NCBI RefSeq assembly: GCF_001984175.1
Contig: NZ_MTQP01000067.1
Coordinates: forward strand, 310,001-374,000
Direction: 5' to 3'
DNA from: Saccharothrix sp. ALI-22-I
GTDB taxonomy: Bacteria; Actinomycetota; Actinomycetes; Mycobacteriales; Pseudonocardiaceae
Length of the DNA stretch: 64,000 nucleotides
The translations under genes were made by a program, and so were the position numbers. The notes under the pieces were generated by a model, which did no database searches, was not told where the DNA came from, and saw nothing but the letters and a program-made list of their open reading frames with translations. Shown piece after piece: positions 1 to 64,000 of the stretch; position 1 is the stretch's first letter; each line of letters starts with the position of its first letter.

Positions 1-1249
1 AGCTGAGCCACAGCGAGACGCCAGCGTGGCGCAGGTCGTAGGGCGAGGCGGCCAGGTCGGTCGCCGCCAGCTCGGGCGGCAACGCCTTCTCCCTTGCCTT
101 GCGCCACGCCCGCAGGATCGTCAGCTTGGGCAGCTCGTCGTTGTTGCGCTCGCCGCGGAACAGGCGGCCGTCCTCGGCCGTGCCGTACACGCGCATGTGG
201 CGGTGCAGCAAGGCGGTCAGCTCAGGCGGACTGGGGACCGGGCGGATCGTCCCGGCGTCGCGCTGCTTGAGCTGGCGCTCGTCTCGGTTCTTCCCGCTGT
301 CGGTCCACTCCTTGCCCGCGTGCGGGCGGGCGGTCTCCAAGTGGATCTCCCCCCAGCCCTCCTCGGGCAGCGAGAGCTGGTGCTTGGACAGCGCCGCCGC
401 CTCCTCCGGGCGCATCCCGGCGTAGTAGAGGCAGCCGAAGAACGCCACCAGGCGCGGGCCGCTGCGCTTCTGCACCCGCACGGCGTCCAAGAGGTCGCGC
501 ACCTGCGCCGGGTTGGCAACGCGGCGCTGGTCGATGGCCTGGACCGTCTTCCGCGGCGCGATCCACTTCAGGGCCGGGATGGGGTTGGTGTCGAGGAGCT
601 TGCGCTCCACGGCGTACTCCATCGCCGTGCCGAGGATCTTGCGCTGGCGCGAGACGACGCTCGGCGCCGCGGGCTTGCCGTCGAGCTTGACCGCGAGCCT
701 GTCGAGCAGGGGCCGCAGCACCTGCGCGTCGCGCAGCGCGGTCACGGGCAAGGTGTTCGCCTGCACCCACTTCAGCGCCCGGCGCACGTCCTCGGGCACG
801 TCGGCCCCGGCCCGGCGGGAGGTGTTGAATCCCCAGCGGGTCAGCGCACTGCGGATCAGCGCGTCGTCCGGCTTGCCCTTGGTGGAGGAGAACATCGCCG
901 GGGTAGCCCTGGTCAGCGCCTCGGCGTGCGTCCGCCGCGTCGTGGCCGCGACGTGCGGCCACTTCATGTCCACGAACGCGCAGGCGAACTCGTACCAGGA
1001 CATCTCGTCGGACTGCCGGGCCATCGACACGGGCAGCCCGTCGAAGACCCGGAACGCCTCGCCCTTGCGGGCGGCAGCGATCAGGTCGGACCGGAATCCC
1101 TCGGCGAGCGCCTTGGTTGCGTACTTCTGCTTGAAGCGCTTCCTGATGACCCTCCACTGCACCCAGTAGGTGAAGGTGTTCTTCTTGCCCTTGTGCGGGT
1201 ACGCATCGAGCACAAAAATCTGGACGTCGTAGCTCGTCTCGTCCGTCAT
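1..1249 (-). CDS. int: Tyrosine recombinase (phage integrase), C-terminus cut by window edge
   Basis: Read on the minus strand from ATG at 1249, the frame stays open to base 1 (416 codons). It catalyses site-specific integration and excision. Seen: an N-terminal SAM-like/core-binding half, then box I near residue 278 (YYAGMRPEEAAAL, catalytic Arg) and box II at about residue 404 (PYDLRHAGVSLWL, Arg and His). The usual first His of HxxR is Tyr, as in many actinobacterial integrases. The catalytic Tyr lies beyond the edge. The start overlaps the stop of the upstream excisionase gene (ATGA), so the two are probably coupled. Position next to the missing attL fits an element integrated in a tRNA gene. 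Confidence 0.93.
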   Translation of the reverse strand, partial: MTDETSYDVQIFVLDAYPHKGKKNTFTYWVQWRVIRKRFKQKYATKALAEGFRSDLIAAARKGEAFRVFDGLPVSMARQSDEMSWYEFACAFVDMKWPHVAATTRRTHAEALTRATPAMFSSTKGKPDDALIRSALTRWGFNTSRRAGADVPEDVRRALKWVQANTLPVTALRDAQVLRPLLDRLAVKLDGKPAAPSVVSRQRKILGTAMEYAVERKLLDTNPIPALKWIAPRKTVQAIDQRRVANPAQVRDLLDAVRVQKRSGPRLVAFFGCLYYAGMRPEEAAALSKHQLSLPEEGWGEIHLETARPHAGKEWTDSGKNRDERQLKQRDAGTIRPVPSPPELTALLHRHMRVYGTAEDGRLFRGERNNDELPKLTILRAWRKAREKALPPELAATDLAASPYDLRHAGVSLWLS

Positions 1250-1428
1250 GCTGATTCCTCCAGTTCTTCCAGCCACCGCTCGTAATCGGCGACCCGGATT
1301 CGCAGCTCGCCGTTAGGTAGGCGGATGCACTTCGGGCCGCGCCCCTTCGCGCGCCAGTCGTAGAAGGTGGACCGGCTGATTCCGAGGTCGGCACACACGT
1401 CAGCGACAGTGAGGCGGCTAGGGGTCAA
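1246..1428 (-). CDS. xis: Excisionase-like small HTH protein
   Basis: This 60-aa protein begins with a MerR/AlpA-type helix-turn-helix (LTVADVCADLGISRSTFYDWR, here split: LTVADVCADLGIS then RSTFYDW) followed by a basic wing (RLPNGELRIR). That is the standard form of actinobacterial excisionases and DNA-bending directionality factors. Its stop overlaps the integrase start by ATGA. The position directly upstream of int is what assigns the role; the domain alone would also fit a general AlpA-like regulator. Confidence 0.8.
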   Translation of the reverse strand: MTPSRLTVADVCADLGISRSTFYDWRAKGRGPKCIRLPNGELRIRVADYERWLEELEESA

Positions 1429-1462
1429 GGGGTGGTTCTCCGATTCGAATTCGAGAAGGGGT

Positions 1463-1491
1463 GCGGGGCGCCCAAAACTGGAGCGCCCCGC
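1463..1491. terminator. Strong hairpin between operon end and xis
   Basis: A 9-bp perfect inverted repeat (GCGGGGCGC / GCGCCCCGC) with an 11-nt spacer sits between the stop of the 1506-1883 gene and the excisionase start. It has no U-run on the minus strand, so it may be a weak terminator or a processing/stability hairpin. Confidence 0.5.
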
Positions 1492-1505
1492 CTTCGTTCA
1501 GCGCC

Positions 1506-1883
1506 TCACAGACTGGAGACGATCTTCGCCACGTTCGACGACTGCGGGAGGATCGCGAGGTGCCAGGGCGCCATCACTCGCACCTCGTCGAACTCCACCC
1601 AGACGTCGATGTGGCCGCCGTCCGGCGCGTTCGGCCGGAACCTGACCCGTTGCCCCTTACCGAGGCCGATCGGCACGTCGGCGTAGGGGTTCAGCACCGC
1701 GTCCGACTCCTCGGGCCGGGTGGTGAGTCGGGCCTCGTCCGCGCGCTGGTCGGCCGCAAGGACGTCGAACGCGGCGTTGCGGACCGCGCGCCGGAGGCGC
1801 TCCATCCGATCGCGAGCCCAGCGCGGGAGCTTCTCCTCTCGCGAGTCGGCCTCGATCAGCTCTGCGAGCCTGGCGTCGATCAC
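1506..1883 (-). CDS. Phage protein of unknown function (125 aa)
   Basis: GTG start at 1883 overlaps the TGA of the upstream gene (GTGA). The protein is charged and helical in the first half (about residues 1-55), then has a beta-rich part (GKGQRVRFRPN, DVWVEFDEVRVM) that could be a small barrel. I do not recognise a family. It is the last gene of the left-hand minus-strand run, followed by the hairpin at 1463-1491. Confidence 0.6.
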   Translation of the reverse strand: MIDARLAELIEADSREEKLPRWARDRMERLRRAVRNAAFDVLAADQRADEARLTTRPEESDAVLNPYADVPIGLGKGQRVRFRPNAPDGGHIDVWVEFDEVRVMAPWHLAILPQSSNVAKIVSSL

Positions 1884-2320
1884 GCCTCGAATGCCCGCGC
1901 CTGGCGCAGGCTGCGCAGCAGCTCGGCGTCGCCGTCGTGCTCGGCCAGGCGCTCGTAGGCGGTCACGTGCACGACCATCTCGCCTGCGCCCTTGGCGATC
2001 CCGTCGTGCAGCACCTCCAGGAGCCGGTCGAAGCCCTGGATGCGCATCGCACCGTCCGTGTAGTACGCCCGGCGGAAGCGGCGCCCGATCAACTGCCGCG
2101 TCAGCGGTGATGCGGCGGCGTAGACCTGCTGGTGCCGGAACTGCTGGAAGTCGAGACGCTCCTCGCGGAAGCCGACGATCAGGATGTCGGCCTCGTGGGC
2201 GAGCTCGGGTGCCTTGCGGGTGACAGGGGCACTGGCGTTGGTCACGGAGAGGGGCCGTCCTTCGGTGGTGGTGGAAGGCCAGACGGTCTGGCCTGGGCGG
2301 AAGTGCAGGGACTCGGTCAC
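1880..2320 (-). CDS. Phage protein of unknown function (146 aa)
   Basis: GTG start at 2320 overlaps the upstream stop. The protein is acidic and mixed alpha/beta with no motif I recognise; the middle (VGFREERLDFQQFRHQQVY) is followed by predicted helices. It lies in a tight train of overlapping genes (1506-3240), which suggests one translational unit expressed from the promoters at 3756 or further upstream. Confidence 0.6.
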   Translation of the reverse strand: MTESLHFRPGQTVWPSTTTEGRPLSVTNASAPVTRKAPELAHEADILIVGFREERLDFQQFRHQQVYAAASPLTRQLIGRRFRRAYYTDGAMRIQGFDRLLEVLHDGIAKGAGEMVVHVTAYERLAEHDGDAELLRSLRQARAFEA

Positions 2321-2499
2321 CGGGCGCGCTCCTCGGCGGCCTGGAGCTCGATCTCGTCGGCAACGTCGCGGAGCATGGAGACGAGCGCGGCGTCAGAGTC
2401 GGCCGCCAGGTTGCGGCGGTCGAAGTAGCCGACCGTCTGGCCGGGCAGGTCGCCGACCTTGATGAAGAAGGGCACGCGGCGGTGGGGCGGAATGCTCAC
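2317..2499 (-). CDS. Small phage protein of unknown function (60 aa)
   Basis: GTG start at 2499, GTGA overlaps at both ends. It has a basic N-terminus and a C-terminal acidic helix (SMLRDVADEIELQAAEERAR). No family is recognised. Tight coupling to its neighbours is the main evidence that it is real. Confidence 0.55.
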   Translation of the reverse strand: MSIPPHRRVPFFIKVGDLPGQTVGYFDRRNLAADSDAALVSMLRDVADEIELQAAEERAR

Positions 2500-2786
2500 C
2501 AGCCGCGCTCGCGGAAGTCGATGCGCTCACCGAGTGGGCTGGGCGCGAAGCCGTCCGGCGGGAGGCCGCGGAGCATGGCGTTCTGGCGCCGCATCGCGTC
2601 CACCGCGTTGACGACCCGGCGCATGTTCAGCGGGGACCAAGTGTGGTCGATCATGTCCTTGGCGAGGTCCACGCCGACCAGACGGCCGATCTCCATCACC
2701 AGGGCGCGGGCTTCACCACCGCGGGCGTTCTCCTCGTAGACGGCGTGCTCGACCGCGCGCAGCGCCCGCTGGAGCTCGGCGCTCAC
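2496..2786 (-). CDS. Phage protein of unknown function (96 aa)
   Basis: GTG at 2786 overlapping the upstream TGA is preferred over a GTG 15 bases earlier because all neighbours use GTGA coupling. The protein is mostly alpha-helical (AELQRALRAVEHAVYEENAR, then MRRVVNAVDAMRRQNAMLR). No catalytic motif is visible. Confidence 0.55.
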   Translation of the reverse strand: MSAELQRALRAVEHAVYEENARGGEARALVMEIGRLVGVDLAKDMIDHTWSPLNMRRVVNAVDAMRRQNAMLRGLPPDGFAPSPLGERIDFRERGW

Positions 2787-2977
2787 GCGGCCACCCGGCA
2801 CTCGGCCTCGTGGTCGGCCAGCACGCGCCTGGAGCTCTCGACCTTGTCCTTGGCGGTGGCCACGAACCCGAGGTTGCGGGCCGTCTCGTTGCGCGCGGCT
2901 CGGCGCGCGACGCGGCCGAGGTTGGCGCGCTCCATGCTGAGCGAGGCGCGGTGTCGCGTACAGGTCATGCAGCTCAC
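2783..2977 (-). CDS. Small basic phage protein (64 aa)
   Basis: GTG start at 2977, overlapping the stop of the next gene upstream. It has a CxxC near the N-terminus (SCMTCTRHR) and many Arg/Ala residues; further Cys/His near the C-terminus (DHEAEC) could complete a zinc site. Nucleic-acid binding is possible but is an inference from composition only. Confidence 0.5.
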   Translation of the reverse strand: MSCMTCTRHRASLSMERANLGRVARRAARNETARNLGFVATAKDKVESSRRVLADHEAECRVAA

Positions 2978-3240
2978 GCGGCCACCCCCGACCAGCGCGC
3001 AGCGCGGGCGTTGTGCGCCCGGCGCGACAGCTCGGTCAGGTGGAGCAGGCCCGCGGGGCACTCGTAGACGCGGTTCTCCCGCTTCATGCCGCGCCGCGAG
3101 CCGGGGGTGTTCTGGTCGGCCCAGCGTTCACGACGGGCGCGGGCGCGGCCGAGAGCCTTCTCGGCGTCGTGGTCGTCCAGGAACCCGCGCTTCTGGCAGG
3201 TGTCGCACCACTCGTACGGAACCGTCTTGGTGTTGCTCAC
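2974..3240 (-). CDS. Putative zinc-binding phage protein (88 aa)
   Basis: GTG start at 3240. It contains WCDTCQKRGF (CxxC) followed by a helix with DDHDAEKALGRARARRERW and a later Cys (VYECPAG), so a small zinc ribbon is plausible. It is the first gene of the coupled train that runs left to 1506. A 10-bp hairpin lies just upstream at 3266-3292. Confidence 0.55.
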   Translation of the reverse strand: MSNTKTVPYEWCDTCQKRGFLDDHDAEKALGRARARRERWADQNTPGSRRGMKRENRVYECPAGLLHLTELSRRAHNARAARWSGVAA

Positions 3241-3265
3241 AAGGTCACATCCATTGGGTCGTGCA

Positions 3266-3292
3266 CTCAGGCCGTCTCGGGAACGGCCTGAG
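3266..3292. terminator. Perfect 10-bp hairpin between two minus-strand genes
   Basis: CTCAGGCCGT and ACGGCCTGAG pair perfectly around a 7-nt loop, between the stop at 3316 and the start at 3240. There is no U-tract, so it may be a processing or stability element rather than a terminator. It lacks a hammerhead core, unlike the junction elements to the right. Confidence 0.4.
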
Positions 3293-3315
3293 CGGGGGAC
3301 TACGTCGGGAGGGGG

Positions 3316-3753
3316 CTACTTCACGTCTTGCTTGCAGGCGCAGCCGCGGACCGCACATCGACCGCCGAAGGTGGGGTGCTCGTGCGCTCCGTGGGGGTGG
3401 TTGCAGGTCGCGCAGCGTTCGCTCGGCGCGATCTGGTTCTTGCCCAGCCGGGCCAGGAACGCGCCCGTGCTGCACAACTTCAGCGACATGGCCTCGCCGC
3501 CGAGCTTCGCCTTGTTGGCGAACTTGACGACTTCGGCGTCCGAGGTGAACGGGCCCCAGGCGATCTGGAGCTGGCCGGGGCCGAAGCGGTGCACGAAGGC
3601 GTAGAACTCGCGGTCGGCGAACAGCTCGGCGACGCGCTTGATCACGTCCTTGGCGAGCGCCTCGGCCGAGTCGTAGCCGTCGCTCTCCAGGAGCTGAACG
3701 ACGGCCGCGACCTCGTTCTTGCGGGGGGTGATCTTCACGAGATGAACCGGCAA
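3316..3753 (-). CDS. Phage protein with C-terminal zinc ribbon (145 aa)
   Basis: The best start is TTG at 3753, lying only bases downstream of a TGTGTAACCTGAGA site, so the mRNA may be nearly leaderless; a GTG at 3738 is the alternative. The first 90 residues look mixed alpha/beta (SDAEVVKFANKAKLGG). The C-terminus has CATCNHPHGAHEH and CAVRGCACK, a Cys/His cluster typical of a zinc knuckle. Function unknown. Confidence 0.6.
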   Translation of the reverse strand: MPVHLVKITPRKNEVAAVVQLLESDGYDSAEALAKDVIKRVAELFADREFYAFVHRFGPGQLQIAWGPFTSDAEVVKFANKAKLGGEAMSLKLCSTGAFLARLGKNQIAPSERCATCNHPHGAHEHPTFGGRCAVRGCACKQDVK

Positions 3754-3755
3754 CC

Positions 3756-3769
3756 TCTCAGGTTACACA
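3756..3769 (-). promoter_or_regulatory. Dispersed 14-bp phage site, copy 1
   Basis: TGTGTAACCTGAGA on the minus strand, directly upstream of the gene starting at 3753. The TG-TG-TAACCT part reads as an extended -10 element. Confidence 0.5.
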
Positions 3770-3770
3770 C

Positions 3771-4466
3771 TCAGCCCTGCGAAACGGGCGGGACGTAGAC
3801 GACAAGGAGCCCCTCGGCGATCTCTTCAGCCGCTTCGATGGTGTAGGTGCCGGACCAGCCGGGCTGCAACCAGCGCCCCGTCCCGTCCTTAACGAAGACC
3901 TGCCCGCTGACCTCGTTCACGATCACCGCGCCGGGACGCAGGGCCGTCAGGTCGGCAAAGTCGAGCACCTTCCGGTAGGTGGGCGCGTCGGTCAGCACCA
4001 CCAACTCCTTCGCCCGGAAGGGGAAGACGATGGACGAGCCGTCGAGCTTCACGTACACGAAGCCGAACTCGATCTCCCGCACCGTGCCCGTGGTGCCCCG
4101 CGGCGCAGTGCCGGGGGTCGCGTCGGACATCACGCGGACGCGGTCGCCCACGGCGATCGAGGGGGCGTACTCGGCGGGCGCGGCCTGGATCTTGACCGGG
4201 TCCAAGAAGACCGTGCCGCCGGTCTCGGTCCGGGCGAAGTAGTGCTTGCCCCCGTCCGACACAGGGTCGTCCGCCAGCTCGATGATCGTGAAGACCTGGG
4301 CGTGTGGGTGGTCGCGCAGCACGACCTCGTCCCCGGCCTCGAAGACCGGGAGGACGTCCTGCCTGGGCCCGGTGGTCGGATCGCCGTCGATCGTCACCGA
4401 GCCGAGGGTCCCGACCATCACGACCGCGCCCCCCGTCTGACCACTCAGGTTGTTCTCAACGTACAC
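3771..4466 (-). CDS. Phage protein with repeated SH3-like beta modules (231 aa)
   Basis: GTG at 4466 is chosen because GAAGGAG lies 7 nt upstream and a promoter-like site lies at 4491. The protein is almost all beta. Segments such as FEAGDEVVLRDHPHAQVFTI and IAVGDRVRVMSDATP, followed by TGTVREIEFGFVYVKLDG, look like KOW/SH3-type barrels repeated two or three times. Such modules usually bind protein or nucleic acid. No specific role is claimed. Confidence 0.65.
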   Translation of the reverse strand: MYVENNLSGQTGGAVVMVGTLGSVTIDGDPTTGPRQDVLPVFEAGDEVVLRDHPHAQVFTIIELADDPVSDGGKHYFARTETGGTVFLDPVKIQAAPAEYAPSIAVGDRVRVMSDATPGTAPRGTTGTVREIEFGFVYVKLDGSSIVFPFRAKELVVLTDAPTYRKVLDFADLTALRPGAVIVNEVSGQVFVKDGTGRWLQPGWSGTYTIEAAEEIAEGLLVVYVPPVSQG

Positions 4467-4490
4467 TGTGGACTCCTTCGCTCCGTTGTC

Positions 4491-4530
4491 TCTCAGGTTA
4501 CACACTGCGTACTGGGTGTGCAAGCTGGGA
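4491..4530 (-). promoter_or_regulatory. Inverted pair of the dispersed 14-bp site
   Basis: TGTGTAACCTGAGA (minus strand, 4491-4504) faces a degenerate copy TGTGCAAGCTGGGA (plus strand, 4517-4530). The minus copy is placed as promoter/operator for the gene starting at 4466. Confidence 0.5.
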
Positions 4531-4541
4531 TACGTGAAAAA

Positions 4542-5114
4542 TCAGGCCGATCGCTTGGGCGAGTCGAACCGGTCATCGGTGCCGATGTCCCGGAGCTGGA
4601 ACGACAGCATCGCCAGGCAGTGCCAGGCGGCGTGCGCCAGGTGCGGCAGGCCGCTTTCCGGGTCGAGCTCCTCGCCCGCCCAGAACGCCAACAGGTGCCG
4701 CTGGCAGGCGTCAAAGCTCAGGCTCCAGGCGTAGCCGCGCAAGTAGTTGTGCTGGTCGTACTTCGCGGCACCGAAGCCGGACGCCTCGGCCAGCACGAGC
4801 AGGGCCTTGGGATCGAGGCTGCCCAGCGAGGCCAGCTTCTTGCCCTTCGCCCCGCCGGTCTCCGACACGACGCGGACCTCCTCGCCGCGCTTGAGCGGCG
4901 CGGCGGCCTCCGGCAGTCGCAGGCGCACGCGCTCGATCCGCGGGGACGCCTCTCGGCCGCTCTCCAGCAAGATGTTCACGCGCCAGCGGTCGTCGTCGTC
5001 GCGCCACATCACCGGACCCGAGGCGGGGACCGTGCCACGCACGTGACCGAAGTTGCCCGCGAAGACCTCGACGTCGTCACCAGCCCCGAAGGGGAGGGAG
5101 GGGCTCTTGGTCAT
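4542..5114 (-). CDS. dATP/dGTP diphosphohydrolase-domain-like phage protein (190 aa)
   Basis: ATG at 5114 overlaps the upstream stop (TGATG). The C-terminal two-thirds resembles the phage family called dATP/dGTP diphosphohydrolase N-terminal domain (DUF5664): LAEASGFGAAKYDQHNYLRG, then ACQRHLLAFWAGEELDPES and LPHLAHAAWHCLAMLSF, an all-alpha NTP-pyrophosphatase-type fold. The first ~65 residues look like a separate SH3-like beta module (DDVEVFAGNFGHVRGTV). If active it would shape the dNTP pool during infection. The substrate cannot be read from the sequence. Confidence 0.65.
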   Translation of the reverse strand: MTKSPSLPFGAGDDVEVFAGNFGHVRGTVPASGPVMWRDDDDRWRVNILLESGREASPRIERVRLRLPEAAAPLKRGEEVRVVSETGGAKGKKLASLGSLDPKALLVLAEASGFGAAKYDQHNYLRGYAWSLSFDACQRHLLAFWAGEELDPESGLPHLAHAAWHCLAMLSFQLRDIGTDDRFDSPKRSA

Positions 5115-5395
5115 CAGGCGGCCCGCAGCTCGCGCAGCTCGATGTACGGCGCCCACTCGGGGTGCCGCGACACCAGCTCGCGGGCGTAACGGGAGGTGTA
5201 GATGTCGTTCAGAGCGAACGTGCCAGGGGCAACGGCCTTGCTCCGCTCCCACCTCATACGCTCCCAGAGCATCTTCACTCCAAGCTTGCGCTTGCCTGCC
5301 TCGAACCACTCGACGGCCAACCGTTCCAGGGTTTCGAGCACCTCTGGGTTGTCCAGGTGGAACTGCTCGAACCTCTGCTGGATCGTCTGCTGCAC
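5114..5395 (-). CDS. Conserved phage hypothetical protein (93 aa)
   Basis: GTG at 5395 follows GGAGGAG. The layout FHLDNPEVLETLERLAVEWF then KLGVKMLWERMRWE and YTSRYARELVSRHPEWA recalls a widespread small phage protein of unknown function. It is probably helical and DNA-associated, which is an inference. It is the first gene downstream of ribozyme copy 1 and is coupled to the 4542-5114 gene. Confidence 0.65.
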   Translation of the reverse strand: MQQTIQQRFEQFHLDNPEVLETLERLAVEWFEAGKRKLGVKMLWERMRWERSKAVAPGTFALNDIYTSRYARELVSRHPEWAPYIELRELRAA

Positions 5396-5412
5396 TAGGC
5401 GCTCCTCCTCAT

Positions 5413-5473
5413 GGCAGGCTCATCAGCGGTGGGATGCCAGCCCACCGGACCGTCCGCGCGGGACGGTTTCGCC
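5413..5473 (-). ncRNA. Type II hammerhead ribozyme, copy 1
   Basis: Minus strand: GGC, GAAA, stem III CCGUCC/GGACGG, UC, stem I CGGUGGG/CCCACCG with loop CUGGCAU, CUGAUGA, GCC. Predicted cut between 5448 and 5447. It abuts the TGA of the upstream gene (5474) and precedes the ribosome site of 5114-5395. Confidence 0.87.
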
Positions 5474-5923
5474 TCAGCTCTGCGGCTTGGACTCGTTGTA
5501 GTAGCGGGCCCAGAAGTTGGTGATCGTCGCGTCGATCACCAGGTGTGGCACCTCGACGATGCGCGCAACGAGGCCGCGCACCAGCGCCGCGTCGCCCGCC
5601 TCGCGTGCCAGGCGTGCGAAGTCCTGGTACGCACGTTCCTTGCGTGCCAGCAAGGGCGCCGCTCGCTCGTGCAGCTCCCCGTGGGACAGCGCAACCACAT
5701 GGCGCACATAGGCACTCATCGCCCCGTCGTTCACCAGGCGCAGGTCCCACACCACCTGCGGAATGGCCGGGATCAGGACGCTGATCGCGTCGATGCACCC
5801 GTTGCACCGGTTGCGGTCGTTGCCCGCGTGGTAGATCGAAGACCCCATCGCGTTGGTCTCTGGGCAGCCCGGCGTGTAGCACAGGCCGCCGAAGTTGCCC
5901 CTTACCCCAGCGGTCGCGGTCAT
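5474..5923 (-). CDS. Phage protein with Cys pairs (149 aa)
   Basis: ATG at 5923 behind GAGGGGA. The N-terminus has CYTPGCPE and later CNGC, which could form a zinc site. The rest is predicted helical (ARKERAYQDFARLAREAG) and ends in NFWARYYNES. No family is recognised. It lies between ribozyme copies 2 and 1, so its mRNA would be monocistronic after cleavage. Confidence 0.6.
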   Translation of the reverse strand: MTATAGVRGNFGGLCYTPGCPETNAMGSSIYHAGNDRNRCNGCIDAISVLIPAIPQVVWDLRLVNDGAMSAYVRHVVALSHGELHERAAPLLARKERAYQDFARLAREAGDAALVRGLVARIVEVPHLVIDATITNFWARYYNESKPQS

Positions 5924-5940
5924 CTTGCTCCCCTCGTTTT

Positions 5941-5996
5941 GGCAGGCTCATCAGCGCAGGGATGCCAGCTCTGCGGACGCCTCACGGCGTTTCGCC
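5941..5996 (-). ncRNA. Type II hammerhead ribozyme, copy 2
   Basis: GGC, GAAA, stem III CGCC-GUGA-GGCG (GNRA loop), UC, stem I CGCAGAG/CCCUGCG (one A-C mismatch), loop CUGGCAU, CUGAUGA, GCC. Predicted cut between 5976 and 5975. Confidence 0.84.
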
Positions 5997-6000
5997 TTGC

Positions 6001-6201
6001 TCAGGACCCGTCGAGGCCCTTGAACTCGGCCAGGGCCTGCACTCGCGCCTCGTCCGCGTCGTCGGCCTCGACACCGAAGAACCAGCCCCTGTCGTGCTGG
6101 TCAACGATGTTGACCTGGCCGCGCGTCACGGCCGCGACCGTGAGGTCTTCGCCGTCCTCGCTGGTCACTCCGATCACCGTGTAGAAGTCCATCTCGCTCA
6201 C
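6001..6201 (-). CDS. Small acidic phage protein (66 aa)
   Basis: GTG at 6201 follows GAGGAGGAG. It is beta-rich first (FYTVIGVTSEDGEDLTVAAV) then helical with acidic residues (EADDADEARVQALAEF), a common layout of small phage proteins resembling C-terminal 'EA..A..A' helices. Function unknown. It lies between ribozyme copies 3 and 2. Confidence 0.6.
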   Translation of the reverse strand: MSEMDFYTVIGVTSEDGEDLTVAAVTRGQVNIVDQHDRGWFFGVEADDADEARVQALAEFKGLDGS

Positions 6202-6211
6202 TCCTCCTCTT

Positions 6212-6270
6212 GGCAGGCATCATCAGCACGGACACGCCAGGTCCGTGAACCCCCGAGAGGGGGTTTCGCC
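6212..6270 (-). ncRNA. Type II hammerhead ribozyme, copy 3
   Basis: GGC, GAAA, stem III CCCCC-UCUC-GGGGG, UU (cleavage residue U), stem I CACGGAC/GUCCGUG, loop CUGGCGU, CUGAUGA, one extra U, GCC. Predicted cut between 6248 and 6247. Confidence 0.8.
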
Positions 6271-6274
6271 TTGG

Positions 6275-6634
6275 TCAGGCGGTGGGGCCGGGGTCCGCGT
6301 AGCCCGCAATAACCCCGTTCGCGTGGTGCACGTAGACGTGCGGCCCCTCCAACTCCAGGTAGCCCACCTCCGGGACGAGCTCCTCGGCCGGAGTGCTCCC
6401 GTCCTCGACGGTCGGCACGTCGTAGCCGCCGCAGCCGTCGAAGTCCTCCGCCAACTGCCACCGCTCACCGCAGCAGGTGTCCGCGTCGTCGAAGTTCAAG
6501 CCGATCTCGCTGGCCCGGCGGTTGGCCTCCTCGGCGGAGGTTGCCTCGATCACCACGTGCTTCGTGATCCCGCGGGCCCGGTCGAACACGAACCGACCGC
6601 CCGTGTTGGTCTGCCGGAACTCGTAGAACTTCAT
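6275..6634 (-). CDS. Conserved actinophage hypothetical protein (119 aa)
   Basis: ATG at 6634 behind AGGGAG. The pattern KFYEFRQTNTGGRFVFD, then VIEATSAEEANRRASEIGLNF, then TCCGERW matches a small protein family common in actinophages that has no known function; the Cys pair and GCGGYD may bind metal. It lies between ribozyme copies 4 and 3. Confidence 0.65.
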   Translation of the reverse strand: MKFYEFRQTNTGGRFVFDRARGITKHVVIEATSAEEANRRASEIGLNFDDADTCCGERWQLAEDFDGCGGYDVPTVEDGSTPAEELVPEVGYLELEGPHVYVHHANGVIAGYADPGPTA

Positions 6635-6649
6635 GGGTCACTCCCTCTT

Positions 6650-6706
6650 GGCAGGCTCCTCAGCACGGACATGCCAGGTCCGTGGACCCCGCCAGGGGGT
6701 TTCGCC
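6650..6706 (-). ncRNA. Type II hammerhead ribozyme, copy 4
   Basis: GGC, GAAA, stem III CCCC/GGGG with loop CUGGC, UC, stem I CACGGAC/GUCCGUG, loop CUGGCAU, CUGAGGA (the free position 7 is G), GCC. Predicted cut between 6685 and 6684. Confidence 0.84.
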
Positions 6707-6708
6707 GG

Positions 6709-7038
6709 TTACCGCTCCACCTCGCTCAGGTCGAGGAAGTGGCGAATGCCGAGCGGTCGCGTGACGCGGCGCCACTCGGTGCCGTAGTGCTCCCTGGCGT
6801 GCCGGTCGCACAGCGCGACGTTGTCCGAGCTGCCCTCCAGGCACGTCCCTCGTGCGTCGCAGTAATCGCAGATCGGCCGGACCTTTACCGACTCCACGAA
6901 CGCGGCGTCCGACCACTGCCCTTCCGCGTGGCAGACCAGCACCTTGGCGTCGGTGGAGCTGAACGCCAGCGTGTGGACCGTCGCGGACTCCTTGCCACGC
7001 CTCAGCGTGACGGCGTACTCCCTGACCAAAATGCTCAT
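6709..7038 (-). CDS. Phage protein with zinc-finger-like centre (109 aa)
   Basis: ATG at 7038 after GAGAGGUGACCC. It has a beta N-terminus (REYAVTLRRGKESATVHTLA), then CDYCDARGTC and ALCDRHAREHYG, a CxxC...CxxH arrangement that suggests one zinc. The same CDYC/CDRH form occurs in other small actinophage proteins. Function unknown. It lies between ribozyme copies 5 and 4. Confidence 0.6.
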   Translation of the reverse strand: MSILVREYAVTLRRGKESATVHTLAFSSTDAKVLVCHAEGQWSDAAFVESVKVRPICDYCDARGTCLEGSSDNVALCDRHAREHYGTEWRRVTRPLGIRHFLDLSEVER

Positions 7039-7054
7039 GGGTGACCTCTCGCTC

Positions 7055-7117
7055 GGCAGGCATCCTCAGCACGGGAATGCCAATCCCGTGGACCGCCTCC
7101 GGGGAGGCGGTTTCGCC
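7055..7117 (-). ncRNA. Type II hammerhead ribozyme, copy 5
   Basis: GGC, GAAA, stem III CCGCCUC/GAGGCGG, UC, stem I CACGGGA/UCCCGUG, loop UUGGCAU, CUGAGGA, one extra U, GCC. Predicted cut between 7091 and 7090. Confidence 0.82.
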
Positions 7118-7158
7118 GGTCTTAACGGGTGCCACTGGTACTGGCGCACAGGCAGCAC
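7066..7158 (-). CDS. Tiny ORF with RQxQW motif, running into ribozyme copy 5
   Basis: GTG at 7158 sits about 6 nt behind GGAAAGGAGGG, a very strong ribosome site for a 70-nt gap. The peptide starts MLPVRQYQWHPLR and shares the PxRQxQW pattern with the 12-aa peptide at 8208-8246. The frame then runs through the ribozyme and stops at the UGA of CUGAGGA, so a cleaved mRNA would have no stop codon. That is either a degraded remnant or a deliberate design. Low confidence. Confidence 0.3.
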   Translation of the reverse strand: MLPVRQYQWHPLRPAKPPPRRRSTGLAFPC

Positions 7159-7183
7159 AGGGCCGGCCCTCCTTTCCGTCCAC

Positions 7184-7240
7184 AGCAGACTCATCGGCGG
7201 CGGGATGCCAGCCCGCCGGACCCCGCGAGGGGGTTTCGTC
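7184..7240 (-). ncRNA. Degenerate type II hammerhead ribozyme, copy 6
   Basis: GAC, GAAA, stem III CCCC/GGGG, UC, stem I CGGCGGG/CCCGCCG, loop CUGGCAU, CCGAUGA, GUC. Stem II is changed on both strands (GGC/GCC to GAC/GUC), but the core U4 is C, which should damage cleavage. Predicted site between 7219 and 7218. Confidence 0.65.
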
Positions 7241-7247
7241 GTACGCC

Positions 7248-7544
7248 TCAGTCGGCGGCGTTGATGCGCGTGGTCACCCGCTCCTGGAAGCTCGCCCATG
7301 CGCGGTGCAGGTTGTCTCGCGTCGAGACGCTGTCGAAGTAGCGGCCCCAGGACCACTCCCGTGGGGCGTGTTCGAACACCGACACCACGCCGGTCGCGTA
7401 CTCCAGCCCCAAATCCCCGGACCTGGCCAGCAGGAGCACGCGCTCGCCGGAGCCGCCCAGGAAGTCGAAGTGCGCGACCACTCGGTAGGACCCGACCCGC
7501 TCGGGTACGGGCGCCGCCTTGGCAACCTCGGTCGTGGCGCTCAC
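7248..7544 (-). CDS. Phage protein of unknown function (98 aa)
   Basis: GTG at 7544 overlaps the upstream TGA (GTGA), so no ribozyme separates these two genes. It has a beta-rich core (GSYRVVAHFDFLGGSGERVLL) and C-terminal helices (DNLHRAWASFQERVTTRI). No family is recognised. It is followed by the degenerate ribozyme copy 6. Confidence 0.58.
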   Translation of the reverse strand: MSATTEVAKAAPVPERVGSYRVVAHFDFLGGSGERVLLLARSGDLGLEYATGVVSVFEHAPREWSWGRYFDSVSTRDNLHRAWASFQERVTTRINAAD

Positions 7545-7795
7545 GGGCTCACCCGGCCAGGCAGCACGCGCTTACGCACGCCGGTCGGCTCGCCGTTCTC
7601 GTCGAAGTGCACGAGGATCACCACGTGGGGGTTGTCGGAGTCCACGAAGCCGCAGTCCCGGTTGCCCATCAGGTGGCACTTCCAGCCGGGGTCGTCCTCC
7701 TGGAGCGTGCGCTCCGGGATCGCCACCAGGCTCGCCACAGCTAGGCTCGCCGCGAAGGCGAGCGCCGGGATTCTCCACAGCAGCCACTTGCGCAC
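7541..7795 (-). CDS. Small membrane-anchored or secreted phage protein (84 aa)
   Basis: GTG at 7795 follows GGAAGGAGAG. Residues 5-24 are one hydrophobic segment (LLWRIPALAFAASLAVASLV) after a basic start, so it is a signal anchor or signal peptide. The exported part carries two Cys (KCHLMGNRDCGF) that could form a disulfide. Together with the 10812-11000 gene it is one of two predicted membrane proteins in this operon. Confidence 0.6.
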   Translation of the reverse strand: MRKWLLWRIPALAFAASLAVASLVAIPERTLQEDDPGWKCHLMGNRDCGFVDSDNPHVVILVHFDENGEPTGVRKRVLPGRVSP

Positions 7796-7814
7796 GGCCG
7801 CTCTCCTTCCGTTG

Positions 7815-7874
7815 GGCAGGCTCGTCAGCCGAGGGATGCCAGCCCTCGGGACCACCGCACGGGGTGGTTTCGCC
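7815..7874 (-). ncRNA. Type II hammerhead ribozyme, copy 7
   Basis: GGC, GAAA, stem III CCACC/GGUGG, UC, stem I CCGAGGG/CCCUCGG, loop CUGGCAU, CUGACGA, GCC. Predicted cut between 7850 and 7849. The upstream stop is one base away. Confidence 0.86.
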
Positions 7875-7875
7875 G

Positions 7876-8115
7876 TCAGTGCTCGTCCATGAAGTCGGTG
7901 AACAGGCGCCGCGCCTCCCGGAGCAGGGCGAGGTACCCGTCTCTGGTCAACTTCGGGTCGTCCTCCGCGCCGCAGTAGTTCGCCCAGGGCTCGGCCCTGC
8001 CAGCGGCCACCTCTCGCTCCAGCAGCTCGACCGCGTCGCAAACCACGTGTCCGAGGTCGATGGCGAGCGTCGGCGTCGTGGTCGCGGGGAGGTTCCCCCG
8101 CTTCTCGATCTCCAT
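7876..8115 (-). CDS. Phage protein of unknown function (79 aa)
   Basis: ATG at 8115 is chosen because it is the first start after ribozyme copy 8 and has AAGGGA upstream; longer frames would read through the ribozyme. It is helical and acidic (LGHVVCDAVELLEREVAAGR, then LLREARRLFTDFMDEH). No family is recognised. Confidence 0.6.
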   Translation of the reverse strand: MEIEKRGNLPATTTPTLAIDLGHVVCDAVELLEREVAAGRAEPWANYCGAEDDPKLTRDGYLALLREARRLFTDFMDEH

Positions 8116-8134
8116 CTGTCTGTCCCTTGCTCTC

Positions 8135-8204
8135 GGCAGGCTCATCAGCCGAGGGATGCCAGCCCTCGGGACCGCCCCCGCGGACAGCGGGGCACGGTTT
8201 CGCC
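8135..8204 (-). ncRNA. Type II hammerhead ribozyme, copy 8 (long stem III)
   Basis: GGC, GAAA, two-part stem III (CCG/CGG then CCCCGC/GCGGGG), UC, stem I CCGAGGG/CCCUCGG, loop CUGGCAU, CUGAUGA, GCC. Predicted cut between 8170 and 8169. This is the longest copy. Confidence 0.84.
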
Positions 8205-8207
8205 GGT

Positions 8208-8246
8208 TCATCTGAAGAACCACTGGTCCTGGCGGATGGGGGGCAT
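8208..8246 (-). CDS. 12-aa RQxQW peptide ORF
   Basis: ATG at 8246 overlaps the upstream gene's stop (TGATG), giving MPPIRQDQWFFR and a UGA just before ribozyme copy 8. The same PxRQxQW pattern appears in the tiny ORF at 7158, so this may be a real coupled peptide. Too short to be sure. Confidence 0.35.
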   Translation of the reverse strand: MPPIRQDQWFFR

Positions 8247-8839
8247 CAGTGCCTGATCTCCCCGAAGCACGCGATCTGTGTGACCACGTCGCCCGACACG
8301 GGGTCGAGAGCGGCCGTCTCGATGCCGTGCTCGCCTCTGGTCTCCCACGCCCAGTGGAAGCGCTCCCCGGTGCGCCGGTAGGTGAGCGTCTGGCCGTGCT
8401 CGGCCAGCGCCAGGAAGGCGAATCGGATGTCGTCGCGGCTCAGGTGGAACACGACTCCTGTGTCCCTCTCCACGATCGTGAAGCTGGCCCACTCCGGGGT
8501 TTGGTCGTCCGGCCCGAGCAGCTCCGCGCCGTTCGGCGTGGCCCAGTAGCCGATCCCCGTGTCGGCTTGCTCCATGAGCTCGTCCACGTTCTCGTCGGTG
8601 ATGACGCTCCGGTCCTGGGCGGCGACCCACCCACTGATCGTCTGGACCTTCAGGTCGTAGACCTGGGCGCCGGACTCCCGCGCGAAGCCACCGTCGCCCC
8701 GCACGAACACCTTGGCGAAGCCGTTGTGCTCGGTTCCCCTGGTAACGCTGACGAAGGTCGCTACCTCGCCACGGAAGTTGACGATCTCGTCCCCCTCGTT
8801 GACCTGCTTGCCGTTCTTGTCCGTCACGCGGTACGGCAT
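8246..8839 (-). CDS. Phage protein of unknown function (197 aa)
   Basis: ATG at 8839 after GAGGGGAGAACGAG. It opens with a small beta module (YRVTDKNGKQVNEGDEIVNF then GEVATFVSVTRG) that resembles the SH3-like start of many phage hypothetical proteins. The C-terminal half is mixed. No catalytic motif is seen. The stop is coupled to the 12-aa ORF, and the gene lies between ribozyme copies 9 and 8. Confidence 0.6.
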   Translation of the reverse strand: MPYRVTDKNGKQVNEGDEIVNFRGEVATFVSVTRGTEHNGFAKVFVRGDGGFARESGAQVYDLKVQTISGWVAAQDRSVITDENVDELMEQADTGIGYWATPNGAELLGPDDQTPEWASFTIVERDTGVVFHLSRDDIRFAFLALAEHGQTLTYRRTGERFHWAWETRGEHGIETAALDPVSGDVVTQIACFGEIRH

Positions 8840-8857
8840 CTCGTTCTCCCCTCGTTC

Positions 8858-8916
8858 GGCAGGCTCGTCAGCCGGGGGATGCCAGCCCCCAGAACCACCG
8901 CGCAGGTGGTTTCGCC
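8858..8916 (-). ncRNA. Type II hammerhead ribozyme, copy 9
   Basis: GGC, GAAA, stem III CCACC/GGUGG, UU, stem I CUGGGGG/CCCCCGG (one G-U pair), loop CUGGCAU, CUGACGA, GCC. Predicted cut between 8893 and 8892. Confidence 0.84.
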
Positions 8917-8918
8917 GG

Positions 8919-9107
8919 TCAGCACCAGTAGTTCTCGCCGTCGTCGGCCGCGTCCGAGTGCAGGGCGCAGTAGCCGTCCCAGCCCTGACCGTCGTTCGCG
9001 TCCCCGTCGCAGTCGTCGGCCCGGCACGGCTCGTAGCCCTCGGTGTAATCGGGGCCCTCGTCCTCGTGGTCGTCGAGCTCGTCCGTCTCCACGGCCGGGG
9101 CGGTCAT
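8919..9107 (-). CDS. Small very acidic phage protein (62 aa)
   Basis: ATG at 9107 overlaps the upstream TGA (ATGA). It is rich in Asp and Glu (TDELDDHEDEGPDYTEGYEP) and has four Cys (CRADDC, CALHSD, final Cys), suggesting a small metal-binding or DNA-mimic-like protein. The latter is speculation based on charge alone. Confidence 0.55.
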   Translation of the reverse strand: MTAPAVETDELDDHEDEGPDYTEGYEPCRADDCDGDANDGQGWDGYCALHSDAADDGENYWC

Positions 9108-9415
9108 GCCTGCACGCCCTCGTGCTGCGAGGGCTCGCCGCCGTCGAACGCCTCGTTTCTGGCGTCCTCCCTGGTGCGGCTGTGGTCGTACTCGTCTTCG
9201 TCGTCCTCCTGGCCGCGCATCTCGGCGACCGCGTAGGACTCGGCACACTCCGCGTCCTCGGCCTGCACGCTGGTAGCCCAGCGCGAGAATCCGTCTGACC
9301 CCCATTCGGAGTCCGCCATCATGTGTTCGCCTTCGACCACTCCCGCGACCAGCGGCTTGTCGTCGATCCACAGGCCGATCACGGTGAAGGTGGGCAGCTC
9401 GACCGTCGTGGTCAT
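9104..9415 (-). CDS. Acidic phage protein of unknown function (103 aa)
   Basis: ATG at 9415 follows AGAGGGGAACGAACG and is the first start after ribozyme copy 10. The N-terminal beta region (LPTFTVIGLWIDDKPLVAGV) and WATSVQAEDAECAESYAVAE resemble other small actinophage proteins in this operon (compare 6001-6201). It has an acidic tail. Function unknown. Confidence 0.6.
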   Translation of the reverse strand: MTTTVELPTFTVIGLWIDDKPLVAGVVEGEHMMADSEWGSDGFSRWATSVQAEDAECAESYAVAEMRGQEDDEDEYDHSRTREDARNEAFDGGEPSQHEGVQA

Positions 9416-9434
9416 CGTTCGTTCCCCTCTCGTT

Positions 9435-9494
9435 GGCAGGCTCATCAGCGCAGGGATGCCAGCCCTACGGACCCGGTGCCAGCCGGGTTTCGCC
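9435..9494 (-). ncRNA. Type II hammerhead ribozyme, copy 10
   Basis: GGC, GAAA, stem III CCCGG/CCGGG, UC, stem I CGUAGGG/CCCUGCG (one U-G pair), loop CUGGCAU, CUGAUGA, GCC. Predicted cut between 9470 and 9469. It directly abuts the upstream TAA at 9495. Confidence 0.88.
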
Positions 9495-10403
9495 TTATCT
9501 GGGCTCGGGCTTCCGCTCGTGGGTGTCGAGCGCCCGGAGCAGGGAGATCAGTGCCGCGTTCCAGCCCAGGCCCCACAGGGAGGTCGGCTCTCGCAGCAGC
9601 GTCTTGCGCAACGTCGCGGTCAGGCTCGCGGCATCGACCGCGCGCAGCTCCTCGACCACGGTCATGACGACCTCGCCGACCAACGTGGAGACGTCCCAGT
9701 CGGGGTCCTTGGCGCGCGTCGCCGCGACGACGTTCTTCAGGTGCGCGGGACCGGCGACGACCGCCGTCCACACCTCGTCGGGAACCTGCGCCACGCGCGG
9801 GCTCGGGGCGTCGTCCTCGGACTCCTCGGACTCCTGGCCGTCCTCGCCCTTCAGGGCGTCAAGGGCCCGCTGCCCTTCCTCCTGGGCGTACTTCTCGTCG
9901 TAGAAGCCCCAGCAGGACTCCACTTCCTCCCAGGAGTCGCGCACGTCATCGGTGTCCGCACTGAGCCACACGGCCTGGCGCTCGATCACGTAGCCGACTG
10001 CTTCGCCGCGCGCCCACGTGCGGTACTCGGCGCGCTCGGCCTCCAGCATCTTCAGCCCGTATGCCTCGCGCCCTTCCGGCGCGTAGGCCAGGTTCAGGGC
10101 GTCGGGCATCGCGTACCAGATGGCGCGGGAGCCGTCCGGGGACGGGTATTCGAGCAGCACGGCCGCGCCGTGGATCACCCGTGCGTAGCGCTCGAAGATC
10201 CGCATCGCCGTGCTCGTGTCGTGGCGGTTGTCCAGCTCTCGCCACTGGTCGGCCAGCGGGCCGAAGTCGTCGTCGATCGGGATGTACTCGCGCAGATCGA
10301 CCGTGATCACGTTCGCGGTCTGCTCGAACATCTTGCGCGGGTTCTCGGCGTCCTCGTCCGGTTCGATCCGCATCCGGTAGGTCGGAACCAGGGTGCTCGT
10401 CAT
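9495..10403 (-). CDS. Large phage protein of unknown function (302 aa)
   Basis: ATG at 10403 after AGGGGGACCC. The first ~170 residues resemble a protein common in actinophages that begins with IEPDEDAENPRK and contains an ESCWGFYDEKYAQ-like stretch. An acidic linker near residue 190 (GQESEESEDDA) joins a helical C-terminal domain. No enzymatic motif is visible. It lies between ribozyme copies 11 and 10. Confidence 0.65.
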   Translation of the reverse strand: MTSTLVPTYRMRIEPDEDAENPRKMFEQTANVITVDLREYIPIDDDFGPLADQWRELDNRHDTSTAMRIFERYARVIHGAAVLLEYPSPDGSRAIWYAMPDALNLAYAPEGREAYGLKMLEAERAEYRTWARGEAVGYVIERQAVWLSADTDDVRDSWEEVESCWGFYDEKYAQEEGQRALDALKGEDGQESEESEDDAPSPRVAQVPDEVWTAVVAGPAHLKNVVAATRAKDPDWDVSTLVGEVVMTVVEELRAVDAASLTATLRKTLLREPTSLWGLGWNAALISLLRALDTHERKPEPR

Positions 10404-10420
10404 GGGTCCCCCTTGCTCAT

Positions 10421-10476
10421 GGCAGGCTCGTCAGCGGTGGGATGCCAGCCCACCGGACCCCTCTCGGGGTTTCGCC
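10421..10476 (-). ncRNA. Type II hammerhead ribozyme, copy 11
   Basis: GGC, GAAA, stem III CCCC-GAGA-GGGG (GNRA loop), UC, stem I CGGUGGG/CCCACCG, loop CUGGCAU, CUGACGA, GCC. Predicted cut between 10456 and 10455. This is one of the shortest copies. Confidence 0.87.
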
Positions 10477-10478
10477 AG

Positions 10479-10727
10479 CTACGCCACGTAGGCGTGCGCG
10501 ACCTTCAGGAAGTCGCCGTAGGTTCTCGGCGTGGCCTCCAGAAAGCGGCTCGGGTCCACGACGGCCATCGACGACCACCGGTCACGGCCCGGTGCCTTCA
10601 TGCCGAACATCAGGCCCGTCGTGCCGCGCACGTTCACGAGCTGGAACCGACACCCGTTCTCACCCGCGCTCCACTCCACGCCGAAGGCGGCCGGGTTGCT
10701 GACGTTGGCGAACTTCACTTCGCTCAT
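10479..10727 (-). CDS. Phage protein of unknown function (82 aa)
   Basis: ATG at 10727 follows AAGGGACAGCC and is the first start after ribozyme copy 12. The layout (VKFANVSNPAAFGVEWSAGE then GCRFQLVNVRG) is beta-rich with a C-terminal helix. No family is recognised. Confidence 0.6.
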   Translation of the reverse strand: MSEVKFANVSNPAAFGVEWSAGENGCRFQLVNVRGTTGLMFGMKAPGRDRWSSMAVVDPSRFLEATPRTYGDFLKVAHAYVA

Positions 10728-10744
10728 GGCTGTCCCTTGCTCTT

Positions 10745-10806
10745 GGCAGGCATCATCAGCCGAGGGATGCCAGCCCTCGGGACCGTCCACACCGGACGGT
10801 TTCGCC
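10745..10806 (-). ncRNA. Type II hammerhead ribozyme, copy 12
   Basis: GGC, GAAA, stem III CCGUCC/GGACGG, UC, stem I CCGAGGG/CCCUCGG, loop CUGGCAU, CUGAUGA, one extra U, GCC. Predicted cut between 10781 and 10780. Confidence 0.82.
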
Positions 10807-10811
10807 GGACA

Positions 10812-11000
10812 TCAGGGGTTCTCGACGCACACCCGGTACGTGGTGCCGTCCGGCGTGGCGGACCGGTACTCGCCAGCGCACATGACGCCGCTGACCGTGT
10901 CGGGCGAGACGGCTGCGACAAGGAAGACCATTCCGACCGCCGCAGCGACGGAGATCATCCAGACGATCACGAACACCGACAGGGCACGCCGAACTGTCAC
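10812..11000 (-). CDS. Small membrane protein (62 aa)
   Basis: GTG at 11000 follows GAGGAGTTCCC. Residues 8-31 form one strong hydrophobic helix (VFVIVWMISVAAAVGMVFLV) after RR, and two Cys lie outside (VMCAGEY, RVCVENP), so the tail is probably external and may be disulfide-bonded. Function unknown. It lies between ribozyme copies 13 and 12. Confidence 0.6.
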   Translation of the reverse strand: MTVRRALSVFVIVWMISVAAAVGMVFLVAAVSPDTVSGVMCAGEYRSATPDGTTYRVCVENP

Positions 11001-11018
11001 GGGAACTCCTCGGTGAAT

Positions 11019-11078
11019 GGCGGGCTCATCAGCACGGGAATGCCAATCCCGTGGACGGGAGACCTCTCCCGTTTCGCC
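11019..11078 (-). ncRNA. Type II hammerhead ribozyme, copy 13
   Basis: GGC, GAAA, stem III CGGGAG/CUCCCG, UC, stem I CACGGGA/UCCCGUG, loop UUGGCAU, CUGAUGA, GCC. The 3' flank is CGCCA instead of UGCC. Predicted cut between 11054 and 11053. Confidence 0.86.
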
Positions 11079-11085
11079 GTGGCGG

Positions 11086-11643
11086 TTACTTGGCGACGTA
11101 CTTGCACCGGACCCGCACGCCGTGGTGCAGTCCCTTGCACTTGATCTCCCCCAGGGTTCGGCCTGGAACCAGCAGCTTCTTTCGGGAGATCGCCTCCAGG
11201 TCGTCGATTTCCCCCTTCCCCAGCGCCTCGTAGTGCTGGCGGTTCTCCGCGCTCACCACCGGGACACCGGGGAATGCCTGGGCCCACATGCGGAAGTAGA
11301 GGCCCATCGCGGGCATTTGCAGGGGGGCGATCGTGCTCATGTAGGAGCACAGGCAGCACACCTCTGCTGCCGTGCCGGGCCGCGTGTCGGCACCACTGAC
11401 CACGCGCTTGAGCAGCTCCCGGCAATGTCCCCTGTAGACCAGCTCCACAGCCATGCGTGGGTTGTCCGTCTTCAGCAAGGGGAAGCTGTGGTAGAGCTCG
11501 TTCGCCTTGGACGGACTTCGACGAATCGCGCGCCGGATCTCGTCTTCCGCCCACTCCAGTTGGTTGAAGGCGGTGTCCAGCACCTTGACCGTGTCGTAGC
11601 CCAAGAGCTGGACGATGGCTGGGGTGTCGATCATTTTGGGCAT
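11086..11643 (-). CDS. Phage protein of unknown function (185 aa)
   Basis: ATG at 11643 is preferred (GGGUGG 7 nt upstream); ATG at 11661 is possible. It is mostly alpha-helical (VLDTAFNQLEWAEDEIRRAI), with a CCLCSY in the middle and a basic end (GVRVRCKYVAK). It may be structural or nucleic-acid-associated. No family is recognised. It lies between ribozyme copies 14 and 13. Confidence 0.58.
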   Translation of the reverse strand: MPKMIDTPAIVQLLGYDTVKVLDTAFNQLEWAEDEIRRAIRRSPSKANELYHSFPLLKTDNPRMAVELVYRGHCRELLKRVVSGADTRPGTAAEVCCLCSYMSTIAPLQMPAMGLYFRMWAQAFPGVPVVSAENRQHYEALGKGEIDDLEAISRKKLLVPGRTLGEIKCKGLHHGVRVRCKYVAK

Positions 11644-11671
11644 GTGAAAGCCACCCGTCATTTCTCGAATT

Positions 11672-11731
11672 GGCAGGCTCATCAGCACGGGAATGCCAAT
11701 CCCGTGGACGGGAGTCGCCTCCCGTTTCGCC
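11672..11731 (-). ncRNA. Type II hammerhead ribozyme, copy 14
   Basis: GGC, GAAA, stem III CGGGAG-GCGA-CUCCCG (GNRA loop), UC, stem I CACGGGA/UCCCGUG, loop UUGGCAU, CUGAUGA, GCC. Predicted cut between 11707 and 11706. Confidence 0.88.
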
Positions 11732-11759
11732 AACCGGCTGTGTGGGGGCGACTCGACGG

Positions 11760-12335
11760 TCAGAGCTGACCGATCGCCTTTGCCAGGAGGACCGCCAACT
11801 CGGGCGTGGTCTCGATCTTGAACTTGACCGAGCCGTACCGGGGGTCTACCGAAACCCGCGTGTGACCGTTCCAGCCACCGAGGGTCACCTCGTGGTCCCG
11901 CTCGCTCACCTTGGCGTCCTGGCCCATCGCGGCGCGGATCTCCTCCGCCAGCGCCGCAATGCGGGCCTCGTTCTCCTCGTGCGCCCGCTTGCGCTTCTGC
12001 GCCTCCGCGAACACCGGAGCCGCGACGGGCAGGAGTCGGCGCGTGATGTCGCCCGCGACCTGCTTGGGCGTCTTCTTGATCGAGACGTTGATGTCGCCCG
12101 TGCTCGCGTCGTAGGGCTTGAAGTGGTGCAGCTCCCCCAGCGCGCCGGAGATCGACATGTGGGTCTTGCTGGTGTAGTGGTTCTGCGCCATGTGCAGGCG
12201 CACGCCGTCCGGGCCGTCCAGGTAGGCGTCCTGCGCGTGGGACCAGTGCCCCTCGGACGCGCTCCACCCGTCGCCCAGCTCCACGGCTACGTCCTTCGCG
12301 ATTGCGAACACGTCAACCCGCGTTTCGGTCATCAT
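11760..12335 (-). CDS. Phage protein of unknown function (191 aa)
   Basis: ATG at 12335 is chosen from three nearby starts because AGGAG lies 8 nt upstream. The protein has an N-terminal alpha/beta part, a basic coiled-coil-like helix (EAQKRKRAHEENEARIAALA) and a C-terminal beta part (GWNGHTRVSVDPRYGSVKF). No motif gives a function. It lies between ribozyme copies 15 and 14. Confidence 0.6.
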   Translation of the reverse strand: MMTETRVDVFAIAKDVAVELGDGWSASEGHWSHAQDAYLDGPDGVRLHMAQNHYTSKTHMSISGALGELHHFKPYDASTGDINVSIKKTPKQVAGDITRRLLPVAAPVFAEAQKRKRAHEENEARIAALAEEIRAAMGQDAKVSERDHEVTLGGWNGHTRVSVDPRYGSVKFKIETTPELAVLLAKAIGQL

Positions 12336-12352
12336 CAAGATCACTCCTAGAT

Positions 12353-12409
12353 GGCAGGCATCATCAGCACGGACACGCCAGGTCCGTGGACCCCCGCAGG
12401 GGTTTCGCC
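12353..12409 (-). ncRNA. Type II hammerhead ribozyme, copy 15
   Basis: GGC, GAAA, stem III CCCC/GGGG, UC, stem I CACGGAC/GUCCGUG, loop CUGGCGU, CUGAUGA, one extra U, GCC. Predicted cut between 12389 and 12388. Confidence 0.82.
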
Positions 12410-12411
12410 AG

Positions 12412-12627
12412 TTACGCGGCTTCCAGCTCGGTTCTGACCATGAAGTTCTGCGCCGACTCCATGTCCGGGAACTCGAAGACGTCCGGGGGCAACCCGTCTT
12501 CCAGTGCCGTGATCACCACGTACGTGTCGTGGCTGGTGTCGCGCTCGTGGATCGAGACGATGCGCCCGTCCGGCAGCTCGACCCAGTCACAGCGCCCCAG
12601 CTCCGTGCCCTCGTCCACGCCGCTCAC
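12412..12627 (-). CDS. Small phage protein (71 aa)
   Basis: GTG at 12627 overlaps the stop of the upstream gene (GTGA), so this pair shares one processed mRNA. It is a beta-rich acidic protein (CDWVELPDGRIVSIHERDTS). No family is recognised. Confidence 0.55.
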   Translation of the reverse strand: MSGVDEGTELGRCDWVELPDGRIVSIHERDTSHDTYVVITALEDGLPPDVFEFPDMESAQNFMVRTELEAA

Positions 12628-13025
12628 CCCTCGTGCCGGTCGTGGACGCGGACCGCGAACCCACCGGGGAGCAGCGCGTCGAACCGAGAGTCCGACGAGT
12701 CCGCGAAGTTCCCCCCGTGCATCCACCAGCGCCCATCCGGCTGCCAGGTCTCCTGGTCGGCTGGGATGATGTAGCGGTCGTTCGGGCCGTGTCGCCCGAT
12801 CACCAGGTAGACGGCCGGACGGTCCTCGGACGGCGCGGAAACCTGGCTCCCCTTGTCCAGTGGACTCACCGTGGGCTTCACGCCAGGGGCGTAGATGTTC
12901 AGGTAGCTCACGGTGCCGATCAGCACGCACTCGTCGTGCCGTGCGGAGATTCCGCCCAGGGTGTAGTCCCCACCCCGTGCGAGCCGGTAGAAGTCCAGCC
13001 TGAGGCCCTTGGGCTTCTCGCTCAT
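12624..13025 (-). CDS. Phage protein of unknown function (133 aa)
   Basis: ATG at 13025 follows GAAGGGATCTTC-type spacing and is the first start after ribozyme copy 16. It has a beta-rich centre (ECVLIGTVSYLNIYAPG, then VYLVIGRHGPNDRYIIPA) and ends in a coupled GTGA junction. No known fold can be named. Confidence 0.58.
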   Translation of the reverse strand: MSEKPKGLRLDFYRLARGGDYTLGGISARHDECVLIGTVSYLNIYAPGVKPTVSPLDKGSQVSAPSEDRPAVYLVIGRHGPNDRYIIPADQETWQPDGRWWMHGGNFADSSDSRFDALLPGGFAVRVHDRHEG

Positions 13026-13042
13026 GAAGATCCCTTCGTCAT

Positions 13043-13104
13043 GGCAGGCTTCATCAGCACGGGAATGCCAATCCCGTGGACCGTCGCGAATGGACGGTTT
13101 CGCC
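13043..13104 (-). ncRNA. Type II hammerhead ribozyme, copy 16
   Basis: GGC, GAAA, stem III CCGUC/GACGG, UC, stem I CACGGGA/UCCCGUG, loop UUGGCAU, CUGAUGA, one extra A, GCC. Predicted cut between 13079 and 13078. Confidence 0.82.
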
Positions 13105-13110
13105 GAATGA

Positions 13111-13869
13111 TCAGGAGGCAAGCGGGAGCGCGAACTGGTCCGGGTCCACGTACGGAGCCCGCCAGGCGTCGCGGATGGTCTCGATCACGTGCTCCACGGC
13201 CTCGTCGTGGCCGTTGTTCGTGATCTCCGTCGCGCCCTGGAACTCCCAGTCGTTGCCCTCGAACTCGAAGTAGAGGGACTTGATCTCCTCGTCGCTGAAC
13301 CCGAGGTCGTCCGAGTTGTAGTCGGTGAGGTCTTCCAGCGCGGAGGACAGCTCACGGGCGTAGTAGTTGACCCAGGTGTCCTCGATCACCGCTTGGCGGT
13401 GGTCCTCCAGGACGTCGTCGTCAAGGCACACCACGTCGCCCTGGGTCAGTGCCTCGACCACCTCGACCAGGGTCTTCAGCCGCTCGATGCCGACGTCGAT
13501 CGTGTCGTCGGTGATGACCGGGAGCTCTCCGAGCTGGACCCAGGCGGCCTGCCACCCGTGCGACCCACCTCTGGTGTTTAGGCCGTACTGGTCCTCCAGG
13601 ACCGCCACGTTCGCGGCGTCGTACTCGTCGCCGTTGTAGTCCGAGTATTCGGCGACGGTCACGGTCACGGCCGGGTAGTCGTACGTCTCCGCGCCGTCGC
13701 TCATGACGAGCTGGTAGAGCCACTCCGGCTCGATCTTGTCGAGCCCACGGCCGTATCTGTCCTCGGACAGGCCAACCCGGTGGCAGCTCAGCAGGCGCTC
13801 CCACAGCTCCACGACCTGGGCGTACTGGTCCGGGGAGTAGGCGTGGTAAATCCGAATCTCAGCGCTCAT
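13111..13869 (-). CDS. Acidic phage protein of unknown function (252 aa)
   Basis: ATG at 13869 behind AGGGGAATC. It is strongly acidic throughout (EYSDYNGDEYDAAN, then LTDYNSDDLGFSDEEIKSLY), alternating helices and strands. High acidity is typical of early phage proteins that mimic DNA or bind host basic proteins, but that is only an inference. It lies between ribozyme copies 17 and 16. Confidence 0.6.
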   Translation of the reverse strand: MSAEIRIYHAYSPDQYAQVVELWERLLSCHRVGLSEDRYGRGLDKIEPEWLYQLVMSDGAETYDYPAVTVTVAEYSDYNGDEYDAANVAVLEDQYGLNTRGGSHGWQAAWVQLGELPVITDDTIDVGIERLKTLVEVVEALTQGDVVCLDDDVLEDHRQAVIEDTWVNYYARELSSALEDLTDYNSDDLGFSDEEIKSLYFEFEGNDWEFQGATEITNNGHDEAVEHVIETIRDAWRAPYVDPDQFALPLAS

Positions 13870-13889
13870 GATTCCCCTTGGGGCGAAGG

Positions 13890-13950
13890 GCAGGGCATCG
13901 TCAGCGCGGGGATGCCAGCCCCGCGGACAGGGGTCTCCCCCTGTTTCGCC
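13890..13950 (-). ncRNA. Type II hammerhead ribozyme, copy 17 (most upstream)
   Basis: GGGC, GAAA, stem III CAGGGG-GAGA-CCCCUG (GNRA loop), UC, stem I CGCGGGG/CCCCGCG, loop CUGGCAU, CUGACGA, one extra U, GCCC. Stem II can form 4 bp. Predicted cut between 13926 and 13925. It is the first ribozyme of the transcript. Confidence 0.85.
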
Positions 13951-13953
13951 CGG

Positions 13954-14571
13954 TCAGTTCTCGCGGTCCTCGCGGGCCCACTTCAGGCGGGCGTCGTAGA
14001 TCAGCTCGGAGATGTCGCACTCGTGCGTCATGGCGTCTTCGATCAGCGCTTCCGCACGGTCCAGTCGCCCTTCGGTCAGAGCGAGGGCGGACTTCAGTAG
14101 CGCGGCCCGGACGTGGGCGTGGGGAGACAGCTCTCCCCGGTCGTCCGTGAGGTAGTAGTCCCCGACCAGCTCGACGTCGGACTTGTCGAGCGTGAGCAGG
14201 GTGCCGATCAGGGAGTCGGCCATCTGGAGGTGCTGCTCCAGCGCATCGTTGGCCCACTTGTCCCGCATGACGCGGAGGTTGAAGGCCACATCCTCGCCGT
14301 TGTCGATCAGCGAGTCGTAGAGCTCCTCGGCGCGCTCCGAGGAGCCGACCAGTCCCGTCAGGGACAGGCGCAGCGCCTGCTGGACCAGGGCCCACGGCTT
14401 CGCCGCGTAGAAGCCCTCGGACTCCACGACATGGGTGTTGTCGTTCTCGTAGAACCCAGGCAGTGCCCCGCCCGACATGTTGAACTCGTAGAGCAGCTCA
14501 CGCAGTCGGTCCGCCAAGCGGATGTGCGTCGCCTCCGCAGCGGCGGAAGGGGTCGCGGTGGTGGTGCTCAT
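13954..14571 (-). CDS. First gene of the ribozyme operon, unknown function (205 aa)
   Basis: ATG at 14571 follows GAUGAGG; a promoter-like site ends about 12 bases upstream, so the leader is very short. It is largely alpha-helical (RLADRLRELLYEFNMSGGAL, then HLQMADSLIGTLLTLDKSD) and acidic. No family is recognised. As the leader gene of the 13954-5114 operon it would be free of any upstream ribozyme. Confidence 0.62.
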   Translation of the reverse strand: MSTTTATPSAAAEATHIRLADRLRELLYEFNMSGGALPGFYENDNTHVVESEGFYAAKPWALVQQALRLSLTGLVGSSERAEELYDSLIDNGEDVAFNLRVMRDKWANDALEQHLQMADSLIGTLLTLDKSDVELVGDYYLTDDRGELSPHAHVRAALLKSALALTEGRLDRAEALIEDAMTHECDISELIYDARLKWAREDREN

Positions 14572-14583
14572 GGATACCTCATC

Positions 14584-14597
14584 TCTCAGGTTACACA
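14584..14597 (-). promoter_or_regulatory. Promoter-like 14-bp site for the ribozyme operon
   Basis: TGTGTAACCTGAGA on the minus strand, 12 bases upstream of the ATG at 14571. The TAACCT would serve as -10 for the whole 14571-5114 transcript. Confidence 0.55.
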
Positions 14598-14607
14598 CTC
14601 GGTCCGG

Positions 14608-14635
14608 AAAAAAGACCCACCGCTCCGATGGGTCT
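14608..14635 (-). terminator. Intrinsic terminator, minus strand
   Basis: AGACCCA/UGGGUCU 7-bp stem with a 9-nt loop, followed by UUUUU on the minus strand. It lies between two minus-strand promoter-like sites (14701 and 14584) and would end a transcript of about 90 nt from the former. Confidence 0.75.
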
Positions 14636-14700
14636 CCGACCTTGCGCCCGCCGCCGCTTCCGAGGCACGCCGTCCGATTTCGACGGTAACGACAGGCTAA
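14608..14700 (-). ncRNA. Candidate ~90-nt small RNA or attenuator leader
   Basis: It starts just after the TGTGTAACCTGAGA site at 14701-14714 and ends at the terminator. Inside is a second hairpin (CCGUC/GACGG). No start codon with a ribosome site is seen. It could be a phage regulatory RNA or an attenuator in front of the ribozyme operon. Confidence 0.4.
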
Positions 14701-14714
14701 TCTCAGGTTACACA
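14701..14714 (-). promoter_or_regulatory. Dispersed 14-bp site
   Basis: TGTGTAACCTGAGA on the minus strand. With its flank it forms a near-palindrome (TCTCAGGT, 5 nt, ACCTGGGA), supporting an operator role as well as a -10. Confidence 0.5.
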
Positions 14715-14731
14715 CCTGGGACTAAGAATTC

Positions 14732-14858
14732 GGCAGCATCGTTCCTGCCTGGGCTCCGCACGTGATGGTCTTCCACGCGCTTCCCAGGGGTATCGGCTGG
14801 CCCTTCCACGTGCCACCCGCAAGGGTGGCTATCGGGCTGCCCGTATGCGATGCCGCAT
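14732..14858. ncRNA. Tandem hairpins, candidate structured RNA
   Basis: Five hairpins follow each other: GGCAG/CTGCC (14732-14749), CCTGGG/CCCAGG with inner pairs (14748-14788), GCCACCC-GCAA-GGGTGGC (14812-14829), CGGG/CCCG (14833-14843), ATGCG/CGCAT (14845-14858). A minus-strand site at 15005 could transcribe them. The strand is uncertain. Confidence 0.35.
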
Positions 14859-15004
14859 GTCCGGTTACTCGCTATTTAGTTCAGAAAGAACAAGCCTTTA
14901 GCGGCTAGCCGAGGGACGCTCCGGACTTAGCGGCCATTTCTGGCGACCAGTATCCGGTCCCTCTCTTTCGTGCTGTGTCAAACCTTAGCAGGCCCGACTC
15001 GAAT

Positions 15005-15018
15005 TCTCAACTTACACA
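15005..15018 (-). promoter_or_regulatory. Dispersed 14-bp site
   Basis: TGTGTAAGTTGAGA on the minus strand. No coding frame follows, only the hairpin region 14732-14858. Confidence 0.45.
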
Positions 15019-15247
15019 CTTGGTAGCGCTTGTCTGGCTTTCGTTGCCTCAGTGCTGGTGCCTCACCGTTCGGACCGTTCCGCATGTCTTCCCAGGTCAG
15101 CCGGTCAACCTAACCCCCGCCCGTTGCGGAGTGATCCAACCGACTTCACAACGGTTGCCCGTTGCGCTGGTCTAACTCGCGTCCCGTTCGCTCCCGTTGT
15201 GGCGGTCGCTTTCGGCGTTGGTGCAACCTTAGCAAGTGACTGCCAGG

Positions 15248-15261
15248 TGTGCAAGTTGAGA
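15248..15261 (+). promoter_or_regulatory. Dispersed 14-bp site, plus orientation
   Basis: TGTGCAAGTTGAGA. A 14-codon ORF and a GGGGG/CCCCC hairpin follow within 60 bases. Confidence 0.45.
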
Positions 15262-15279
15262 ATTCAGTTCTTAAGGACC

Positions 15280-15324
15280 ATGCGCCGGAACTTCGTTCCC
15301 CCTGGTGGGGGGCCTTCGTTCTGA
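15280..15324 (+). CDS. Tiny ORF candidate (14 aa)
   Basis: ATG at 15280 behind AAGGA, peptide MRRNFVPPGGGPSF. Its end overlaps a CCCCC-TGGT-GGGGG hairpin (15298-15311) that could be a terminator. It may be a leader peptide or chance. Confidence 0.2.
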   Translation: MRRNFVPPGGGPSF

Positions 15325-15337
15325 CACGGCAAACATT

Positions 15338-15351
15338 ACTCAGGTTGCACA
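15338..15351 (-). promoter_or_regulatory. Palindromic dispersed site
   Basis: TGTGCAACCTGAGT on the minus strand. With its flank it gives a perfect palindrome ACTCAGGT-TGCAC-ACCTGAGT, the clearest evidence that the site is recognised as a dimeric operator. Confidence 0.5.
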
Positions 15352-15357
15352 CCTGAG

Positions 15358-15414
15358 TCAAATCCGGACCATTTGCGCTGGTCGGACACGGTTTTACCCC
15401 CATAGAGAGACATC
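15358..15414 (-). CDS. Tiny leaderless ORF candidate (18 aa)
   Basis: The ATG at 15414 lies at the edge of the site GGGTAACTTGAGA, so it would be at or near the transcript start. Peptide MSLYGGKTVSDQRKWSGF. Support is positional only. Confidence 0.2.
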
Positions 15415-15427
15415 TCAAGTTACCCAA
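15414..15427 (-). promoter_or_regulatory. Dispersed site, variant
   Basis: TGGGTAACTTGAGA on the minus strand, with its GAGA overlapping the ATG at 15414. Confidence 0.4.
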
Positions 15428-16156
15428 ACAGGCACGGCCACAGAGGGCCCTAGCGTGGCCGTAGAGGCGATTTTTCGACGGTCCGGTACCTCTACCCACC
15501 CCCATTCACGACAGGGCCTCTGAGACGTTTCCGCTGGTAGAGGCAGCCGTATAACGGCGTTTCTATGGGTTCAAGATCCACATAGGCAGGGCCTGTCACA
15601 CGCGCCCGGCGCTGCCCTCCCACTTGCTGTGACCTGGCTCACGCTGTGGCCTGTGCCTGCCCTGCCTTCCGCGCGCTGGTCGGTGCTCGCTGGTCGCTGC
15701 CTGCCTCGCTGGTGGCTTCGCTCCGCGATGAAAGGGAACCGCGCGAACGGGCGCGCGACCGTACACCATGCCGAGCGCCTTTCTACCCCCTGGGGGTATG
15801 ACCCCTTGCGAGCCAGGAGCGGTACCGCCATGTCTTAGCGGCTGAGATCCCGCCACAGTTCCAGGGTCGCTCGCAAGCTTGAGAGCGGAGGCCACTCACC
15901 GTGTCGCCGCAGCTCAGCGCGGATCAGCGGAGGCTTACGCCTCGCGCGGCGGCGAGCAGAATCTCGCCGTTTCGCTCGATGGGGGCCTGCGGCCCACGGC
16001 GGCAGAAGGGAGCCTCCACACGGGCCTCTGCCTGCTCGGATACGCCTGCGGAGGCTCGTGCGGCGCCGAACTGGTGCTCGCGGAAACGGGCGGTTTCGGC
16101 CGCCGCGGCAGTGCCGGTCGCCCGTTCGCTGCCCATGCCCGCGACCGCACCCAAGG

Positions 16157-16170
16157 TGTGCAACCTGAGA
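16157..16170 (+). promoter_or_regulatory. Dispersed 14-bp site, plus orientation
   Basis: TGTGCAACCTGAGA, flanked as AGGT-GTGCA-ACCT (palindromic core). The next rightward gene is the HNH nuclease at 16593, over 400 bases away. Confidence 0.45.
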
Positions 16171-16177
16171 TAAGCTG

Positions 16178-16305
16178 GGTGGGCCCGCCAGGGCCCAAGC
16201 CTTCGAGGCTCCTCCTCACGTGGGCCCCTCCGGGGCCCCATCGCCAAGCCTTCCCAAGGAGGCTCAGCCCTTCGCCGCCGCGGGCCCGCCAGGGCCCCAG
16301 CCTCC
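16178..16305. repeat. GGGCCC-rich repeats
   Basis: GGGCCCGCCAGGGCCC occurs twice and GGGCCCCTCCGGGGCCCC once, each followed by a similar AAGCCTTC or CAGCCTCC stretch. Each unit is self-complementary. They could be protein-binding sites near the packaging genes or RNA hairpins. Confidence 0.45.
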
Positions 16306-16397
16306 ACTCAGACCTTCGCCGCCGCTCAAGCCTGAAGGCATGTGGCCCAGGTCACAGCAAAGCCCGGTTCTAAGACCATGATCAACAACCGTATATA

Positions 16398-16473
16398 TAA
16401 GTGAAAGCCTGAAACGCCAAGACGAAGTGCTGAAGGCTTAGGCCCCTTCGGGGCCTACAGACGAAGTCACTTA
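16398..16473 (+). ncRNA. Closed hairpin structure, candidate small RNA
   Basis: TAAGTGA at 16398-16404 and TCACTTA at 16467-16473 close a ~62-nt interior with an 8-bp hairpin TAGGCCCC/GGGGCCTA (16439-16457) and twin GACGAAGT repeats. An AT-rich TATATA lies just upstream and could be a -10. Confidence 0.3.
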
Positions 16474-16592
16474 GGCAAATACAAGCCTTCTGCGCTTGTG
16501 CCTTCCAAGTCGCCTCGGGTCGGCAGCGGGTCCTCCTCTCCCCGCGAACGTCGTCGAGGCTCCTTCTTCCACGTCGTGAGGCGGTATTCGCC

Positions 16593-16907
16593 ATGCCCCA
16601 GTGGTCCGGTTCTGACCGGCGTTCGCGCCTCCCGGCCGACTGGGTTCGCATCCGCGCCCGCATTCTGCGGCGCGACGGTTACCGCTGCACCCACCTCGAC
16701 GACCTCGGGGAGCGGTGCGCGGAACCGGCGAGCGACGTGGACCACGTTCTGCCCGGTGACGACCACCGAGACGCCAACCTCACCTCGCTCTGCGGGTGGC
16801 ATCACCGACAGAAGTCCTCCAAAGAAGGGGCGGCGGCGAAAGCCGCCAACTGGAGGCGGCAGAACGCGAAATTCCGGCGCACAGAGGATCACCCCGGCCT
16901 TCTGTGA
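16593..16907 (+). CDS. HNH endonuclease (104 aa)
   Basis: ATG at 16593 after GAGGCGG. The HNH layout is clear: RDGYRCTHLDDLGERC, then ASDVDHVLPGDDHRDANLTSLCGWHHRQKS, seen here as DVDHV, N(L)TSLC and WHHRQKS, plus two CxxC-like Cys for structural zinc. Phage HNH proteins of this size beside the terminase help cut DNA during cos-type packaging; location two genes before the terminase fits that. A cos site is not identified. Confidence 0.88.
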   Translation: MPQWSGSDRRSRLPADWVRIRARILRRDGYRCTHLDDLGERCAEPASDVDHVLPGDDHRDANLTSLCGWHHRQKSSKEGAAAKAANWRRQNAKFRRTEDHPGLL

Positions 16908-16948
16908 ATTCCTGCGGACGAGGGCGCCGGCCCCTCGTCTTGCTTCAA

Positions 16949-17021
16949 AGGCGTGTAGCTCAGCGGCAAGAGCAACGGTCTCCAAAACCGTGTGTCGCGG
17001 GTTCGAGTCCCGCCGCGCCTG
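16949..17021 (+). tRNA. tRNA-Trp (anticodon CCA)
   Basis: Full cloverleaf: acceptor AGGCGUG/CGCGCCU, D arm GCUC/GAGC, anticodon stem ACGGU/ACCGU with loop CUCCAAA, T arm GCGGG/CCCGC with UUCGAGU. No CCA is encoded. A terminator follows. This is a phage-borne tRNA upstream of the lysis and late genes. Confidence 0.95.
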
Positions 17022-17030
17022 CGCGCGATA

Positions 17031-17064
17031 ACCCCCGTCAGCGAATCGGCTGGCGGGGGTTTTT
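17031..17064 (+). terminator. Intrinsic terminator after tRNA-Trp
   Basis: A 12-bp stem ACCCCCGTCAGC/GCTGGCGGGGGT (one G-T pair) with loop GAATCG, followed by TTTT. Confidence 0.88.
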
Positions 17065-17091
17065 GTGCGCCCTGCGAATGGAGATGAGCGT

Positions 17092-17883
17092 TTGTCCTAC
17101 CTCCTGGCGCCCGCACTGGTGACCCTCCGGTCCCAGTTCGACCAGAAGTTCCCCGGCCGGAACAAGGCCAGCGACGGCTGGATCGGCGACGCGGCTCACC
17201 GCGCGCAGGGTTCGGCGTCCGATCACAACCCGTGGGTCGTGATCGACGGCCAGGCGTACGTGACCGCGCTGGACATCACGAACCACCCCGAAATCGGCCT
17301 CGACCTCAACAAGTTCACGGACCAGCTCCGGGTGGCGTGCCGCGACCAGGGCGAGAACCGCCTGAAGTACGCGATCCACCGGGCGCTGATCATGGACACC
17401 CGGCCCCAATTCCGTCCGTACCAGTGGACGGCCAGCTCGGGCCACTGGTCGCACGCGCACTTCAGCGTGATGAACGACCGGCGACTGCTGGACCCGCGTC
17501 CGTGGAACATCCCGATGCTGACGGGCACCAGCGCTCCGGCACCTGCTCCGGCGCCCGCGCCCGCCCCGGCGCCGCCCAAGCCCGCCGTTCCCGGCTGGCC
17601 GCTCCCGGCTGGGCATTGGTTCGGCGACTGGCGCGGCCCGAACGCCCAGCACGGTGGCGCTCCGGGCGCCCAGTACGACTGGGAGCGCCCGCACATCCGG
17701 GCGATTCAGGTCAAGCTCCAGCAGCTCGGCCTCGCGCCAGGCCACGCGGGCTGGGCTGACGGTCGTTGGGACCCGCCCACGACCGACGCGATGGCGGCCT
17801 TCCAACGGAAGTACCGCCCGAACCAGACGACGATCTGGGGCAAGTGCTACAGCGACGACTGGCAGCACCTGTTCAGCCTCTGA
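17092..17883 (+). CDS. Endolysin: M15-type peptidase with peptidoglycan-binding domain (263 aa)
   Basis: TTG at 17092 has GGAG 8 nt upstream; a GTG at 17065 lies inside the terminator tail and is rejected. Residues 1-130 form a peptidase-M15-like domain with zinc motif SDHNP (43-47), ALDITNH (59-65) and HWSHAHFS (118-125), cutting peptide bonds in peptidoglycan. A Pro-Ala linker (PAPAPAP) leads to a C-terminal peptidoglycan-binding domain (IRAIQVKLQQLG, then DAMAAFQRKY). It is the phage lysis enzyme, unusually placed before the terminase rather than beside the holin. Confidence 0.88.
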   Translation: MSYLLAPALVTLRSQFDQKFPGRNKASDGWIGDAAHRAQGSASDHNPWVVIDGQAYVTALDITNHPEIGLDLNKFTDQLRVACRDQGENRLKYAIHRALIMDTRPQFRPYQWTASSGHWSHAHFSVMNDRRLLDPRPWNIPMLTGTSAPAPAPAPAPAPAPPKPAVPGWPLPAGHWFGDWRGPNAQHGGAPGAQYDWERPHIRAIQVKLQQLGLAPGHAGWADGRWDPPTTDAMAAFQRKYRPNQTTIWGKCYSDDWQHLFSL

Positions 17884-17956
17884 TCGACGCGACCACGCCC
17901 GCCCCGTCTCCTCTCCACGGGGCGGGCGTCCCCTACTTCGCGAGGAGGTGATCGAG

Positions 17957-18388
17957 ATGCCAGGTCCCGTGCCTGACCGCGAGGACAACCTCGCCCGGCC
18001 GCGTGAGCGGAAGGGCGGCGACGCCACGCCGGTTACCCGCGGCGTCCTGCGCTCGGTCACCGTCCCGCATCCGGACAAGGACTGGCACCCGATTGCGATC
18101 CGCCTCTACAGGGCGTTGAGGAGCTCGGGCCAGGCCGACTTCTACCAGGACAGCGACTGGGCCTTCGCCTGGTCGCTGTGCGAAGACCTCTCGTACTACA
18201 AGCGGGCGCCGGGTGGGAAGCGGTCGGGGCAGATGCTCCAGACCATCTACTCGGCGTTCGAGCGGCTCCTCGTCACCGAGGGGGACCGCCGCCGCGTGCG
18301 CATCGAGCTGCACGAGCCGGAGGAGGAGAGCACTCCCGCCTCCGTCACGGCGATTGCCAGCTACCGCGCGGATCTCGGCCTCGCCTGA
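17957..18388 (+). CDS. Terminase small subunit-like protein (143 aa)
   Basis: ATG at 17957 after GAGGAGGTG. The sequence PHPDKDWHPIAIRLYRALRS, then SDWAFAWSLCEDLSYY and KRSGQMLQTIYSAFERLLVT is typical of actinophage small terminase subunits, which recognise the packaging site and feed DNA to the large subunit. It lies 46 nt before the large subunit gene. Confidence 0.8.
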   Translation: MPGPVPDREDNLARPRERKGGDATPVTRGVLRSVTVPHPDKDWHPIAIRLYRALRSSGQADFYQDSDWAFAWSLCEDLSYYKRAPGGKRSGQMLQTIYSAFERLLVTEGDRRRVRIELHEPEEESTPASVTAIASYRADLGLA

Positions 18389-18434
18389 GCCTGACCCACT
18401 GCCTCGCGGTTCCCCGCCTGAGGAGGTGTGACCA

Positions 18435-20075
18435 GTGGCGAACGTGCTGACCGCCGAGGAGATCGACGGGCTTGAGCCGTCGTTCCTAGGCCCCACCTGG
18501 CGGCGCAATCCGCTCGGCGCCTGGGAGCTGCCGCGCTACACCCTCGGCTGGCAGATCGCCGGGTGGTGCGCGGAGTACCTGCTCGCCGAGGACGGCGGGC
18601 CGTGGAAGTTCACGCCGGAGCAGCTCCGCTTCATCCTGTGGTGGTACGCGGTCGATGAGACCGGCCGTTTTATTTACCGCAAGGGCGTCCTCCAGCGCAT
18701 GAAGGGCTGGGGCAAGGACCCCCTGCTCGCGGTGATGTGCCTCGTCGAGCTGGTCGGCCCGTCGCGGTTCTCGCACTGGGACACCAAGACGATGGAGCCG
18801 GTCGGCATCCCGCACCCGCAGGCGTGGGTGCAGGTGACCGCGGTCAACCAGTCGCAGACCACCAACACGATGGCGCTGATCCCCTCGCTGATGAGCGAGC
18901 GGTTCAAGAAGACCTACCGCATCCGTGACGGCGCGGAGCTCATCCGCGCCAACGGCGGCAAGTGCCGCCTCGAAGCCGTCACGTCGTCGTACCGCGCCAT
19001 CGAAGGCAAGCGGACGACGTTCGTGCTGCTCAACGAAACCCATCACTGGGTGAGCGGCAACAACGGCCACAAGATGTACGAAACGATCGACGGCAACGCG
19101 ACCAAAAAGGACAGTCGCTACCTCGCGATCACCAACGCCTACCTGCCCGGCGAGGACTCCGTAGCCGAGCGGATGCGCGATGCCTTCGAGAAGATGCTCG
19201 AAGGCCGCGCGGCTGCGATCTCGTTCCTCTACGACTCGATCGAGGCGCACCCGAGGACCCCACTGACGCCCGAGGCGCTGCGCATCGTCATCCCCAAGAT
19301 CCGGGGTGACGCGATCTGGCTGCGCGTCGAGGCGATCATCGAGTCCGTCCTCGACACGACGATCTCGGCCAGCCGGTCCCGCCGGATGTGGCTCAACCAG
19401 ATCGTCGCCGAAGAGGATGCCCTGTACGGGCCCGCCGAGTGGGCGGCCTGCCTGTGCGAGGGCGCGGTGCTGCGCCCCGGCGACGAGATCGTCCTCGGGT
19501 TCGACGGCGGCAAGTCTGACGACGCGACCGCCCTCGTGGCGATCCGCATCTCCGACTTCACGGCGTTCGTCATCGACGTCTGGGAACGCCCGGACGGCCC
19601 ACAGGGCGAGAACTGGGAAGTCAACCGCGCGGCCGTGGACAGCACGGTGCACGAGACGTTCCGGCTATACGAGGTCAAGGCGTTCTACGCCGACGTCGCC
19701 CTGTGGGAGAGCTACATCGCCGACTGGGCCGAGGCGTACGGCGAAGGGCTCTCGGTCAAGGCACCGGGTAGCAACGCCGTCGCGTGGGACATGCGTGGTT
19801 CGCTCCAGCGTTCGACGCTGGCGCACGAGCGGCTCATGCGGTCGATCTTCGACGCGAAGCTGGGTCACAACGGCGACCTGGCCCTGAAGCGGCACGCGCT
19901 CAACGCGCGTCGCCGCACCAACAACTACGGCCTGAGCTTCGGCAAGGAGTCGGCCGATTCCCCCCGGAAGGTTGACCTCTACGCGGCCTTGATGCTCGCG
20001 CACGAGGCGCTCTACGACCTGCGCACGCGGGGCAAGAAGACCAAGAAGCGCACTGGGCGCGGTTACTTCATGTAA
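18435..20075 (+). CDS. terL: Terminase large subunit (546 aa)
   Basis: GTG at 18435 behind GAGGAGGTG. This is the ATP-driven DNA packaging motor with nuclease. Seen: a Walker A-like KGWGKDP near residue 89, a Walker B with catalytic Glu FVLLNETHH near 197, and a RuvC/RNase H-like nuclease start LGFDGGKSDDATAL near 355. Length is normal for the family. It is followed 14 nt later by the portal gene. Confidence 0.93.
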   Translation: MANVLTAEEIDGLEPSFLGPTWRRNPLGAWELPRYTLGWQIAGWCAEYLLAEDGGPWKFTPEQLRFILWWYAVDETGRFIYRKGVLQRMKGWGKDPLLAVMCLVELVGPSRFSHWDTKTMEPVGIPHPQAWVQVTAVNQSQTTNTMALIPSLMSERFKKTYRIRDGAELIRANGGKCRLEAVTSSYRAIEGKRTTFVLLNETHHWVSGNNGHKMYETIDGNATKKDSRYLAITNAYLPGEDSVAERMRDAFEKMLEGRAAAISFLYDSIEAHPRTPLTPEALRIVIPKIRGDAIWLRVEAIIESVLDTTISASRSRRMWLNQIVAEEDALYGPAEWAACLCEGAVLRPGDEIVLGFDGGKSDDATALVAIRISDFTAFVIDVWERPDGPQGENWEVNRAAVDSTVHETFRLYEVKAFYADVALWESYIADWAEAYGEGLSVKAPGSNAVAWDMRGSLQRSTLAHERLMRSIFDAKLGHNGDLALKRHALNARRRTNNYGLSFGKESADSPRKVDLYAALMLAHEALYDLRTRGKKTKKRTGRGYFM

Positions 20076-20089
20076 GGCGGTGAAACCCC

Positions 20090-21526
20090 TTGGCAGACAC
20101 AAGTCCCGCGTCCCTCGCGAAGCAGCTCCTGGGCATCCTCTACAAGGACAAGGCCCGGCTGGAGCGGATCGACGACTACCTGCACGGGCGGCACGACGAC
20201 CCGTACATGCCGGAGACCGCCGACGCGGAGTACAAGATGCTGGCGAGGCGGGCGGTGTCCAACTGGATGCCGCTACTCGTCGGCACCCCCGCCCAGGCGC
20301 TGTGTGTGGACGGGTTCCGGCGCGGTCGGCCCGGCGAGCTACCCAAGGGTGGCGACGGCGCGACCCTGCCCGAGTGGGATCACTGGGAGCGCTCACGCCT
20401 GGGCGCCCGGCAGTCCGCAATCTATCGCGGCGCGCTGGGCTACGGCCACAGCTTCACCCTGACCGAGAAGGTCAAGGGGCGCGTCCGCTCCAAGGGCCTG
20501 TCCGCGATGAAGACCGCAGCCCTGTTCGAGGACCCCGCCAACGACGAGGTCCCCTTCGCCGCGCTGACGATCGTCCAGCATCCGCGCGGGGACGAGCGCG
20601 GCATCGCCCGCATGTGGGACTCCCGCAACGAGTACAAGGTCACCTTCAAGTCGTTGTCCGACCTGGACAGCGTGAAGGTGCAGAACGGCCGTCGTCACGG
20701 CTCCAGCGAGTGTCCGGTCACGAGGTTCGCCGCCCTGGTGGACTTGGAGGGCCGGACGATCGGCGTGATCGAGCCGATGATCGAGCTCCAGGACCGTATC
20801 AACCAGACAGTCTTCGACCTGCTCATTGCCCAGACCGGCGGGAGCTTCAAGGTCCGCTACGCCTCGGGCATGGCACCGCCGGTTAAGCGCGACCCGGAGA
20901 CCGGCGAGCCCGAGCTCGACGAGCAGGGCAACCCCGTGCCCCTGCCCATCAACCTCAACGCCAAGCGGTTCCTGTTCGCCGAGGACGCCGACGTGAAGTT
21001 CGGCTCCTTGGACGAGACGCCGCTCGGCGGCTACATCGAGTCCATCGACATGAGCATCCGCCACCTGGCGGCCGTGTCTCAGACTCCTCCGCACCACCTG
21101 CTGGGTCAGATCGCCAACCTGTCAGCGGAAGCCCTGCTGGCCGCGGAGACCGCGCTGTCGCGCAAGATCGAGGAGTTCCGCCGCGTCTTCTCCGAGGCGT
21201 GGGAGCGGGTCTTCCGTCTCGCCGCCGAGCTCGCGGGCGACTCCGCGTCGGCCGACGACTGGCATGGCGAGGTCATCTGGCGCGACATGGAGCAGCGCTC
21301 CCTGGCGCAGTCCGCGGACGCCCTGGGCAAGCTGGCTGACCAGCTCGGCGTGCCGAGGCGCGGCCTGTGGCGGCGCGTTCCGGGCGTCACGCAGAACGAG
21401 ATCGACGACTGGGAAGACCTGCGCGAGCAGGAGGACGCCGAGCTCCAGCTCGCGCAGTCCATCCGCCGCGCCACCACCCCGGCACCCAAGGTCGAGTTCT
21501 CCGACGCCTCGCAGGTGGCTGCGTGA
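20090..21526 (+). CDS. Portal protein, SPP1 gp6-like (478 aa)
   Basis: TTG at 20090 with AAGGCGG upstream. It forms the dodecameric ring through which DNA enters the head. Family features: an N-terminal helical start with YLHGRHDDPYMP, WMPLLVGTPAQALCVDGF, a central NVDRINQ-like stretch (MIELQDRINQTVFD) and FGSLDETPLGGYIESIDMSIRHLAAVSQTP, split here as LGGYIESIDMSIRHLAAVS. Its stop overlaps the next start (GTGA). Confidence 0.92.
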   Translation: MADTSPASLAKQLLGILYKDKARLERIDDYLHGRHDDPYMPETADAEYKMLARRAVSNWMPLLVGTPAQALCVDGFRRGRPGELPKGGDGATLPEWDHWERSRLGARQSAIYRGALGYGHSFTLTEKVKGRVRSKGLSAMKTAALFEDPANDEVPFAALTIVQHPRGDERGIARMWDSRNEYKVTFKSLSDLDSVKVQNGRRHGSSECPVTRFAALVDLEGRTIGVIEPMIELQDRINQTVFDLLIAQTGGSFKVRYASGMAPPVKRDPETGEPELDEQGNPVPLPINLNAKRFLFAEDADVKFGSLDETPLGGYIESIDMSIRHLAAVSQTPPHHLLGQIANLSAEALLAAETALSRKIEEFRRVFSEAWERVFRLAAELAGDSASADDWHGEVIWRDMEQRSLAQSADALGKLADQLGVPRRGLWRRVPGVTQNEIDDWEDLREQEDAELQLAQSIRRATTPAPKVEFSDASQVAA

Positions 21527-22605
21527 CGGCGCCCGTCCCGGCCTCCGAGTCGGACGCCGCGTCGGTCGCCTTCCACCTGGCGCTGACCCAGATCGGCGTC
21601 GCCACAATCCAGGACGCCTTGGATCTGTGGTCGAACGTCCCGCCAGCCAGGACCACCGCGCTCAGCGCGGCCTGGCTGGCGCGGGCCGTCCGGTTGGTGA
21701 TGATCCGCAGGCGTCAGTCGCGGGACCTGGCGATGGCCTACTACCGCCTCGCCCGCGCGCTGCGCACCGGCACGACGATCGCCGACCCTCGGCGACCCGC
21801 CCCGCCCTACGTCACCCTCTCCATGCTGCGCGCCGAGTTCACCGCGCTGACAAGCCCTGAAGCGCCCCAGGAGGACGCCGAGGAGCCTGCCGGTACGACG
21901 AGCCGGCCCATCCCGGAGAGGCCCGCAGAGAGCGGGCCCGAGCCCGAGAGCCGGCCCACCGACACCCCCGAGGAAGACCGAGTCCCCGTCGAGACGATCG
22001 ACGGCCTCGACCGCGAGCTGGAGCGCCTGGAGCGCGAGGCAGAGGCCGAGGCCCGCCTCGTGCTTGAAGTCCTGGGACTGGACAACCTCGACAGCAAGCT
22101 GAACGAGATCGACGAGGAGCTGCCCGCGTCCGAAGTGGACGCGATGCGCGCCGAGGCCCATCGCAAGGCCGGAGCACACCAGGCCGCCGCCGCCGAGCGC
22201 GTCGCCATGAACGGTGCCAGGAGCACCACGTGGGCGACGGCCGAGCGCGACCGGCGCGTCCTGGGGTACGTCCGTCTGTCCCGCACCGGGACGCCGTGCG
22301 GCTGGTGCGCCATGTTGATCTCGCGTGGGGCGGTCTACCGCTCCGAGCAGTCCGCGATCTACGCGGACGGCGACAAGTACCACGACGGCTGTCACTGCTA
22401 CTGCGAGGTGATCTACACCCGCGAGCAGTTCGACCAGTCGTCGCTGACCTCCCTGAACCGCCGCTACAGGGCCGAGTGGAAGACCCACATCGCCGACAAG
22501 GGGTTCAAGGGCAAGGCGGCGCTCACGGAGTGGCGTCGCCGCATCCGCCGGGAACAGCGCGAAGCCGCGCGCCTGGCCCGTGCGCGTCCAGGTGACGCGG
22601 CGTGA
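21523..22605 (+). CDS. MuF-like minor head protein (360 aa)
   Basis: GTG at 21523 overlaps the portal stop. The N-terminal third is helical; a long acidic Pro/Glu linker covers about residues 110-160. The C-terminal part has the Cys-rich signature GTPCGWCAMLISRG (about 257-270) and YHDGCHCYCEVIY (about 286-298) seen in actinophage capsid-associated MuF-like proteins, followed by a basic tail. It sits inside the procapsid near the portal. A protease role is not visible. Confidence 0.82.
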   Translation: MTAPVPASESDAASVAFHLALTQIGVATIQDALDLWSNVPPARTTALSAAWLARAVRLVMIRRRQSRDLAMAYYRLARALRTGTTIADPRRPAPPYVTLSMLRAEFTALTSPEAPQEDAEEPAGTTSRPIPERPAESGPEPESRPTDTPEEDRVPVETIDGLDRELERLEREAEAEARLVLEVLGLDNLDSKLNEIDEELPASEVDAMRAEAHRKAGAHQAAAAERVAMNGARSTTWATAERDRRVLGYVRLSRTGTPCGWCAMLISRGAVYRSEQSAIYADGDKYHDGCHCYCEVIYTREQFDQSSLTSLNRRYRAEWKTHIADKGFKGKAALTEWRRRIRREQREAARLARARPGDAA

Positions 22606-22635
22606 TCCACCCCGAGAACGTCCAGGAGGCGTCCC

Positions 22636-23178
22636 GTGCCCGAGTCCGTCCAGCCCGACAAGTCCGCCGAGGAGTCGAAGACCGATGACCAGCAGGCCAC
22701 GGGGAGCGCAACGACCCCCGAGGGCGGCGAGGTATCCGGCGACGGTTCGACGGCCCCCGAGGTAGAGGGCGACGACGCCCGCGAGGACGAGCTCCCGGCC
22801 TGGGCGCGCAAGAAGCTGGAGAAGGCCAACGCGCAAGCCGCGAGCTACCGCACCCAGCTCCGTGACGCGCAGACGGCGCTGGAGAACGCCAAGACGCCCG
22901 AGGAGTTCCAGGCCGCCACGGCGACGCTGACCGAGAAGGTCGCGGAACTGGAGCACCAGCTCGTGCGCGAGCAGGTCGCCCGCAAGTACGAGCTGCCCGA
23001 CGAGCTGGCCACGCTGCTCACGGGCAAGACGGCCGACGAGCTGGAGGCGGTCGCCAAGACGCTCCAGAAGTACGCGCCCACAACGGAATCCGTCGTGCTG
23101 GGCGGGGGTCTGACCCCCGACGACGGCGACGACGGCGAGATGGACCCCCGCAAGCTCGCCCGTCGCACCCGGCGCTAG
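22636..23178 (+). CDS. Capsid scaffolding protein (180 aa)
   Basis: GTG at 22636 after GGAGGCGTCCC. An acidic disordered N-terminus (about 1-50) leads to a coiled coil (KKLEKANAQAASYRTQLRDA then LTEKVAELEHQLVREQVARK), ending in basic KLARRTRR that would bind the capsid protein. Composition, size and position between the minor head and major capsid genes identify it. Confidence 0.87.
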   Translation: MPESVQPDKSAEESKTDDQQATGSATTPEGGEVSGDGSTAPEVEGDDAREDELPAWARKKLEKANAQAASYRTQLRDAQTALENAKTPEEFQAATATLTEKVAELEHQLVREQVARKYELPDELATLLTGKTADELEAVAKTLQKYAPTTESVVLGGGLTPDDGDDGEMDPRKLARRTRR

Positions 23179-23210
23179 CCGACCGCTAGCCGAGCACACC
23201 CCCGCCCACC

Positions 23211-23241
23211 AGCCCCCGAGCCGATCCGGCCGGGGGCTTTG
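23211..23241 (+). terminator. Hairpin terminator between scaffold and capsid genes
   Basis: AGCCCCCG/CGGGGGCT stem followed by TTTG. Probably partial, to set capsid against scaffold levels. Confidence 0.7.
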
Positions 23242-23264
23242 TCATGCCCCGGAGGAGCCACACA

Positions 23265-24326
23265 GTGCCCACCCCTCAGCACCAGGTAGTCAAGCCGGAG
23301 AAGCTGGTCGCGACCGCGATCGGGATGCTGGAGCAGGAGCTCGTCCTGCCGAACCTCTTCCAGAAGGAGGGGGTTGACCAGTTCAAGGGGTCCAAGGACG
23401 ACACCATCACCGTCAAGGTCGAAGGTGTGCTGCCGTTCCACGAGTACGCCTGGCGGAACGACCGCTCGACGGGCATCCAGTTCGACGAGTACGCGGAGCG
23501 GAAGATCCCCGTCACCTTCGGTGGCAACTTCTACAGCGCCGTCAAGCTGACCGACGAGCAGAACGACTTCGACATCGACCAGTGGGCGAAGTTGCTTCGC
23601 CCCCAGGTCAAGGCGGTCGCCCGCGGCCTGGCTCGGCGCTGCGTCACGACCCTGACCGGCGCGGCCTACAACGTCGTGATCGGCAACACCGAGCGGAACC
23701 TGCGCGGCGCGCTGGTCGAGGCGCGGCGCGTGCTCAACGCCTTCCGCGTGCCGGACGGCGCCCGCTACATCGTGGTCGGTTCCGACTTCGAGGCCGCCCT
23801 GCTCAACGACGAGAAGCTCAACCTCGCGCAGTACGTCGGCGACGACACCGCGGAGAGCGCGCTGCGCTTGGCCTCGCTGGGTCAGAAGATGGGCTTCAGC
23901 TTCGTCGTGGACCAGACGATCGCCCCCGGCGACGCCTACGCCTTCGCCAGCTCGGCGTTCATCCTGGCGACCGCAGCCCCGTCTGTGCCGCAGTCCGTCC
24001 CGTACGGCGCGACCACGTCCTTCGAAGGCTTGGGCCTTCGCTGGGTGAGGGACTACGACTCCGAGTACATGCAGGACCGCTCGGTCGTGAACTGCTACGC
24101 GGGCACGCGGAACGTCAAGGACGTCCTGGTCGGCTGGGACGAGGTGAACAAGACCGAGGTCATCTCGGCCTCGGAGCACTTCGTCCGCGGCATCAAGCTC
24201 CAGCTCGACGGCGCGTCGAACTACCCGGCCGCTTCCTCGGAGCTGGCACAGATCACCGGCATCAGCGACGCCAGCGTCTGGACCCCGACCGGCCGCAAGG
24301 TCGAGACGGACCCGGCCAACGCCTGA
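23265..24326 (+). CDS. Major capsid protein, P22-coat-like (353 aa)
   Basis: GTG at 23265 behind GGAGGAG. The pattern KLVATAIGMLEQELVLPNLF, then DDTITVKVEGVLPFHEYAW, FGGNFYSAVKLTDEQNDFDI and RYIVVGSDFEAALLND is that of actinophage major capsid proteins with the HK97 fold of the P22 coat type. It builds the icosahedral shell. Confidence 0.92.
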   Translation: MPTPQHQVVKPEKLVATAIGMLEQELVLPNLFQKEGVDQFKGSKDDTITVKVEGVLPFHEYAWRNDRSTGIQFDEYAERKIPVTFGGNFYSAVKLTDEQNDFDIDQWAKLLRPQVKAVARGLARRCVTTLTGAAYNVVIGNTERNLRGALVEARRVLNAFRVPDGARYIVVGSDFEAALLNDEKLNLAQYVGDDTAESALRLASLGQKMGFSFVVDQTIAPGDAYAFASSAFILATAAPSVPQSVPYGATTSFEGLGLRWVRDYDSEYMQDRSVVNCYAGTRNVKDVLVGWDEVNKTEVISASEHFVRGIKLQLDGASNYPAASSELAQITGISDASVWTPTGRKVETDPANA

Positions 24327-24394
24327 TCCCCTGAGCACGGCGGCACGTCCACTTCGGGCGTGCCGCCTGCTCGCGTGCGCAAGGAGACACGAAC

Positions 24395-24850
24395 ATGGAG
24401 CCCTTCGCCACGCTGGACCAGCTCAAGGCCCGTCTGGACTGGACGCTCGACGACGACGAGGAGCGCCTCGGCGCTGCCGCCCTGGACGACCTGTCGGGCT
24501 GGGCCCGCCACTACGGCCGCCCGTGGCCCGACCCGCTGGCGGCCCCGCAGCTCGTCCGCACACTGGTGCTGGGCGCGGCGGTGCGCTACATGCGCAACCC
24601 CGAGGGGTACGTCACCTCTCGCGCGGGCGACGAGACGCTCACCTGGGCCGAGCTCGGTGACAGGGCGGGTTCGGCGCACTTCAACCGCGACGAGCTGCGG
24701 GCGCTGACCGCGATGTCCGGCAAGACCGCGCTGCTGTCCGTGCCGACCACGAGCTGGGCCGCGCGACCCAAGCCGGACGCCTCGTACGTCCCCGTGACCG
24801 GTGGCGGCAAGCGGCTCCCGATGTTCTCCGACCCGGAGAGCCCCTGGTGA
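24395..24850 (+). CDS. Head-tail connector (gp15-like adaptor, 151 aa)
   Basis: ATG at 24395 after AAGGAGACACGAAC. TLDQLKARLDWTLDDDEERL and a helical bundle (LVRTLVLGAAVRYMRNPEGY, VTSRAGDETL) match the adaptor that extends the portal. It is the first of four overlapping connector genes. Confidence 0.82.
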   Translation: MEPFATLDQLKARLDWTLDDDEERLGAAALDDLSGWARHYGRPWPDPLAAPQLVRTLVLGAAVRYMRNPEGYVTSRAGDETLTWAELGDRAGSAHFNRDELRALTAMSGKTALLSVPTTSWAARPKPDASYVPVTGGGKRLPMFSDPESPW

Positions 24851-25182
24851 GCCACCAGCGCAAGCGCGGGCAGCCCGCCCGCATCTGGAAGACCGTTCAG
24901 ACCACCGACCGGCGCGGCAACCACGTGACCCGCGCTGAGCCCTCCGGCCCGCACGAGGTGCGCGCGGCGTTCATCCCGCAGCGCAGCTCGAAGGCCGAGG
25001 TGCCCGGCCAGCAGCAGATCAACGTGACCCGCATGATCGTGTCCGCGGACTTGGAGGGCGTGAACCTCTGGTCTCGCGTGGAGTGGCGCGGCAAGCAGTG
25101 GGACATCGTCTCGCCGCCGCAGTACCACCACGGCACGCGCCGCACCCGGCACTGGTCACTCGACATCCGAGAGAGGCCGTAG
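24847..25182 (+). CDS. Head closure / stopper protein (111 aa)
   Basis: GTG at 24847 overlaps the adaptor stop. The small beta-barrel pattern (EVRAAFIPQRSSKAEVPGQQ, then VNLWSRVEWRGKQWDIVSPP, and RHWSLDIRERP) is that of gp16-type stoppers that hold DNA in the head. Confidence 0.78.
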   Translation: MSHQRKRGQPARIWKTVQTTDRRGNHVTRAEPSGPHEVRAAFIPQRSSKAEVPGQQQINVTRMIVSADLEGVNLWSRVEWRGKQWDIVSPPQYHHGTRRTRHWSLDIRERP

Positions 25183-25541
25183 TGGCTGAGGTGTACCGGC
25201 GCGTTGGGCGCCACAAGATCGAGAAGCTCATCGCCCTGCACCGAACCGTGCAGGACGACCTGGACCGCATCGCCCTTGACCGCGCGGAGAACGCCGAGGC
25301 CAGGCTCGCCGAGCACCGTCACGACGGCGACGCGCAGATCAGCATCGACGTCGGCGACATCGACCGCTACGTAGTCCTCGACGACGAGCGCGGCCTCATG
25401 GCCGCCCTGTCCATCGAGTTCGGCCGCGCGCCCGTCCCGCCGACCGAGGACAACCCGGACGGCCGCGCGGGCATGGAGGGCCTCGGGGTTCTCCGCGACG
25501 CGATGGGCATGCAGCGCAAGCCCCGCAGGGGCAGGCGGTGA
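25182..25541 (+). CDS. Minor head-tail protein, DUF5403-like (119 aa)
   Basis: GTG at 25182 shares a base with the upstream TAG. VYRRVGRHKIEKLIALHRTV and a C-terminal EDNPDGRAGMEGLGVLRDAM match the small protein found at this position in actinophages; family name from memory. Presumed interface or completion factor. Confidence 0.72.
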   Translation: MAEVYRRVGRHKIEKLIALHRTVQDDLDRIALDRAENAEARLAEHRHDGDAQISIDVGDIDRYVVLDDERGLMAALSIEFGRAPVPPTEDNPDGRAGMEGLGVLRDAMGMQRKPRRGRR

Positions 25542-26020
25542 TCGACCTCCCCGCCAGCGTGCTGGCCCTGGTCGAGCTGACGCCGATCGAGGACATCTGC
25601 CTGCGCATCCTGCGCGACGGCCTGCCGGACGTCCCCGTGGTGTCGCTCATCGCCGACGACGCCCCCGGCCTGTTCATCCTCGTACGCCGCCTGCCCGCGT
25701 TGGGCGCCTGGCGCGGTGACCCGCGGTTCACCGACGCCGCGCGGTTCAGCATCAACGTCTTCACCCAGGACCCGGACGGCGACGAGAAGGGCGCCCTCGT
25801 CAGCGAGGCCGTGCGCGTGGTGATGCGCAACGCCTGGCTGGCCCACGCCTCCTACCCCGGCCTGGGGTCGGTCATCTCGATCAGGATGCGCGCCGAGCCG
25901 AGTCGCAAGCCCGACTGGGCGACCAGTTCGGGCCCGGTCCAGTACGCCGACCTGCCCACCGGCATGTGGCGTTACGAGAGCACCTACGACCTGGAGATCC
26001 GCAAGCCGCGTAGGCGCTGA
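25538..26020 (+). CDS. Tail terminator (gp17-like, 160 aa)
   Basis: GTG at 25538 in a GTGA overlap. An alpha/beta protein with IEDICLRILRDGLPDVPVVS, FILVRRLPALGAWRGDPRF and RFSINVFTQDPDGDEKGALV. It is the protein that ends tail-tube growth and joins tail to head. Assigned by order and pattern. Confidence 0.78.
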   Translation: MIDLPASVLALVELTPIEDICLRILRDGLPDVPVVSLIADDAPGLFILVRRLPALGAWRGDPRFTDAARFSINVFTQDPDGDEKGALVSEAVRVVMRNAWLAHASYPGLGSVISIRMRAEPSRKPDWATSSGPVQYADLPTGMWRYESTYDLEIRKPRRR

Positions 26021-26033
26021 CCCTCTCCCCCTC

Positions 26034-26062
26034 ACCCCGCCCTCGTCGAGGAGCGGGGTCTT
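26034..26062 (+). terminator. Hairpin terminator before tail tube gene
   Basis: ACCCCGC-CCTC/GAGG-GCGGGGT, followed by CTTTG. Confidence 0.65.
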
Positions 26063-26096
26063 TGCTGACCCCCGATTCCCTTGGGAGGGAACGACT

Positions 26097-26855
26097 TTGG
26101 CACTCGACGACGGCGCCACTCTCGTCATCGACACCGGCAACTACCTGCTGGCCCCGACCGGCACGGAGATGCCGTCCGACCTGACTTCGCCCGCGGCCCC
26201 GTGGGAGAACGTCGGCCACACCTCGCTGGAGGAGCTGCTCAGCATCACCTCCGAGGGCGGCGAGGCCACGGTGCTGGCAACGCTCCAGAACAAGACGCTG
26301 CGCACGCGCTACAGCGCACGGACCGAGCGGATGACGTTCGTGCTCCAGCAGTTCGACATCAAGGGCCTGCGGCTGTTCTACGGCGCGAACGCGCCCCTGC
26401 TGGCCAACGGAACCCTGGGCGTTCCGACCGACCCGAAGCCGACCGTCTCGGCGATCCTCATCGTGTTCGTGGACGGCGACAACACCTTCGCCTTCTACGC
26501 CCCGAAGGCCGAGATTTACCGGGCGGACGACCTGTCCCTTTCGGACACCGAGTCCCTGGCGGGTATGCCGATCGGCATCACCCCGCTGGTTCACGGCACC
26601 AACAACTGGACCTACGCGGTGACCCCGCTGACCAGCACCCCGGCCTCCGTGGTTGCCACGGGTGCGACGGCGGGCAGCCCCGGCGCCTTCACCCCGATCG
26701 GCGCGGCGCTCCCGGCCAGCCTCACGGCGCTGCGTGCGGCCTCGATCACCGCCTCCCCGGCCACGGCGTGGGCCACCGGCCAGTACGTCGTGCTCGGCGA
26801 CTCCACCCAGGCCCACTGGGACGGCAACTCCTGGGAGTCCGGCGCGGCGGCCTGA
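26097..26855 (+). CDS. Major tail tube protein (252 aa)
   Basis: TTG at 26097 behind GGGAGGGAACG. A beta-sandwich tube core (GATLVIDTGNYLLAPTG, WENVGHTSLEELLSITSEGG, MTFVLQQFDIKGLRLFYG) is followed by a C-terminal appendage rich in Thr/Ala (VVATGATAGSPGAF). Position before the tail chaperones and high-expression spacing support it. Confidence 0.87.
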   Translation: MALDDGATLVIDTGNYLLAPTGTEMPSDLTSPAAPWENVGHTSLEELLSITSEGGEATVLATLQNKTLRTRYSARTERMTFVLQQFDIKGLRLFYGANAPLLANGTLGVPTDPKPTVSAILIVFVDGDNTFAFYAPKAEIYRADDLSLSDTESLAGMPIGITPLVHGTNNWTYAVTPLTSTPASVVATGATAGSPGAFTPIGAALPASLTALRAASITASPATAWATGQYVVLGDSTQAHWDGNSWESGAAA

Positions 26856-26912
26856 TCCGCGTCTCCCCCTGACGCCCGGCGCGCACGTGCCTTGCGGACC
26901 CGCGTGCGCGCC

Positions 26913-26937
26913 GGACCACCGCTCGCGGTGGTCCTTC
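26913..26937 (+). terminator. Hairpin terminator after tail tube gene
   Basis: GGACCACCG-CTCG-CGGTGGTCC, perfect 9-bp stem, followed by TTCC. It probably lowers read-through from the highly expressed tube gene. Confidence 0.65.
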
Positions 26938-26986
26938 CCCGGTCCGCTTCCCCCTGTGCCACAACAACCCTGGAGGTCCGCAAACC

Positions 26987-27331
26987 GTGTCCAGCTTCTC
27001 CCTCGACGACATCCGCGCCGCCGCCGACCGCAAGTACGGCAGCACCGACATCGAGGTCGGTGACACCGTCGTCCGCCTGCTCAACCCGCTCCGGATGCCC
27101 AAGGCCCAGCGGGACAAGCTCATCGGCATTCAGAAGGAGATGGAGGTCGAGGGCGAAGAAGTGGACCAGGTCGTGGTCTTCCAGAACGCCATCCGCACCA
27201 TCGCCCAGACCGCCACGCAGGCCAACGCGCTGATCAAGGCCATCGGCGACGACTTGGGCGTGCTCGCCGAAGTCTTCGAGCGCTACACGGAGGGCCAGAG
27301 CGTGGGGGAAGCCTCGTCCTCTGCCGCCTGA
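26987..27331 (+). CDS. Tail assembly chaperone, short form (114 aa)
   Basis: GTG at 26987 after CTGGAGG. An acidic helical protein (MPKAQRDKLIGIQKEMEVEG, then AIRTIAQTATQANALIKAIG) that coats the tape measure during tail assembly. Near its end GGGGGAA at 27304-27310 allows a -1 shift into the next frame, giving the long form; the unshifted frame stops at 27331. Confidence 0.88.
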   Translation: MSSFSLDDIRAAADRKYGSTDIEVGDTVVRLLNPLRMPKAQRDKLIGIQKEMEVEGEEVDQVVVFQNAIRTIAQTATQANALIKAIGDDLGVLAEVFERYTEGQSVGEASSSAA

Positions 27332-27699
27332 TCGACGACTACGGGCGGGGCCTGTATGCGGACCTGCGCTTCCACTACGGCATCGACCTGGTGGACGTCA
27401 TCGAGTGCCGCGGACCGGCCCCGTCCTTCGTCATCGCTCTGGTGCAGAGGCTGCCCGACACCTCCATGACCCGTGCACTCGCCAACGGCGGGATGCACCA
27501 CTTCGGCTGGGGCATCGACCGGCACATGGCTGCCGACACGTTCGACGCCCTCAACCAGAACACCCGCGCCACCGGCAACTGGGGCAAGAAGCCCCCGATC
27601 TTCCCGGAGTGGCCGCGCCCCACGGACAAGCCCAAGGACACGCCCGCAAAGAAGCGGGTCTCCGTGGCGGATCTGCACGCCCGCATCTCCAGGAGGTAG
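27307..27699 (+). CDS. Tail assembly chaperone, frameshift extension
   Basis: This -1 frame continues from the slippery run without a start codon: GGSLVLCRLIDDYGRGLYAD, then FHYGIDLVDVIECRGPAPSF and a WGIDRHMAADTFDALNQNTR-type end. Together with the upstream frame it gives a fusion of about 237 aa. The conserved gpG/gpGT arrangement is universal in this position of siphophages. Confidence 0.85.
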   Translation, partial: GSLVLCRLIDDYGRGLYADLRFHYGIDLVDVIECRGPAPSFVIALVQRLPDTSMTRALANGGMHHFGWGIDRHMAADTFDALNQNTRATGNWGKKPPIFPEWPRPTDKPKDTPAKKRVSVADLHARISRR

Positions 27700-27702
27700 C
27701 CA

Positions 27703-30700
27703 ATGTCTGGCACACAGATCATCGGCCGCGTGGCGGTCAAGGTGCTGCCGGACACCGAGGAGTTCCGGGCCGACGCCGAGCGCAAGCTCACGATCGTCGA
27801 GAAGGCACTAAGGGACGTCAAGGTCGTCGTCAAGCCGAACCTCGACATGACGGGCGTCGCCGCCCAGGCGCGCAAGGTGCGGGAGACCGCGGCCAAGCAG
27901 CTCGACGGCATCACCCTGCGCGTGAAGATGGACGACCAGGGCTCGGTGCAGCGGGGCATCGCGCGCCTGCGCGCCGAGCTGGACAAGCTCGACGAGAAGG
28001 AGATCAAGGTCGGCCTCAATCGGGCCGACCTGACCGCCAAGCTCGGCGCTCTGGAGAAGCAGCTCGCGCAGATCGCCACCCTGGACCTGAAGGTCCGGCC
28101 CGGCAGCGCGGCGTCCCTCCAGCGCGCCGTGGCCAAGATCGACGCCGAGCTGGAGAAGCTCGCCGAAGTCGATCTCAAGGTCAAGATGGACAAGGCGTCG
28201 CTAGAGAAGGCTCGCAAGGAGCTCCAGGACCAGATCAACGCCGCGGCGACCATCGACCTGAAGGTCAACAAGGCCAGCAGTGCGAGCCTGAGCTCGGCCA
28301 TAGCGAAGATCGACGCCGAGCTGGAGAAGCTCCGCGAGGTCGAGATCAAGGTCAAACCCGACCGCGCCTCGCTGGAGAAGGCCAAGGCCGAACTGGAGCA
28401 GAAGCTCCAGTTTCAGCACCGCCTGCAACTGGTTGCCAACTACGCCAAGGCGGACGAGATCCGCCAGCGCGTGCAGGCGCGGCTCGACGGCGTCAAGATC
28501 GCGCCGACCCTCGACCAGGCCACCGCCGCCAAGACGATGCGCCAGATCGAGGCGTACGCCGAGAAGGTCGAGCAGCTCAAGGCGCAGATCAAGCCCGAGC
28601 TGGACCCGGTCGCCCGGCGCAAGCTGGAGCGCGAGATCGAGGACATCGAGGACCGCATCAGCGGCCTGACCGCCGAGATCCACACCGACGTCAACGCCGT
28701 GGCGCAGAAGGCGACCCAGGCCAAGCTGGCGGCGTTGGCCCGTGCCCGCCGGGTACAGATCGTCGTCGAGCTGAACAAGGCAGCAGCCGCGCGAGTGAGC
28801 GCCGCCCTGGCCGCGCTGTCCGGCGCCCGCGTTGCGGGCAACTGGATTCGTCGCCTCGGCGAGGCGTTGTCCAACCTGGACAAGAGCGTCCCGATCATCG
28901 GCTCGATCGCCCTCGCAGTCGCCGGGCTGGCCGGTTGGGCGATCACCGCGGTCTCCAACCTCTTCGCGCTGTCGGCGTCGCTGGCGCAGATCGGCGGAGC
29001 GGCGCTTGCGCTGCCCGGCATCTTCGGCGGCATCGCGATCGGCGTGGGCGTGGCCATCGCGGTCCTCAAGGACTTCAACGAGGTCATCCCCGAGGTCAAG
29101 GAGCGGCTGAGCGCCCTCCAGGACCAGCTCTCCGAGCGGTTCTGGAGCGTGGCCGAGGCCCCGATCCGCCGCCTGGTGGACAAGCTGTTCCCGTCCCTGG
29201 AGAAAGGGCTCGGGCGCACGGCCGACGCCCTTGGCACGTTCTTCGCCCGGCTCGCCGACTCCCTGACGAGGGCACTGCCCGCAGAAGTCCTCGACGGGAT
29301 GTTCGCCGGGCTCATCGCCTCGATCCGCATCGCGAGCGCGGGCACGGACGCCTACGCCGGAATCCTGGCGAAGCTCGGCACGGTCGGCGCGTCCTACCTG
29401 CCGCGCCTGGCGGGTTGGTTCGTTGATGTCTCCCGGCGCTTGGACGAGTTCCTCGGGCAGGCCGCGGCGGACGGCCGACTCCAGACCTGGATCGACCACG
29501 GCATCCAGGCGCTGGCCGACCTCGGCACGGTGATCCTCCAGATCGGACGGATCTTCGCCGGGGTCATGAAGGCGGCCGAGGCCGCGGGCGGCTCGACGCT
29601 GAGCACGCTGGCCGACGCGCTGACCCGCATCGCGGACATCGTCAACGGCGACCGCTTCCAGCACGGCCTGACCGAGGTCTTCCGCGCCGCCCACGAGGCG
29701 ATGGACCTGATCTCCTCGAAGTCGGGCCCGGCGGTCGCCCGCCTGCTGGAGAGCCTCGGTCAGACGCTGACGTTCATCCTGCCGCTGGTAGGCAACGCCA
29801 TCGGCACGCTGCTCGACAGCGTCGCCACGGCCCTGAGCCAGCCCGCCTTCCAGGGCGGCCTGGTGCTGATGTTCCAGGGCATCCACGACGCCGTCGTGGC
29901 GCTGGCCCCGGCCTTCGAGCCGCTCGGCCGCGCGCTGGGCGTGGTGGGCATGGTCATCGGCGAGATCGCCCGCGTCCTGGGCCCACTGCTGGGCGAGGTG
30001 CTCACCACCGTCGCCGACGTCGTGGTGAAACTCGCGCCGCGCATCATCCAACTGGTCGACGTGCTGGGCGACGGCCTGCTGCGCGTGGTCGAGGCCCTCT
30101 CGCCCGTCTTGCTGCGCCTCGCCGACGCGCTCGCGCAGGCAGCCGACGAGGGCCTGATCCCGGCACTCACCAAGGCGATCAACGGCTTGGTGCCTGCGCT
30201 GGAGAAGGTGCTGCCGATCATCGGCGAGGCACTGATCACAGCGTTGGAAGCGCTGACCTCGGGCGACCTTCTACCCAAGCTCGCCGACCTGTTCTCAGAC
30301 CTGGTCGGCATCTGGGCGGACACCGTCGCCGACATCTTGCCGCAGCTCATCGAGCTGATTCCGACCGTCGCGGATGGCCTGATCAGGATTCTCGACGCGA
30401 TCACTCCGCTTCTGCCGGACCTCGCGGAACTGGCGCTCACAATGGCCGAGACGCTCGTCCCGGCATTCGTGAGTTTCGTGCAGAAAGCGCTTCCCGGCCT
30501 CATTGACGGAATCGTGAAACTGGTCGAGGTAATCGACCCGATGATCGAGAAGTTCAATCAGGTCAACAGCGAAATCCTGCCGATTCTGCTTCCCGCGATC
30601 CTGGAACTGGCGAAGTACCTCGGCGAGAACCTGTCCACCGCCCTGTCCGGGATCGGTGACATGTTCAAGGGCACCTTCGAGACCATGAAGGGTGCCTGGG

Positions 30701-31593
30701 ACATCTTCTCCGGGTTCCTCACGGGCGACTGGGACAAGGTCTGGAACGGGATCAAGGAAGTCGGCAAGGGGATTTGGGACGGAATCGGCGGCCTGTTCGA
30801 TCTGTTCCTCGGCGTCACCATGCTGGCCCCCCTGAAGAACAAGCTCGTCGAGATGGCCCAGAAGTGGGGAGAGTCCTGGGACGAGAAGAAGCGGAAGCTC
30901 GGCGAAGTCGCCAGCGAGATGGGGCGACGCTGGGGCGAGTTCTGGTCGAACCTGGGCTCCACGTTGCGCTCCAAGGCCGAAGAGGTCAAGAGCAACATGG
31001 CCGAAGCCTGGGAGAACATCAAGCAGAAGGCGTCCGACGCCTGGCGCTCGATCCAGGACACCGTCCGGGACGGCGTGCAGGGCGTCATCGACTGGGTGAA
31101 GGGCATTCCCGGTCGCATCGTCGAATCCCTCGGCGACCCCGGCCGAATCCTCGTCGAGGCGGGCAAGAAGGTCATCGACGGATTCCTTAGTGGAATCCGG
31201 AATGCCTTCCAGCGCGTGAAGGACACGCTCTCTGAGCTGACTTCCCTGCTGCCCGACTGGAAGGGGCCGGCCTCTCGGGACCGGACGATCCTGTTCGGTG
31301 CCGGACGCCTTGTTGTTGACGGCTTCATCGACGGTCTGGAATCGCGTTACGACGCGGTACGCGCCTCGCTGAAGGGGCTCACTGAGGATGTAGCCGGAAC
31401 CGAATTCATCGCCCCCGACGTAGGCGCTCCCGGCGTCGCACGACGGATCGCGGGAATCGCGGACGGCGCACTGTCGAACGGCGAGCGCGGCGCTCAGAAG
31501 GTTCTCAACTACTACGCGGCACCCGGCTCGTCCATTTCCTCCGAGGAGGATCTGTTCGCCGCCTCGGGTCGCGCACGAATGGTGGGCTGGTAA
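27703..31593 (+). CDS. Tape measure protein (1296 aa)
   Basis: ATG at 27703 behind AGGAGGTAGCC. It sets tail length and is ejected with DNA. The N-terminal ~330 residues are charged, repetitive helices with a recurring KIDAELEKL / DLKVKMDK pattern (about 35-residue period). Hydrophobic segments lie at about 398-460 (GSIALAVAGLAGWAITAVSN and GIFGGIAIGVGVAIAVLK). A long helical middle leads to an amphipathic C-terminus (AWENIKQKASDAWRSIQDTV). No lytic domain is evident. Confidence 0.93.
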   Translation: MSGTQIIGRVAVKVLPDTEEFRADAERKLTIVEKALRDVKVVVKPNLDMTGVAAQARKVRETAAKQLDGITLRVKMDDQGSVQRGIARLRAELDKLDEKEIKVGLNRADLTAKLGALEKQLAQIATLDLKVRPGSAASLQRAVAKIDAELEKLAEVDLKVKMDKASLEKARKELQDQINAAATIDLKVNKASSASLSSAIAKIDAELEKLREVEIKVKPDRASLEKAKAELEQKLQFQHRLQLVANYAKADEIRQRVQARLDGVKIAPTLDQATAAKTMRQIEAYAEKVEQLKAQIKPELDPVARRKLEREIEDIEDRISGLTAEIHTDVNAVAQKATQAKLAALARARRVQIVVELNKAAAARVSAALAALSGARVAGNWIRRLGEALSNLDKSVPIIGSIALAVAGLAGWAITAVSNLFALSASLAQIGGAALALPGIFGGIAIGVGVAIAVLKDFNEVIPEVKERLSALQDQLSERFWSVAEAPIRRLVDKLFPSLEKGLGRTADALGTFFARLADSLTRALPAEVLDGMFAGLIASIRIASAGTDAYAGILAKLGTVGASYLPRLAGWFVDVSRRLDEFLGQAAADGRLQTWIDHGIQALADLGTVILQIGRIFAGVMKAAEAAGGSTLSTLADALTRIADIVNGDRFQHGLTEVFRAAHEAMDLISSKSGPAVARLLESLGQTLTFILPLVGNAIGTLLDSVATALSQPAFQGGLVLMFQGIHDAVVALAPAFEPLGRALGVVGMVIGEIARVLGPLLGEVLTTVADVVVKLAPRIIQLVDVLGDGLLRVVEALSPVLLRLADALAQAADEGLIPALTKAINGLVPALEKVLPIIGEALITALEALTSGDLLPKLADLFSDLVGIWADTVADILPQLIELIPTVADGLIRILDAITPLLPDLAELALTMAETLVPAFVSFVQKALPGLIDGIVKLVEVIDPMIEKFNQVNSEILPILLPAILELAKYLGENLSTALSGIGDMFKGTFETMKGAWDIFSGFLTGDWDKVWNGIKEVGKGIWDGIGGLFDLFLGVTMLAPLKNKLVEMAQKWGESWDEKKRKLGEVASEMGRRWGEFWSNLGSTLRSKAEEVKSNMAEAWENIKQKASDAWRSIQDTVRDGVQGVIDWVKGIPGRIVESLGDPGRILVEAGKKVIDGFLSGIRNAFQRVKDTLSELTSLLPDWKGPASRDRTILFGAGRLVVDGFIDGLESRYDAVRASLKGLTEDVAGTEFIAPDVGAPGVARRIAGIADGALSNGERGAQKVLNYYAAPGSSISSEEDLFAASGRARMVGW

Positions 31594-32454
31594 GTGCCAC
31601 GTCTTCAACTCGAATCCGCGACGGACGTCTTCGACCTCGACGACGCCCTGAAGAAAGGGAGGGGGGTACAGGCCCTGTCCGGCGCGACCGGGCTCGGCCT
31701 GCCCCCCGTCGCCGTCCAGTGGCTCAGCGGCGCGGGCGACGGCGCGATCTACCGTGGCAAGCGCGTACTGCCGCGCGACGTCGATCTCCCGTTGCTGCTC
31801 GAAGCGCCCGACCGCGTCGAGCTCCAGCGCCTGGTGACCCGGCTGGCGGTCATGCTGGCCGAGCCCTGCACGCTGCGCTGGGTCGAGGACGACGGAACCT
31901 CGTGGACCACCACCGTGGTCCGTGTAGGCGGCGGCGACTACGCCTTCGGCGCCGACACGATCGGTGAGACCGACCTCTTCCTGGTCGTGACGTTGCGCGC
32001 GGGAAATCCCTTCTTCACCTACTCCGTGCCCACGCGCAAGACCATCGGCGAGCAGGCCACCACCCGCGGCCTGCTCGTCGGCGGCTTGGCGAACATGAAC
32101 GTTGCCAGCTCGCAGGCCATCGGCCAGATCCAGTTGGAGAACACGGGCGACGCCTCGGCCTCCCCCCTGTGGGAGGTCATCGGCCCCGGCCGCGACTTCA
32201 AGGCGATCTCGCCGACCGGCGAACTGCTGCACTGGCGCGGCACCCTGGACGTCGGCCAGAGCCTGATCCTGGACGCCAGCCTGGGCACGGTCGTCGATCA
32301 CCTCGGCGCGAACCGCTACGGCGAGCTCGCGCCCGCCCCCAAGTTCTGGTCCATCCCTCCCGGCACGACCACCGCGACGGTCAGCCTGGAGGACGTCATC
32401 CCCGAGTCGCGCATCGTGTGCACCTGGCGACCCCGGAAGTGGATGGTGATCTAG
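31594..32454 (+). CDS. Distal tail protein (286 aa)
   Basis: GTG at 31594 follows the tape measure stop with no gap. Beta-rich features AVQWLSGAGDGAIYRGKRVL, RDVDLPLLLEAPDRVELQRL and LRAGNPFFTYSVP match the Dit-like siphophage tail protein family, the hub that joins tube and tip. Confidence 0.82.
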   Translation: MPRLQLESATDVFDLDDALKKGRGVQALSGATGLGLPPVAVQWLSGAGDGAIYRGKRVLPRDVDLPLLLEAPDRVELQRLVTRLAVMLAEPCTLRWVEDDGTSWTTTVVRVGGGDYAFGADTIGETDLFLVVTLRAGNPFFTYSVPTRKTIGEQATTRGLLVGGLANMNVASSQAIGQIQLENTGDASASPLWEVIGPGRDFKAISPTGELLHWRGTLDVGQSLILDASLGTVVDHLGANRYGELAPAPKFWSIPPGTTTATVSLEDVIPESRIVCTWRPRKWMVI

Positions 32455-32456
32455 CA

Positions 32457-33674
32457 GTGCAGCTCGCCGACCTCACCGTGGAAGTGCGTGACCGCGACCT
32501 CAAGCGCCTGGGCCTGATCCGGCCCGAGGAGCTCAACCTCCGCATCGAGGGCGAGCACAACGGCATCGGCACGTGGAAGCTGGAGCTGGCCGCGGAGCAC
32601 CCCCTCGCGAGCGTCCTGCGCCAGCCCGGCTCCGGGATCATCGTCACGGGCCCGCAGGACATCCTCATGTCCGGGCCGACCGTGAGCCCGGTCGTGGTCA
32701 CCTCCGCGGACGACCCGGAGGGCATGGTGTCCGTCGAGGGCGTCAGCGACTCCGTCGTGCTGGCCGACATGCTGGCCTGGCCCCAGCCGTCCAACCCGGA
32801 CCCGACCACGCAGGCCCTCTCGCACGACGTGCGCCAGGGCGACGCCGAGTCCGTCATCCACGGCTTCGTCAACGCCAACTGCGGACCCGCCGCCCCGGCC
32901 GCGCGCCGCAAGGCGAGGCTGCGCATGGGGACCAACCTGGCCCGCGGTCCCCAGGTGAAGAAGTCCGCCAGGTTCCCCGTACTGGGCGCGTTGATCGCCG
33001 ACGTCGCCGTCATGGCGGGTCTGGGGTTCCGGGTCGTGCAGCGCGGCACCGAGTTGGTCTTCGAGACCTACCAGGTGACCGACCGCAGCCTGGACATCCG
33101 CTTGGACGTGCTGACCGGCACGCTGGCCTCCCAGTCGGTCGCCGTCGCCCCGCCGGGCGCCACGCAGGTGATCGTGGGTGGCCAGGGTGAGCTGACGAAC
33201 CGGAGCTTCCTCGCGGCCACCACGCCTGAAGCCCTTGCGGCGGAAGCGGAGTGGGGGCGCCGCATCGAGCGGTTCGTGGACCAGCGGCAGACCGACGACC
33301 CGGCCGAGTACCAGCAGGCAGCGGACGAGGTGCTCGCCGAGGAAGGGTTCACGGCGGTCGCCATGCGCGCGGTCCCGACCGACGACTTGACGATGCGCTT
33401 CGGCATCGACTGGCACCTGGGCGACCGCGTCGCGGCGGTCGTCGGCTCGGGCGAGCTCACGGCCGTGGCGACCGGCTACGTCCTCGTGGTCGGCGCGGGC
33501 GGCGTACAGCTCGGCGCGATCCTCGGCGACCCGAGGCAGTTCGACCGGAACGAGACGCTCAACCGGCGCTTGGAGGACGCGCGCAAGCGCATCTCGGCGC
33601 TGGAGCGCAACGCAGAGATCGGAACGACCGCCACGGACGACGCGGCGGTCATGAGCCTGATGGGGGTGTGGTAG
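32457..33674 (+). CDS. Tail tip protein, ReqiPepy6 gp37-like (405 aa)
   Basis: GTG at 32457, two bases after the upstream stop. ELNLRIEGEHNGIGTWKLEL, RQPGSGIIVTGPQDILMSGP and GDRVAAVVGSGELTAVATGY are hallmarks of this tail-associated family, comparable to the gp27-like hub domain. A C-terminal coiled segment (LNRRLEDARKRISALERNAE) would trimerise it. Confidence 0.82.
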   Translation: MQLADLTVEVRDRDLKRLGLIRPEELNLRIEGEHNGIGTWKLELAAEHPLASVLRQPGSGIIVTGPQDILMSGPTVSPVVVTSADDPEGMVSVEGVSDSVVLADMLAWPQPSNPDPTTQALSHDVRQGDAESVIHGFVNANCGPAAPAARRKARLRMGTNLARGPQVKKSARFPVLGALIADVAVMAGLGFRVVQRGTELVFETYQVTDRSLDIRLDVLTGTLASQSVAVAPPGATQVIVGGQGELTNRSFLAATTPEALAAEAEWGRRIERFVDQRQTDDPAEYQQAADEVLAEEGFTAVAMRAVPTDDLTMRFGIDWHLGDRVAAVVGSGELTAVATGYVLVVGAGGVQLGAILGDPRQFDRNETLNRRLEDARKRISALERNAEIGTTATDDAAVMSLMGVW

Positions 33675-33677
33675 CGC

Positions 33678-33998
33678 GTGGCGGCAACGCCGAAGGTGCT
33701 GGCACGAACGACGCTGTCCAACACCGGGAGCTTTCCCGTGGCGACCGTGCCTACGGGCAAGCGCTGGGTACTGACGAACCTGATCATCACCCACAGCGGG
33801 AGTATCAACGCCGCGAGCGTCTACGTATGGGTCTCGCTCAACGGCACGCCACTCGTCGCCTGGTACGTGCTCGCGCCGGGCAGCGTCTTCACCCTCGACT
33901 GCGCCCAGGTGTTGGAGAGCGGCAACCAACTCCAGGCGTGGAGCGACAGCGTGGGACTCGTCGCCATCAACGCCTCCGGAGTGGAGATGGACCTCTGA
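33678..33998 (+). CDS. Small beta-rich tail protein (106 aa)
   Basis: GTG at 33678. The whole protein is beta strands (SFPVATVPTGKRWVLTNLII, SVYVWVSLNGTPLVAWYVLA) resembling a small decoration or tail-tip barrel. It is probably virion-associated because it lies between tail tip genes; the exact role is unknown. Confidence 0.65.
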   Translation: MAATPKVLARTTLSNTGSFPVATVPTGKRWVLTNLIITHSGSINAASVYVWVSLNGTPLVAWYVLAPGSVFTLDCAQVLESGNQLQAWSDSVGLVAINASGVEMDL

Positions 33999-34759
33999 TG
34001 GGCATCCATGTCTTCAACGCTCGAAACGGCCCGTTCGTCAATACCACCAAGATGCAGTTCGCCTTGACCGGTGGTGGTGTCAAGTCGGTCGCCTCCGACC
34101 GGAGTGTGGCCTGGAGCAGGCGGTTCTTCGCCATCAGCCTGGGCAAGGGGCGCAACTGGACCACGGACGGGCGCTTCGAGATTCTCATGCCCCCTGATGG
34201 CACGGTCATCCCCAGCGGATCAGGCGGAACGGGCGTCACCGTGACGTCCGGGCGCATCCCCATGCCCCTGTTCTCGTCGTTGTGGTACGTCCTGCCCCTG
34301 GGTCGGGACAAGGTCACACGCAACGACAACTTCCGCATCACCGACTACCTCGACCCCGGAACCTGGGACACCCCTGATCACTGGATCTTGTTGGCCACTC
34401 GCAACGAGGACGCCAACGGCACGCCCCCGGTCAAGTGGGGTACGGGCGAATTCGGCGACTACTGGCGTCCGCTGTCCTTGCTCAACGGCTGGGTCAACTA
34501 CGGCGAGGAGTGGGCCACCGCGGCGTACCGCGCGGGAGGTGGCGGCCTGGTGGAGGTCCGCGGCCTGGTCCGCTGGGGCACCGCCAACCACGTCGCGACC
34601 CTTCCGGCCGGGTACCGGCCCTCGGCCACCCTGCTCACCGTCCAGAACCAGGCCGACACCTTCAACCGGATCGACGTCCGCGCCAACGGCGAGATCCTGC
34701 GCCTGGGCAGCGGCAACAACTACATCACGCTGAACGTGGTCTTCCACGCCGACCAGTAG
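33998..34759 (+). CDS. Minor tail protein, likely adsorption-related (253 aa)
   Basis: ATG at 33998 in a TGATG overlap. It is beta-rich with many Trp/Tyr (SLWYVLPLGRDKVTRNDNF, GWVNYGEEWATAAYRAGGGG), ending in a small jelly-roll-like module (RGLVRWGTANHVATLPAGYR then GEILRLGSGNNYITLNVVFH) seen in phage receptor-binding tips. No enzyme motif. Confidence 0.68.
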   Translation: MGIHVFNARNGPFVNTTKMQFALTGGGVKSVASDRSVAWSRRFFAISLGKGRNWTTDGRFEILMPPDGTVIPSGSGGTGVTVTSGRIPMPLFSSLWYVLPLGRDKVTRNDNFRITDYLDPGTWDTPDHWILLATRNEDANGTPPVKWGTGEFGDYWRPLSLLNGWVNYGEEWATAAYRAGGGGLVEVRGLVRWGTANHVATLPAGYRPSATLLTVQNQADTFNRIDVRANGEILRLGSGNNYITLNVVFHADQ

Positions 34760-34771
34760 GAGCTGCTGCCC

Positions 34772-35014
34772 GTGACCGCCCCGAACGCGAGTGCCGTCCC
34801 TGGCGTGCCGCTGCGTCTGCTCGGCTGGGAGTACGACCACGCTGCGGACATGATCCTCGGCGTCTTCACCGACGCCCCCGCGGCCGACGACCCCAACCCT
34901 GCGGCCTTCCAGCCTGCGCTGCGCTACGTCGTGGCCCTGGAGGTCATCGCGAGCGAGATCCACGCGCTCGCCGAGCAGCCGGAATCCCCGGCGCCCGAGC
35001 CGGCCCCCGCCTAG
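34772..35014 (+). CDS. Small tail-region protein (80 aa)
   Basis: GTG at 34772 behind AGGAGCTGCTG. The N-terminal part has LRLLGWEYDHAADMILGVF, followed by a helix and a Pro/Ala tail (ESPAPEPAPA). No family is recognised. Position suggests a tail or fibre assembly helper. Confidence 0.55.
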   Translation: MTAPNASAVPGVPLRLLGWEYDHAADMILGVFTDAPAADDPNPAAFQPALRYVVALEVIASEIHALAEQPESPAPEPAPA

Positions 35015-35028
35015 CTTCCCGTCCCCGA

Positions 35029-35058
35029 AGCCCCCTGCGCCACGTTGCGCGGGGGGCT
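35029..35058 (+). terminator. Hairpin terminator before tail fibre gene
   Basis: AGCCCCC-GCGC/GCGC-GGGGGCT with loop CACGTT, no long U-run. Probably partial termination. Confidence 0.6.
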
Positions 35059-35084
35059 CCGCCTTGTCTCCAGGAAGGCCCGCA

Positions 35085-36374
35085 GTGGCAGTTACCTCCT
35101 TCCCGTTCGACGACCAGAGCACCACCGAGGCCCAGTACAGCGCGCTGTTCCGCGAGCTCCAGGACTCCGGTGTCGTGGACTCGGCGACCGGCTCCGGCTT
35201 CGCCGTCTCCGCGGACGCGGGCGGCATGTATGTCTGGGTCCAGCCCGGCTTCGCCATCGTGCGCGGCCATGCCGTGCTGAGCACCGCCGTGGAGCAGATC
35301 CCTATCCCCGCCGCGGAGTCCCTCGCGCGCACCGACCGCATCGTGCTGCGCCTGGACCCGACGCAGAACAAGATCAGCCTGGAGCCGCTGAAGGGCGAGC
35401 CGGGCGCAGGCCCGCCCCCGCTGACCCAGACCGACTCGGGTGTCTACGAGGTGCCGCTGAGCAAGGTTCCGGTCACGGTCGGCGCGACCAACATCGGCAC
35501 CACCACCCCGCAGGACGACCGCCAGTTCGTCGGCAGCCGCGTGCGGGTGTGGCGCACCGAGACTCGGCCGAGCGACCCGCGCCTGGGTGTCTTGGGCCTG
35601 AACCAGAGCACCGGACGGTGGGAGTGGCACAACGGCACGACGTGGGTCGATCTCGCCCCGGTCATCGTGTGGGAGACCATCGAAGGCAAGCCGGGCACGT
35701 TCGCCCCGGCCCCGCACCGCCACCACTGGAACGACCTGGACGGCAAGCCGACCTCGTTCACCCCGGCCGCGCACTCCCACACCTGGGACAGCGTCACGGG
35801 CAAGCCCTCGGCGTTCCCTCCGACCGGCCACACGCACGGCAAAGGCGACATCTCCGGACTTCAGGCCGACCTGGACTACCTCGTCAACAGCAAGTCCTGG
35901 GCCGACCACGGCCACGGCCAGTACGCCACGTGGGGTCACCGGCACGGCGGTGGCGACATCGACGGCCACGTCTCCCGCGCCTGGGGCACCGACCGCGTCC
36001 ACACCAACGGGCCGGGGCCGGGGCCCTGGTACGCCGCGTGGGTGGACGGCAACCGCAACTTCTGCCAGAACACCAGCGCGAGGCGGTTCAAGGAGAACAT
36101 CCGGGACTACTGGATCTCCCCTGAGCGCGTGCTCGCGCTACGCCCGCGGGTCTACGACCGCAAGAACACCGACCACAAGGACGAGCTCGGCCTCATCGCC
36201 GAGGAGGTCAACGAGACGCTGCCGGAGATCGTCCAGCGCAACGAGGACGGCGTGATCATGTCCCTGCGCTACGACCTGCTCGGCGTCGCCCTCCTCCCGG
36301 TGGCGCAGGACCAGCAGGCGCGCATCGAGCGCCTGGAGCAGCTCGTCGCCGACCTCCTGGAGCGTGGCGCGTGA
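35085..36374 (+). CDS. Tail fibre/spike with intramolecular chaperone domain (429 aa)
   Basis: GTG at 35085 after AGGAAGG. The N-terminus is beta-rich; residues about 205-300 carry His/Gly/Pro-rich fibre repeats (WNDLDGKPTSFTPAAHSHTW, then PPTGHTHGKGDISGL). The C-terminal ~100 residues are a peptidase_S74 chaperone of endosialidase domain (SARRFKENIRDY, ELGLIAEEVNETLPEIV, LLPVAQDQQARIERLE), which folds the trimer and is normally cleaved off at the Ser. It probably binds the host surface. Confidence 0.9.
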   Translation: MAVTSFPFDDQSTTEAQYSALFRELQDSGVVDSATGSGFAVSADAGGMYVWVQPGFAIVRGHAVLSTAVEQIPIPAAESLARTDRIVLRLDPTQNKISLEPLKGEPGAGPPPLTQTDSGVYEVPLSKVPVTVGATNIGTTTPQDDRQFVGSRVRVWRTETRPSDPRLGVLGLNQSTGRWEWHNGTTWVDLAPVIVWETIEGKPGTFAPAPHRHHWNDLDGKPTSFTPAAHSHTWDSVTGKPSAFPPTGHTHGKGDISGLQADLDYLVNSKSWADHGHGQYATWGHRHGGGDIDGHVSRAWGTDRVHTNGPGPGPWYAAWVDGNRNFCQNTSARRFKENIRDYWISPERVLALRPRVYDRKNTDHKDELGLIAEEVNETLPEIVQRNEDGVIMSLRYDLLGVALLPVAQDQQARIERLEQLVADLLERGA

Positions 36375-36718
36375 GCGACGCCGTGATCACCGCACTCATC
36401 ACGTCCGGCTTCGCCTTCCTCGGCATCGTGGCGGGCCTGCTGAAGCGGCAGGACAAGAAGCTGTCCGAGGTCAAGGAGCACACCGCCGAGGCGCGCAAGC
36501 AGGTGCAGAACAGTCACTCGACGAACCTGCGCGACGACCTCGACAAGGTCATCTCCGGCCTGGGTCAAGTGCTCGCCGGGCAGGCCCGCCACGACGAGGC
36601 GCTGCGGCAGCACGGGCAGGAGATCGGCGGACTGCGCCGCGACCTGACCCACGAGCGGGCCGAGCGCCTGGCCGTGTCCGAGCGGCTCGACCGGCACATC
36701 GACAGCGTCGAGCGCTGA
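36371..36718 (+). CDS. Membrane-anchored coiled-coil protein, holin-associated (115 aa)
   Basis: GTG at 36371 in a GTGA overlap with the fibre gene. Residues 4-24 are a transmembrane helix (VITALITSGFAFLGIVAGLL), then a long basic/acidic coiled coil follows. The architecture matches DUF2746-type proteins found beside actinophage holins. Confidence 0.7.
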   Translation: MSDAVITALITSGFAFLGIVAGLLKRQDKKLSEVKEHTAEARKQVQNSHSTNLRDDLDKVISGLGQVLAGQARHDEALRQHGQEIGGLRRDLTHERAERLAVSERLDRHIDSVER

Positions 36719-36730
36719 CCCGCCCCACTT

Positions 36731-36771
36731 CCGCGAGGCCCTGCCACCAGCTCGACGGCGGGGCCTCGCGG
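36731..36771 (+). terminator. Strong hairpin between lysis genes
   Basis: CCGCGAGGCCC-GCC/GGC-GGGGCCTCGCGG with a ~10-nt loop, followed by CGTCTTC. Terminator or mRNA processing hairpin. Confidence 0.65.
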
Positions 36772-36808
36772 CGTCTTCACCGACCCCACATTGAAGGAGA
36801 ACGCCACC

Positions 36809-37036
36809 GTGGCTTCCACCCCGACCACCCCGACCAAGGCCCTCGTGATCCGCGGCGCGATCGTCACCGCGATCACCGGCCTCATCCACACCCTTGTCGT
36901 GCTCGGCGTCCTGCCGCTGTCCACGGAGGCCGAGGGCGCCATCGCTGACGTTGTCGATCAGCTCGGCACCGCCGTACTGATCGTCTGGCTGGGCGGCGCC
37001 GTGATCCCGTCCGGCGACGGCACCGACAAGGGCTGA
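36809..37036 (+). CDS. Holin (75 aa)
   Basis: GTG at 36809 with AAGGAG 10 nt upstream. It has two membrane segments (IVTAITGLIHTLVVLGVLPL and VVDQLGTAVLIVWLGGAVIP) and a short charged tail, the typical small actinophage holin form that opens the membrane at lysis. It ends the rightward late operon, and a bidirectional terminator follows. Confidence 0.8.
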   Translation: MASTPTTPTKALVIRGAIVTAITGLIHTLVVLGVLPLSTEAEGAIADVVDQLGTAVLIVWLGGAVIPSGDGTDKG

Positions 37037-37048
37037 CGCCGGATACGC

Positions 37049-37093
37049 GAAAGCGCCCCACCTGCTGGTTCCTCCAGTAGGTGGGGCGCTTTC
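37049..37093. terminator. Bidirectional terminator between convergent genes
   Basis: A 20-bp nearly perfect stem (GAAAGCGCCCCACCT arm, one G-T pair) with loop TTCCT. It ends the late operon and the leftward gene 37107-37397. Confidence 0.9.
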
Positions 37094-37106
37094 GTCGTCT
37101 GCCGGG

Positions 37107-37397
37107 TCAGGCCCTTTCGGCCTTCTCCCGCTCGATGTCCTCCATAGTCTTGACCTGAATGTCTCTGCGACGCACGGCTGCGGTCTTGGGCCTTGTGGCC
37201 TTGGTCTTGGACGTTGTGGCCTTCTGCGGCTTCGGCTTGGGCACGTCGGTGGCGAACAGGGCTTCGAGGGGTGCAGCGTGCTCGTCGCACAGGTCCGGGT
37301 TCGCCGTCGCGCCGTCGTCCAGGCGTCTGATCTCATAGCTGTTGGCCGGTTTGTCCTGGTCCTGACACACGTCGCACACGGTGAGCGTGAGCTTCAT
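37107..37397 (-). CDS. Small zinc-binding, basic-tailed phage protein (96 aa)
   Basis: ATG at 37397. The N-terminus has CDVCQ (8-11) and DLCDEHAAPLEALF, a CxxC...CxxH zinc site. A Lys/Thr-rich linker (KPQKATTSKTKATRPKTAAV) leads to a short charged end. This form resembles small actinobacterial DNA-binding proteins. It is transcribed divergently from the HTH gene at 37547 across an inverted-repeat operator, so it may be an immunity-region gene. Confidence 0.62.
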   Translation of the reverse strand: MKLTLTVCDVCQDQDKPANSYEIRRLDDGATANPDLCDEHAAPLEALFATDVPKPKPQKATTSKTKATRPKTAAVRRRDIQVKTMEDIEREKAERA

Positions 37398-37454
37398 GAC
37401 TGTGTTCCATCTCCCTCTGTTCACTCGAACGGACTAGGCTCACCTACTCGCAGG

Positions 37455-37499
37455 TGTGTAACCTTGACAGTCAGTTGATCAACGTGTCAAGGTTACACA
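37455..37499. promoter_or_regulatory. 15-bp inverted repeat operator in divergent promoter region
   Basis: TGTGTAACCTTGACA (37455-37469) and its exact reverse complement (37485-37499) with a 15-nt spacer. Each arm holds a TTGACA-like hexamer. It lies between divergent genes 37397 and 37547 and is the most symmetric member of the dispersed site family. Confidence 0.7.
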
Positions 37500-37546
37500 C
37501 ATACGGTAGCCGAGTCGCAACTAACACAGCGGAGAGGGGAAGTGTC

Positions 37547-38008
37547 ATGCCCGCGTCGAAGATCCAGGACGCGCAGGAGGTGGTTCGTTGGATTGAGGAG
37601 GGCAAGACCTACGCCTGGATGGTTCAGCAGTACAAAGAGAAGTACGGCATCGACACCACGATCACGATGTTCTCCAACTTCCGTAGGCGACGCGGATTGG
37701 AGCCGCGCATCGCGCGTGACCCGAACCTGGTCCCGTGGAAGGTCGAGGACGAACACGGCTGGAAGACGCCGCTGACACTGCTACGCCTGGAGGGGCGTCG
37801 GCGCAGCGGCCTCCCCCTGCGGCCGATCGACGTGACCCGCCTGGACAACTGGCTCGAATGGTTGGCGGAACAGGGCGCGGTCGTCCACTACGACCCCGAC
37901 ACTCCGGAGGGGTTCCACTACGTGAAACGTGAGGAGGGGGATGACGACATCATCCGGCGTCCACCCGACGAGCGTGACGGGCTTCGCCCATCCGATGACA
38001 TTGAGTGA
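37547..38008 (+). CDS. HTH DNA-binding protein, candidate phage regulator (153 aa)
   Basis: ATG at 37547 behind GAGAGGGGAAG. The N-terminus (SKIQDAQEVVRWIEEGKTYA, then WMVQQYKEKYGIDTTITMFS and NFRRRRGL) is a helix-turn-helix of a kind known in actinophages. The C-terminal half (RLDNWLEWLAEQGAVVHYDP) is conserved in the same family. The divergent inverted-repeat operator suggests it acts on its own promoter. It is a candidate repressor or early activator. Confidence 0.7.
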   Translation: MPASKIQDAQEVVRWIEEGKTYAWMVQQYKEKYGIDTTITMFSNFRRRRGLEPRIARDPNLVPWKVEDEHGWKTPLTLLRLEGRRRSGLPLRPIDVTRLDNWLEWLAEQGAVVHYDPDTPEGFHYVKREEGDDDIIRRPPDERDGLRPSDDIE

Positions 38009-38096
38009 CATGAGACCCCTCCCCCGATCGAGACGCATCGTCACACAGACCGCAGTTTTGCGGCAAGCGCTATCCGACACCATCTTGCATCCTCGC

Positions 38097-38123
38097 AGCG
38101 CCCCGAGCCTCGGCCGGGGCGCT
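38097..38123 (+). terminator. Intrinsic terminator after the HTH gene
   Basis: AGCGCCCC/GGGGCGCT stem with an 11-nt loop, followed by GTCCGTTTTCC. Confidence 0.78.
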
Positions 38124-38317
38124 GTCCGTTTTCCGCCGAACACCTGTGCGAAAGCTACTGCGCCGTAGGGGGTAACACGAGTCGCGCAGTTGCCGATGTT
38201 CGAGACAAACCATCATCACGTAGAGCGATCAAGGTCGTGGTTGTTTGCGCTAACACCGCCTCGCGTCTCGGACCCGTTGACACGTGATCGACGGACGGGT
38301 AGAACTGCCCCTGAATC

Positions 38318-38331
38318 TCTCAACTTACACA
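38318..38331 (-). promoter_or_regulatory. Dispersed 14-bp site upstream of early genes
   Basis: TGTGTAAGTTGAGA on the minus strand, 18 bases upstream of the rightward gene at 38349. The orientation is opposite to the gene, so an operator role is more likely here than a -10. Confidence 0.45.
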
Positions 38332-38348
38332 CCGGAGGTTGTGCCCTC

Positions 38349-38714
38349 GTGCGCACTGCACCACCTTCCCCCGCGGCGTCCCGCCAGCGGGACGAGCTCG
38401 CCTCCACTCGGCCGCCCCTCGCCAACGAGGCGGGCGCCGTCGCATTGCTGACCGCCGAAGCTGTCGGTCAGGTCCGAGTCCACCTCGACGTCGAGGCGTT
38501 CGACTTCCACATGGATGTCGCACCCGACGCCGACATGCGGTGGGTGAGGGCCTCCCTCGCCTACCTGAAAATGCTCGGCTACGAACCAATCCCGCTGGAC
38601 GAGGCCGACCCCGAGCTGCTCGACGACGACTGGGTCCGGCGCTACTTCGTGCCGATCGAACCGGTCGAGCACCGCAGTGAGCTCGTGATCGTCGCGCCGC
38701 GGGTGGCCGCTTGA
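38349..38714 (+). CDS. Early phage protein of unknown function (121 aa)
   Basis: GTG at 38349 with GGAGG upstream. It has a low-complexity Arg/Pro/Ala N-terminus, then an acidic alpha/beta part (VRVHLDVEAFDFHMDVAPDA). Its stop overlaps the TTG of the nuclease gene (TTGA), so the two are coupled; it may be a partner of that nuclease. Confidence 0.55.
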   Translation: MRTAPPSPAASRQRDELASTRPPLANEAGAVALLTAEAVGQVRVHLDVEAFDFHMDVAPDADMRWVRASLAYLKMLGYEPIPLDEADPELLDDDWVRRYFVPIEPVEHRSELVIVAPRVAA

Positions 38715-39613
38715 CCATCGAGGTACCGAGCCGCCTGTCCTATTCCTCTCTCTCCTCCTACGCCGAGTGCGGCGAGCGCTGGCGCCTGGAGCGCGGCCAC
38801 AAGCTCAACGCCTCGACCTGGTTCGCCACCGTCGCAGGCTCAGCGGTCCACGAGATCACCGAAGCGCACGACCTGATCGAGGTCGGCCGCCGCGACGGCG
38901 ACGTGCCCGAGTTCAAGCCGGTCTTCGATCGCCTGCTTGCCAAGGAGCGCGAGCTCGGCCGCGAGGTCAAGCCCTCGGGCAAGAAGCTCAAGAACATCGG
39001 CCCGTCCGGCGGGCCGAACAAGAAGGACTACGACTGGTGGCTGATCTACGGCCCCCTGTACGTGGAAAAGTGGCTGGCCTGGAAAGCGGCCAGCGACTGG
39101 AAGATCGCGATCCTGCCGGACGGCAGCGTCGGGATCGAGGTCATGGTCAACGACTCGATGGCGGGGGAGGACTTCCTCGGCTTCATCGACCGGGTCTACA
39201 TCACCCCGCAGGGGCAGATCGTGATCATCGACCTCAAGACCGGGTCGGTGCCGATGTCCTCGCTCCAGCTCGGCAGCTACTCCGTGGCCCTGTGGCGCAA
39301 GTACGGGCTGTTCGCGGAGTGGGGCGCGTACTGGATGGCGAGCGACGGCGAGCTGACCCCGCTGAAGGACCTGACGGCGTACTCCGACGAGTACATCGAC
39401 GAGCAGTACGCGATGGCCTGGCGAGGCATCCGTAACGGCGTTTTCCTTCCGAACGTGACGTCACTGTGCAACGGCTGCGGCGTACGCGCCTACTGCCGCG
39501 CAGTCGGCGGCCTGCGCTCCAACGAGCTGCCGATCCGGGACGACCTGATCCTCAAGCCCGCTGTGAACCAGGTCACGGACTCTCAAGTTGCACACTCTGG
39601 TCCAGGTGTGTAA
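38711..39613 (+). CDS. Cas4/RecB-like PD-(D/E)XK exonuclease with Fe-S cysteines (300 aa)
   Basis: TTG at 38711 overlaps the upstream stop. It carries the full Cas4/AddB nuclease pattern: SYSSLSSYAEC (Cys20), GSAVHE (43-48), FLGFIDRVY and IIDLKTG (about 172-178, catalytic Asp and Lys), QLGSYSVALW, and a C-terminal CNGCGVRAYC (about 253-262). The four Cys would bind an iron-sulfur cluster. In phages such enzymes process DNA ends in replication-recombination. No CRISPR array or cas gene is nearby. Confidence 0.87.
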   Translation: MTIEVPSRLSYSSLSSYAECGERWRLERGHKLNASTWFATVAGSAVHEITEAHDLIEVGRRDGDVPEFKPVFDRLLAKERELGREVKPSGKKLKNIGPSGGPNKKDYDWWLIYGPLYVEKWLAWKAASDWKIAILPDGSVGIEVMVNDSMAGEDFLGFIDRVYITPQGQIVIIDLKTGSVPMSSLQLGSYSVALWRKYGLFAEWGAYWMASDGELTPLKDLTAYSDEYIDEQYAMAWRGIRNGVFLPNVTSLCNGCGVRAYCRAVGGLRSNELPIRDDLILKPAVNQVTDSQVAHSGPGV

Positions 39614-39620
39614 GTTGAGA
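39581..39620. promoter_or_regulatory. Inverted pair of the dispersed site
   Basis: TGTGCAACTTGAGA (minus, 39581-39594) and TGTGTAAGTTGAGA (plus, 39607-39620) face outward with a 12-nt gap. The plus copy precedes the gene at 39650 with a plausible -10 (TAAGTT) and ribosome site GAGAGGAG. Confidence 0.55.
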
Positions 39621-39649
39621 GATACCAAGCGAGAGGAGCTCACAGCCCA

Positions 39650-40180
39650 GTGAGTAGCGAGAGCAAGGCCCGCGGCATCACGGTCACCATCAAGTACGGC
39701 AAGGGCTACGAGGAGACCTGGGCGGTCTTCAACGGCCTGCCGGACGAGGTTCGCGCGGACCTCATCAGGTACTTCGGTCTGGACGAGTACGCGGCGAGCG
39801 GCCTGACGCTCAACGAGCTGGTCATCAACGCGACCAAGGTCGCGCACGGCGGCCCGATCCCGATGCCCACACAGGCAGCGCAGGCCGCGCCCGACGAGGC
39901 GCAGGTGATGCAGCTCCTGAAGGACGAGCTCGGCGCCCGCCCGATCCAGGAGCCGGCCCCGAAGGGCGACCCCTGGGCGGACGCCGGAAGCTCGGCCGGG
40001 TCGCCGCCCTGGGACATCTCGGAGAAGCCCGCCGTGAACCCGATGCTCGCCCAGATCGAGGCGTGCAAGTCCGTGCCGGAGCTCCAGCGCCTGTGGGCCG
40101 AGAACCAGGCCGCCTTCCAGGACGGCGCCCTCATGGACGCCTACAAGGCCAAGGGCCGCGCGCTCAAGGCCGCGGCCTGA
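39650..40180 (+). CDS. Phage replication-region protein of unknown function (176 aa)
   Basis: GTG at 39650 behind GAGAGGAG. The N-terminus is alpha/beta (GITVTIKYGKGYEETWAVFN, then GLPDEVRADLIRYFGLDEYA); the middle is Pro-rich; the C-terminal helix (PMLAQIEACKSVPELQRLWA) resembles the end of proteins found beside phage exonucleases and ssDNA-binding proteins. A recombination mediator is possible but unproven. Confidence 0.6.
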   Translation: MSSESKARGITVTIKYGKGYEETWAVFNGLPDEVRADLIRYFGLDEYAASGLTLNELVINATKVAHGGPIPMPTQAAQAAPDEAQVMQLLKDELGARPIQEPAPKGDPWADAGSSAGSPPWDISEKPAVNPMLAQIEACKSVPELQRLWAENQAAFQDGALMDAYKAKGRALKAAA

Positions 40181-40236
40181 TCCCAGGCCCATCTCCCCGT
40201 CCTTCCCGCTCGTACCACAGAGGAGAACCTCCACCC

Positions 40237-40509
40237 GTGCTGAAGAAGCTGCTGAGCGGCCACCCCGCCGAGCCCGCCGAGCCCAACCTCGATGAACGTT
40301 CCGCCATCGCGGCGGCCCGAGCCGAGTCCGCGAAGTCCGTCTTCAAGACGACCATCGACGAACTGGAGGCCGCGGCCCGCGAGCAGGAGCTCGTCGCGCA
40401 GCTCGCGCAGGAGGAGATCGAGGAGCTGGCGGGCACCGCCTCCTCGGCCGCGTTCCAGGCCGCGGACAACCGCGCAGCCGCAGACAAGCTGCGCCAGCTC
40501 ATCGCCTGA
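40237..40509 (+). CDS. Coiled-coil phage protein (90 aa)
   Basis: GTG at 40237 after AGAGGAG. Almost entirely helical with heptad character (KSVFKTTIDELEAAAREQEL, VAQLAQEEIEELAGTAS). No domain is known. Presumed accessory or structural partner in the replication operon. Confidence 0.6.
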   Translation: MLKKLLSGHPAEPAEPNLDERSAIAAARAESAKSVFKTTIDELEAAAREQELVAQLAQEEIEELAGTASSAAFQAADNRAAADKLRQLIA

Positions 40510-40534
40510 CAGGGCTTGCCTTTTCACCGCCGGG

Positions 40535-40605
40535 TGTGTAAGTTGAGAAGTGCATCCGGCGGCATCTGGCCCGCCCTTTTTTAGAAGTGAGTGTGTAACC
40601 TGAGA
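40535..40605 (+). promoter_or_regulatory. Two dispersed sites in tandem
   Basis: TGTGTAAGTTGAGA (40535-40548), lying in the loop of a CCGCCGG/CCGGCGG hairpin, and TGTGTAACCTGAGA (40592-40605). The second is placed to drive the gene at 40665. Confidence 0.52.
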
Positions 40606-40664
40606 GGTTACCTCCTTCACCGCATCACCTTTCCTCATCGCCGAACACAGGGAGTACCCACACA

Positions 40665-41096
40665 GTGCTGAACTTCGTTGACATCCCCCAGCAGTCCGGC
40701 GGCTGGTTCAAGCCCTCGGAGCACCAGGGGGCAGTCGCGATCCTCGTCGAGGTCAAGGGCTTCGACCGGCAGCGCCCCACCCCGAACGGCCCGAAGGACA
40801 GCGCCCTCACGGACCTGTCGATCTTCAACTCGCAGGCCGACCTCGACGCCGGTACCCCGACCGAGGTCAAGGGCGTGCGCATCGAGCAGACCGTCCTGGC
40901 TCGCGACCTCGCGGGCCTGGTCAACTCGGCCACGGTCGTCACCGTGACCCAGGTCCCGAACAAGAAGCCGGGCGCCCACCCGGCGTGGGTGTGGCGGCCG
41001 GTCGAGCGCGCGGTCATGCAGAAGGTCGTCGAGTACGCGAACAAGCGCGAGCAGGCTGTCCAGGCGGCCGTGGCGGCGGCGCCGGACTTCGACTGA
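40665..41096 (+). CDS. Possible phage ssDNA-binding protein (143 aa)
   Basis: GTG at 40665. MLNFVDIPQQSGGWFKPSEH, then VAILVEVKGFDRQRPTPNGP and TVLARDLAGLVNSATVVTVT is a beta-rich pattern found in actinophages near the primase/helicase genes. The size and position fit an OB-fold ssDNA-binding protein, but no diagnostic motif proves it. The stop overlaps the next start (TGATG). Confidence 0.58.
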   Translation: MLNFVDIPQQSGGWFKPSEHQGAVAILVEVKGFDRQRPTPNGPKDSALTDLSIFNSQADLDAGTPTEVKGVRIEQTVLARDLAGLVNSATVVTVTQVPNKKPGAHPAWVWRPVERAVMQKVVEYANKREQAVQAAVAAAPDFD

Positions 41097-41356
41097 TGGC
41101 CGAGGCGCAGCAGGGGACGAGGCGGGCCTCCCGGTCCGCCTCTCCCCCTGTCCCCAGCGTGAGTCGGCTCGTGCACTACTCGACCGACCCGGACGGCGCG
41201 ACGCGCGCCGCGCTCATCACCGACGTCCACGAGGACGGCTCGACGGCGGACCTGTTGGTGTTCAACCAGGTCGCCCCGTACGTGCACCCGCTGCCCGGCG
41301 TGCCGTTCGCGATCGAGCCCGCCCCCGGTCACTACAACTGGCCCCCGCGGGCCTGA
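41096..41356 (+). CDS. Phage protein of unknown function (86 aa)
   Basis: ATG at 41096 in a TGATG overlap. The pattern SRLVHYSTDPDGATRAALIT, then HPLPGVPFAIEPAPGHYNWP resembles small actinophage proteins with a conserved N-terminal LVHY strand and a final W. Function unknown. Confidence 0.58.
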   Translation: MAEAQQGTRRASRSASPPVPSVSRLVHYSTDPDGATRAALITDVHEDGSTADLLVFNQVAPYVHPLPGVPFAIEPAPGHYNWPPRA

Positions 41357-41371
41357 GAGGAGGCGTAGCAG

Positions 41372-42208
41372 TTGCTCACGCCCTCGCGGTCGCTGAGCCT
41401 GCACGCCGAGTCCGGCCGTGAGCTCCCCAGGGTGGCGGCATTCCAGTCTCTCTACGACATGGGATGCCGCCCCCGGCACGGGGAAGTCATCATGATCGCC
41501 GGACGAAGCGGCACGCAGAAGTCGGGTCTGGCCCTGTTCTGGGTCGCCAGCATGAACCGCCCCACCCTCTACTTCTCCGCGGACATGAGCGCCTTCACGG
41601 CCTCGTCGCGGCTCGCCTCTATGGCGTCGGGCGACACCACGGAGATGGTCGAGGCGGGCATGGCGGCGGGCGGTCACCACCGCCAGCGCTACCTGGACGC
41701 CCTCGCCGGAAGCCGCCTCACCTTCTCGTTCGGCTCGCCGATCACCTGGCGCGCGGTAGACGAGGAGATCGAGGCGTACATCGAGCTGTGGAACGCCTAC
41801 CCGGAAGTGATCGTCTTCGACAACCTCATGGACTTCGAGGGCGCGGAGAGCGACTACACCGAGCAGATGGCGGTGATGAGCTCGGCGACCGAGCTCGCCC
41901 GCGCCACGGGCGCAACGGTGATCCTGCTCCACCACGCCAGCGACAAGTCCTGGGAAGCCAAGAGTGACCCGTGGGCGCCGCCGTCGCGCGACCAGGTCAA
42001 GGGCGGCCTGTCGGAGAAGCCGGAGCTGTCGCTCTCGGTGGCACTCGACCCGACGTCGCTGATCTACAGGATCGCCGTCATCAAGCAGCGCATGGGGCCC
42101 TGCGACCCCACCGCTCGCACCTACGCGACGTTGCGGTGCGAGCCCGACAAGACCCGTTTCCACGCCCTCGACGCCACCAACCCGGCGCTGGTCGGGGTGT
42201 CGCTGTGA
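41372..42208 (+). CDS. RecA/DnaB-type ATPase (278 aa)
   Basis: TTG at 41372 behind GAGAGGAGG. A RecA-like core with Walker A variant AGRSGTQKS (43-51; Gln where Gly is usual), YFSADMSAFTASSRL, Walker B VIVFDNLMD (about 147) and a VILLHHASDKS sensor strand. It matches the single-domain DnaB-like ATPases that serve as replicative helicases or helicase loaders in actinophages. The N-terminal helical domain of true DnaB is missing. Confidence 0.78.
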   Translation: MLTPSRSLSLHAESGRELPRVAAFQSLYDMGCRPRHGEVIMIAGRSGTQKSGLALFWVASMNRPTLYFSADMSAFTASSRLASMASGDTTEMVEAGMAAGGHHRQRYLDALAGSRLTFSFGSPITWRAVDEEIEAYIELWNAYPEVIVFDNLMDFEGAESDYTEQMAVMSSATELARATGATVILLHHASDKSWEAKSDPWAPPSRDQVKGGLSEKPELSLSVALDPTSLIYRIAVIKQRMGPCDPTARTYATLRCEPDKTRFHALDATNPALVGVSL

Positions 42209-42239
42209 TCTTCAACGACCGCACCGGAGGTGTGACCCA

Positions 42240-42617
42240 GTGACCGACATCGCGAAGCGGAACGCCGCCAACCGGCGGCGCGGCGCGCAGTGGCAGAGCG
42301 ACCTCCGCAACGGCCTGCGCGAGCACAACCTCGACGTCGAGCGCCTCGTGCTCACCGGCAAGGAGGACGAGGGCGATCTCGTAGTGCGCGACTTCGCGCG
42401 GCCCGGCGAGTTCGTCGTGATCGAGGCCAAGGCGGGCCAGCTCCACGTCACGGACTTCGTCCGCCAAGCCCTGATCGAGGGCGGGCACTTCGCCGCCCAC
42501 CGCAACCTCGACCGGGCGCGCGTCGCCAGCATCGCCGTGGTCAAGCGCCGCGGACTGAACTGGAAGGACGCGCTCGTGCTCACGACCGTGGGCGACTACT
42601 TCGGGTTGACCAGGTGA
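42240..42617 (+). CDS. Holliday-junction-resolvase-like nuclease (125 aa)
   Basis: GTG at 42240. It has a basic N-terminus with NAANRRRGAQWQSDLRNGLR, then KEDEGDLVVRDF and VVIEAKAGQLHV: the E...D...ExK pattern of PD-(D/E)XK resolvases (archaeal Hjc type). It would resolve branched DNA during phage replication or packaging. Confidence 0.75.
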   Translation: MTDIAKRNAANRRRGAQWQSDLRNGLREHNLDVERLVLTGKEDEGDLVVRDFARPGEFVVIEAKAGQLHVTDFVRQALIEGGHFAAHRNLDRARVASIAVVKRRGLNWKDALVLTTVGDYFGLTR

Positions 42618-42934
42618 CGGACGAGCACCTGGAGCCCTACCTCGACGTCATCGACAACGTGGTGGACCAGCTCCTCCGCAAGGCCCACCTGTTCGGCGGC
42701 GAGTGGGAGGAGTGGCTGGCCCTGCGCGACTGGCCGCAGGGCGGCAACAACTCCGCGACCGTGAACTTCGAGATCGACGCCCTTCTGGCGGCCGACGACG
42801 ACGGCGAGCACTGGGGCGTCCGCCAAATCCGCGCCGCCGAGATCCTGTTCGACGTCGAGCAGCCGCCCCCGACGCTGGCCGAGCTCGGCTACGACCGCGC
42901 CACCGGAACCCTGCGGGGTCGGAGGCTCGCGTGA
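42614..42934 (+). CDS. Phage replication-region protein (106 aa)
   Basis: GTG at 42614 in a GTGA overlap. The N-terminus is acidic and helical (LEPYLDVIDNVVDQLLRKAH); the rest is Trp-rich (WEEWLALRDWPQGG). No family is recognised. Tight coupling to the nuclease and the primase zinc domain suggests a helper role. Confidence 0.55.
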   Translation: MTDEHLEPYLDVIDNVVDQLLRKAHLFGGEWEEWLALRDWPQGGNNSATVNFEIDALLAADDDGEHWGVRQIRAAEILFDVEQPPPTLAELGYDRATGTLRGRRLA

Positions 42935-43314
42935 GCGACGACCAGCGCCCGGACCTCGGCGCGTTGCTCGACCACTACGGCGTCGAGCACACCGACCGCG
43001 CCACCCAGATGGTCCGGTGCCCGCTCCACGAGGACAACACCCCCTCCTGCTCCATTCACCTGGAGAAGGGCCTCTGGCGCTGCCATTCATGCGGCGGAGG
43101 CGGGAGCAGTTACGACCTGATCATGCGGAAGGAGAACGTCGATTTCCTCGGAGCACGAGCCTTTGCAGCCTCTCTCAACATCCCAGCGGGAAGCGCTGGA
43201 GGAGGCGGTGAGCTCGTATCAGGAAGCGCTTACGGCGGACGCCGCAAGGTGGCTGGCCGGAAGGGGGCTCAACCGGGAGCAGGCGGTTACGTTCCGGCTT
43301 GGCGTCGTCGGTGA
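42931..43314 (+). CDS. DNA primase, CHC2 zinc-ribbon part (127 aa)
   Basis: GTG at 42931 in a GTGA overlap. CPLH (30-33) and CHSCG (51-54) form a CHC2 zinc ribbon that recognises the priming template (VRCPLHEDNTPSCSIHLEKG). After about residue 85 the frame becomes Gly/Arg-rich and non-conserved because it overlaps the Toprim gene in another frame. The two parts of the primase are thus on separate overlapping frames. Confidence 0.82.
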   Translation: MSDDQRPDLGALLDHYGVEHTDRATQMVRCPLHEDNTPSCSIHLEKGLWRCHSCGGGGSSYDLIMRKENVDFLGARAFAASLNIPAGSAGGGGELVSGSAYGGRRKVAGRKGAQPGAGGYVPAWRRR

Positions 43315-43819
43315 ACCCCACCCCGGCCACGGCAAGTACCGCGGGTTCCTGGCGATCCCGTACCTCGACCACAACGGGAAGCCGCTGACCGTGCGGTTCC
43401 GCTGCCTGGCGGAACACGACCACAGGGCGTACTTCCACGGCAAGTACATGACCCTGAAGGACGACCCGCCCCGGATGTTCAACGTGGGCGCGGTGCACCG
43501 GGCAGCCGACGAGATCCACGTGACCGAGGGCGAGCTCGACGCGGTCGTCCTGACGATGCTCGGCCTGCACGCGGTTGCCATCCCCGGCGCCGAGATGTGG
43601 ATGCCCCGACACCGCCGGATGCTTGCAGGCTTCTCCCGCGTGTGGGTCTGGGGCGACCCGGACGACGCGGGCGCCGAGTTCACCAACCGGGTCGCGCGCT
43701 CGCTGCGCGCGGCCAAGGGCGTCCGCCTGACCCTCGGCGACGTCACCGACACCTACCTGAAGGCCGGGCCCTCGGCCCTGCTCGACCTGATCAAGCCCAA
43801 GGAGCTGGCCGCCGCGTGA
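43208..43819 (+). CDS. DNA primase, Toprim part (203 aa)
   Basis: GTG at 43208 is preferred (GGAGGAGG just upstream); TTG at 43163 would add 15 residues. It has the primase core: FRLGVVGEPHPGHGKYRGFL, IPYLDHNGKPLTVRFRC, then the Toprim motifs HVTEGELDAVVLTMLG and VWVWGDPDDAGAEF that bind metal. The frame overlaps the zinc-ribbon gene by more than 100 bases. Confidence 0.83.
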   Translation: MSSYQEALTADAARWLAGRGLNREQAVTFRLGVVGEPHPGHGKYRGFLAIPYLDHNGKPLTVRFRCLAEHDHRAYFHGKYMTLKDDPPRMFNVGAVHRAADEIHVTEGELDAVVLTMLGLHAVAIPGAEMWMPRHRRMLAGFSRVWVWGDPDDAGAEFTNRVARSLRAAKGVRLTLGDVTDTYLKAGPSALLDLIKPKELAAA

Positions 43820-44025
43820 CCCTTCGCAAGGCGCTGCGCGTCCTGACCGGACGACCCTCGTACGCCGTCACCGTGACCCTCGGCCACCGCTTCGACGGAA
43901 ACCCCGGCGTCACCCTCTCGGTTGGTGGCCGAGACCCGTGGTGCTTCGACGATCCCGAGGCGCTCCGGCGCCTCCACGACCAGCTCCTTCCCGCGATCGA
44001 CCACCTGGAGGGCAACACCCCGTGA
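43816..44025 (+). CDS. Small phage protein (69 aa)
   Basis: GTG at 43816 in a GTGA overlap. A compact beta protein with a basic start (LRKALRVLTGRPSYAVTVTL) and an acidic helix at the end (DPEALRRLHDQLLPAIDHLE). Function unknown. Confidence 0.55.
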   Translation: MTLRKALRVLTGRPSYAVTVTLGHRFDGNPGVTLSVGGRDPWCFDDPEALRRLHDQLLPAIDHLEGNTP

Positions 44026-44387
44026 CGCTGACCTACGACGAGCTCGTCCGCCGCAACGAGGCGGTCCGGCTGACCAACAACACCCTGTCCCTCGTGCGCG
44101 GCGAGCGCATCAGCCAGGACGCCCAGTGGGGCGTGCTGGACCATCCGGACGGCACGGGCCCCGCGTTCGCCGCGATGCTCAAGGACTGGCGCGAGTACGT
44201 GGACATGGCGGCGACCTACGGGATGCTCACCTGGCGCGACATCCTCGTGGAGGAGCTGTTCGAGGTGCTCTGCGAGCAAGACCCCGAGCGCCTCGGCACG
44301 GAGCTGGTCCAGCTCGCTGGCGTCGCGGTGGCCTGGCGCGAGCACCTGCACCGCCGCGGAGCCGCGCCCGTCGTGGCGGCAGCGTGA
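44022..44387 (+). CDS. MazG-like all-alpha NTP-pyrophosphatase-family protein (121 aa)
   Basis: GTG at 44022 in a GTGA overlap. The C-terminal half (WRDILVEELFEVLCEQDPER, LGTELVQLAGVAVAWREHL) has the EE...E...E...L pattern of MazG/phosphoribosyl-ATP-pyrophosphohydrolase-like phage proteins. It may hydrolyse nucleotides. Catalytic certainty is moderate because only one helix pair is recognisable. Confidence 0.62.
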   Translation: MTLTYDELVRRNEAVRLTNNTLSLVRGERISQDAQWGVLDHPDGTGPAFAAMLKDWREYVDMAATYGMLTWRDILVEELFEVLCEQDPERLGTELVQLAGVAVAWREHLHRRGAAPVVAAA

Positions 44388-44575
44388 CCGCCGGTCTCAC
44401 GCACGGGGCCATCGCCCAGGTGCGCCGGGCCGAGACGCCCGACGAGCTGGTGCTCGCGCAGTACTGCGACCACGACGGCGACGGCGACGCGCACTGGTGC
44501 TACTTCGGCACCGACTGGACCGACCGCCCCGAGGACGTCACGGTTGTAAACCGCGCCCTGGTCGTCCTGCTGTGA
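44384..44575 (+). CDS. Small paralogous phage protein A (63 aa)
   Basis: GTG at 44384 in a GTGA overlap. Pattern LTHGAIAQVRR, then WCYFGTDWTDRPEDVTVVNR and a hydrophobic ALVVL end. The next gene repeats this pattern closely (FSHGDLAYVLR, WAFFGSDQIDFPQDVTVLRR), so the two arose by tandem duplication. Function unknown. Confidence 0.62.
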   Translation: MTAGLTHGAIAQVRRAETPDELVLAQYCDHDGDGDAHWCYFGTDWTDRPEDVTVVNRALVVLL

Positions 44576-44754
44576 TCGCAGGCTTCTCGCATGGCGACCT
44601 GGCCTACGTCCTGCGCTACGGCGAGGACGAGCCCGAGCTCGGCCAGTTCAACTTCACCAGCCAGGGCGGCTACTGGGCGTTCTTCGGCTCCGACCAGATC
44701 GACTTTCCACAGGACGTGACCGTCCTCCGACGAGCGGTGGTGCTTCCCGAGTGA
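44572..44754 (+). CDS. Small paralogous phage protein B (60 aa)
   Basis: GTG at 44572 in a GTGA overlap. It is the tandem paralogue of the preceding gene, sharing the HG...V.R start, W.(F)FG.D centre and P.DVTV..RA.V end, with the Cys pairs lost. Function unknown. Confidence 0.62.
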   Translation: MIAGFSHGDLAYVLRYGEDEPELGQFNFTSQGGYWAFFGSDQIDFPQDVTVLRRAVVLPE

Positions 44755-45149
44755 CCGAACAGCTCAAGGACTGGCGCGGCACTCCGATCAAGGAGTGGCA
44801 GACCGTGATCTACGGAGCCCCGGTCGGTCGCAGCGTCGCGATGGTGGAAGGCACGGTCGTCGGCTTCACGCCGAGCGGTCGCGTGTGGATCGAGGTCAAG
44901 CACCGGGCGTACGGCGGTTGGGGGGCCGAGCGGAAGCCGCGCGTGCACGTCGGCCCTGACCGGCTGACCGTCGTGACCGAGCTGCCCCCCACCAGCCTGC
45001 CGACCGAGGCCGAAGCCGCCGCGGCCGAGAAGGCGAGGTTGCGGGACAGCTACCTGGAGCGGCTGGCCGAGCTGAAAGCGGGCGCAGCGCCGCGCGGGGC
45101 GTGGGAGACCACCGAGTACGTCAGCCACCAGATCGCGCGGTACTCGTGA
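44751..45149 (+). CDS. Phage protein of unknown function (132 aa)
   Basis: GTG at 44751 in a GTGA overlap. It has an SH3-like N-terminal module (WQTVIYGAPVGRSVAMVEGT, then RVWIEVKHRAYGGW) and a C-terminal charged helix (AEKARLRDSYLERLAELKAG). No specific family is recognised. Confidence 0.55.
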   Translation: MTEQLKDWRGTPIKEWQTVIYGAPVGRSVAMVEGTVVGFTPSGRVWIEVKHRAYGGWGAERKPRVHVGPDRLTVVTELPPTSLPTEAEAAAAEKARLRDSYLERLAELKAGAAPRGAWETTEYVSHQIARYS

Positions 45150-45367
45150 CCGAACCCCTTCCCGGCGCGCCGGGCCCCACCCTCGCGGCCCTCTGGGACG
45201 GCCTCAGCCCCGTCCAGAGGGCCGCTCTGCGCCCGCACCTACTCGGCAACACGTCAGCCGACTGGCTGACCGCCGTCCTGCGTGAGCACGGGCACACCGT
45301 GTCCGCCTCCACCATCCGCAACTACAGGCGAACACATCGCCAGAAGGGGGGTGTCCACATTGGCTGA
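45146..45367 (+). CDS. Small HTH protein (73 aa)
   Basis: GTG at 45146 in a GTGA overlap. ADWLTAVLREHGHTVSASTI followed by RNYRRTHR is a helix-turn-helix with a basic tail, probably DNA-binding. It overlaps the start of the metallophosphoesterase gene. Confidence 0.62.
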   Translation: MTEPLPGAPGPTLAALWDGLSPVQRAALRPHLLGNTSADWLTAVLREHGHTVSASTIRNYRRTHRQKGGVHIG

Positions 45368-46544
45368 CAACCTGACGGAGCAGCTCCTCGCCAAGCCGGT
45401 CGGCCCCACCATCGCCCCGCGAGCGACCAATCCCGAACGGGACTTCACGCGCCAGGTCGAGGTCTCCGGCGACACCGCCGAGGTCACCGTTCGCAGCGAC
45501 GTCCAGGTGGACGAGAGCGCCGCGGCCAACTTCCTACGGGAGCAGGGCGAAGACCCCTTGCTGTGGGAGGTGACCGGGTTCCGCGCCTCGGAGTGGACGA
45601 TGGCCAACGGCTCGACCGGCGTCTCCACGAGGTACTCCTTTGCCCGACGCGGCACCGTCGCCAGCGCCGAGCGCCCGCCGCTCGACGAGCTGTTTGCCGA
45701 GATCCGCGCGCAGAAGCCGGCCGCCAAGCGCGCCGAGGGTGACCACGGCTTCATGGTGGCACTGGGCGACACCCAGTTCGGCAAGATCGACGGCGACGGG
45801 GTTGAGGGCACGCTGAAGCGCGCCATCGACGGCATCGACCGCGCGGCCGAGCTGCTGGAGCTCCACCGCCTGCGCTTCGACATCGGACACGTTCACCTCG
45901 CCTGGCTCGGTGACCACACCGAGGGCTTCGTCTCGCAGGGCGGCTCGAACGTCTGGCGAACCCGGCTCACGCAGACCGAGCAGATCCGGCTGCACCGCCG
46001 CGTGATGCTCCACGCGCTGCTGACCTTCGCCCCGCTCGCCGAACGGCTGACCCAGGCCGCGGTGCCCGGCAATCACGACCAGGCGGTCCGCATCCAGGGC
46101 AAGGGACTGACCCGCTACGACGACAGCCACGACACCGAGTCCCTGATCGCCGTCGCCGACGCCGCGCAGCTCAACCCCGAGGCGTTCGGGCACGTGGAGT
46201 TCTTCGTCCCCGAGACGGACGAACTGACCGTCGTGCTGCCGGTCGCCGGGACCGTCGTGGCTCACGCGCACGGCCACCAGTGGAAGCCCGGCAAGCACTT
46301 CGAGTGGTGGAAGGGCCAGGCGTTCAACACAGCCTCCCCGATGCACCAGGCGGACCTTCTGTTGGCCGGTCACCTACACCACGAGCACATCGACAGCGAC
46401 GGCCGTCGCCTGTTCATCCAGCCGCCCGCACTGGAGTCGGAATCCACGTGGTGGCGGCACGCCAAGGGCACGACCGGCCACCCCGGCTTGATCGTCGCCG
46501 TAACCAAGGACGGGGCTGTAGGGCCCCTGGAGGTGGTTCGTTGA
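45360..46544 (+). CDS. Calcineurin-like metallophosphoesterase (394 aa)
   Basis: TTG at 45360, overlapping the HTH gene by 8 bases. The five metal-binding blocks are present: GDTQFGKIDGD (about 137), WLGDHTEG (about 183), PGNHD (about 236), AHAHGHQW (about 301) and AGHLHHEH (about 336). Phage enzymes of this kind are Mre11/SbcD-like or unspecific phosphoesterases. The ~130-residue N-terminal extension is not typical and has no known domain. Possible roles: DNA end trimming or counter-defence. Confidence 0.8.
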   Translation: MADNLTEQLLAKPVGPTIAPRATNPERDFTRQVEVSGDTAEVTVRSDVQVDESAAANFLREQGEDPLLWEVTGFRASEWTMANGSTGVSTRYSFARRGTVASAERPPLDELFAEIRAQKPAAKRAEGDHGFMVALGDTQFGKIDGDGVEGTLKRAIDGIDRAAELLELHRLRFDIGHVHLAWLGDHTEGFVSQGGSNVWRTRLTQTEQIRLHRRVMLHALLTFAPLAERLTQAAVPGNHDQAVRIQGKGLTRYDDSHDTESLIAVADAAQLNPEAFGHVEFFVPETDELTVVLPVAGTVVAHAHGHQWKPGKHFEWWKGQAFNTASPMHQADLLLAGHLHHEHIDSDGRRLFIQPPALESESTWWRHAKGTTGHPGLIVAVTKDGAVGPLEVVR

Positions 46545-46843
46545 TCGACCTGATGGACTGGGACCTGGCCCAGCTCGAACCGGTGCGCGGAGCGATCGAC
46601 ATCGCCGCCACCAGCGTGGTCAGGGACTTCGGGCACGTCGTCGAGCTGGACGACCTGAAGCAGGAAGCGGCGATCCTCGTCGCCAGCAACCCGGCCAAGG
46701 TCCGCGACTACCTGGCGGACGAGGAACACCCGAGTCACCTCATCCGGTGGATCTGGTCGCGGCTCAGGGACCAGATCCGACCCCTGGTCCGCAGGGCCAA
46801 CCAGACCGTGTCGCTGACGCGCGTGGAGGCGACGCACCAGTGA
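46541..46843 (+). CDS. Sigma-region-2-like protein (100 aa)
   Basis: TTG at 46541 in a TTGA overlap. VVELDDLKQEAAILVASNPA, then HLIRWIWSRLRDQIRPLVRR resembles region 2 of sigma-70 factors, which binds RNA polymerase and the -10 element. It stops before any region 4; that part is on the next, overlapping gene. Together they look like a two-subunit sigma factor. Confidence 0.6.
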   Translation: MIDLMDWDLAQLEPVRGAIDIAATSVVRDFGHVVELDDLKQEAAILVASNPAKVRDYLADEEHPSHLIRWIWSRLRDQIRPLVRRANQTVSLTRVEATHQ

Positions 46844-47205
46844 CCTACACCCCGGAGCAGGTCGAGCGACTTCTGCCGACCGTCTGGGGCGGGACGTGGG
46901 CCTGGGGGCGGCAGAACCCCCAGGCCCCGGACCCGGACATGCCCCGAGCAACGAGCGTGGCCTCCCAGGGCGGCACCTACTGGGCCCACCTGGCGGACAT
47001 CCGCATGGCCTGGCGCACCGCCTGGGCCCTGACCCGTGAGATGCGGGTCGCGCTCCTCCTGACCTACGGCTGGGGCTGGACGCAGGAGGAGATCGCCGAG
47101 CACGAGCAGGTCAGCCAGCGCGCGATCAGCAAGCGCATCGCCCGCGGCTTGGAGCTGCTCGCATACGCCATGAACGAGCCGGACGCCAGGAGGACTGCCG
47201 CGTGA
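46840..47205 (+). CDS. Sigma-region-4-like HTH protein (121 aa)
   Basis: GTG at 46840 in a GTGA overlap. The C-terminus LLLTYGWGWTQEEIAEHEQV then SQRAISKRIARGLELL is a sigma region 4 helix-turn-helix, which reads the -35 box. The first ~60 residues have Trp-rich, unrecognised sequence. It is the probable partner of the upstream region-2-like protein and a candidate late-gene activator. Confidence 0.68.
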   Translation: MTYTPEQVERLLPTVWGGTWAWGRQNPQAPDPDMPRATSVASQGGTYWAHLADIRMAWRTAWALTREMRVALLLTYGWGWTQEEIAEHEQVSQRAISKRIARGLELLAYAMNEPDARRTAA

Positions 47206-47483
47206 CCGCCCAGAACACCTCGATCGACCGGCGCCCGCCGGGCAGCACGCCCCCGATCGCCCCCACCGTGTACGCCAGCCGCGTGCCGAGCCGCTCGCCG
47301 AACTGGAAGGTGCACACCACTCTCGGCCGGGCCCACGCCGCGGTCGCCTGGAGTCCCTACAGCGGTGCGCGCGGCGGCGAGGTGTGGAAGCTCGTCGAAG
47401 GCGAGTGGAAGCTCCTCGACACCGTCGAGTCCGGAACTTCTGCCGACGCGCTGCCGTGGCACGCCGGAACTTCCGCTCGCTGA
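47202..47483 (+). CDS. Small phage protein (93 aa)
   Basis: GTG at 47202 in a GTGA overlap. The middle (VHTTLGRAHAAVAWSPYSGA, then GEVWKLVEGEWKLLDTVE) is a short beta hairpin module. It is the last gene of the rightward early operon. A terminator follows. Confidence 0.58.
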   Translation: MTAQNTSIDRRPPGSTPPIAPTVYASRVPSRSPNWKVHTTLGRAHAAVAWSPYSGARGGEVWKLVEGEWKLLDTVESGTSADALPWHAGTSAR

Positions 47484-47507
47484 GCCTCGCCGAGAGGCCG
47501 GAAGGAC

Positions 47508-47546
47508 GAAGCCCCCTACCCCTGACTCGGGGTAGGGGGCTTCCGT
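47508..47546. terminator. Intrinsic terminator at end of early operon
   Basis: A 15-bp perfect stem GAAGCCCCCTACCCC/GGGGTAGGGGGCTTC with loop TGACTC, followed by CGTCGTTT. Confidence 0.9.
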
Positions 47547-47621
47547 CGTTTGGGGAGGAAGTACGTGGTGCGGCAGCTCGACGCCGGGAAGCCGCCGGAC
47601 CTTGTCCAGGGCCTGGCGATG

Positions 47622-47635
47622 TGTGTAACCTGAGA
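47622..47635 (+). promoter_or_regulatory. Dispersed 14-bp site before the DUF2637 gene
   Basis: TGTGTAACCTGAGA, 76 bases upstream of ATG 47712. The last copy on the right, which suggests the gene at 47712 is under phage control. Confidence 0.5.
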
Positions 47636-47711
47636 TGGTCTTAGTGAAGCGAGCCCAGGCGGTGCCGCCAGCACCGGTCCTGGGCTCTTGATCGGGAGAG
47701 GTCCCCGACCC

Positions 47712-48563
47712 ATGCAAGAGCGTACTTCGGCGTGCCCTGGCACGCCCAAACGGAGCCGTACGGAGCGCGCCGAGCGCGCCGTGCAGGTCTCCATCCTCGC
47801 CCTCGTCGGCAGTGCCGCGGGCGTGGTGAGCTTCTCGCACGTGCACCAGTGGTCGATGACCCACCTACCCGCAGGGACTCCCAGCGCCTTCGGCTGGGTC
47901 AACGCGGCAGTCTCCGAGCTCGTGCCCATCGGCGCGCTGATCACCATCCGCCAGCGGCGACGGACCGGGCGCAGCATCATCTACCCCGCCGCGATCCTCG
48001 TCGGCGCAAGCTTGCTCTCCCTCGCCGCTCAGCTCGCCGTCGCCACGCCGAGCCCTTCGGGCTGGCTGCTGGCCTCGGTTCCGACGCTGGCGTTCATGGC
48101 GCTCTCCAAGCTTGTCCTGGCCGAACTTCCGGTCGGTACTTCGGGGCCAAGTGGACAGGTTGGGGACTCGGGCTTGCCCGAGGTTCCGGCGCCGTCCGAG
48201 GTTCGCCATGTTCCGGTTGCTCAAGCTCCGCAGAAGCGGGCGCCGGAACTTCCTGCCACCGAGCCCGAGGCGGAAGTTCCGGCCAAGACACGGGGGCCGG
48301 AGCCGCGCCGCGTGGAGCCGGAAGTTCCGGCCGTGGCCGTCGTGCCGATCGAGCAGGCGCAGGAAGGCAGGCGCAAGCGCGTGCCCGCGGAAGTGCTGCG
48401 CGCCAGGGCGCTGGAACTCCTTGCGTCCCCGGACAGGCCCACCAAGGCGGCCGTGGCCGCCGAGCTCGGCGTGTCCGACCGCAGGCTGCGCCAGGTCTTG
48501 AGCACAGACGACGGAAGGGGGGTCGAGGGCGCCGAGCTCGCCTGGACCGCCACGGCGAGGTAG
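47712..48563 (+). CDS. DUF2637-like membrane protein with C-terminal HTH (283 aa)
   Basis: ATG at 47712 behind GGGAGAGG; a TTG at 47688 is less likely. Four membrane segments lie within residues 22-135 (VQVSILALVGSAAGVVSFSH, AAVSELVPIGALITI, IIYPAAILVGASLLSLAAQL and WLLASVPTLAFMALSKLVLA), as in DUF2637 proteins of actinobacterial plasmids and integrative elements. A Pro/Glu linker leads to a HTH (KAAVAAELGVSDRRLRQVLS). It may link membrane position to DNA. A conjugation-type origin is possible. Confidence 0.72.
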   Translation: MQERTSACPGTPKRSRTERAERAVQVSILALVGSAAGVVSFSHVHQWSMTHLPAGTPSAFGWVNAAVSELVPIGALITIRQRRRTGRSIIYPAAILVGASLLSLAAQLAVATPSPSGWLLASVPTLAFMALSKLVLAELPVGTSGPSGQVGDSGLPEVPAPSEVRHVPVAQAPQKRAPELPATEPEAEVPAKTRGPEPRRVEPEVPAVAVVPIEQAQEGRRKRVPAEVLRARALELLASPDRPTKAAVAAELGVSDRRLRQVLSTDDGRGVEGAELAWTATAR

Positions 48564-48576
48564 CCGGAAACGCAAT

Positions 48577-48606
48577 AAGCCCCCTCTCGGCATCGAGAGG
48601 GGGCTT
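48577..48606. terminator. Intrinsic terminator after the DUF2637 gene
   Basis: AAGCCCCCTCTCG-GCAT-CGAGAGGGGGCTT, a perfect 13-bp stem, then CTGTGTT. Confidence 0.88.
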
Positions 48607-48701
48607 CTGTGTTCCGTTGATCAGCGGACAGCCGCAGGGCTTCGCGGGCATGCAGCACCGCCGGTCACGAGCTGCCATGAGCGGCACGCTCGGTTGAACG
48701 C

Positions 48702-48739
48702 AGCGAAGCCCCCACCCTGAATCGGGTGGGGGCTTCGCT
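48702..48739. terminator. Second terminator, same family
   Basis: AGCGAAGCCCCCACCC/GGGTGGGGGCTTCGCT with loop TGAATC. With 48577 it isolates the leftward XRE gene from the phage operon. Confidence 0.85.
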
Positions 48740-48795
48740 GTTCGAGGAGGTGCAACCGGGATCGCTCGTAGAACACTGGGGCGCCTGCGACCAGT

Positions 48796-50136
48796 TCAGG
48801 CCACTTTGAGTACTTGGGTGATCTTCAGACGAAGGTCGGAGGCCCCCGGCAGGGCGACGTGGCGCGTCAGCGCCGTGTGAATCTCCGCAAGGTCGTCCCT
48901 CGCCCGCTTCGACTTCAGCGGGGCTTCAGCGCTCAGTGCGTCACGGGCGTGTGCAACGCCCTGGCTGGCGTCGCCGACCTTAAGCTCCAGGATGGCCAGC
49001 TTGCTGAGCGCGAACGCCCGTGCACGCGCTTGCGTTGGCGTGTAAGAGGCGACCGACTGCCGCAGGCGGTTGCGAGTGTCGTCGACATGGCCGCCTGTGA
49101 GCGCCACATCAAGGAGGCCATGTCCGGTGTCACCGGCCAAGGCGGCTGAACTGAAGTACGTAATCCACGGCGGATCGTCGTTGGGATTCCGGTTACTGAA
49201 ATGGTCTTCGGCGGCGAGCACCGCACCGTAGGCTTCTTCTCCCCGATTACCCATCTTCGCCAAGGCGCGAGCGCGCACAGTGGACAACATTGCGCGAACA
49301 GTCGCGGTTTGCCGATCCTGGCGAACCTGGGCGAGCTCGATGAGGCTTAGCCCGTCGTCGGGGCGACCGACATAGATTGCTTGACGGGCCATGTCGGACA
49401 GGACGTTGGCTCGTAGGCCCCAGTCGTTCGCCTGCTCAGCGCAGTACAGCGCCAAATTAAAGTGCTGGCGCGCGTCATCGTGGTAGCCCGCGTCAAAAGC
49501 CCCCCAGCCAGCGATGTCCGCCAAAAAGCCAACCGAGCGGTACAGGTCATCTTTTACACGGCCTGTCGAATCCGCTTTCAACAAGCCTGTCGCCCATTTC
49601 ACCTGTTCGGCAATCGCAGCTCTGCACGCGCCGCCGCCGTACAGATCTTGCCAATCACCGAAGGTGCTGATGGCATGGTCTATCTGCTGAACGTCGGTAG
49701 CGCCTACACGCGATGGAGTGTCTCCAGCGGCGGCACGGCTGAGCGCCTCGGCGACAGGGTTGCCGAGAGCCGCGCTTGCCACGGTGGCGACCACCCCACG
49801 AAGAAACATCTGCCGCTTCACGTCGTCACCCTCTCGGACATCCTCGAACGGACCCACTACCGGGCCTCCGACGGTAGCCGCTTTGCGGCGAGCCGGGTAG
49901 AACCCGAGGTCGGCATCCGAGCGCGCCCCCAGCACGACGCACAGTGCGCGCCTGTAATGCCGGTTAGGCCACGTATGGACGCCGCGTTCCAGCTTGCTGA
50001 TGTAGTCGGCGTCCATCGCGCCAGGCGCGCCCGTATCTGCCTCCACCTGCGCGTTTGCACGTTCGGCCAACCCCGCCTGCGTCAGCCTGAGCGCGGTGCG
50101 AAACGTGGTGAGTCGCCGATTTGGCACGCTGGACAC
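48796..50136 (-). CDS. XRE-type HTH regulator with TPR-like domain (446 aa)
   Basis: GTG at 50136. An N-terminal XRE helix-turn-helix (FRTALRLTQAGLAERANAQV, DYISKLERGVHTWPNRHYRR) is followed by a linker and ~300 residues of helical repeats (HDDARQHFNLALYCAEQAND, ARAFALSKLAILELKVGDAS). This is a large actinobacterial regulator family that senses peptides or protein partners. It is transcribed away from the small-gene and RiPP region at 50406-54058, so it may control that cargo or phage immunity. Confidence 0.83.
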   Translation of the reverse strand: MSSVPNRRLTTFRTALRLTQAGLAERANAQVEADTGAPGAMDADYISKLERGVHTWPNRHYRRALCVVLGARSDADLGFYPARRKAATVGGPVVGPFEDVREGDDVKRQMFLRGVVATVASAALGNPVAEALSRAAAGDTPSRVGATDVQQIDHAISTFGDWQDLYGGGACRAAIAEQVKWATGLLKADSTGRVKDDLYRSVGFLADIAGWGAFDAGYHDDARQHFNLALYCAEQANDWGLRANVLSDMARQAIYVGRPDDGLSLIELAQVRQDRQTATVRAMLSTVRARALAKMGNRGEEAYGAVLAAEDHFSNRNPNDDPPWITYFSSAALAGDTGHGLLDVALTGGHVDDTRNRLRQSVASYTPTQARARAFALSKLAILELKVGDASQGVAHARDALSAEAPLKSKRARDDLAEIHTALTRHVALPGASDLRLKITQVLKVA

Positions 50137-50258
50137 CCTGCCACCCCTCTGTGCTCGCCTCCTAGCTCAGCGTAGCCCTTCGGCAGGTCGAACAGGCGCA
50201 CCTGCGACCAAACCTCCGTCCAAGCCTCCTAGTAGGGCTCTGGGCATCCCTGCCATCC

Positions 50259-50376
50259 AACACGCCTACAGGCGTGTTCCGCATTCACCTGGCCAACCTC
50301 TGTTCCTGGTCACACCATTCCACAGCAAAATTGCTTAGGCGGGCCGGTAAATGAACGACAGTCGGCATCCGCCTAA
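50259..50376. promoter_or_regulatory. Two inverted repeats in the XRE gene's upstream region
   Basis: AACACGCC-TACA-GGCGTGTT (50259-50278) is a perfect 8-bp palindrome. TTAGGCGG (50335-50342) pairs with CCGCCTAA (50369-50376). Both are candidate operators between the divergent genes 50136 and 50406. Confidence 0.5.
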
Positions 50377-50405
50377 TTCGAGAAGCATCCGGTTTGGAGA
50401 CCTGA

Positions 50406-50558
50406 ATGAACGCTGACGTGCAGTTCGGCAGAGGCAGGGGCGGGGCCGGAACGGGGCCAACCGAAGGCCACGGAAAGGATGGTGGGGAAAAGACCCCGAG
50501 CGGCAAGAACCCAGGCCCGCCGAGCCTGCCGCCCAACCCTGACATGCCCGGCAAGTAG
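50406..50558 (+). CDS. Small Gly/Pro-rich peptide (50 aa)
   Basis: ATG at 50406 with GGAG 6 nt upstream. The peptide is low complexity (GRGRGGAGTGPTEGHGKDGG, then NPGPPSLPPNPDMPGK) with no Cys. It lies divergent from the XRE-TPR regulator behind two inverted repeats, a layout seen for regulator plus small signalling or effector peptide pairs in actinobacteria. Function unknown. Confidence 0.5.
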   Translation: MNADVQFGRGRGGAGTGPTEGHGKDGGEKTPSGKNPGPPSLPPNPDMPGK

Positions 50559-50739
50559 TGAGCCGGCACCGCCGCGGAGCGCAGCGCGATTGCGTCGTGC
50601 GCGGCGGGTGGGGTCGTGTGGCGATCAGCTATCCACCAACACAGCCACACGGCCCAACTCGTCCAGGCAGCGCCTACGTGTCTTCGCTATCTCGGTGGCA
50701 CCCGCCCGGAGATCAACCGGCCGGGTAGCCGCCGCCCGA

Positions 50740-50913
50740 CTATGCAGAGTCGCCGCTTTCTCGACCTTTCAGCAAGGCCAGAATTTCGCTTACGTCCTTG
50801 CGCAATTCGGCGACTTCTTCAGTGAGCTTTGTGAGCTGCTCATCGTTTTTACCGTTCAGTTCGGCCAGTCGGGACTCTAGACCCTTGACGCGGAACTCCA
50901 GCCTACTTGTCAT
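50740..50913 (-). CDS. Leaderless coiled-coil protein (57 aa)
   Basis: ATG at 50913 is chosen because TAGAAT (50921-50926) would be a -10 placing the transcript start at the ATG. The protein is one coiled coil (RLEFRVKGLESRLAELNGKN, then LTKLTEEVAELRKDVSEILA). No family is named. Confidence 0.5.
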   Translation of the reverse strand: MTSRLEFRVKGLESRLAELNGKNDEQLTKLTEEVAELRKDVSEILALLKGRESGDSA

Positions 50914-51078
50914 ATCGAGCATTCTAGCGAGTGGGGCTGATCCGCGGCAGGGTGAGGCCGACGAAGTTGGCCAACGGGCAGGCGCCCCCTAGCTACAGAT
51001 AAGAGGTCTGGCGGTTTGCCTTCCGACCGGTTACCGGACCGCAACCACGAACGAGGCCGACTGGAGGTGGGTCACCCG

Positions 51079-51513
51079 ATGTTCACGTACCTGCTTGACC
51101 ACTGGGCTGCCGTCCTGGGTGTGGTAGTTGCTCTCGCCCTGTTCGGCCTCTTCATCTGTCTCCTGCGCACGCCCGCTGGCCAGCACGCCAACATCAGGGG
51201 CGCGGCGCTCACCGTGGAGCGGGTGCTGCAAATCAGTGAGGCTGAAGCGCTGGCGAGGCGAGCACGCGAGACAGATGAAGCTGGCGTCGATCCCGACGCG
51301 GACACCCTGTTCATCTCGGCGGTCGTACGGCCGTATCTGGCTTACGCCGAGAGACGTCGGGCGGCAGAGCCACCCCTCCGGCGCGGGCGGCTCGGCCCTG
51401 CGTTCGCGCAGGAGTGGGCGGCGCAAACGGCGGCCCGGCGCAACACCCCTTTCGGTCAACCGCAAACCCCAACCTGGCTGGATGATCAGACGGCAGCCTG
51501 TTCGTCGCCGTAG
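51079..51513 (+). CDS. Membrane protein upstream of the RiPP cluster (144 aa)
   Basis: ATG at 51079 is preferred; an upstream GTG at 51067 is possible. One transmembrane helix (WAAVLGVVVALALFGLFICL, residues about 9-28) and a cytoplasmic charged helical tail with many Arg/Ala residues are seen. No domain is known. It is the gene immediately before the precursor peptide, so it could belong to that operon. Confidence 0.55.
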   Translation: MFTYLLDHWAAVLGVVVALALFGLFICLLRTPAGQHANIRGAALTVERVLQISEAEALARRARETDEAGVDPDADTLFISAVVRPYLAYAERRRAAEPPLRRGRLGPAFAQEWAAQTAARRNTPFGQPQTPTWLDDQTAACSSP

Positions 51514-51600
51514 CGCGCATCGAAGGTTCTCGTCGGGACATCGCCACACCAATCCCCCGGCGCATCCCGCGCCGGAGGTACGGATGAGAGGAACGCACGC

Positions 51601-51930
51601 ATGACGACAGCACTCACCCCGCCGCCCGAGCTCGATCCGTTCGCCCCGGTCAGCGGCCAGTTCGCCCTTCGGGGGTCGACGTCGGTCGAGCAGGTGACCG
51701 ACATCCCGTCCCCCGCGGGCATCCGTCCCTTCGGCCTCCGTCGCGCCACCCCGGTCAGGCCGGGCGTGACGATCCAGGAGTGGACCTACGACAGCGAGGC
51801 GCAGAAGGCCGTTGACGCCTTCGGTGTGCCGCTGATCGACCTGCCCCACATGGGTCCCCCCACGGCCAACACGACTTCGAGCGTGGACGGGGAAGACCCG
51901 CCCAGCGCCGAGGACTGGAACAACGACTGA
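51601..51930 (+). CDS. Graspetide (ATP-grasp RiPP) precursor peptide, TgmA-like (109 aa)
   Basis: ATG at 51601 behind AGAGGAACGC. The leader carries the PFGLRRA motif (about residues 43-49) typical of actinobacterial ATP-grasp targets. The C-terminal core has TANTTSSVDGEDPPSAEDWN: Thr/Ser donors followed by Asp/Glu acceptors and a DG pair suited to aspartimide formation. Its stop overlaps the ligase start (TGATG), so precursor and enzyme are coupled. Confidence 0.82.
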   Translation: MTTALTPPPELDPFAPVSGQFALRGSTSVEQVTDIPSPAGIRPFGLRRATPVRPGVTIQEWTYDSEAQKAVDAFGVPLIDLPHMGPPTANTTSSVDGEDPPSAEDWNND

Positions 51931-52886
51931 TGACGGTCCTCATCCTCGCGCCCGAACTGGATCTCACCGCTGACCGCATGGTCAAGGCGCTGGAAGACCG
52001 CGCTGTGCCCGTGGTCCGCATGGACACAGCCTGGTTTCCACAGAGAGCGGGCATCGACGCGGAACTGCGGAACGGGCGGTGGATGGGGACCTTGTCCGCC
52101 GCCGAGCGGACTGTAGAGCTGGAAGGGCTGCGGTCGATCTGGTACCGCAGCCCCTCCGCCTTCGGCTTCCCCGAAGGCATGACCGCGACCGAACAGCACT
52201 GGGCCATGACCGAGGCCAAACTCGGCCTCGGCGGGGTGCTGGCGTCGCTGCCCGTGAAGTGGGTAAACCATCCGGCGCGAAACGCTGACGCCTCATACAA
52301 GCCGGTACAGCTCGTCACCGCGGCGCGATGCGGTCTGACCGTGGCCGAAACCTTGATCACGAACAGTCAGGCCGCGGTGCTGCGCTTCGCCGCAAGTGGC
52401 CAAACCGTGACCAAGGCGCTCGGGGCGCCCTCGATTCGCGAAGAGGGGGGACGCAAGACGGCCTTCACCCAACTACTGGCAGCCTCCGACTTGAGCGATC
52501 TTCGTGGCGTCGAGGTCACCGCGCACCAGTTCCAACGGTGGGTGCCCAAGTCCTACGAAGTCCGCGTGATCGTCGCTGGAGGCAGCCTGTTCGCAGCGGC
52601 GATCCACTCGAACAACGCGGAGACATACATCGACTGGCGCAACGACTACAAGGCGCTGAGTTACAACCGCGTCGACCCGCCACCAGGCGTTGCGACCGGC
52701 GTCCGCGAATACTGCCGCGAACTGGGTCTGGCCTACGGCGCGTTCGACTTCGTGGTTCGCCCAGACGGGGAATGGGTCTTCCTGGAGTGCAATGCAGGCG
52801 GCCAGTACGGTTGGCTCGAAGACGCGGCCGAGCTGCCGATCACCGCGGCACTCGCGGACCTCTTGGAGAAAGGGAACGGCGCATGA
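51930..52886 (+). CDS. ATP-grasp peptide ligase, TgmB-like (318 aa)
   Basis: ATG at 51930. It matches the actinobacterial ATP-grasp ribosomal peptide maturase family: VLILAPELDLTADRMVKALE start, WYRSPSAFGFPE, VKWVNHPARNADASYKPVQL, VTAHQFQRWVPKSYEVRVIV and the metal/ATP-binding end FDFVVRPDGEWVFLECNAGG. It joins Thr/Ser hydroxyls to Asp/Glu side chains as esters in the precursor core. Confidence 0.88.
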   Translation: MTVLILAPELDLTADRMVKALEDRAVPVVRMDTAWFPQRAGIDAELRNGRWMGTLSAAERTVELEGLRSIWYRSPSAFGFPEGMTATEQHWAMTEAKLGLGGVLASLPVKWVNHPARNADASYKPVQLVTAARCGLTVAETLITNSQAAVLRFAASGQTVTKALGAPSIREEGGRKTAFTQLLAASDLSDLRGVEVTAHQFQRWVPKSYEVRVIVAGGSLFAAAIHSNNAETYIDWRNDYKALSYNRVDPPPGVATGVREYCRELGLAYGAFDFVVRPDGEWVFLECNAGGQYGWLEDAAELPITAALADLLEKGNGA

Positions 52887-54058
52887 CGGCAACCGTCCTG
52901 CCGTGGCGAGACCTGGCCCGGAAGCTCGCCGACGAGATCGTGGCGGAAGGCGTCCTTCGGACCCCTGCGCTGCGTCGGGCGGTAGAGGAGACCCCCAGGC
53001 ACGTGTTCGTGCCGTACTTCTTTGCCCAGCAGCCGGACAGGTCGTGGGCGCAGACGACCAACGAGGATGACAACTGGCTCACCGCTGTCTACCGAAACGA
53101 GCCGCTGGTCACCGACTTGGCCACGACTGCCAACGGCGATCGGGTCACGGTGTCGTCCTCGACCAAGCCGGGCCTGATGGTCCGAATGCTGGAAGCCCTG
53201 AACCTGGCTGACGACCATCGCGTGCTGGAGATCGGGACTGGGACCGGCTACAACGCAGCCCTTCTCTGCCGTCGCCTCGGGGACGGGCAAGTCTTCTCCG
53301 TTGACATCGGGGCATCGCTGGTCGAAGCCGCTGGCGAGCGCTTGAACTCACTTGGGCTAACCCCCACCTTGGCGGCCACCCACGGCGTGCGAGGGCTGCC
53401 CGAACACGCGCCGTTCGACCGGATCATCGCCACGTGCTCCGTTCCCGCGATCCCGTGGACGTGGGCTGAGCAGGTGCGCGAGGGTGGCCTCGTGCTCGTT
53501 GACCTCAAGCCCAGCGTGCACGCCGGGAACCTCGCACTGCTGACGCGGCACGCCGACCGGCTCGAAGGTCGGTTCCTGCCCCGGTGGGCCGGGTTCATGG
53601 CGATGAGGGGCGCCGACCAGGCGCCGGAAGGCTTGCATGTGCACGGCGACGGCGCGTCCGGAGATCGGTCGGAAACCCGCCTGCCCGCAACGCCGTGGAC
53701 CCAGCTCGTGCCCTGGTTCCTGGCCCAGGCGGAGATGCCCGGCGAGGTGTCCGTCGGGTACCGCGGCGCGACCGGCAGCGGGCCCGAATGGGCCACGCTC
53801 AGCTCCTCGGACGGCTCATGGGCGTGGGCCCGAATGCAAGCTGACGAGTCCGGCACCCGCGAGGTGTGCCAAGGCGGGCCCGCGAAACTGTGGGAGCAGG
53901 TAGAAGCAGCACATGAGGCGTGGCAAGCACTAGGGAGCCCCGACTGGGATCGCTTCGGCCTCACCGTGACCCCGGACGGCCTCCATCGCGTGTGGCTCGA
54001 CGAGGCAGATGGCGACCACAAGTGGGTTCTGCCTCAACGGTCCAACCTATCGAGCTAG
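52883..54058 (+). CDS. PIMT-like methyltransferase of the graspetide system, TgmC-like (391 aa)
   Basis: ATG at 52883 in an ATGA overlap. A protein-isoaspartate-methyltransferase-like domain: LRRAVEETPRHVFVPYFFAQ, SAM motif VLEIGTGTGYNAALLC (about residues 113-128) and FDRIIATCSVPAIPWTWAEQ. In related clusters it methylates an Asp in the core, leading to an aspartimide. The C-terminal ~150 residues are specific to this family. The gene ends about 240 bases before attR. Confidence 0.85.
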   Translation: MTATVLPWRDLARKLADEIVAEGVLRTPALRRAVEETPRHVFVPYFFAQQPDRSWAQTTNEDDNWLTAVYRNEPLVTDLATTANGDRVTVSSSTKPGLMVRMLEALNLADDHRVLEIGTGTGYNAALLCRRLGDGQVFSVDIGASLVEAAGERLNSLGLTPTLAATHGVRGLPEHAPFDRIIATCSVPAIPWTWAEQVREGGLVLVDLKPSVHAGNLALLTRHADRLEGRFLPRWAGFMAMRGADQAPEGLHVHGDGASGDRSETRLPATPWTQLVPWFLAQAEMPGEVSVGYRGATGSGPEWATLSSSDGSWAWARMQADESGTREVCQGGPAKLWEQVEAAHEAWQALGSPDWDRFGLTVTPDGLHRVWLDEADGDHKWVLPQRSNLSS

Positions 54059-54250
54059 GACGAGGCGTCGCCCATAGCGGAGCCAAGCACAACACTGAGT
54101 AACCGGCTTGCCAGGTGGGTGGCGCGGGCGGCAGCCCGCAACAGCGAAGTCGCTCGCGCTCCCGCTCGGCCGCTCCTCGCGCCCCTGCCGATCGTGTACC
54201 GACGGGAAGATCATATTCAGTATCCGTGCAGGTCAGAGTCGGTGTGTATA

Positions 54251-54296
54251 CCGCCCTCCGGAGGCGGGAGCGCAGGTTCGAATCCTGCCGGGGGCA
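54251..54296 (+). pseudogene. 3' half of tRNA-Arg(CCG), attR of the prophage
   Basis: Anticodon arm CCGCC-CUCCGGA-GGCGG (anticodon CCG), variable GAGC, T arm GCAGG/CCUGC with UUCGAAU, acceptor strand CGGGGGC and A. The bases upstream give no D arm or matching 5' acceptor strand (GCCCCCG). This is the usual footprint of integration into a tRNA 3' end; the complete tRNA should lie left of the integrase, outside the window. Confidence 0.8.
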
Positions 54297-54307
54297 CATC
54301 GTTTGAA

Positions 54308-54364
54308 CCGCACGAATAAGGCCCTTGACCGGCATTGATCCGGTCAAGGGCCTTATTCGTGCGG
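54308..54364. terminator. 25-bp perfect inverted repeat, tRNA terminator
   Basis: Left arm 54308-54332 (CCGCACGAATAAGG start), loop CATTGAT, right arm 54340-54364, no mismatch. It ends the original tRNA transcript and, in the other direction, the amidohydrolase gene. Confidence 0.88.
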
Positions 54365-54387
54365 CGCGTGGCCAGGTCGGACGCTGG

Positions 54388-55437
54388 TCAGCGGGGTCGG
54401 ATGGGGTGGCCGCGGAGGATTACGGCGAGGGGGTGGGCTAGTTGGTTCAGGTCCGTGCGGGGGTCTTCGGCGTAGATGACGGCGTCTGCTGGTGCTCCCG
54501 GTTCGAGGCCGGGGAGGCCGAGGTAGGCGCGGGCGTCCCAGGAGGCGGCGGCCAGGGCGTCGTGTGGTCGCATTCCGGCTGCGGACAGGGCTTGTACTTC
54601 GTCGATGATCCGGCCGTGCGGTAGGGAGTCCGTGCCGGCTAGGACTCGGACGCCTGCTTCGGCTGCGGCGGCGACCAGGGAGGCGTGTGCTTGGGCGCCT
54701 TGGACGTACCACTGCTTGTGAGGGCTGTCGGGTCTGCGCAGTACCTCCGGCAGCGACCGTTCGCACACCGACAACGTCGGCGTCAGCGCGGTGCCCTGGT
54801 CGGCCATGCGGGTGAGGAGTTCGGGGTCCAGCAACATCCCGTGCTCCACCGAGTCGACGCCGGCGGCCACTGCGGCTGCGCCGCCTGCGGCCTGCTGGGT
54901 GTGCACGGCGACTCGGCCTCCTACCGCGTGTACCGCCTCGACCACGGCGGTCAGCACTTCGACCGGGATCGGCTCGTCGTTCGAGCGCCAGTCGGCGATG
55001 ATCTTGGCCCAGCCGGTGCGCCCTGCTTGGGCGGCTGCGACGGCGGGCATCTCGGCGTGGTCGGCGCGGCGGCCCCAGCCGTCGAAGAACTGGCCGTGTT
55101 GCGCCAGCCACGGACCGGCGTGCCAGGCCCTGGGTGACTCGGGGTCCGTGCCGAACCACGGCGGCGGTTCGCCGGCCAGGCCCGGTGAGCGGATCACGGT
55201 CACGCCGGCGTCGACGTGCTGCCGGAGGTGGTCGCGGAGCAGTCCCTCGTCGAGCGGGTCGCCCGCCGCCTCGACGCCGGGGTGGGTGTGCGCGTCGACC
55301 AGGCCGGGTAACAGCCACCCCTCGGCGACCAGGTCCGCGTTCCGCACGGGGTCGGTGGTCCACCTGTCACCGTCGGCGTACAGGTCTACGTACTCGCCGT
55401 GAGGTAGGGCACGGCCTCGAATTCGGGCGATCGCCAT
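54388..55437 (-). CDS. Amidohydrolase, imidazolonepropionase-like (349 aa)
   Basis: ATG at 55437; an in-frame upstream start would add 20 residues without a better ribosome site. The TIM-barrel metal sites are visible: GLVDAHTHPGVEA, VIRSPGLAGEPP, VAVHTQQAAGG with SVEHGMLL, and VLAGTDSLPHGR. It would hydrolyse a cyclic or amide substrate that the sequence does not identify. It belongs to the host chromosome, just right of attR. Confidence 0.83.
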   Translation of the reverse strand: MAIARIRGRALPHGEYVDLYADGDRWTTDPVRNADLVAEGWLLPGLVDAHTHPGVEAAGDPLDEGLLRDHLRQHVDAGVTVIRSPGLAGEPPPWFGTDPESPRAWHAGPWLAQHGQFFDGWGRRADHAEMPAVAAAQAGRTGWAKIIADWRSNDEPIPVEVLTAVVEAVHAVGGRVAVHTQQAAGGAAAVAAGVDSVEHGMLLDPELLTRMADQGTALTPTLSVCERSLPEVLRRPDSPHKQWYVQGAQAHASLVAAAAEAGVRVLAGTDSLPHGRIIDEVQALSAAGMRPHDALAAASWDARAYLGLPGLEPGAPADAVIYAEDPRTDLNQLAHPLAVILRGHPIRPR

Positions 55438-55519
55438 GGTTCCAGCTCTACGCGCCGAGTCGTGCGGGGGCAAGGTCGGTTCAGGGTGGACTGACAATCG
55501 CGGCCGGGTGTGCCGGTGC

Positions 55520-56554
55520 TCAGCTTTCCGGTGGGATTTCGCCGGAGCCTCGGCGGATGAGGGTGGCTGGGATGACCGCGTGCGACGGGGGGAGGTGGTG
55601 GTTCTCGATCCGGGCGAAGATGAGGTCCGCTGCCTTGCGGCCGAGGCCGGGGACGTCTTGGCGGACTACCGTGATGCCGGGCTCCAGCATGTCGGCCAAC
55701 GGGAAGTCGTCGAAGCCGATCTGGGCGATCCGGTGGTGCATGCGGCGGGATCTCAGGACTCGCATCGCGCCCACCGTGACGAGGTTCTGCGCGGTGAACA
55801 GGGCGGTGGGTGGGTCGGGCAGGTCCAGGAGCGCCGCGGTTGCCTGTTCGGCCAGGTCGGGGCCCTTGAGGTCGGTGCAGACCAGGTCTTTGCGGAGCTT
55901 GAGGCCGGAGTGGGCCAGGCCCTCCAGGTAACCGGTGTAGCGCTCGTGGCTGGTCCACAACGTCTGGCGGTCGCCCAGGAACGCGATGTCGCGGTGGCCC
56001 AGCTCGGCCAGCTGCACGACCGCCTCACGGGCGCTCTCACGGTTCGTCGTCGTCACGCTGTCGGTCTCGCCGAACGTCGGCGGCCGGTCCACCAGGACCA
56101 TCGGGGTGCCGCGCTCGCGCTCCTGCTGCAACGCGTCCTGGTGGCCGCCGACGGCCATCACGACCATGCCGTCCACCCTCCGTGACGCCAGGGACGCCAG
56201 CAGTTCGCGCTGGAGGCTGGGGTCGTCCTCGCTGCTCCCCGCCAGCACCAGCACCCCGCTCTGCCTGGCCCGGTCCTCCACGGCCCGGAGCAGGGCCGAG
56301 TCGAAGGGGTTGGACAGGTCCTCGAACAGCACGCCGATGGTGGCGCTGCGCTTGTCCGACCGTCGCAGGCTGCTCGCGGTCAGGTTCGGGCGGTAGCCGA
56401 GGGTGCGGGCCGCCGCACGGACGCGCTCGATGGCCTCCGGCCCGACCCCGGGCTGGTCGTTGATCACTCGCGAGACCGTTTTGGCGCTTACCCGGGCCAG
56501 CGCGGCGACGTCGCGCATCGTCGGTTCGGGGCGCCGTCCGGCTCCTGAGTCCAT
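55520..56554 (-). CDS. LacI-family transcription regulator (344 aa)
   Basis: ATG at 56554. The N-terminal HTH (RDVAALARVSAKTVSRVIN) is followed by a LacI periplasmic-binding-like sensor domain (SATIGVLFEDLSNPFDSALL, DGMVVMAVGG, AQIGFDDFPLADMLEPGITV). It is divergent from the frcBCA transporter; palindromes in the shared region (56625 and 56757) are likely its operators. The inducer is probably fructose or a related sugar. Confidence 0.88.
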   Translation of the reverse strand: MDSGAGRRPEPTMRDVAALARVSAKTVSRVINDQPGVGPEAIERVRAAARTLGYRPNLTASSLRRSDKRSATIGVLFEDLSNPFDSALLRAVEDRARQSGVLVLAGSSEDDPSLQRELLASLASRRVDGMVVMAVGGHQDALQQERERGTPMVLVDRPPTFGETDSVTTTNRESAREAVVQLAELGHRDIAFLGDRQTLWTSHERYTGYLEGLAHSGLKLRKDLVCTDLKGPDLAEQATAALLDLPDPPTALFTAQNLVTVGAMRVLRSRRMHHRIAQIGFDDFPLADMLEPGITVVRQDVPGLGRKAADLIFARIENHHLPPSHAVIPATLIRRGSGEIPPES

Positions 56555-56624
56555 CGTTGATTGCTCCAACCCGAGTAACGCTTGCGTAACGGCGACTTGT
56601 CGTGACTTCACGCACAAAGCTAGC

Positions 56625-56768
56625 GTCAACGATGACTTAACGGAATCCCCGAGGTTGCGACGCTCGGCCCGACTGGGCGCGTAAGCCCAGTGTTCCTACC
56701 CGAAAATCTCTGAGATCAGGCCCGAACGGCCGGATCCGCGCCTCGCGGCGCACTACGTCAACGTTGAC
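56625..56768. promoter_or_regulatory. LacI-type operators
   Basis: GTCAACGTTGAC at 56757-56768 is a perfect 12-bp palindrome just before the ribosome site of frcB. GTCAACGATGAC at 56625-56636 is a near copy near the regulator start. Both fit a LacI repressor. Confidence 0.65.
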
Positions 56769-56780
56769 TCAGGAGGAAGC

Positions 56781-57827
56781 GTGTCGAAGCGGAAGCTCAC
56801 CGCGGTGGCGTCCTTGGCGGTGGTCCCCCTGATGGTGTTGTCGGCCTGCGGTGGCGGCGACACCGCCCAGGACGGCGAGGGCGTGCTGGTCGGCCTGGTC
56901 ACCAAGACCGACACGAACCCGTTCTTCGTGAAGATGAAGGAAGGCGCGCAGCAGGCCGCCGGCACGTCCGACGCCAGGGTGCAGTCCTTCGCGGGCAAGC
57001 AGGACGGCGACAACCAGTCGCAGGTCGACGCGATCGAGAACCTGATCGGCGCGGGCGCGAAGGGCATCCTGATCACGCCCAACGACTCGAAGGCGATCGT
57101 GCCGTCGGTGGACAAGGCCCGCCAGGCCGGGCTGCTGGTCATCGCGCTGGACACCCAGCTGGAACCGGCGGACGCCGCCGACGCGACCTTCGCCACCGAC
57201 AACTACCAGGCCGGGAAGCTGATCGGCGAGTGGGCGAAGGCGAAGTTCGCCAAGGACGGCAAGCAGGCCAAGATCGCGATGCTGGACCTCAACCCGAACC
57301 AGGTGTCCGTGGACGTGCAGCGCGACCAGGGCTTCCTGGAGGGCTTCGGCATCGACGTGAAGGACAAGACCAAGATCGGTGACGAGAGCGACCCGCGGAT
57401 CGTGGGCCACGACGTCACCGACGGCGATCCCTCAGGAGGCCGGACGGCGATGGAGAACCTGCTCCAGAAGGACCCCGGCATCAACCTCGTCTACACGATC
57501 AACGAGCCGGCCGCCGCGGGCGCGTACGAGGCGCTGAAGGCCGCGGGCAAGGAGAAGGACGTCACCATCGTCTCCGTCGACGGTGGCTGCCCCGGCGTGG
57601 AGAACGTCAAGACGGGCATCATCGGCGCCACCTCGCAGCAGTACCCGCTGAAGATGGCGCAGCTCGGCGTCGAGGCCGTCGCCAAGTTCGCCGCGGACGG
57701 CACTAAGCCGCAGGCCACCCCGGGCAAGGACTTCGTCGACACCGGTGTCACGCTGATCACCGACCAGCCGGCCGAAGGGGTGGAATCGCAGGATTCCGCC
57801 TGGGGTCTCGAGAACTGCTGGGGCTGA
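56781..57827 (+). CDS. frcB: Sugar ABC transporter substrate-binding lipoprotein, FrcB-like (348 aa)
   Basis: GTG at 56781 after AGGAGGAAGC. A lipoprotein signal ends at LSAC (Cys23). The mature protein has the FrcB/ribose-type fold with [20 protein letters not shown] near the ligand site and [20 protein letters not shown]. It binds fructose or a similar monosaccharide outside the cell. It is the first gene of frcBCA. Confidence 0.87.
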
Positions 57828-57830
57828 CAC

Positions 57831-58865
57831 ATGTCGACCACGTTGTCCTCCAAACAGGACCCCGGCCCGCTCGGCGGCGACCACGTAGACCGCTCGCCGC
57901 TGAGCCGGATCCAGCACCTGCTGCACGCGCAGGCCACCATCGGGCCCGCGGTGGTGCTGCTGGTCTCGATCGTCGTGTTCGCCCTGATGTCCGACCGGTT
58001 CCTCCAGCCGGGCAACATCTCCCTGATCCTGCAACAGGTCGCGGTCGTCGGCACGCTCGCCGTCGGCCAGACGATCATCATCCTGACCGCGGGCATCGAC
58101 CTGTCGTGCGGCGCGATCATGGTGTTGACGTCGATCGTGATGGCGAAGGTGGCGGCGGAGACCGGGCTGCCCGGCGTGCCCGCGCTGCTGCTCGGTTTCC
58201 TCGTCGGCACGGCCTGCGGCCTGATCAACGGGATGCTGATCACGCGGCTGAAGTTGCCGCCGTTCATCGTCACGCTGGGCACGTTGAACGTGTTCTTCGC
58301 GCTCAACCTCTGGTACTCCGAGAGCGCCACGATCCGCGGCACGGAGATGCCGTCGTTGCTGCTGTGGACGGGTGAGACGTTCACGATCGGCGGCACGCGC
58401 ATCACCTACGGGTCGATCATCATGGTGGTGCTGGTCGGTGTGATGGCGTTCGTGCTCAAGAACACCGCGTGGGGCCGGCACGTCTACGCGACCGGTGACG
58501 ACGCGGAGGCGTCCCGCCTGTCCGGTATCCGCACCGGTCGGGTGCTGCTGAGCGTGTACGCGACGGCGGGCGCGGTGTACGCGTTGAGCGCGTGGATCCT
58601 GATCGGCCGGATCGCGTCGGCCAGCCCCCAGGCCGGGCAGCTGGAGAACCTCGACTCGATCACGGCGGTCGTCATCGGCGGCACCAGCCTGTTCGGCGGT
58701 CGCGGCGCGATCATCGGCTCGCTGCTGGGCGCGCTGATCGTCGGCGTGTTCCGCAACGGTCTGGCGTTGGCCGGGGTGGACGTGCTGTGGCAGACGCTGG
58801 CCGTCGGCGTGCTGATCATCGTCGCGGTGTCGCTGGACCAGTGGATTCGGAAGGTGAAGCCATGA
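57831..58865 (+). CDS. frcC: Sugar ABC transporter permease, FrcC-like (344 aa)
   Basis: ATG at 57831, 3 bases after the frcB stop. Eight to ten membrane segments; the family block GQTIIILTAGIDLSCGAIMV and GTSLFGGRGAIIGSLLGALI is of the BPD-transporter-2 (RbsC) type. Its stop overlaps the ATPase start (ATGA). Confidence 0.9.
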   Translation: MSTTLSSKQDPGPLGGDHVDRSPLSRIQHLLHAQATIGPAVVLLVSIVVFALMSDRFLQPGNISLILQQVAVVGTLAVGQTIIILTAGIDLSCGAIMVLTSIVMAKVAAETGLPGVPALLLGFLVGTACGLINGMLITRLKLPPFIVTLGTLNVFFALNLWYSESATIRGTEMPSLLLWTGETFTIGGTRITYGSIIMVVLVGVMAFVLKNTAWGRHVYATGDDAEASRLSGIRTGRVLLSVYATAGAVYALSAWILIGRIASASPQAGQLENLDSITAVVIGGTSLFGGRGAIIGSLLGALIVGVFRNGLALAGVDVLWQTLAVGVLIIVAVSLDQWIRKVKP

Positions 58866-59635
58866 CCACGCCGGTGCTCCAGGCCCGCGGGCTGGTCAAG
58901 CGCTACGGGAAGGTGACCGCGCTGGCGGGGTCCGACCTGGAGTTGCTGCCGGGCGAGATCCTGGCCGTCATCGGCGACAACGGCGCCGGGAAGTCCAGCC
59001 TGATCAAGGCGTTGTCCGGCGCGGTCGTGCCGGACGAGGGCGAGATCATGCTGGACGGCGCCCCGGTGTCGTTCTCCACGCCGATCGACGCGCGGAACGC
59101 CGGTATCGAGACGGTGCACCAGACCCTGGCCGTCTCGCCGTCGCTGGACATCGCGAGCAACCTGTTCCTCGGTCGCGAACGCCGCCGCAAGGGCGTGCTG
59201 GGCACGGTGTTCCGGATGCTCGACCGCAACGGTATGCGCGACGAGGCACGTCGGCAGCTCGACGCCCTGGGGATCATGACGATCCAGAACCCCGGCCAGG
59301 CGGTGGAGACGTTGTCCGGTGGGCAGCGGCAGGCGGTCGCGGTGGCGCGGGCCGCCGCGTTCGGCAGCCGGGTGGTGATCATGGACGAGCCGACGGCGGC
59401 GTTGGGCGTGCGCGAGTCCCGTGCCGTGCTCGACCTCGTGCTCCAGGTGCGGGAACGCGGCCTGCCGGTGATCCTGATCAGCCACAACATGCCGCACGTG
59501 TTCGAGGTGGCCGACCGCATCCACATCCAGCGGCTGGGTCGGCGCAAGGCGGTCGTGGACCCGAAGACCGTGTCGATGTCGGACGCGGTCGCGATCATGA
59601 CCGGCGCGATGGAGCCGCCCGAGCAGGCGGCCTGA
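58862..59635 (+). CDS. frcA: Sugar ABC transporter ATP-binding protein, FrcA-like (257 aa)
   Basis: ATG at 58862 in an ATGA overlap. Walker A GDNGAGKSS, Q-loop TVHQTLAV, signature LSGGQRQ, Walker B VVIMDEPTAALG and H-loop ISHNM are all intact. It is half the length of RbsA-type double ATPases, as is usual for FrcA. Confidence 0.92.
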   Translation: MTTPVLQARGLVKRYGKVTALAGSDLELLPGEILAVIGDNGAGKSSLIKALSGAVVPDEGEIMLDGAPVSFSTPIDARNAGIETVHQTLAVSPSLDIASNLFLGRERRRKGVLGTVFRMLDRNGMRDEARRQLDALGIMTIQNPGQAVETLSGGQRQAVAVARAAAFGSRVVIMDEPTAALGVRESRAVLDLVLQVRERGLPVILISHNMPHVFEVADRIHIQRLGRRKAVVDPKTVSMSDAVAIMTGAMEPPEQAA

Positions 59636-59861
59636 CCCGGGCCGCTTGAGTCTCCCGCAACGGGAGGCAGCAGAGTGGAGGGCATGGACGGCGCTGTGTT
59701 GGATTGCCGCTCCTCCGGAGACGGCGGGCGAGGTCGCCTGGAAGTCGCGACCTCGCCCGGCGTGCGCCGGACAGCCCGGCGCCCGCGTTCGACTGGTTCG
59801 TCCGGGCCCTTCGTGCTGGTCAGGCGCGCGCTTCGGCCAGCACCGGGTAGTCGGTGCGGCG

Positions 59862-61070
59862 TCACGCCAGCGCTTCTTCGATCTTCCGGTTGGTGGCGGC
59901 GGTCAGGCCGACGAGTGCCGTGAGCGATACGGCGGTCATGATCACGAAGACGGCGCGCAGGCCGAAGAACTCCGCCAGCGCGCCCCCGATCGCCGCGCCC
60001 ACCGGCAGGGAACCCCAGGCGACCAGGCGGTAGGCGCTGTTGACGCGGCCCAGGAGACGGTCCGGCGTGACGTGTTGGCGCAGCGAGACCGCGACCACGT
60101 TGAGGACGGCGATACCCGCACCCGCGACCACGAACGCCGCCGCGACCACGAAGGGGTTGCTTGTCGCCGCCGGTGCACCGACGAGCAGGGTGCCGACGAC
60201 GAAACCGACCGCCAGGGAACGTCCCCGGCCCAGCTTGGCGATGACGCGTTCGGCGGCCAGGGAGCCGACGAGGCTGCCGACGGCCGGGGCGGTGAGGAGC
60301 AGGCCGAAGAGCTGCCCGGTCAGGCCCATCGCCGAGGTCGGCCCCACGGCGTAGAGGACGAGGACCGCGCCCGACGCGCCGCCGGAGAGGTTGAACAGGC
60401 CCACCACGGCGGCGAGGCTGCGCAAAACACGGTGGTGGAGCAGGAAACGCAGGCCTTCGGCGATGTCCGCGCGCAGGGTGGTGGGGTGTTCTCGCGGGAT
60501 CTTGAACGTGCCTTTCACCGACCACAGGACGGCCAGGGCCACCAGCCAGAGGGCCGCGGGGGCGGTGAAGGCGGCCAGTGCGCCGGCGGCGACCAGGAGA
60601 CCGGCGACGGGTGGGCCGATGAACTCGTTCGCGGTCAGTTCGACGGCGTGCAGGCGGGAGTTGGCGCGGGGCAGTCGGTCGCGGTCGACCAGTTGTGGCA
60701 GCAGGGATTGGGCCGAGGTGTCGTAGAGGGTTTCGGCGACGCCGGCGGCAAGCGCGATGGCGTAGAGCAGCCAGATGTTCGCCCAGTCCAGCGCCACCGC
60801 TCCCGTCAGGGCCGCTAACAGGGCGGCTCTGACTGCGTTGGCCCCGACCATGGTGCGGCGGCGGTCGAGGCGATCGGTCAACGCGCCTGCCGGGAGGGCG
60901 AAGACCAGCCACGGCAGGGTGAGGGCGAAGACCAGGCCGGCGATCAGGGTCGGTTCGCGGGTGGTCTGGATGGCCACCAGGGGCAGGACGACCTTGAACG
61001 TGCCGTCGGCGAGGTTCGACAGGCCGGATGACGTCCAGAGACGCCAGAACGCCGTTCCCAGGGGTGCCAT
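59862..61070 (-). CDS. MFS transporter (402 aa)
   Basis: ATG at 61070 is used; further starts upstream in frame are possible. About 12 membrane segments in two halves; DRLDRRRTMV after TM3 is the MFS loop 2-3 motif. Similar to enterobactin/multidrug-type exporters (LAAGVAETLYDTSAQSLLPQ). It is divergent from an ArsR-like regulator, the classic repressor/efflux pair. Confidence 0.88.
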   Translation of the reverse strand: MAPLGTAFWRLWTSSGLSNLADGTFKVVLPLVAIQTTREPTLIAGLVFALTLPWLVFALPAGALTDRLDRRRTMVGANAVRAALLAALTGAVALDWANIWLLYAIALAAGVAETLYDTSAQSLLPQLVDRDRLPRANSRLHAVELTANEFIGPPVAGLLVAAGALAAFTAPAALWLVALAVLWSVKGTFKIPREHPTTLRADIAEGLRFLLHHRVLRSLAAVVGLFNLSGGASGAVLVLYAVGPTSAMGLTGQLFGLLLTAPAVGSLVGSLAAERVIAKLGRGRSLAVGFVVGTLLVGAPAATSNPFVVAAAFVVAGAGIAVLNVVAVSLRQHVTPDRLLGRVNSAYRLVAWGSLPVGAAIGGALAEFFGLRAVFVIMTAVSLTALVGLTAATNRKIEEALA

Positions 61071-61094
61071 TGGTCGAGGATGGCACATCGATGG

Positions 61095-61136
61095 GGATTT
61101 CTCCATCGGTGTGCTTGTCCATCGGTGGACTAGATT
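61095..61136. promoter_or_regulatory. Divergent promoter with CCATCGGTG repeats
   Basis: Two CCATCGGTG direct repeats, 17 nt apart start to start, and TAGATT (61131-61136) 6 bases before the ATG at 61143, so the regulator may be leaderless and self-controlled. Confidence 0.5.
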
Positions 61137-61142
61137 GGCGGC

Positions 61143-61664
61143 ATGGCTCATCGGCAACGGCGTCCGGCGACGGTGGAGGAGACGAAGGCGCTGGCCCACC
61201 CGTTGCGGCTGCGCATCCTGCGGTTGTGCGGGCAGCAGGAGTTGACCAACAAGCAGTTGGCCGAGCGGTTGGGACGCGACCCCGGAACGGTGCTCTACCA
61301 CGTGCGGCAGCTGGCCTCGGCGGGATTCCTGGAGCCGGGCGAGGTGCGGACCGGGGCCAGTGGGGCGTTGGAGAAGCCCTACCGGTCGACCGGGATGTCG
61401 TGGTGGTTGGACGGGCCGCTGGCGGACAGCGGGCTGGTCGCGAACACGGCCCCGTTGGAGGCGTTCCAGGAGGAGTTGCAGGAGGCCGGGCCCGAGTCGG
61501 TGCAGACGTACGCGCGGTTCGCGCTGCACCTGTCCCCGGAGGACGTGGCCGAGTTGGACCGTCGGATCGGAGCCGTGCTGGACGAGTACGTGGCCACCGA
61601 CGACGAGCGACGAGACCAGCCGCTGCACGGCGGGATCATCGTGGTGCACCGGCTCAAGGAGTAG
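61143..61664 (+). CDS. ArsR/winged-helix transcription regulator (173 aa)
   Basis: ATG at 61143, possibly leaderless. The N-terminal ArsR-type winged helix (ALAHPLRLRILRLCGQQELT, NKQLAERLGRDPGTVLYHVR, LASAGFLEPGE) is followed by a helical effector domain. No metal-binding Cys cluster is visible. Divergent to the MFS exporter it probably represses. Confidence 0.88.
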   Translation: MAHRQRRPATVEETKALAHPLRLRILRLCGQQELTNKQLAERLGRDPGTVLYHVRQLASAGFLEPGEVRTGASGALEKPYRSTGMSWWLDGPLADSGLVANTAPLEAFQEELQEAGPESVQTYARFALHLSPEDVAELDRRIGAVLDEYVATDDERRDQPLHGGIIVVHRLKE

Positions 61665-61708
61665 CGCTCACCCGTCCAGCGCAGGGTTTCGCCGGCACCA
61701 TCGGGGTT

Positions 61709-63274
61709 ATGACGGGTGTCGACGTGATCGCGGATGAACTGCACGTGGCCGTGTTGTCGCGTTTTCCGGTGTTGGGCACGCTGCGCGGGATTCCCGGCTA
61801 CGACGACCAGCTCACCGACTACCGCGAAGAGGCCGACGAGCGGTTCGCCGCAGTGCTGGAGGACATCGCGAAGCGGGCGGACGCGATCGATCCCGAGCCG
61901 CTGACCAGGACGGATCGCGTCACCCGGACCATGATCGGGTACCAGGCGTCCGCGTTGCGCGATCAGGTCGTCGAACGGTGGGTGGAGTTCACCGTCAGCG
62001 ATCTGATCTCGACGCCGGTGCCCATCGTGTTGCACACGTTGGACGACACGCCGTCGGACGCTGAACGGCAGCGGGCGGATTACGAAGTCCGGTTGAGCAG
62101 GCTTCCCGCATTTTTCGGGGCATTGGCACAACGGCACCGCGACGGGATTCGGGCCGGGCGGTTGCCGGTGGCGCGGTTGGTCCGGGCGGCTATCGCCCAA
62201 CTCGACGGGAAAGCGGAGCTGCCCGGAGTGCGCGAGTACCGGGACGCGTTGGCGGCCGACGTGCTGCCGCACGGACGTGAGGACGACCGGGCCGGTGTGT
62301 GTTGGCTGCCTGACGGCGAGCAGCTGTACGCCTCGGCGGCTCGCCGGCACACCACCACCGGCCGGACGGCCGACGAGCTGCACCGGATGGGCCTCGAAGT
62401 GCTGGACGGCCTCGCCGCCGAGTACGCGACGCTCGGCAAGGAAGTGTTCGGGACGTCGGACGTCAGCGAGGTGTTCACCCGGCTCCAGAACGGTCCGCGG
62501 TGGCGGGACGGTGCGGAGATGGTCGCCGCCGCCCGCGCGATCGTGCGCAAGGCCGAAGCCGCCGCGCCGCAGTGGTTCCGGCAGGTGCCCGAGGAGAAGT
62601 GCGTGGTGCGCACCTATCCGGACGGCACACCGGCCGCGACGCCTCCCTCGTACCTGATGGGCGCGGTGGACGGGTCGCGGCCGGGCACCTACTCCGTCAA
62701 CCCGGCGCAGTTGTCCGGGAAGCACAACGCGGAAGCCTTGGCCTTTCACGAGGCTGTGCCCGGTCACCACTTCGACGGCGCGACCCGCATGGCGCGCACG
62801 GATCTGTCGGTGTGGCGGCGCACCGCCGGCGTGAGCGCTTTCGCCGAGGGCTGGGCGCTGTACGCGGAACGCCTGGCCGACGAGATGGGCCTGTACTCCG
62901 ACAGCCTGGCCCGGTTGGGGATGCTCACGTTCGACTCGATGCGGGCCGGGCGGCTGGTGGTGGACACCGGGTTGCACGCGTTCGGCTGGAGCCGTGCGCG
63001 GGCGGTGGAGTTCCTGCTCGCCAACACGCCGATGGCACCGGATCTCGTCGAGTCCGAAGTGGACCGTTACCTGGCCAATCCGGGGCAGGCGTTGGCGTAC
63101 ATGGTCGGGCGGCTGGAGATCCAGCGGCTGCGCCGGGACGCCGAGACGCGCCTGGGTGACGCGTTCGACGTCCGCGATTTCCACGAGGTCGTGCTGTCCG
63201 AGGCCCGTGTTCCGCTGTCCACGCTGGCCGACCTGGTGGAGGAGTGGATTCAGTCGCTGATCCGCCGCCGGTAG
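61709..63274 (+). CDS. DUF885 metallopeptidase (521 aa)
   Basis: ATG at 61709. DUF885 family: the zinc motif HEAVPGHH starts at about residue 347, with FAEGWALYAERLADEMG downstream supplying the third ligand and LGMLTFDSMRAGRLVVDTGL further on. No signal peptide, so cytoplasmic. Its substrate is unknown. Its last 25 bases overlap the convergent permease gene. Confidence 0.88.
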   Translation: MTGVDVIADELHVAVLSRFPVLGTLRGIPGYDDQLTDYREEADERFAAVLEDIAKRADAIDPEPLTRTDRVTRTMIGYQASALRDQVVERWVEFTVSDLISTPVPIVLHTLDDTPSDAERQRADYEVRLSRLPAFFGALAQRHRDGIRAGRLPVARLVRAAIAQLDGKAELPGVREYRDALAADVLPHGREDDRAGVCWLPDGEQLYASAARRHTTTGRTADELHRMGLEVLDGLAAEYATLGKEVFGTSDVSEVFTRLQNGPRWRDGAEMVAAARAIVRKAEAAAPQWFRQVPEEKCVVRTYPDGTPAATPPSYLMGAVDGSRPGTYSVNPAQLSGKHNAEALAFHEAVPGHHFDGATRMARTDLSVWRRTAGVSAFAEGWALYAERLADEMGLYSDSLARLGMLTFDSMRAGRLVVDTGLHAFGWSRARAVEFLLANTPMAPDLVESEVDRYLANPGQALAYMVGRLEIQRLRRDAETRLGDAFDVRDFHEVVLSEARVPLSTLADLVEEWIQSLIRRR

Positions 63275-64000
63275 AGGGCGGTGGCCAGGACGAAGGACGC
63301 GATGAGCAGTCCGACCGACCAGGCCAGCGCGATCCAGCCCTGGTCGCCGATGGGCGTGCCGGTGAGCAGGCCGCGCACGGTCTCGATGACGGGGGTGATC
63401 GGCTGGTGTTGGCTGATGCCCCGGAGGAACGACGGCATGGTCTCCGTCGGCACGAAAGCGCTGCTCAAGTACGGCAGGAACAGCATGAAGAAGCTCAACG
63501 CGCTGGCCGACTCGACCGACTTCGCGATCGAGCCGAGGCCCGCCGCCAGCCACGACATCGCCAGCACGTAGAGCAGGAGCAGCCCCACCGCGGCGACCCA
63601 CTCCACCAGCGAGGCCGACGGGCAGAAGCCCATGGCGATCGCCGCGCCGATGACGACCGTGGTGGACAGGGCGTTGCGGGCGACGCTGGCCGTCACGTGG
63701 CCGGTCAGCACGGCGAAGCTGCGGATCGGCATGGAGCGCAAGCGGTCGATCATGCCCTTTTGCATGTCGTCCGCGACGGACATCGCGGTGGACGCGGCGC
63801 CGTAGCCCACGCACAGTAGGATGATGCCGGGCACCACGTAGTTGATGTACGCGGTGCCGGTGTTGATCGCGCCGCCGAAGACGTAGACGAACAGGGCCAT
63901 CATCAGCAGTGGCAGGACGATGGACATGATCAACGTGTCGACGTTGCGCCTGCCCAGCCGGATGCTGCGACCGATCATGGTCATCGAGTCGCTGATCGCG
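63250..64000 (-). CDS. ABC-2 type transporter permease (start beyond or near window edge)
   Basis: Minus strand, the frame is open to the right edge; ATG at 63984 is an internal candidate start, but the family normally has ~15 more residues ending ..SDSMTMIGRS. Six membrane segments, with LPLLMMALFVYVFGGAIN and LRSMPIRSFAVLTGHV of the drug-exporter (DrrB-like) class. Its ATPase partner should lie to the right. Confidence 0.83.
   Translation of the reverse strand, partial: AISDSMTMIGRSIRLGRRNVDTLIMSIVLPLLMMALFVYVFGGAINTGTAYINYVVPGIILLCVGYGAASTAMSVADDMQKGMIDRLRSMPIRSFAVLTGHVTASVARNALSTTVVIGAAIAMGFCPSASLVEWVAAVGLLLLYVLAMSWLAAGLGSIAKSVESASALSFFMLFLPYLSSAFVPTETMPSFLRGISQHQPITPVIETVRGLLTGTPIGDQGWIALAWSVGLLIASFVLATALYRRRISD

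Follow-up and report, generated by a model that had tools for sequence, protein, structure and literature searches.

Seventeen type II hammerhead ribozymes predicted to cut the RNA of an R4-like prophage operon into short mRNAs

A leftward run of small genes in Saccharothrix sp. ALI-22-I carries the same kind of short element over and over between its genes, which raises the question whether these elements are self-cleaving ribozymes and what they would then do to the RNA of the operon that contains them. The locus was studied in a stretch of 64,000 nucleotides (contig NZ_MTQP01000067.1, positions 310,001 to 374,000; hereafter the window, in which all coordinates are given). We consider it likely that the elements form an array of 17 type II hammerheads in the leftward operon of an R4-like prophage, and that they cut its RNA into short mRNAs. 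The operon itself is probably an early or accessory one.

Seventeen elements with the anatomy of a type II hammerhead

The preliminary description had placed 17 copies on the minus strand, always between genes, and all 17 were found there between 5410 and 13950, with none overlapping a called gene. In the order of the minus strand, with the predicted cut in brackets, they occupy 13888..13950 (13926/13925), 13041..13104 (13079/13078), 12351..12409 (12389/12388), 11669..11731 (11707/11706), 11016..11078 (11054/11053), 10743..10806 (10781/10780), 10418..10476 (10456/10455), 9432..9494 (9470/9469), 8855..8916 (8893/8892), 8132..8204 (8170/8169), which has a long stem III, 7812..7874 (7850/7849), 7181..7240 (7219/7218), 7053..7117 (7091/7090), 6647..6706 (6685/6684), 6210..6270 (6248/6247), 5938..5996 (5976/5975), and 5410..5473 (5448/5447). 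A loose scan for the core on both strands of the 64 kb returned these copies and five other loose matches, which were left unparsed (one minus, four plus).

Every copy parses with a loop capping each of stems I and III and with stem II open. Parsing copy by copy gave the same counts of core motifs as had been described before: GAAA is present in all 17, and CUGANGA in 16, the exception being the copy at 7240-7181, which reads CCGAUGA and has GAC/GUC as its stem II. The residue at position 17 is a C in 15 copies and a U in the copies at 8855..8916 and 6210..6270. Stem I has 7 base pairs in 16 copies and a single internal mismatch in the copy starting at 5996, and stem III pairs over 5-8 bp throughout, in agreement with the earlier account. 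That stem I occurs in several versions also stands, and their number is nine rather than about eight. In six copies CUGANGA and stem II are separated by one additional nucleotide; we count this, together with the altered core of the copy at 7240, against the cleavage model.

The Rfam model of the type II hammerhead (RF02276, Hammerhead_II), with which the elements share the core, the stem order and the short open stem II, matched all 17 copies in a search of 15 kb at E-values of 1.8e-6 to 0.084. Only 7 of them exceeded the gathering score of 37 bits, however; the other 10 scored 26.7-36.1 bits, below the family cut-off. A covariance model built from the 17 copies separated them sharply from the background, with scores of 67.6-78.7 bits for the copies themselves, 17.4 bits for the next best match in 124 kb, and no match above 16.3 bits in the remainder of the window. 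Pairing holds for 97.8% of the 323 pair cells, against 82.2% in shuffled and 31-48% in slid alignments. Double changes were found in 49 cells, against 14.0 in the shuffles, and none of 500 shuffles reached this number; they occur in stems I, II and III, with stem II contributing a single one.

An additional pseudoknot between loop I and the tail (UGGCA with UGCCA) is paired in 92.9% of its cells. No double changes were seen in it within the 17 copies, which weighs against the model; across the window, the sequence of loop I varies little and belongs to a single type, unlike in the Rfam family. In 95 distinct loop/tail pairs of relatives, drawn from 118 of 121 matches, loops matched their own tails better than permuted ones (4.38 against 3.88), with 0 of 1,000 permutations as good. 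The signal from thermodynamic folding was weak (z of -0.40 to -3.14 over the 17 copies), and minimum-energy folds without the pseudoknot contained both hairpins in 10 of the 17, as read by eye. Several of those 10 folds have the core strand itself paired. Taken from the sequence, the Rfam matches, the covariation, the intact core, and the loop I-tail pseudoknot support the assignment to type II hammerheads that had been made from inspection.

Gene units within a siphovirus prophage

The ribozymes are placed according to a simple rule within the array. All 16 boundaries with a gap of at least 74 nt contain one, and none of the 4 nearly abutting boundaries (gaps of at most 5 nt) does, a rule that is partly built in, because a ribozyme and its leader fill about 74 nt. 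Two 75-nt gaps beyond the array are both free of ribozymes. The distance from the stop codon to the first ribozyme element is 0-7 nt at 15 of the 16 boundaries and 28 nt at the other, and the leader from the cut to the start codon measures 50-56 nt in 15 of the 16 copies with a mapped start and 63 nt in the remaining one.

The first gene of the punctuated operon (13954..14571, minus strand, 205 aa) has no Pfam or PHROG match at an E-value of 0.05. It is followed by 20 further called genes of 12 to 302 aa in ribozyme-bounded units (5114..13869, minus strand), and none of those scanned against Pfam and PHROGs received an assigned function. A mini-ORF of 12 aa (8208..8246, minus strand; MPPIRQDQWFFR) is conserved in four related prophages. 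The preliminary description held that the operon would cut itself into single-gene mRNAs. Self-cutting does follow from the predicted anatomy, while the products would not be strictly single-gene: 11 inner products would carry one gene and 4 would carry two, in each case a nearly abutting or overlapping pair, and one would hold only a broken mini-ORF.

On the same strand, the gene run continues without ribozymes from 5114 to 1506, collinear in four prophages, and includes genes for a dGTP_diPhyd_N protein (4542-5114) and a DUF7239 protein (1506-1883). That these neighboring genes do without ribozymes was also counted against the cleavage model. Promoters or terminators, considered in place of ribozymes, were rejected as the punctuation of the operon: a scan of 3000-17100 found 0 promoter-like sites, with 0.4 expected, for the sigma-70 consensus (other promoter types lie outside its cover) and 6 terminator-like sites against 6.9 expected, which is no excess, with none listed inside the array.

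The array is carried by a siphovirus prophage that lies in the chromosome of a soil bacterium and has Streptomyces phage R4 as a relative. Genes for the terminase large subunit, portal, tape measure, Dit, and minor tail proteins lie on the plus strand (18435..36374), and the 15 best matches of the terminase among 1984 records were all Streptomyces phages, at 77.7-78.8% identity; those named Tefunt, Omar, Caelum, phiScoe1, and Spernnie are Arquatrovirinae by their records. The integrase gene starts at 1249 on the minus strand and continues 151 bases past the left end of the window; its match to Phage_integrase (E-value 0.042) falls below the Pfam cut-off, and its protein is 94% identical in genome G019. 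Compared by eye, the genome layout is that of the R4-like phages (Arquatrovirinae), where small leftward genes likewise form a run next to the integrase. The present prophage differs from them in its host family (Pseudonocardiaceae) and in its denser array. A megablast search with 4800-14800 returned no DNA relatives among phages or plasmids.

Recurrence and turnover of units in related phages

As had been proposed as a check, the same layout was sought in relatives, and it recurred. Arrays of type II hammerheads were found in three prophages of the host's family (12-14 copies) and in all 16 R4-like isolates selected (8-12 copies each), where all 154 matches share the strand of the leftward genes. 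Among the 56 copies of four prophages, 52 have an intact core, as do 150 of the 152 isolate copies that could be parsed (2 of 154 could not), by a parser that favors intact cores. Stem II varies in a compensatory manner, with GCC/GGC in 26 copies, TGC/GCA in 10, GTC/GAC in 5, and GAC/GTC in 2.

The array genes common to the four prophages are 33-88% identical, and ribozyme-bounded units have been gained, lost, and moved among them. Only 27 of 48 gene adjacencies are kept within the array, compared with 47 of 47 in the adjoining ribozyme-free genes. The array is not totally scrambled, however: order is partly kept, with a longest common order ranging from 4 of 6 to 12 of 13.

In these four prophages, the sequence of stem III goes with the gene upstream of the ribozyme, and that of the tail goes, to a lesser degree, with the gene downstream. 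From this comparison the exchange junctions seem to fall inside the ribozyme. Reciprocal best hits gave a clean split, in which stem III tracked the upstream gene and stem I the downstream one; in other forms of the test stem III stayed with the upstream gene and stem I went with both sides; and when flanking DNA alone was used, stem III and the tail split and stem I settled on neither side. In the 16 isolates the split of stem III, stem I, and tail was not reproduced, as each follows both flanks. We rejected the clean split between stems III and I, which varied across the four-prophage tests and was not reproduced in the isolates. Permutation counts for the junctions are not probabilities, since the genome pairs are not independent.

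A proposed role and its alternatives

We infer that the operon is transcribed as a single RNA which is cleaved in cells, and that its products are stabilized and insulated from each other. Behind the RNA polymerase, each copy would fold into stem III, stem I, a short open stem II, and the loop I-tail pseudoknot, and would cut itself after C17 or U17. The mRNA of a unit would thus be released with a 5'-hydroxyl immediately at the hairpin of stem I, some 50 nt ahead of the start codon. Its 3' end would lie just past the stop codon and consist of the hairpin of stem III with a 2',3'-cyclic phosphate. As stem II would hold the products together by only about 3 bp, they should separate readily. The hairpins at either end should shield the unit mRNAs from exonucleases, and should free the expression of each gene from that of its neighbors, as engineered ribozyme insulators do. 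Such independence would allow the operon to acquire, drop, or relocate units with no need for rewiring, in keeping with the gene order of the relatives.

A bolder proposal, which we think less likely than not, is that the array works in nature as a set of insulated gene parts that can be swapped, in which the moving unit corresponds to the self-cleaved message (stem I and leader, gene, stop codon, stem III). With junctions inside the ribozyme near the cutting site, a foreign unit inserted anywhere in the operon would re-create two functional ribozymes and yield a defined mRNA. The boldest version would have exchange proceed via an RNA intermediate, its ends set by the ribozymes.

The same spacing and pairing could instead point to regulated cleavage, with each ribozyme acting as a switch that senses upstream translation or a protein or ligand, an option raised for phage hammerheads by Perreault et al. 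(PMC3088659). With the stop codon so close to the first element at nearly all occupied boundaries, a terminating ribosome could cover the 5' strand of stem II and stem III and block folding, so that cleavage would report translation of the upstream gene; alternatively, a protein or ligand could move the fold between active and misfolded states, and several copies do have strong alternative pairings (in the minimum-energy folds of those starting at 13950 and 10806, loop GGCAUC pairs with GAUGCC). Compaction gives close stop spacing as well, however, only 51 of the 154 isolate copies have a called stop at a distance of -5 to 10 nt (on rough gene calls for the 16 genomes), and no extra attached domain was seen, and we regard regulation as somewhat unlikely. 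A selfish or neutral spread, in which the ribozyme copied itself between genes and was tolerated since cleavage between cistrons does little harm, would explain why copies within one prophage have stem I versions in common and why relatives differ in copy number (8 to 17). The occupation of all wide boundaries inside the array speaks against it, as does the finding that 202 of 208 parsed copies retain their core despite the divergence of the array genes of the four prophages, an argument that is weakened because both the homology search and the parser favor intact copies; we think this origin unlikely.

The turnover of units within the array and not outside it, together with junctions that seem to fall within the element in the four prophages, would also suit a role at the DNA level, in which the repeats are homology seams for cassette exchange or protein-binding sites and RNA cleavage is incidental. 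Neither seams nor binding sites would be expected to show covarying paired bases and fixed unpaired catalytic bases, or copies that all face the coding direction, and we think such a role unlikely. Finally, the cleaved pieces might be destined for religation or circularization into RNA circles, as hammerhead-generated ends suit ligation and retrozymes make use of RNA circles (PMC6155905, PMC7761336). Perreault et al. state that spliced or circular products were undetected (PMC3088659; data not shown), and we give this fate very little credence.

Processing into short mRNAs, the reading that we favor, has precedents. Perreault et al. reported in 2011 that multiple prophage hammerheads flank individual genes or short blocks of genes, and already proposed processing to single-gene length; they observed cleavage of three tandem arrangements in vitro, and for the triple one from Agrobacterium in E. 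coli as well (PMC3088659). Their clusters, as far as the accessible text of that paper describes them, resemble the present array in including type II ribozymes with a loop I-tail pseudoknot that lie in series and flank genes in prophages; here, too, siphovirus genes share an element with 16 occupied boundaries. The newness suggested earlier was thus overstated, and is partial. Set against the clusters in that account, the present array stands out by having 17 copies within a single operon, by belonging to a phage group whose examined members carry 8-17, and by units that change places. As far as our searches reach, the size of the array, the arrays of 12-14 in three prophages and 8-12 in 16 isolates, and the turnover of units are new. 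Among the matches listed from the open-access literature, no title or abstract opening concerned hammerhead arrays in Streptomyces phages.

The engineered insulator RiboJ consists of a hammerhead plus a hairpin. It is not a relative of the array ribozymes, and works in a like manner, in that a self-cleaving ribozyme ahead of a gene lowers its dependence on neighboring parts; in E. coli, transcript levels are reported to rise with it by an average of about twofold, and protein levels two- to tenfold (PMC6206723). RiboJ is engineered and single, whereas the array is natural and serial, and would also set the 3' end of the upstream message. Phage R4, whose record gives the laboratory strain Streptomyces coelicolor A3(2) as host, carries 8 copies of the type II hammerhead, which makes the function of such arrays testable. 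Annotation is affected as well, as four deposited phage genes overlie predicted ribozymes. If our reading is true, the array would offer a parallel in nature to engineered insulators, and catalytic RNA would shape the shuffling of genes in these phages.

The ribozymes and their carrier

The preliminary description of this DNA proposed an array of 17 type II hammerheads on the minus strand, and all 17 were recovered by a core scan, a copy-by-copy parse and the Rfam model Hammerhead_II (RF02276). The core scan, which covered both strands of the whole 64-kb window (GC content 68.4%), placed the 17 copies on the minus strand only, from 13950 to 5410, and returned five further loose core matches that remained unparsed. 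In a 15-kb search with Hammerhead_II, all 17 copies scored 26.7 to 44.5 bits (E 1.8e-6 to 0.084), 7 of them above the gathering score, and no other match was listed within 3000–18000. R1, a covariance model built from the 17 copies, gave each of them at least 67.6 bits, with the best other match in 124 kb at 17.4 bits. The conserved elements were likewise as described: GAAA is present in every copy, CUGANGA in 16 of 17, and stem I has 7 bp in 16, with a single mismatch in the remaining one. H17, the residue after which the cut is predicted, is C in 15 copies and U in 2, stem III spans 5–8 bp, and loop I reads YUGGCRU throughout.

Covariation was measured in the 17-sequence alignment, in which 97.8% of 323 cells were paired, versus 82.2% with shuffled partners and 31–48% with slid ones. 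Double-change cells numbered 49, versus 14.0 in shuffles, a value reached by none of 500 shuffles. Two summary measures were not extreme: 8 pairs show a double change, a number that 41/500 shuffles reached, and there are 19 further pair types, a number that 118/500 reached. In the pseudoknot helix, formed by loop I and the tail downstream of stem II, no double change was found among the 17 copies. Energy folding is weak evidence by itself (z −0.40 to −3.14); both hairpins were present in the minimum-energy folds of 10 of the 17 copies, as read by eye. In five copies (13950, 12409, 10806, 7117 and 6270, minus strand), CUGANGA is followed by an additional U before stem II. For two of these, 13950 and 10806, the minimum-energy fold pairs loop I with GAUGCC in place of the hammerhead; this predicted alternative pairing could serve as a switch.

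The plus strand of the window encodes terminase, portal, tape measure, Dit and minor tail genes, and the terminase has its best identity (78.8%) to those of R4-group Streptomyces phages. An integrase gene begins at 1249 and continues 151 bases past the left end of the window. By coordinate arithmetic, IMG/VR record 2856781440_000005 extends from about −151 to about 51513 in window coordinates, and 15 matches in the part of it that was compared have the same scores and spacing as those in the window. The array carrier is therefore probably a prophage with a length near 51 kb. A tRNA-Trp gene is located at 16949–17021 (plus strand), just ahead of the late genes; the phage Salutena likewise has one (L158, 14340–14413), toward the right-hand end of the record.

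Array layout and predicted messages

According to our own gene calls, the array region, from the gene at 14571–13954 to that at 5395–5114, contains 21 genes and 20 boundaries. A ribozyme is present at all 16 boundaries with a gap of at least 74 nt, one of which carries two, and at none of the 4 with a gap of at most 5 nt, a rule that is partly built in, as a ribozyme and its leader occupy about 74 nt. Beyond the array, among genes down to 1506, no ribozyme was found at 9 boundaries, 4 of which have gaps of 32–75 nt (two of them 75 nt). The first ribozyme element follows the stop codon by 0–7 nt at 15 of 16 boundaries and by 28 nt at one. Where the next start was mapped (16 copies), the leader from predicted cut to that start measures 50–56 nt, except for one of 63 nt. 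Given this anatomy, each predicted message starts on a stem I hairpin and ends on a stem III hairpin. The proposed cutting would yield single-gene mRNAs from 11 of the 16 inter-ribozyme units; 4 contain two nearly abutting or overlapping genes, and one contains only a broken mini-ORF.

Two families of 12-aa mini-ORFs were observed. One, M[LP]P[IT][RL]Q[DE]Q[WY]F[FH]R, occurs at 8246–8208 (minus strand) and at three other loci (L018, 2455; L135, 7855; L138, 1607); it overlaps the stop codon of the preceding gene in all four related prophages and directly precedes a ribozyme in three. The other, M[QP]PIRQ[HY]QWHPL, is found at about 7158–7120 (minus strand) and at L024 463, L135 7602 and L138 853. 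It immediately precedes a ribozyme in three relatives, and in G019 and G383, two array-bearing genomes of the host's family, it is the sole occupant of a ribozyme-bounded unit of some 120 nt. The window version has a GTG start and no stop codon, its frame continuing into the next ribozyme.

Occurrence in relatives

A survey of 25 genomes of the genus, source included, found 14 copies in G019 and one weak match in each of three genomes. With stricter filters and counts limited to 13 per genome, arrays were found in four of 390 genomes of the family (the source, G019, G245 and G383), and six further genomes had one or two matches. Full counts were 17 copies in the window, 14 in G019, 12 in G245 and 13 in G383. 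Any match at all was seen in 14 of 397 genomes sampled from the order and in 3 of 396 from the phylum, source included in both, with at most 4 matches per genome among those listed, source aside. A pattern scan of IMG/VR returned 73 stretches, two of them from the window's own prophage, in which R1 made 408 matches. Sixteen R4-like Streptomyces phage isolates had 154 matches at E ≤ 0.01, 8 to 12 each (8 in R4), every one of them on the strand that carries the leftward genes. This is no measure of prevalence, since 15 of the 16 were chosen from ribozyme or early-region match lists, and Omar from a terminase list. Six are represented by length-matched IMG/VR records, with sequence confirmation (100% over 13,706 bases) for Daudau only.

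Cores were intact in 52 of the 56 copies of the four prophages and, among the 152 of 154 isolate copies that could be parsed, in 150; both the homology search and the parser bias these counts toward intact copies. Stem II is mostly GGC, GCC, TGC, GTC or GAC, and 54/56 prophage and 151/152 isolate copies have its three-base complement close to the start of the tail. Among matches in relatives, 118 of 121 were parsed, and loop I fits its own tail better than permuted tails (4.38 versus 3.88, 0/1000, 95 distinct pairs), a fit not imposed by the search model, from which the pseudoknot is absent. Where one boundary carries two ribozymes, the first is atypical in three prophages (window 7181–7240, minus strand; G019 31950 and G383 27403, joined coordinates): the window and G019 copies have an altered core, with A17 additionally in G019, and the window and G383 copies a GAC/GTC stem II.

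Smaller clusters were seen elsewhere. The Rhodobacter phage RcSimone-Hastad, whose host line is unrelated to that of the window's prophage, has three consecutive matches (L117, 9184–9824) of 41.0, 35.8 and a weak, unparsed 20.7 bits. Four copies within 4 kb in Cellulomonas sp. SG140 (L125, 894–4735) and three within 1.2 kb in Haloactinopolyspora alba (L134, 2596–3749) are perhaps further prophage arrays. The annotated mini-genes gp60.1, gp67.1 and gp75.1 of R4 (L116, 5763–5846, 8126–8218 and 11074–11175) and gp79 of Caelum (L118, 11007–11099) overlie predicted ribozymes; they may not be genuine genes.

Movement of units and a proposed mechanism

The window's prophage and that of G019 have closely similar integrases (94%) and terminases (96%). 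Among the four prophages, 47 of 47 shared-gene adjacencies (genes of at least 30 aa) were kept in the ribozyme-free genes beside the array, versus 27 of 48 inside it (Fisher P 5.7e-8, the pairs not being independent). The differences consist of single missing units, a swap of two genes in each of G383 and G245, and a more extensive reordering in G019. At 26 junctions sharing only the upstream gene, stem III was alike beyond chance (0.737 versus 0.561, 0/500), and stem I and tail were not (96/500 and 185/500). At 30 junctions sharing only the downstream gene, stem III was at chance likeness (287/500), and stem I, tail and start spacer were alike (0, 23 and 0 of 500). Some orthologues were probably missed among the upstream-only junctions, as these also showed a degree of likeness in the start spacer (6/500) and at the beginning of the downstream ORF (4/500). 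Earlier versions of the test gave the same result for stem III, with stem I following both sides; a test on flanking DNA only, run with two thresholds (9 and 14 junctions under the first, 9 and 16 under the second), agreed for stem III and tail and did not assign stem I to a side. The split was absent in the 16 isolates, in which every ribozyme part follows both flanks. Together, these comparisons support a putative exchange junction inside the ribozyme for the four prophages only.

The preliminary description, which knew of no hammerhead array separating nearly every gene of one operon, overstated the novelty. Perreault et al. (2011; PMC3088659) already report multiple prophage hammerheads clustered around single genes, with a pseudoknot, as in the window, and the processing idea. 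A 2017 review (PMC6155905) describes hammerheads as often close together, flanking small ORFs and phage-linked, with roles still open, and a 2020 review (PMC7761336) records all three types in the genomes of phages and prokaryotes. The layout is thus of a known kind. No paper on such arrays in Streptomyces phages was found among the open-access literature entries listed. What is new, within the reach of these searches, is the scale, the occurrence across a phage group and the movement of units.

The best supported mechanism is a leftward transcript that would cleave itself co-transcriptionally, yielding short messages bounded by hairpins at both ends. One transcript would span the array, which fits the region scan, as this found no promoter-like sites, and no terminator-like sites inside the array. 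The ribozymes would cleave in cells during transcription, after which the messages would be stabilised; in E. coli, the self-cleaving leader RiboJ is reported to raise transcript and protein (PMC6206723). The expression of each unit would thereby be insulated from its neighbours, which would explain why units are able to trade places.
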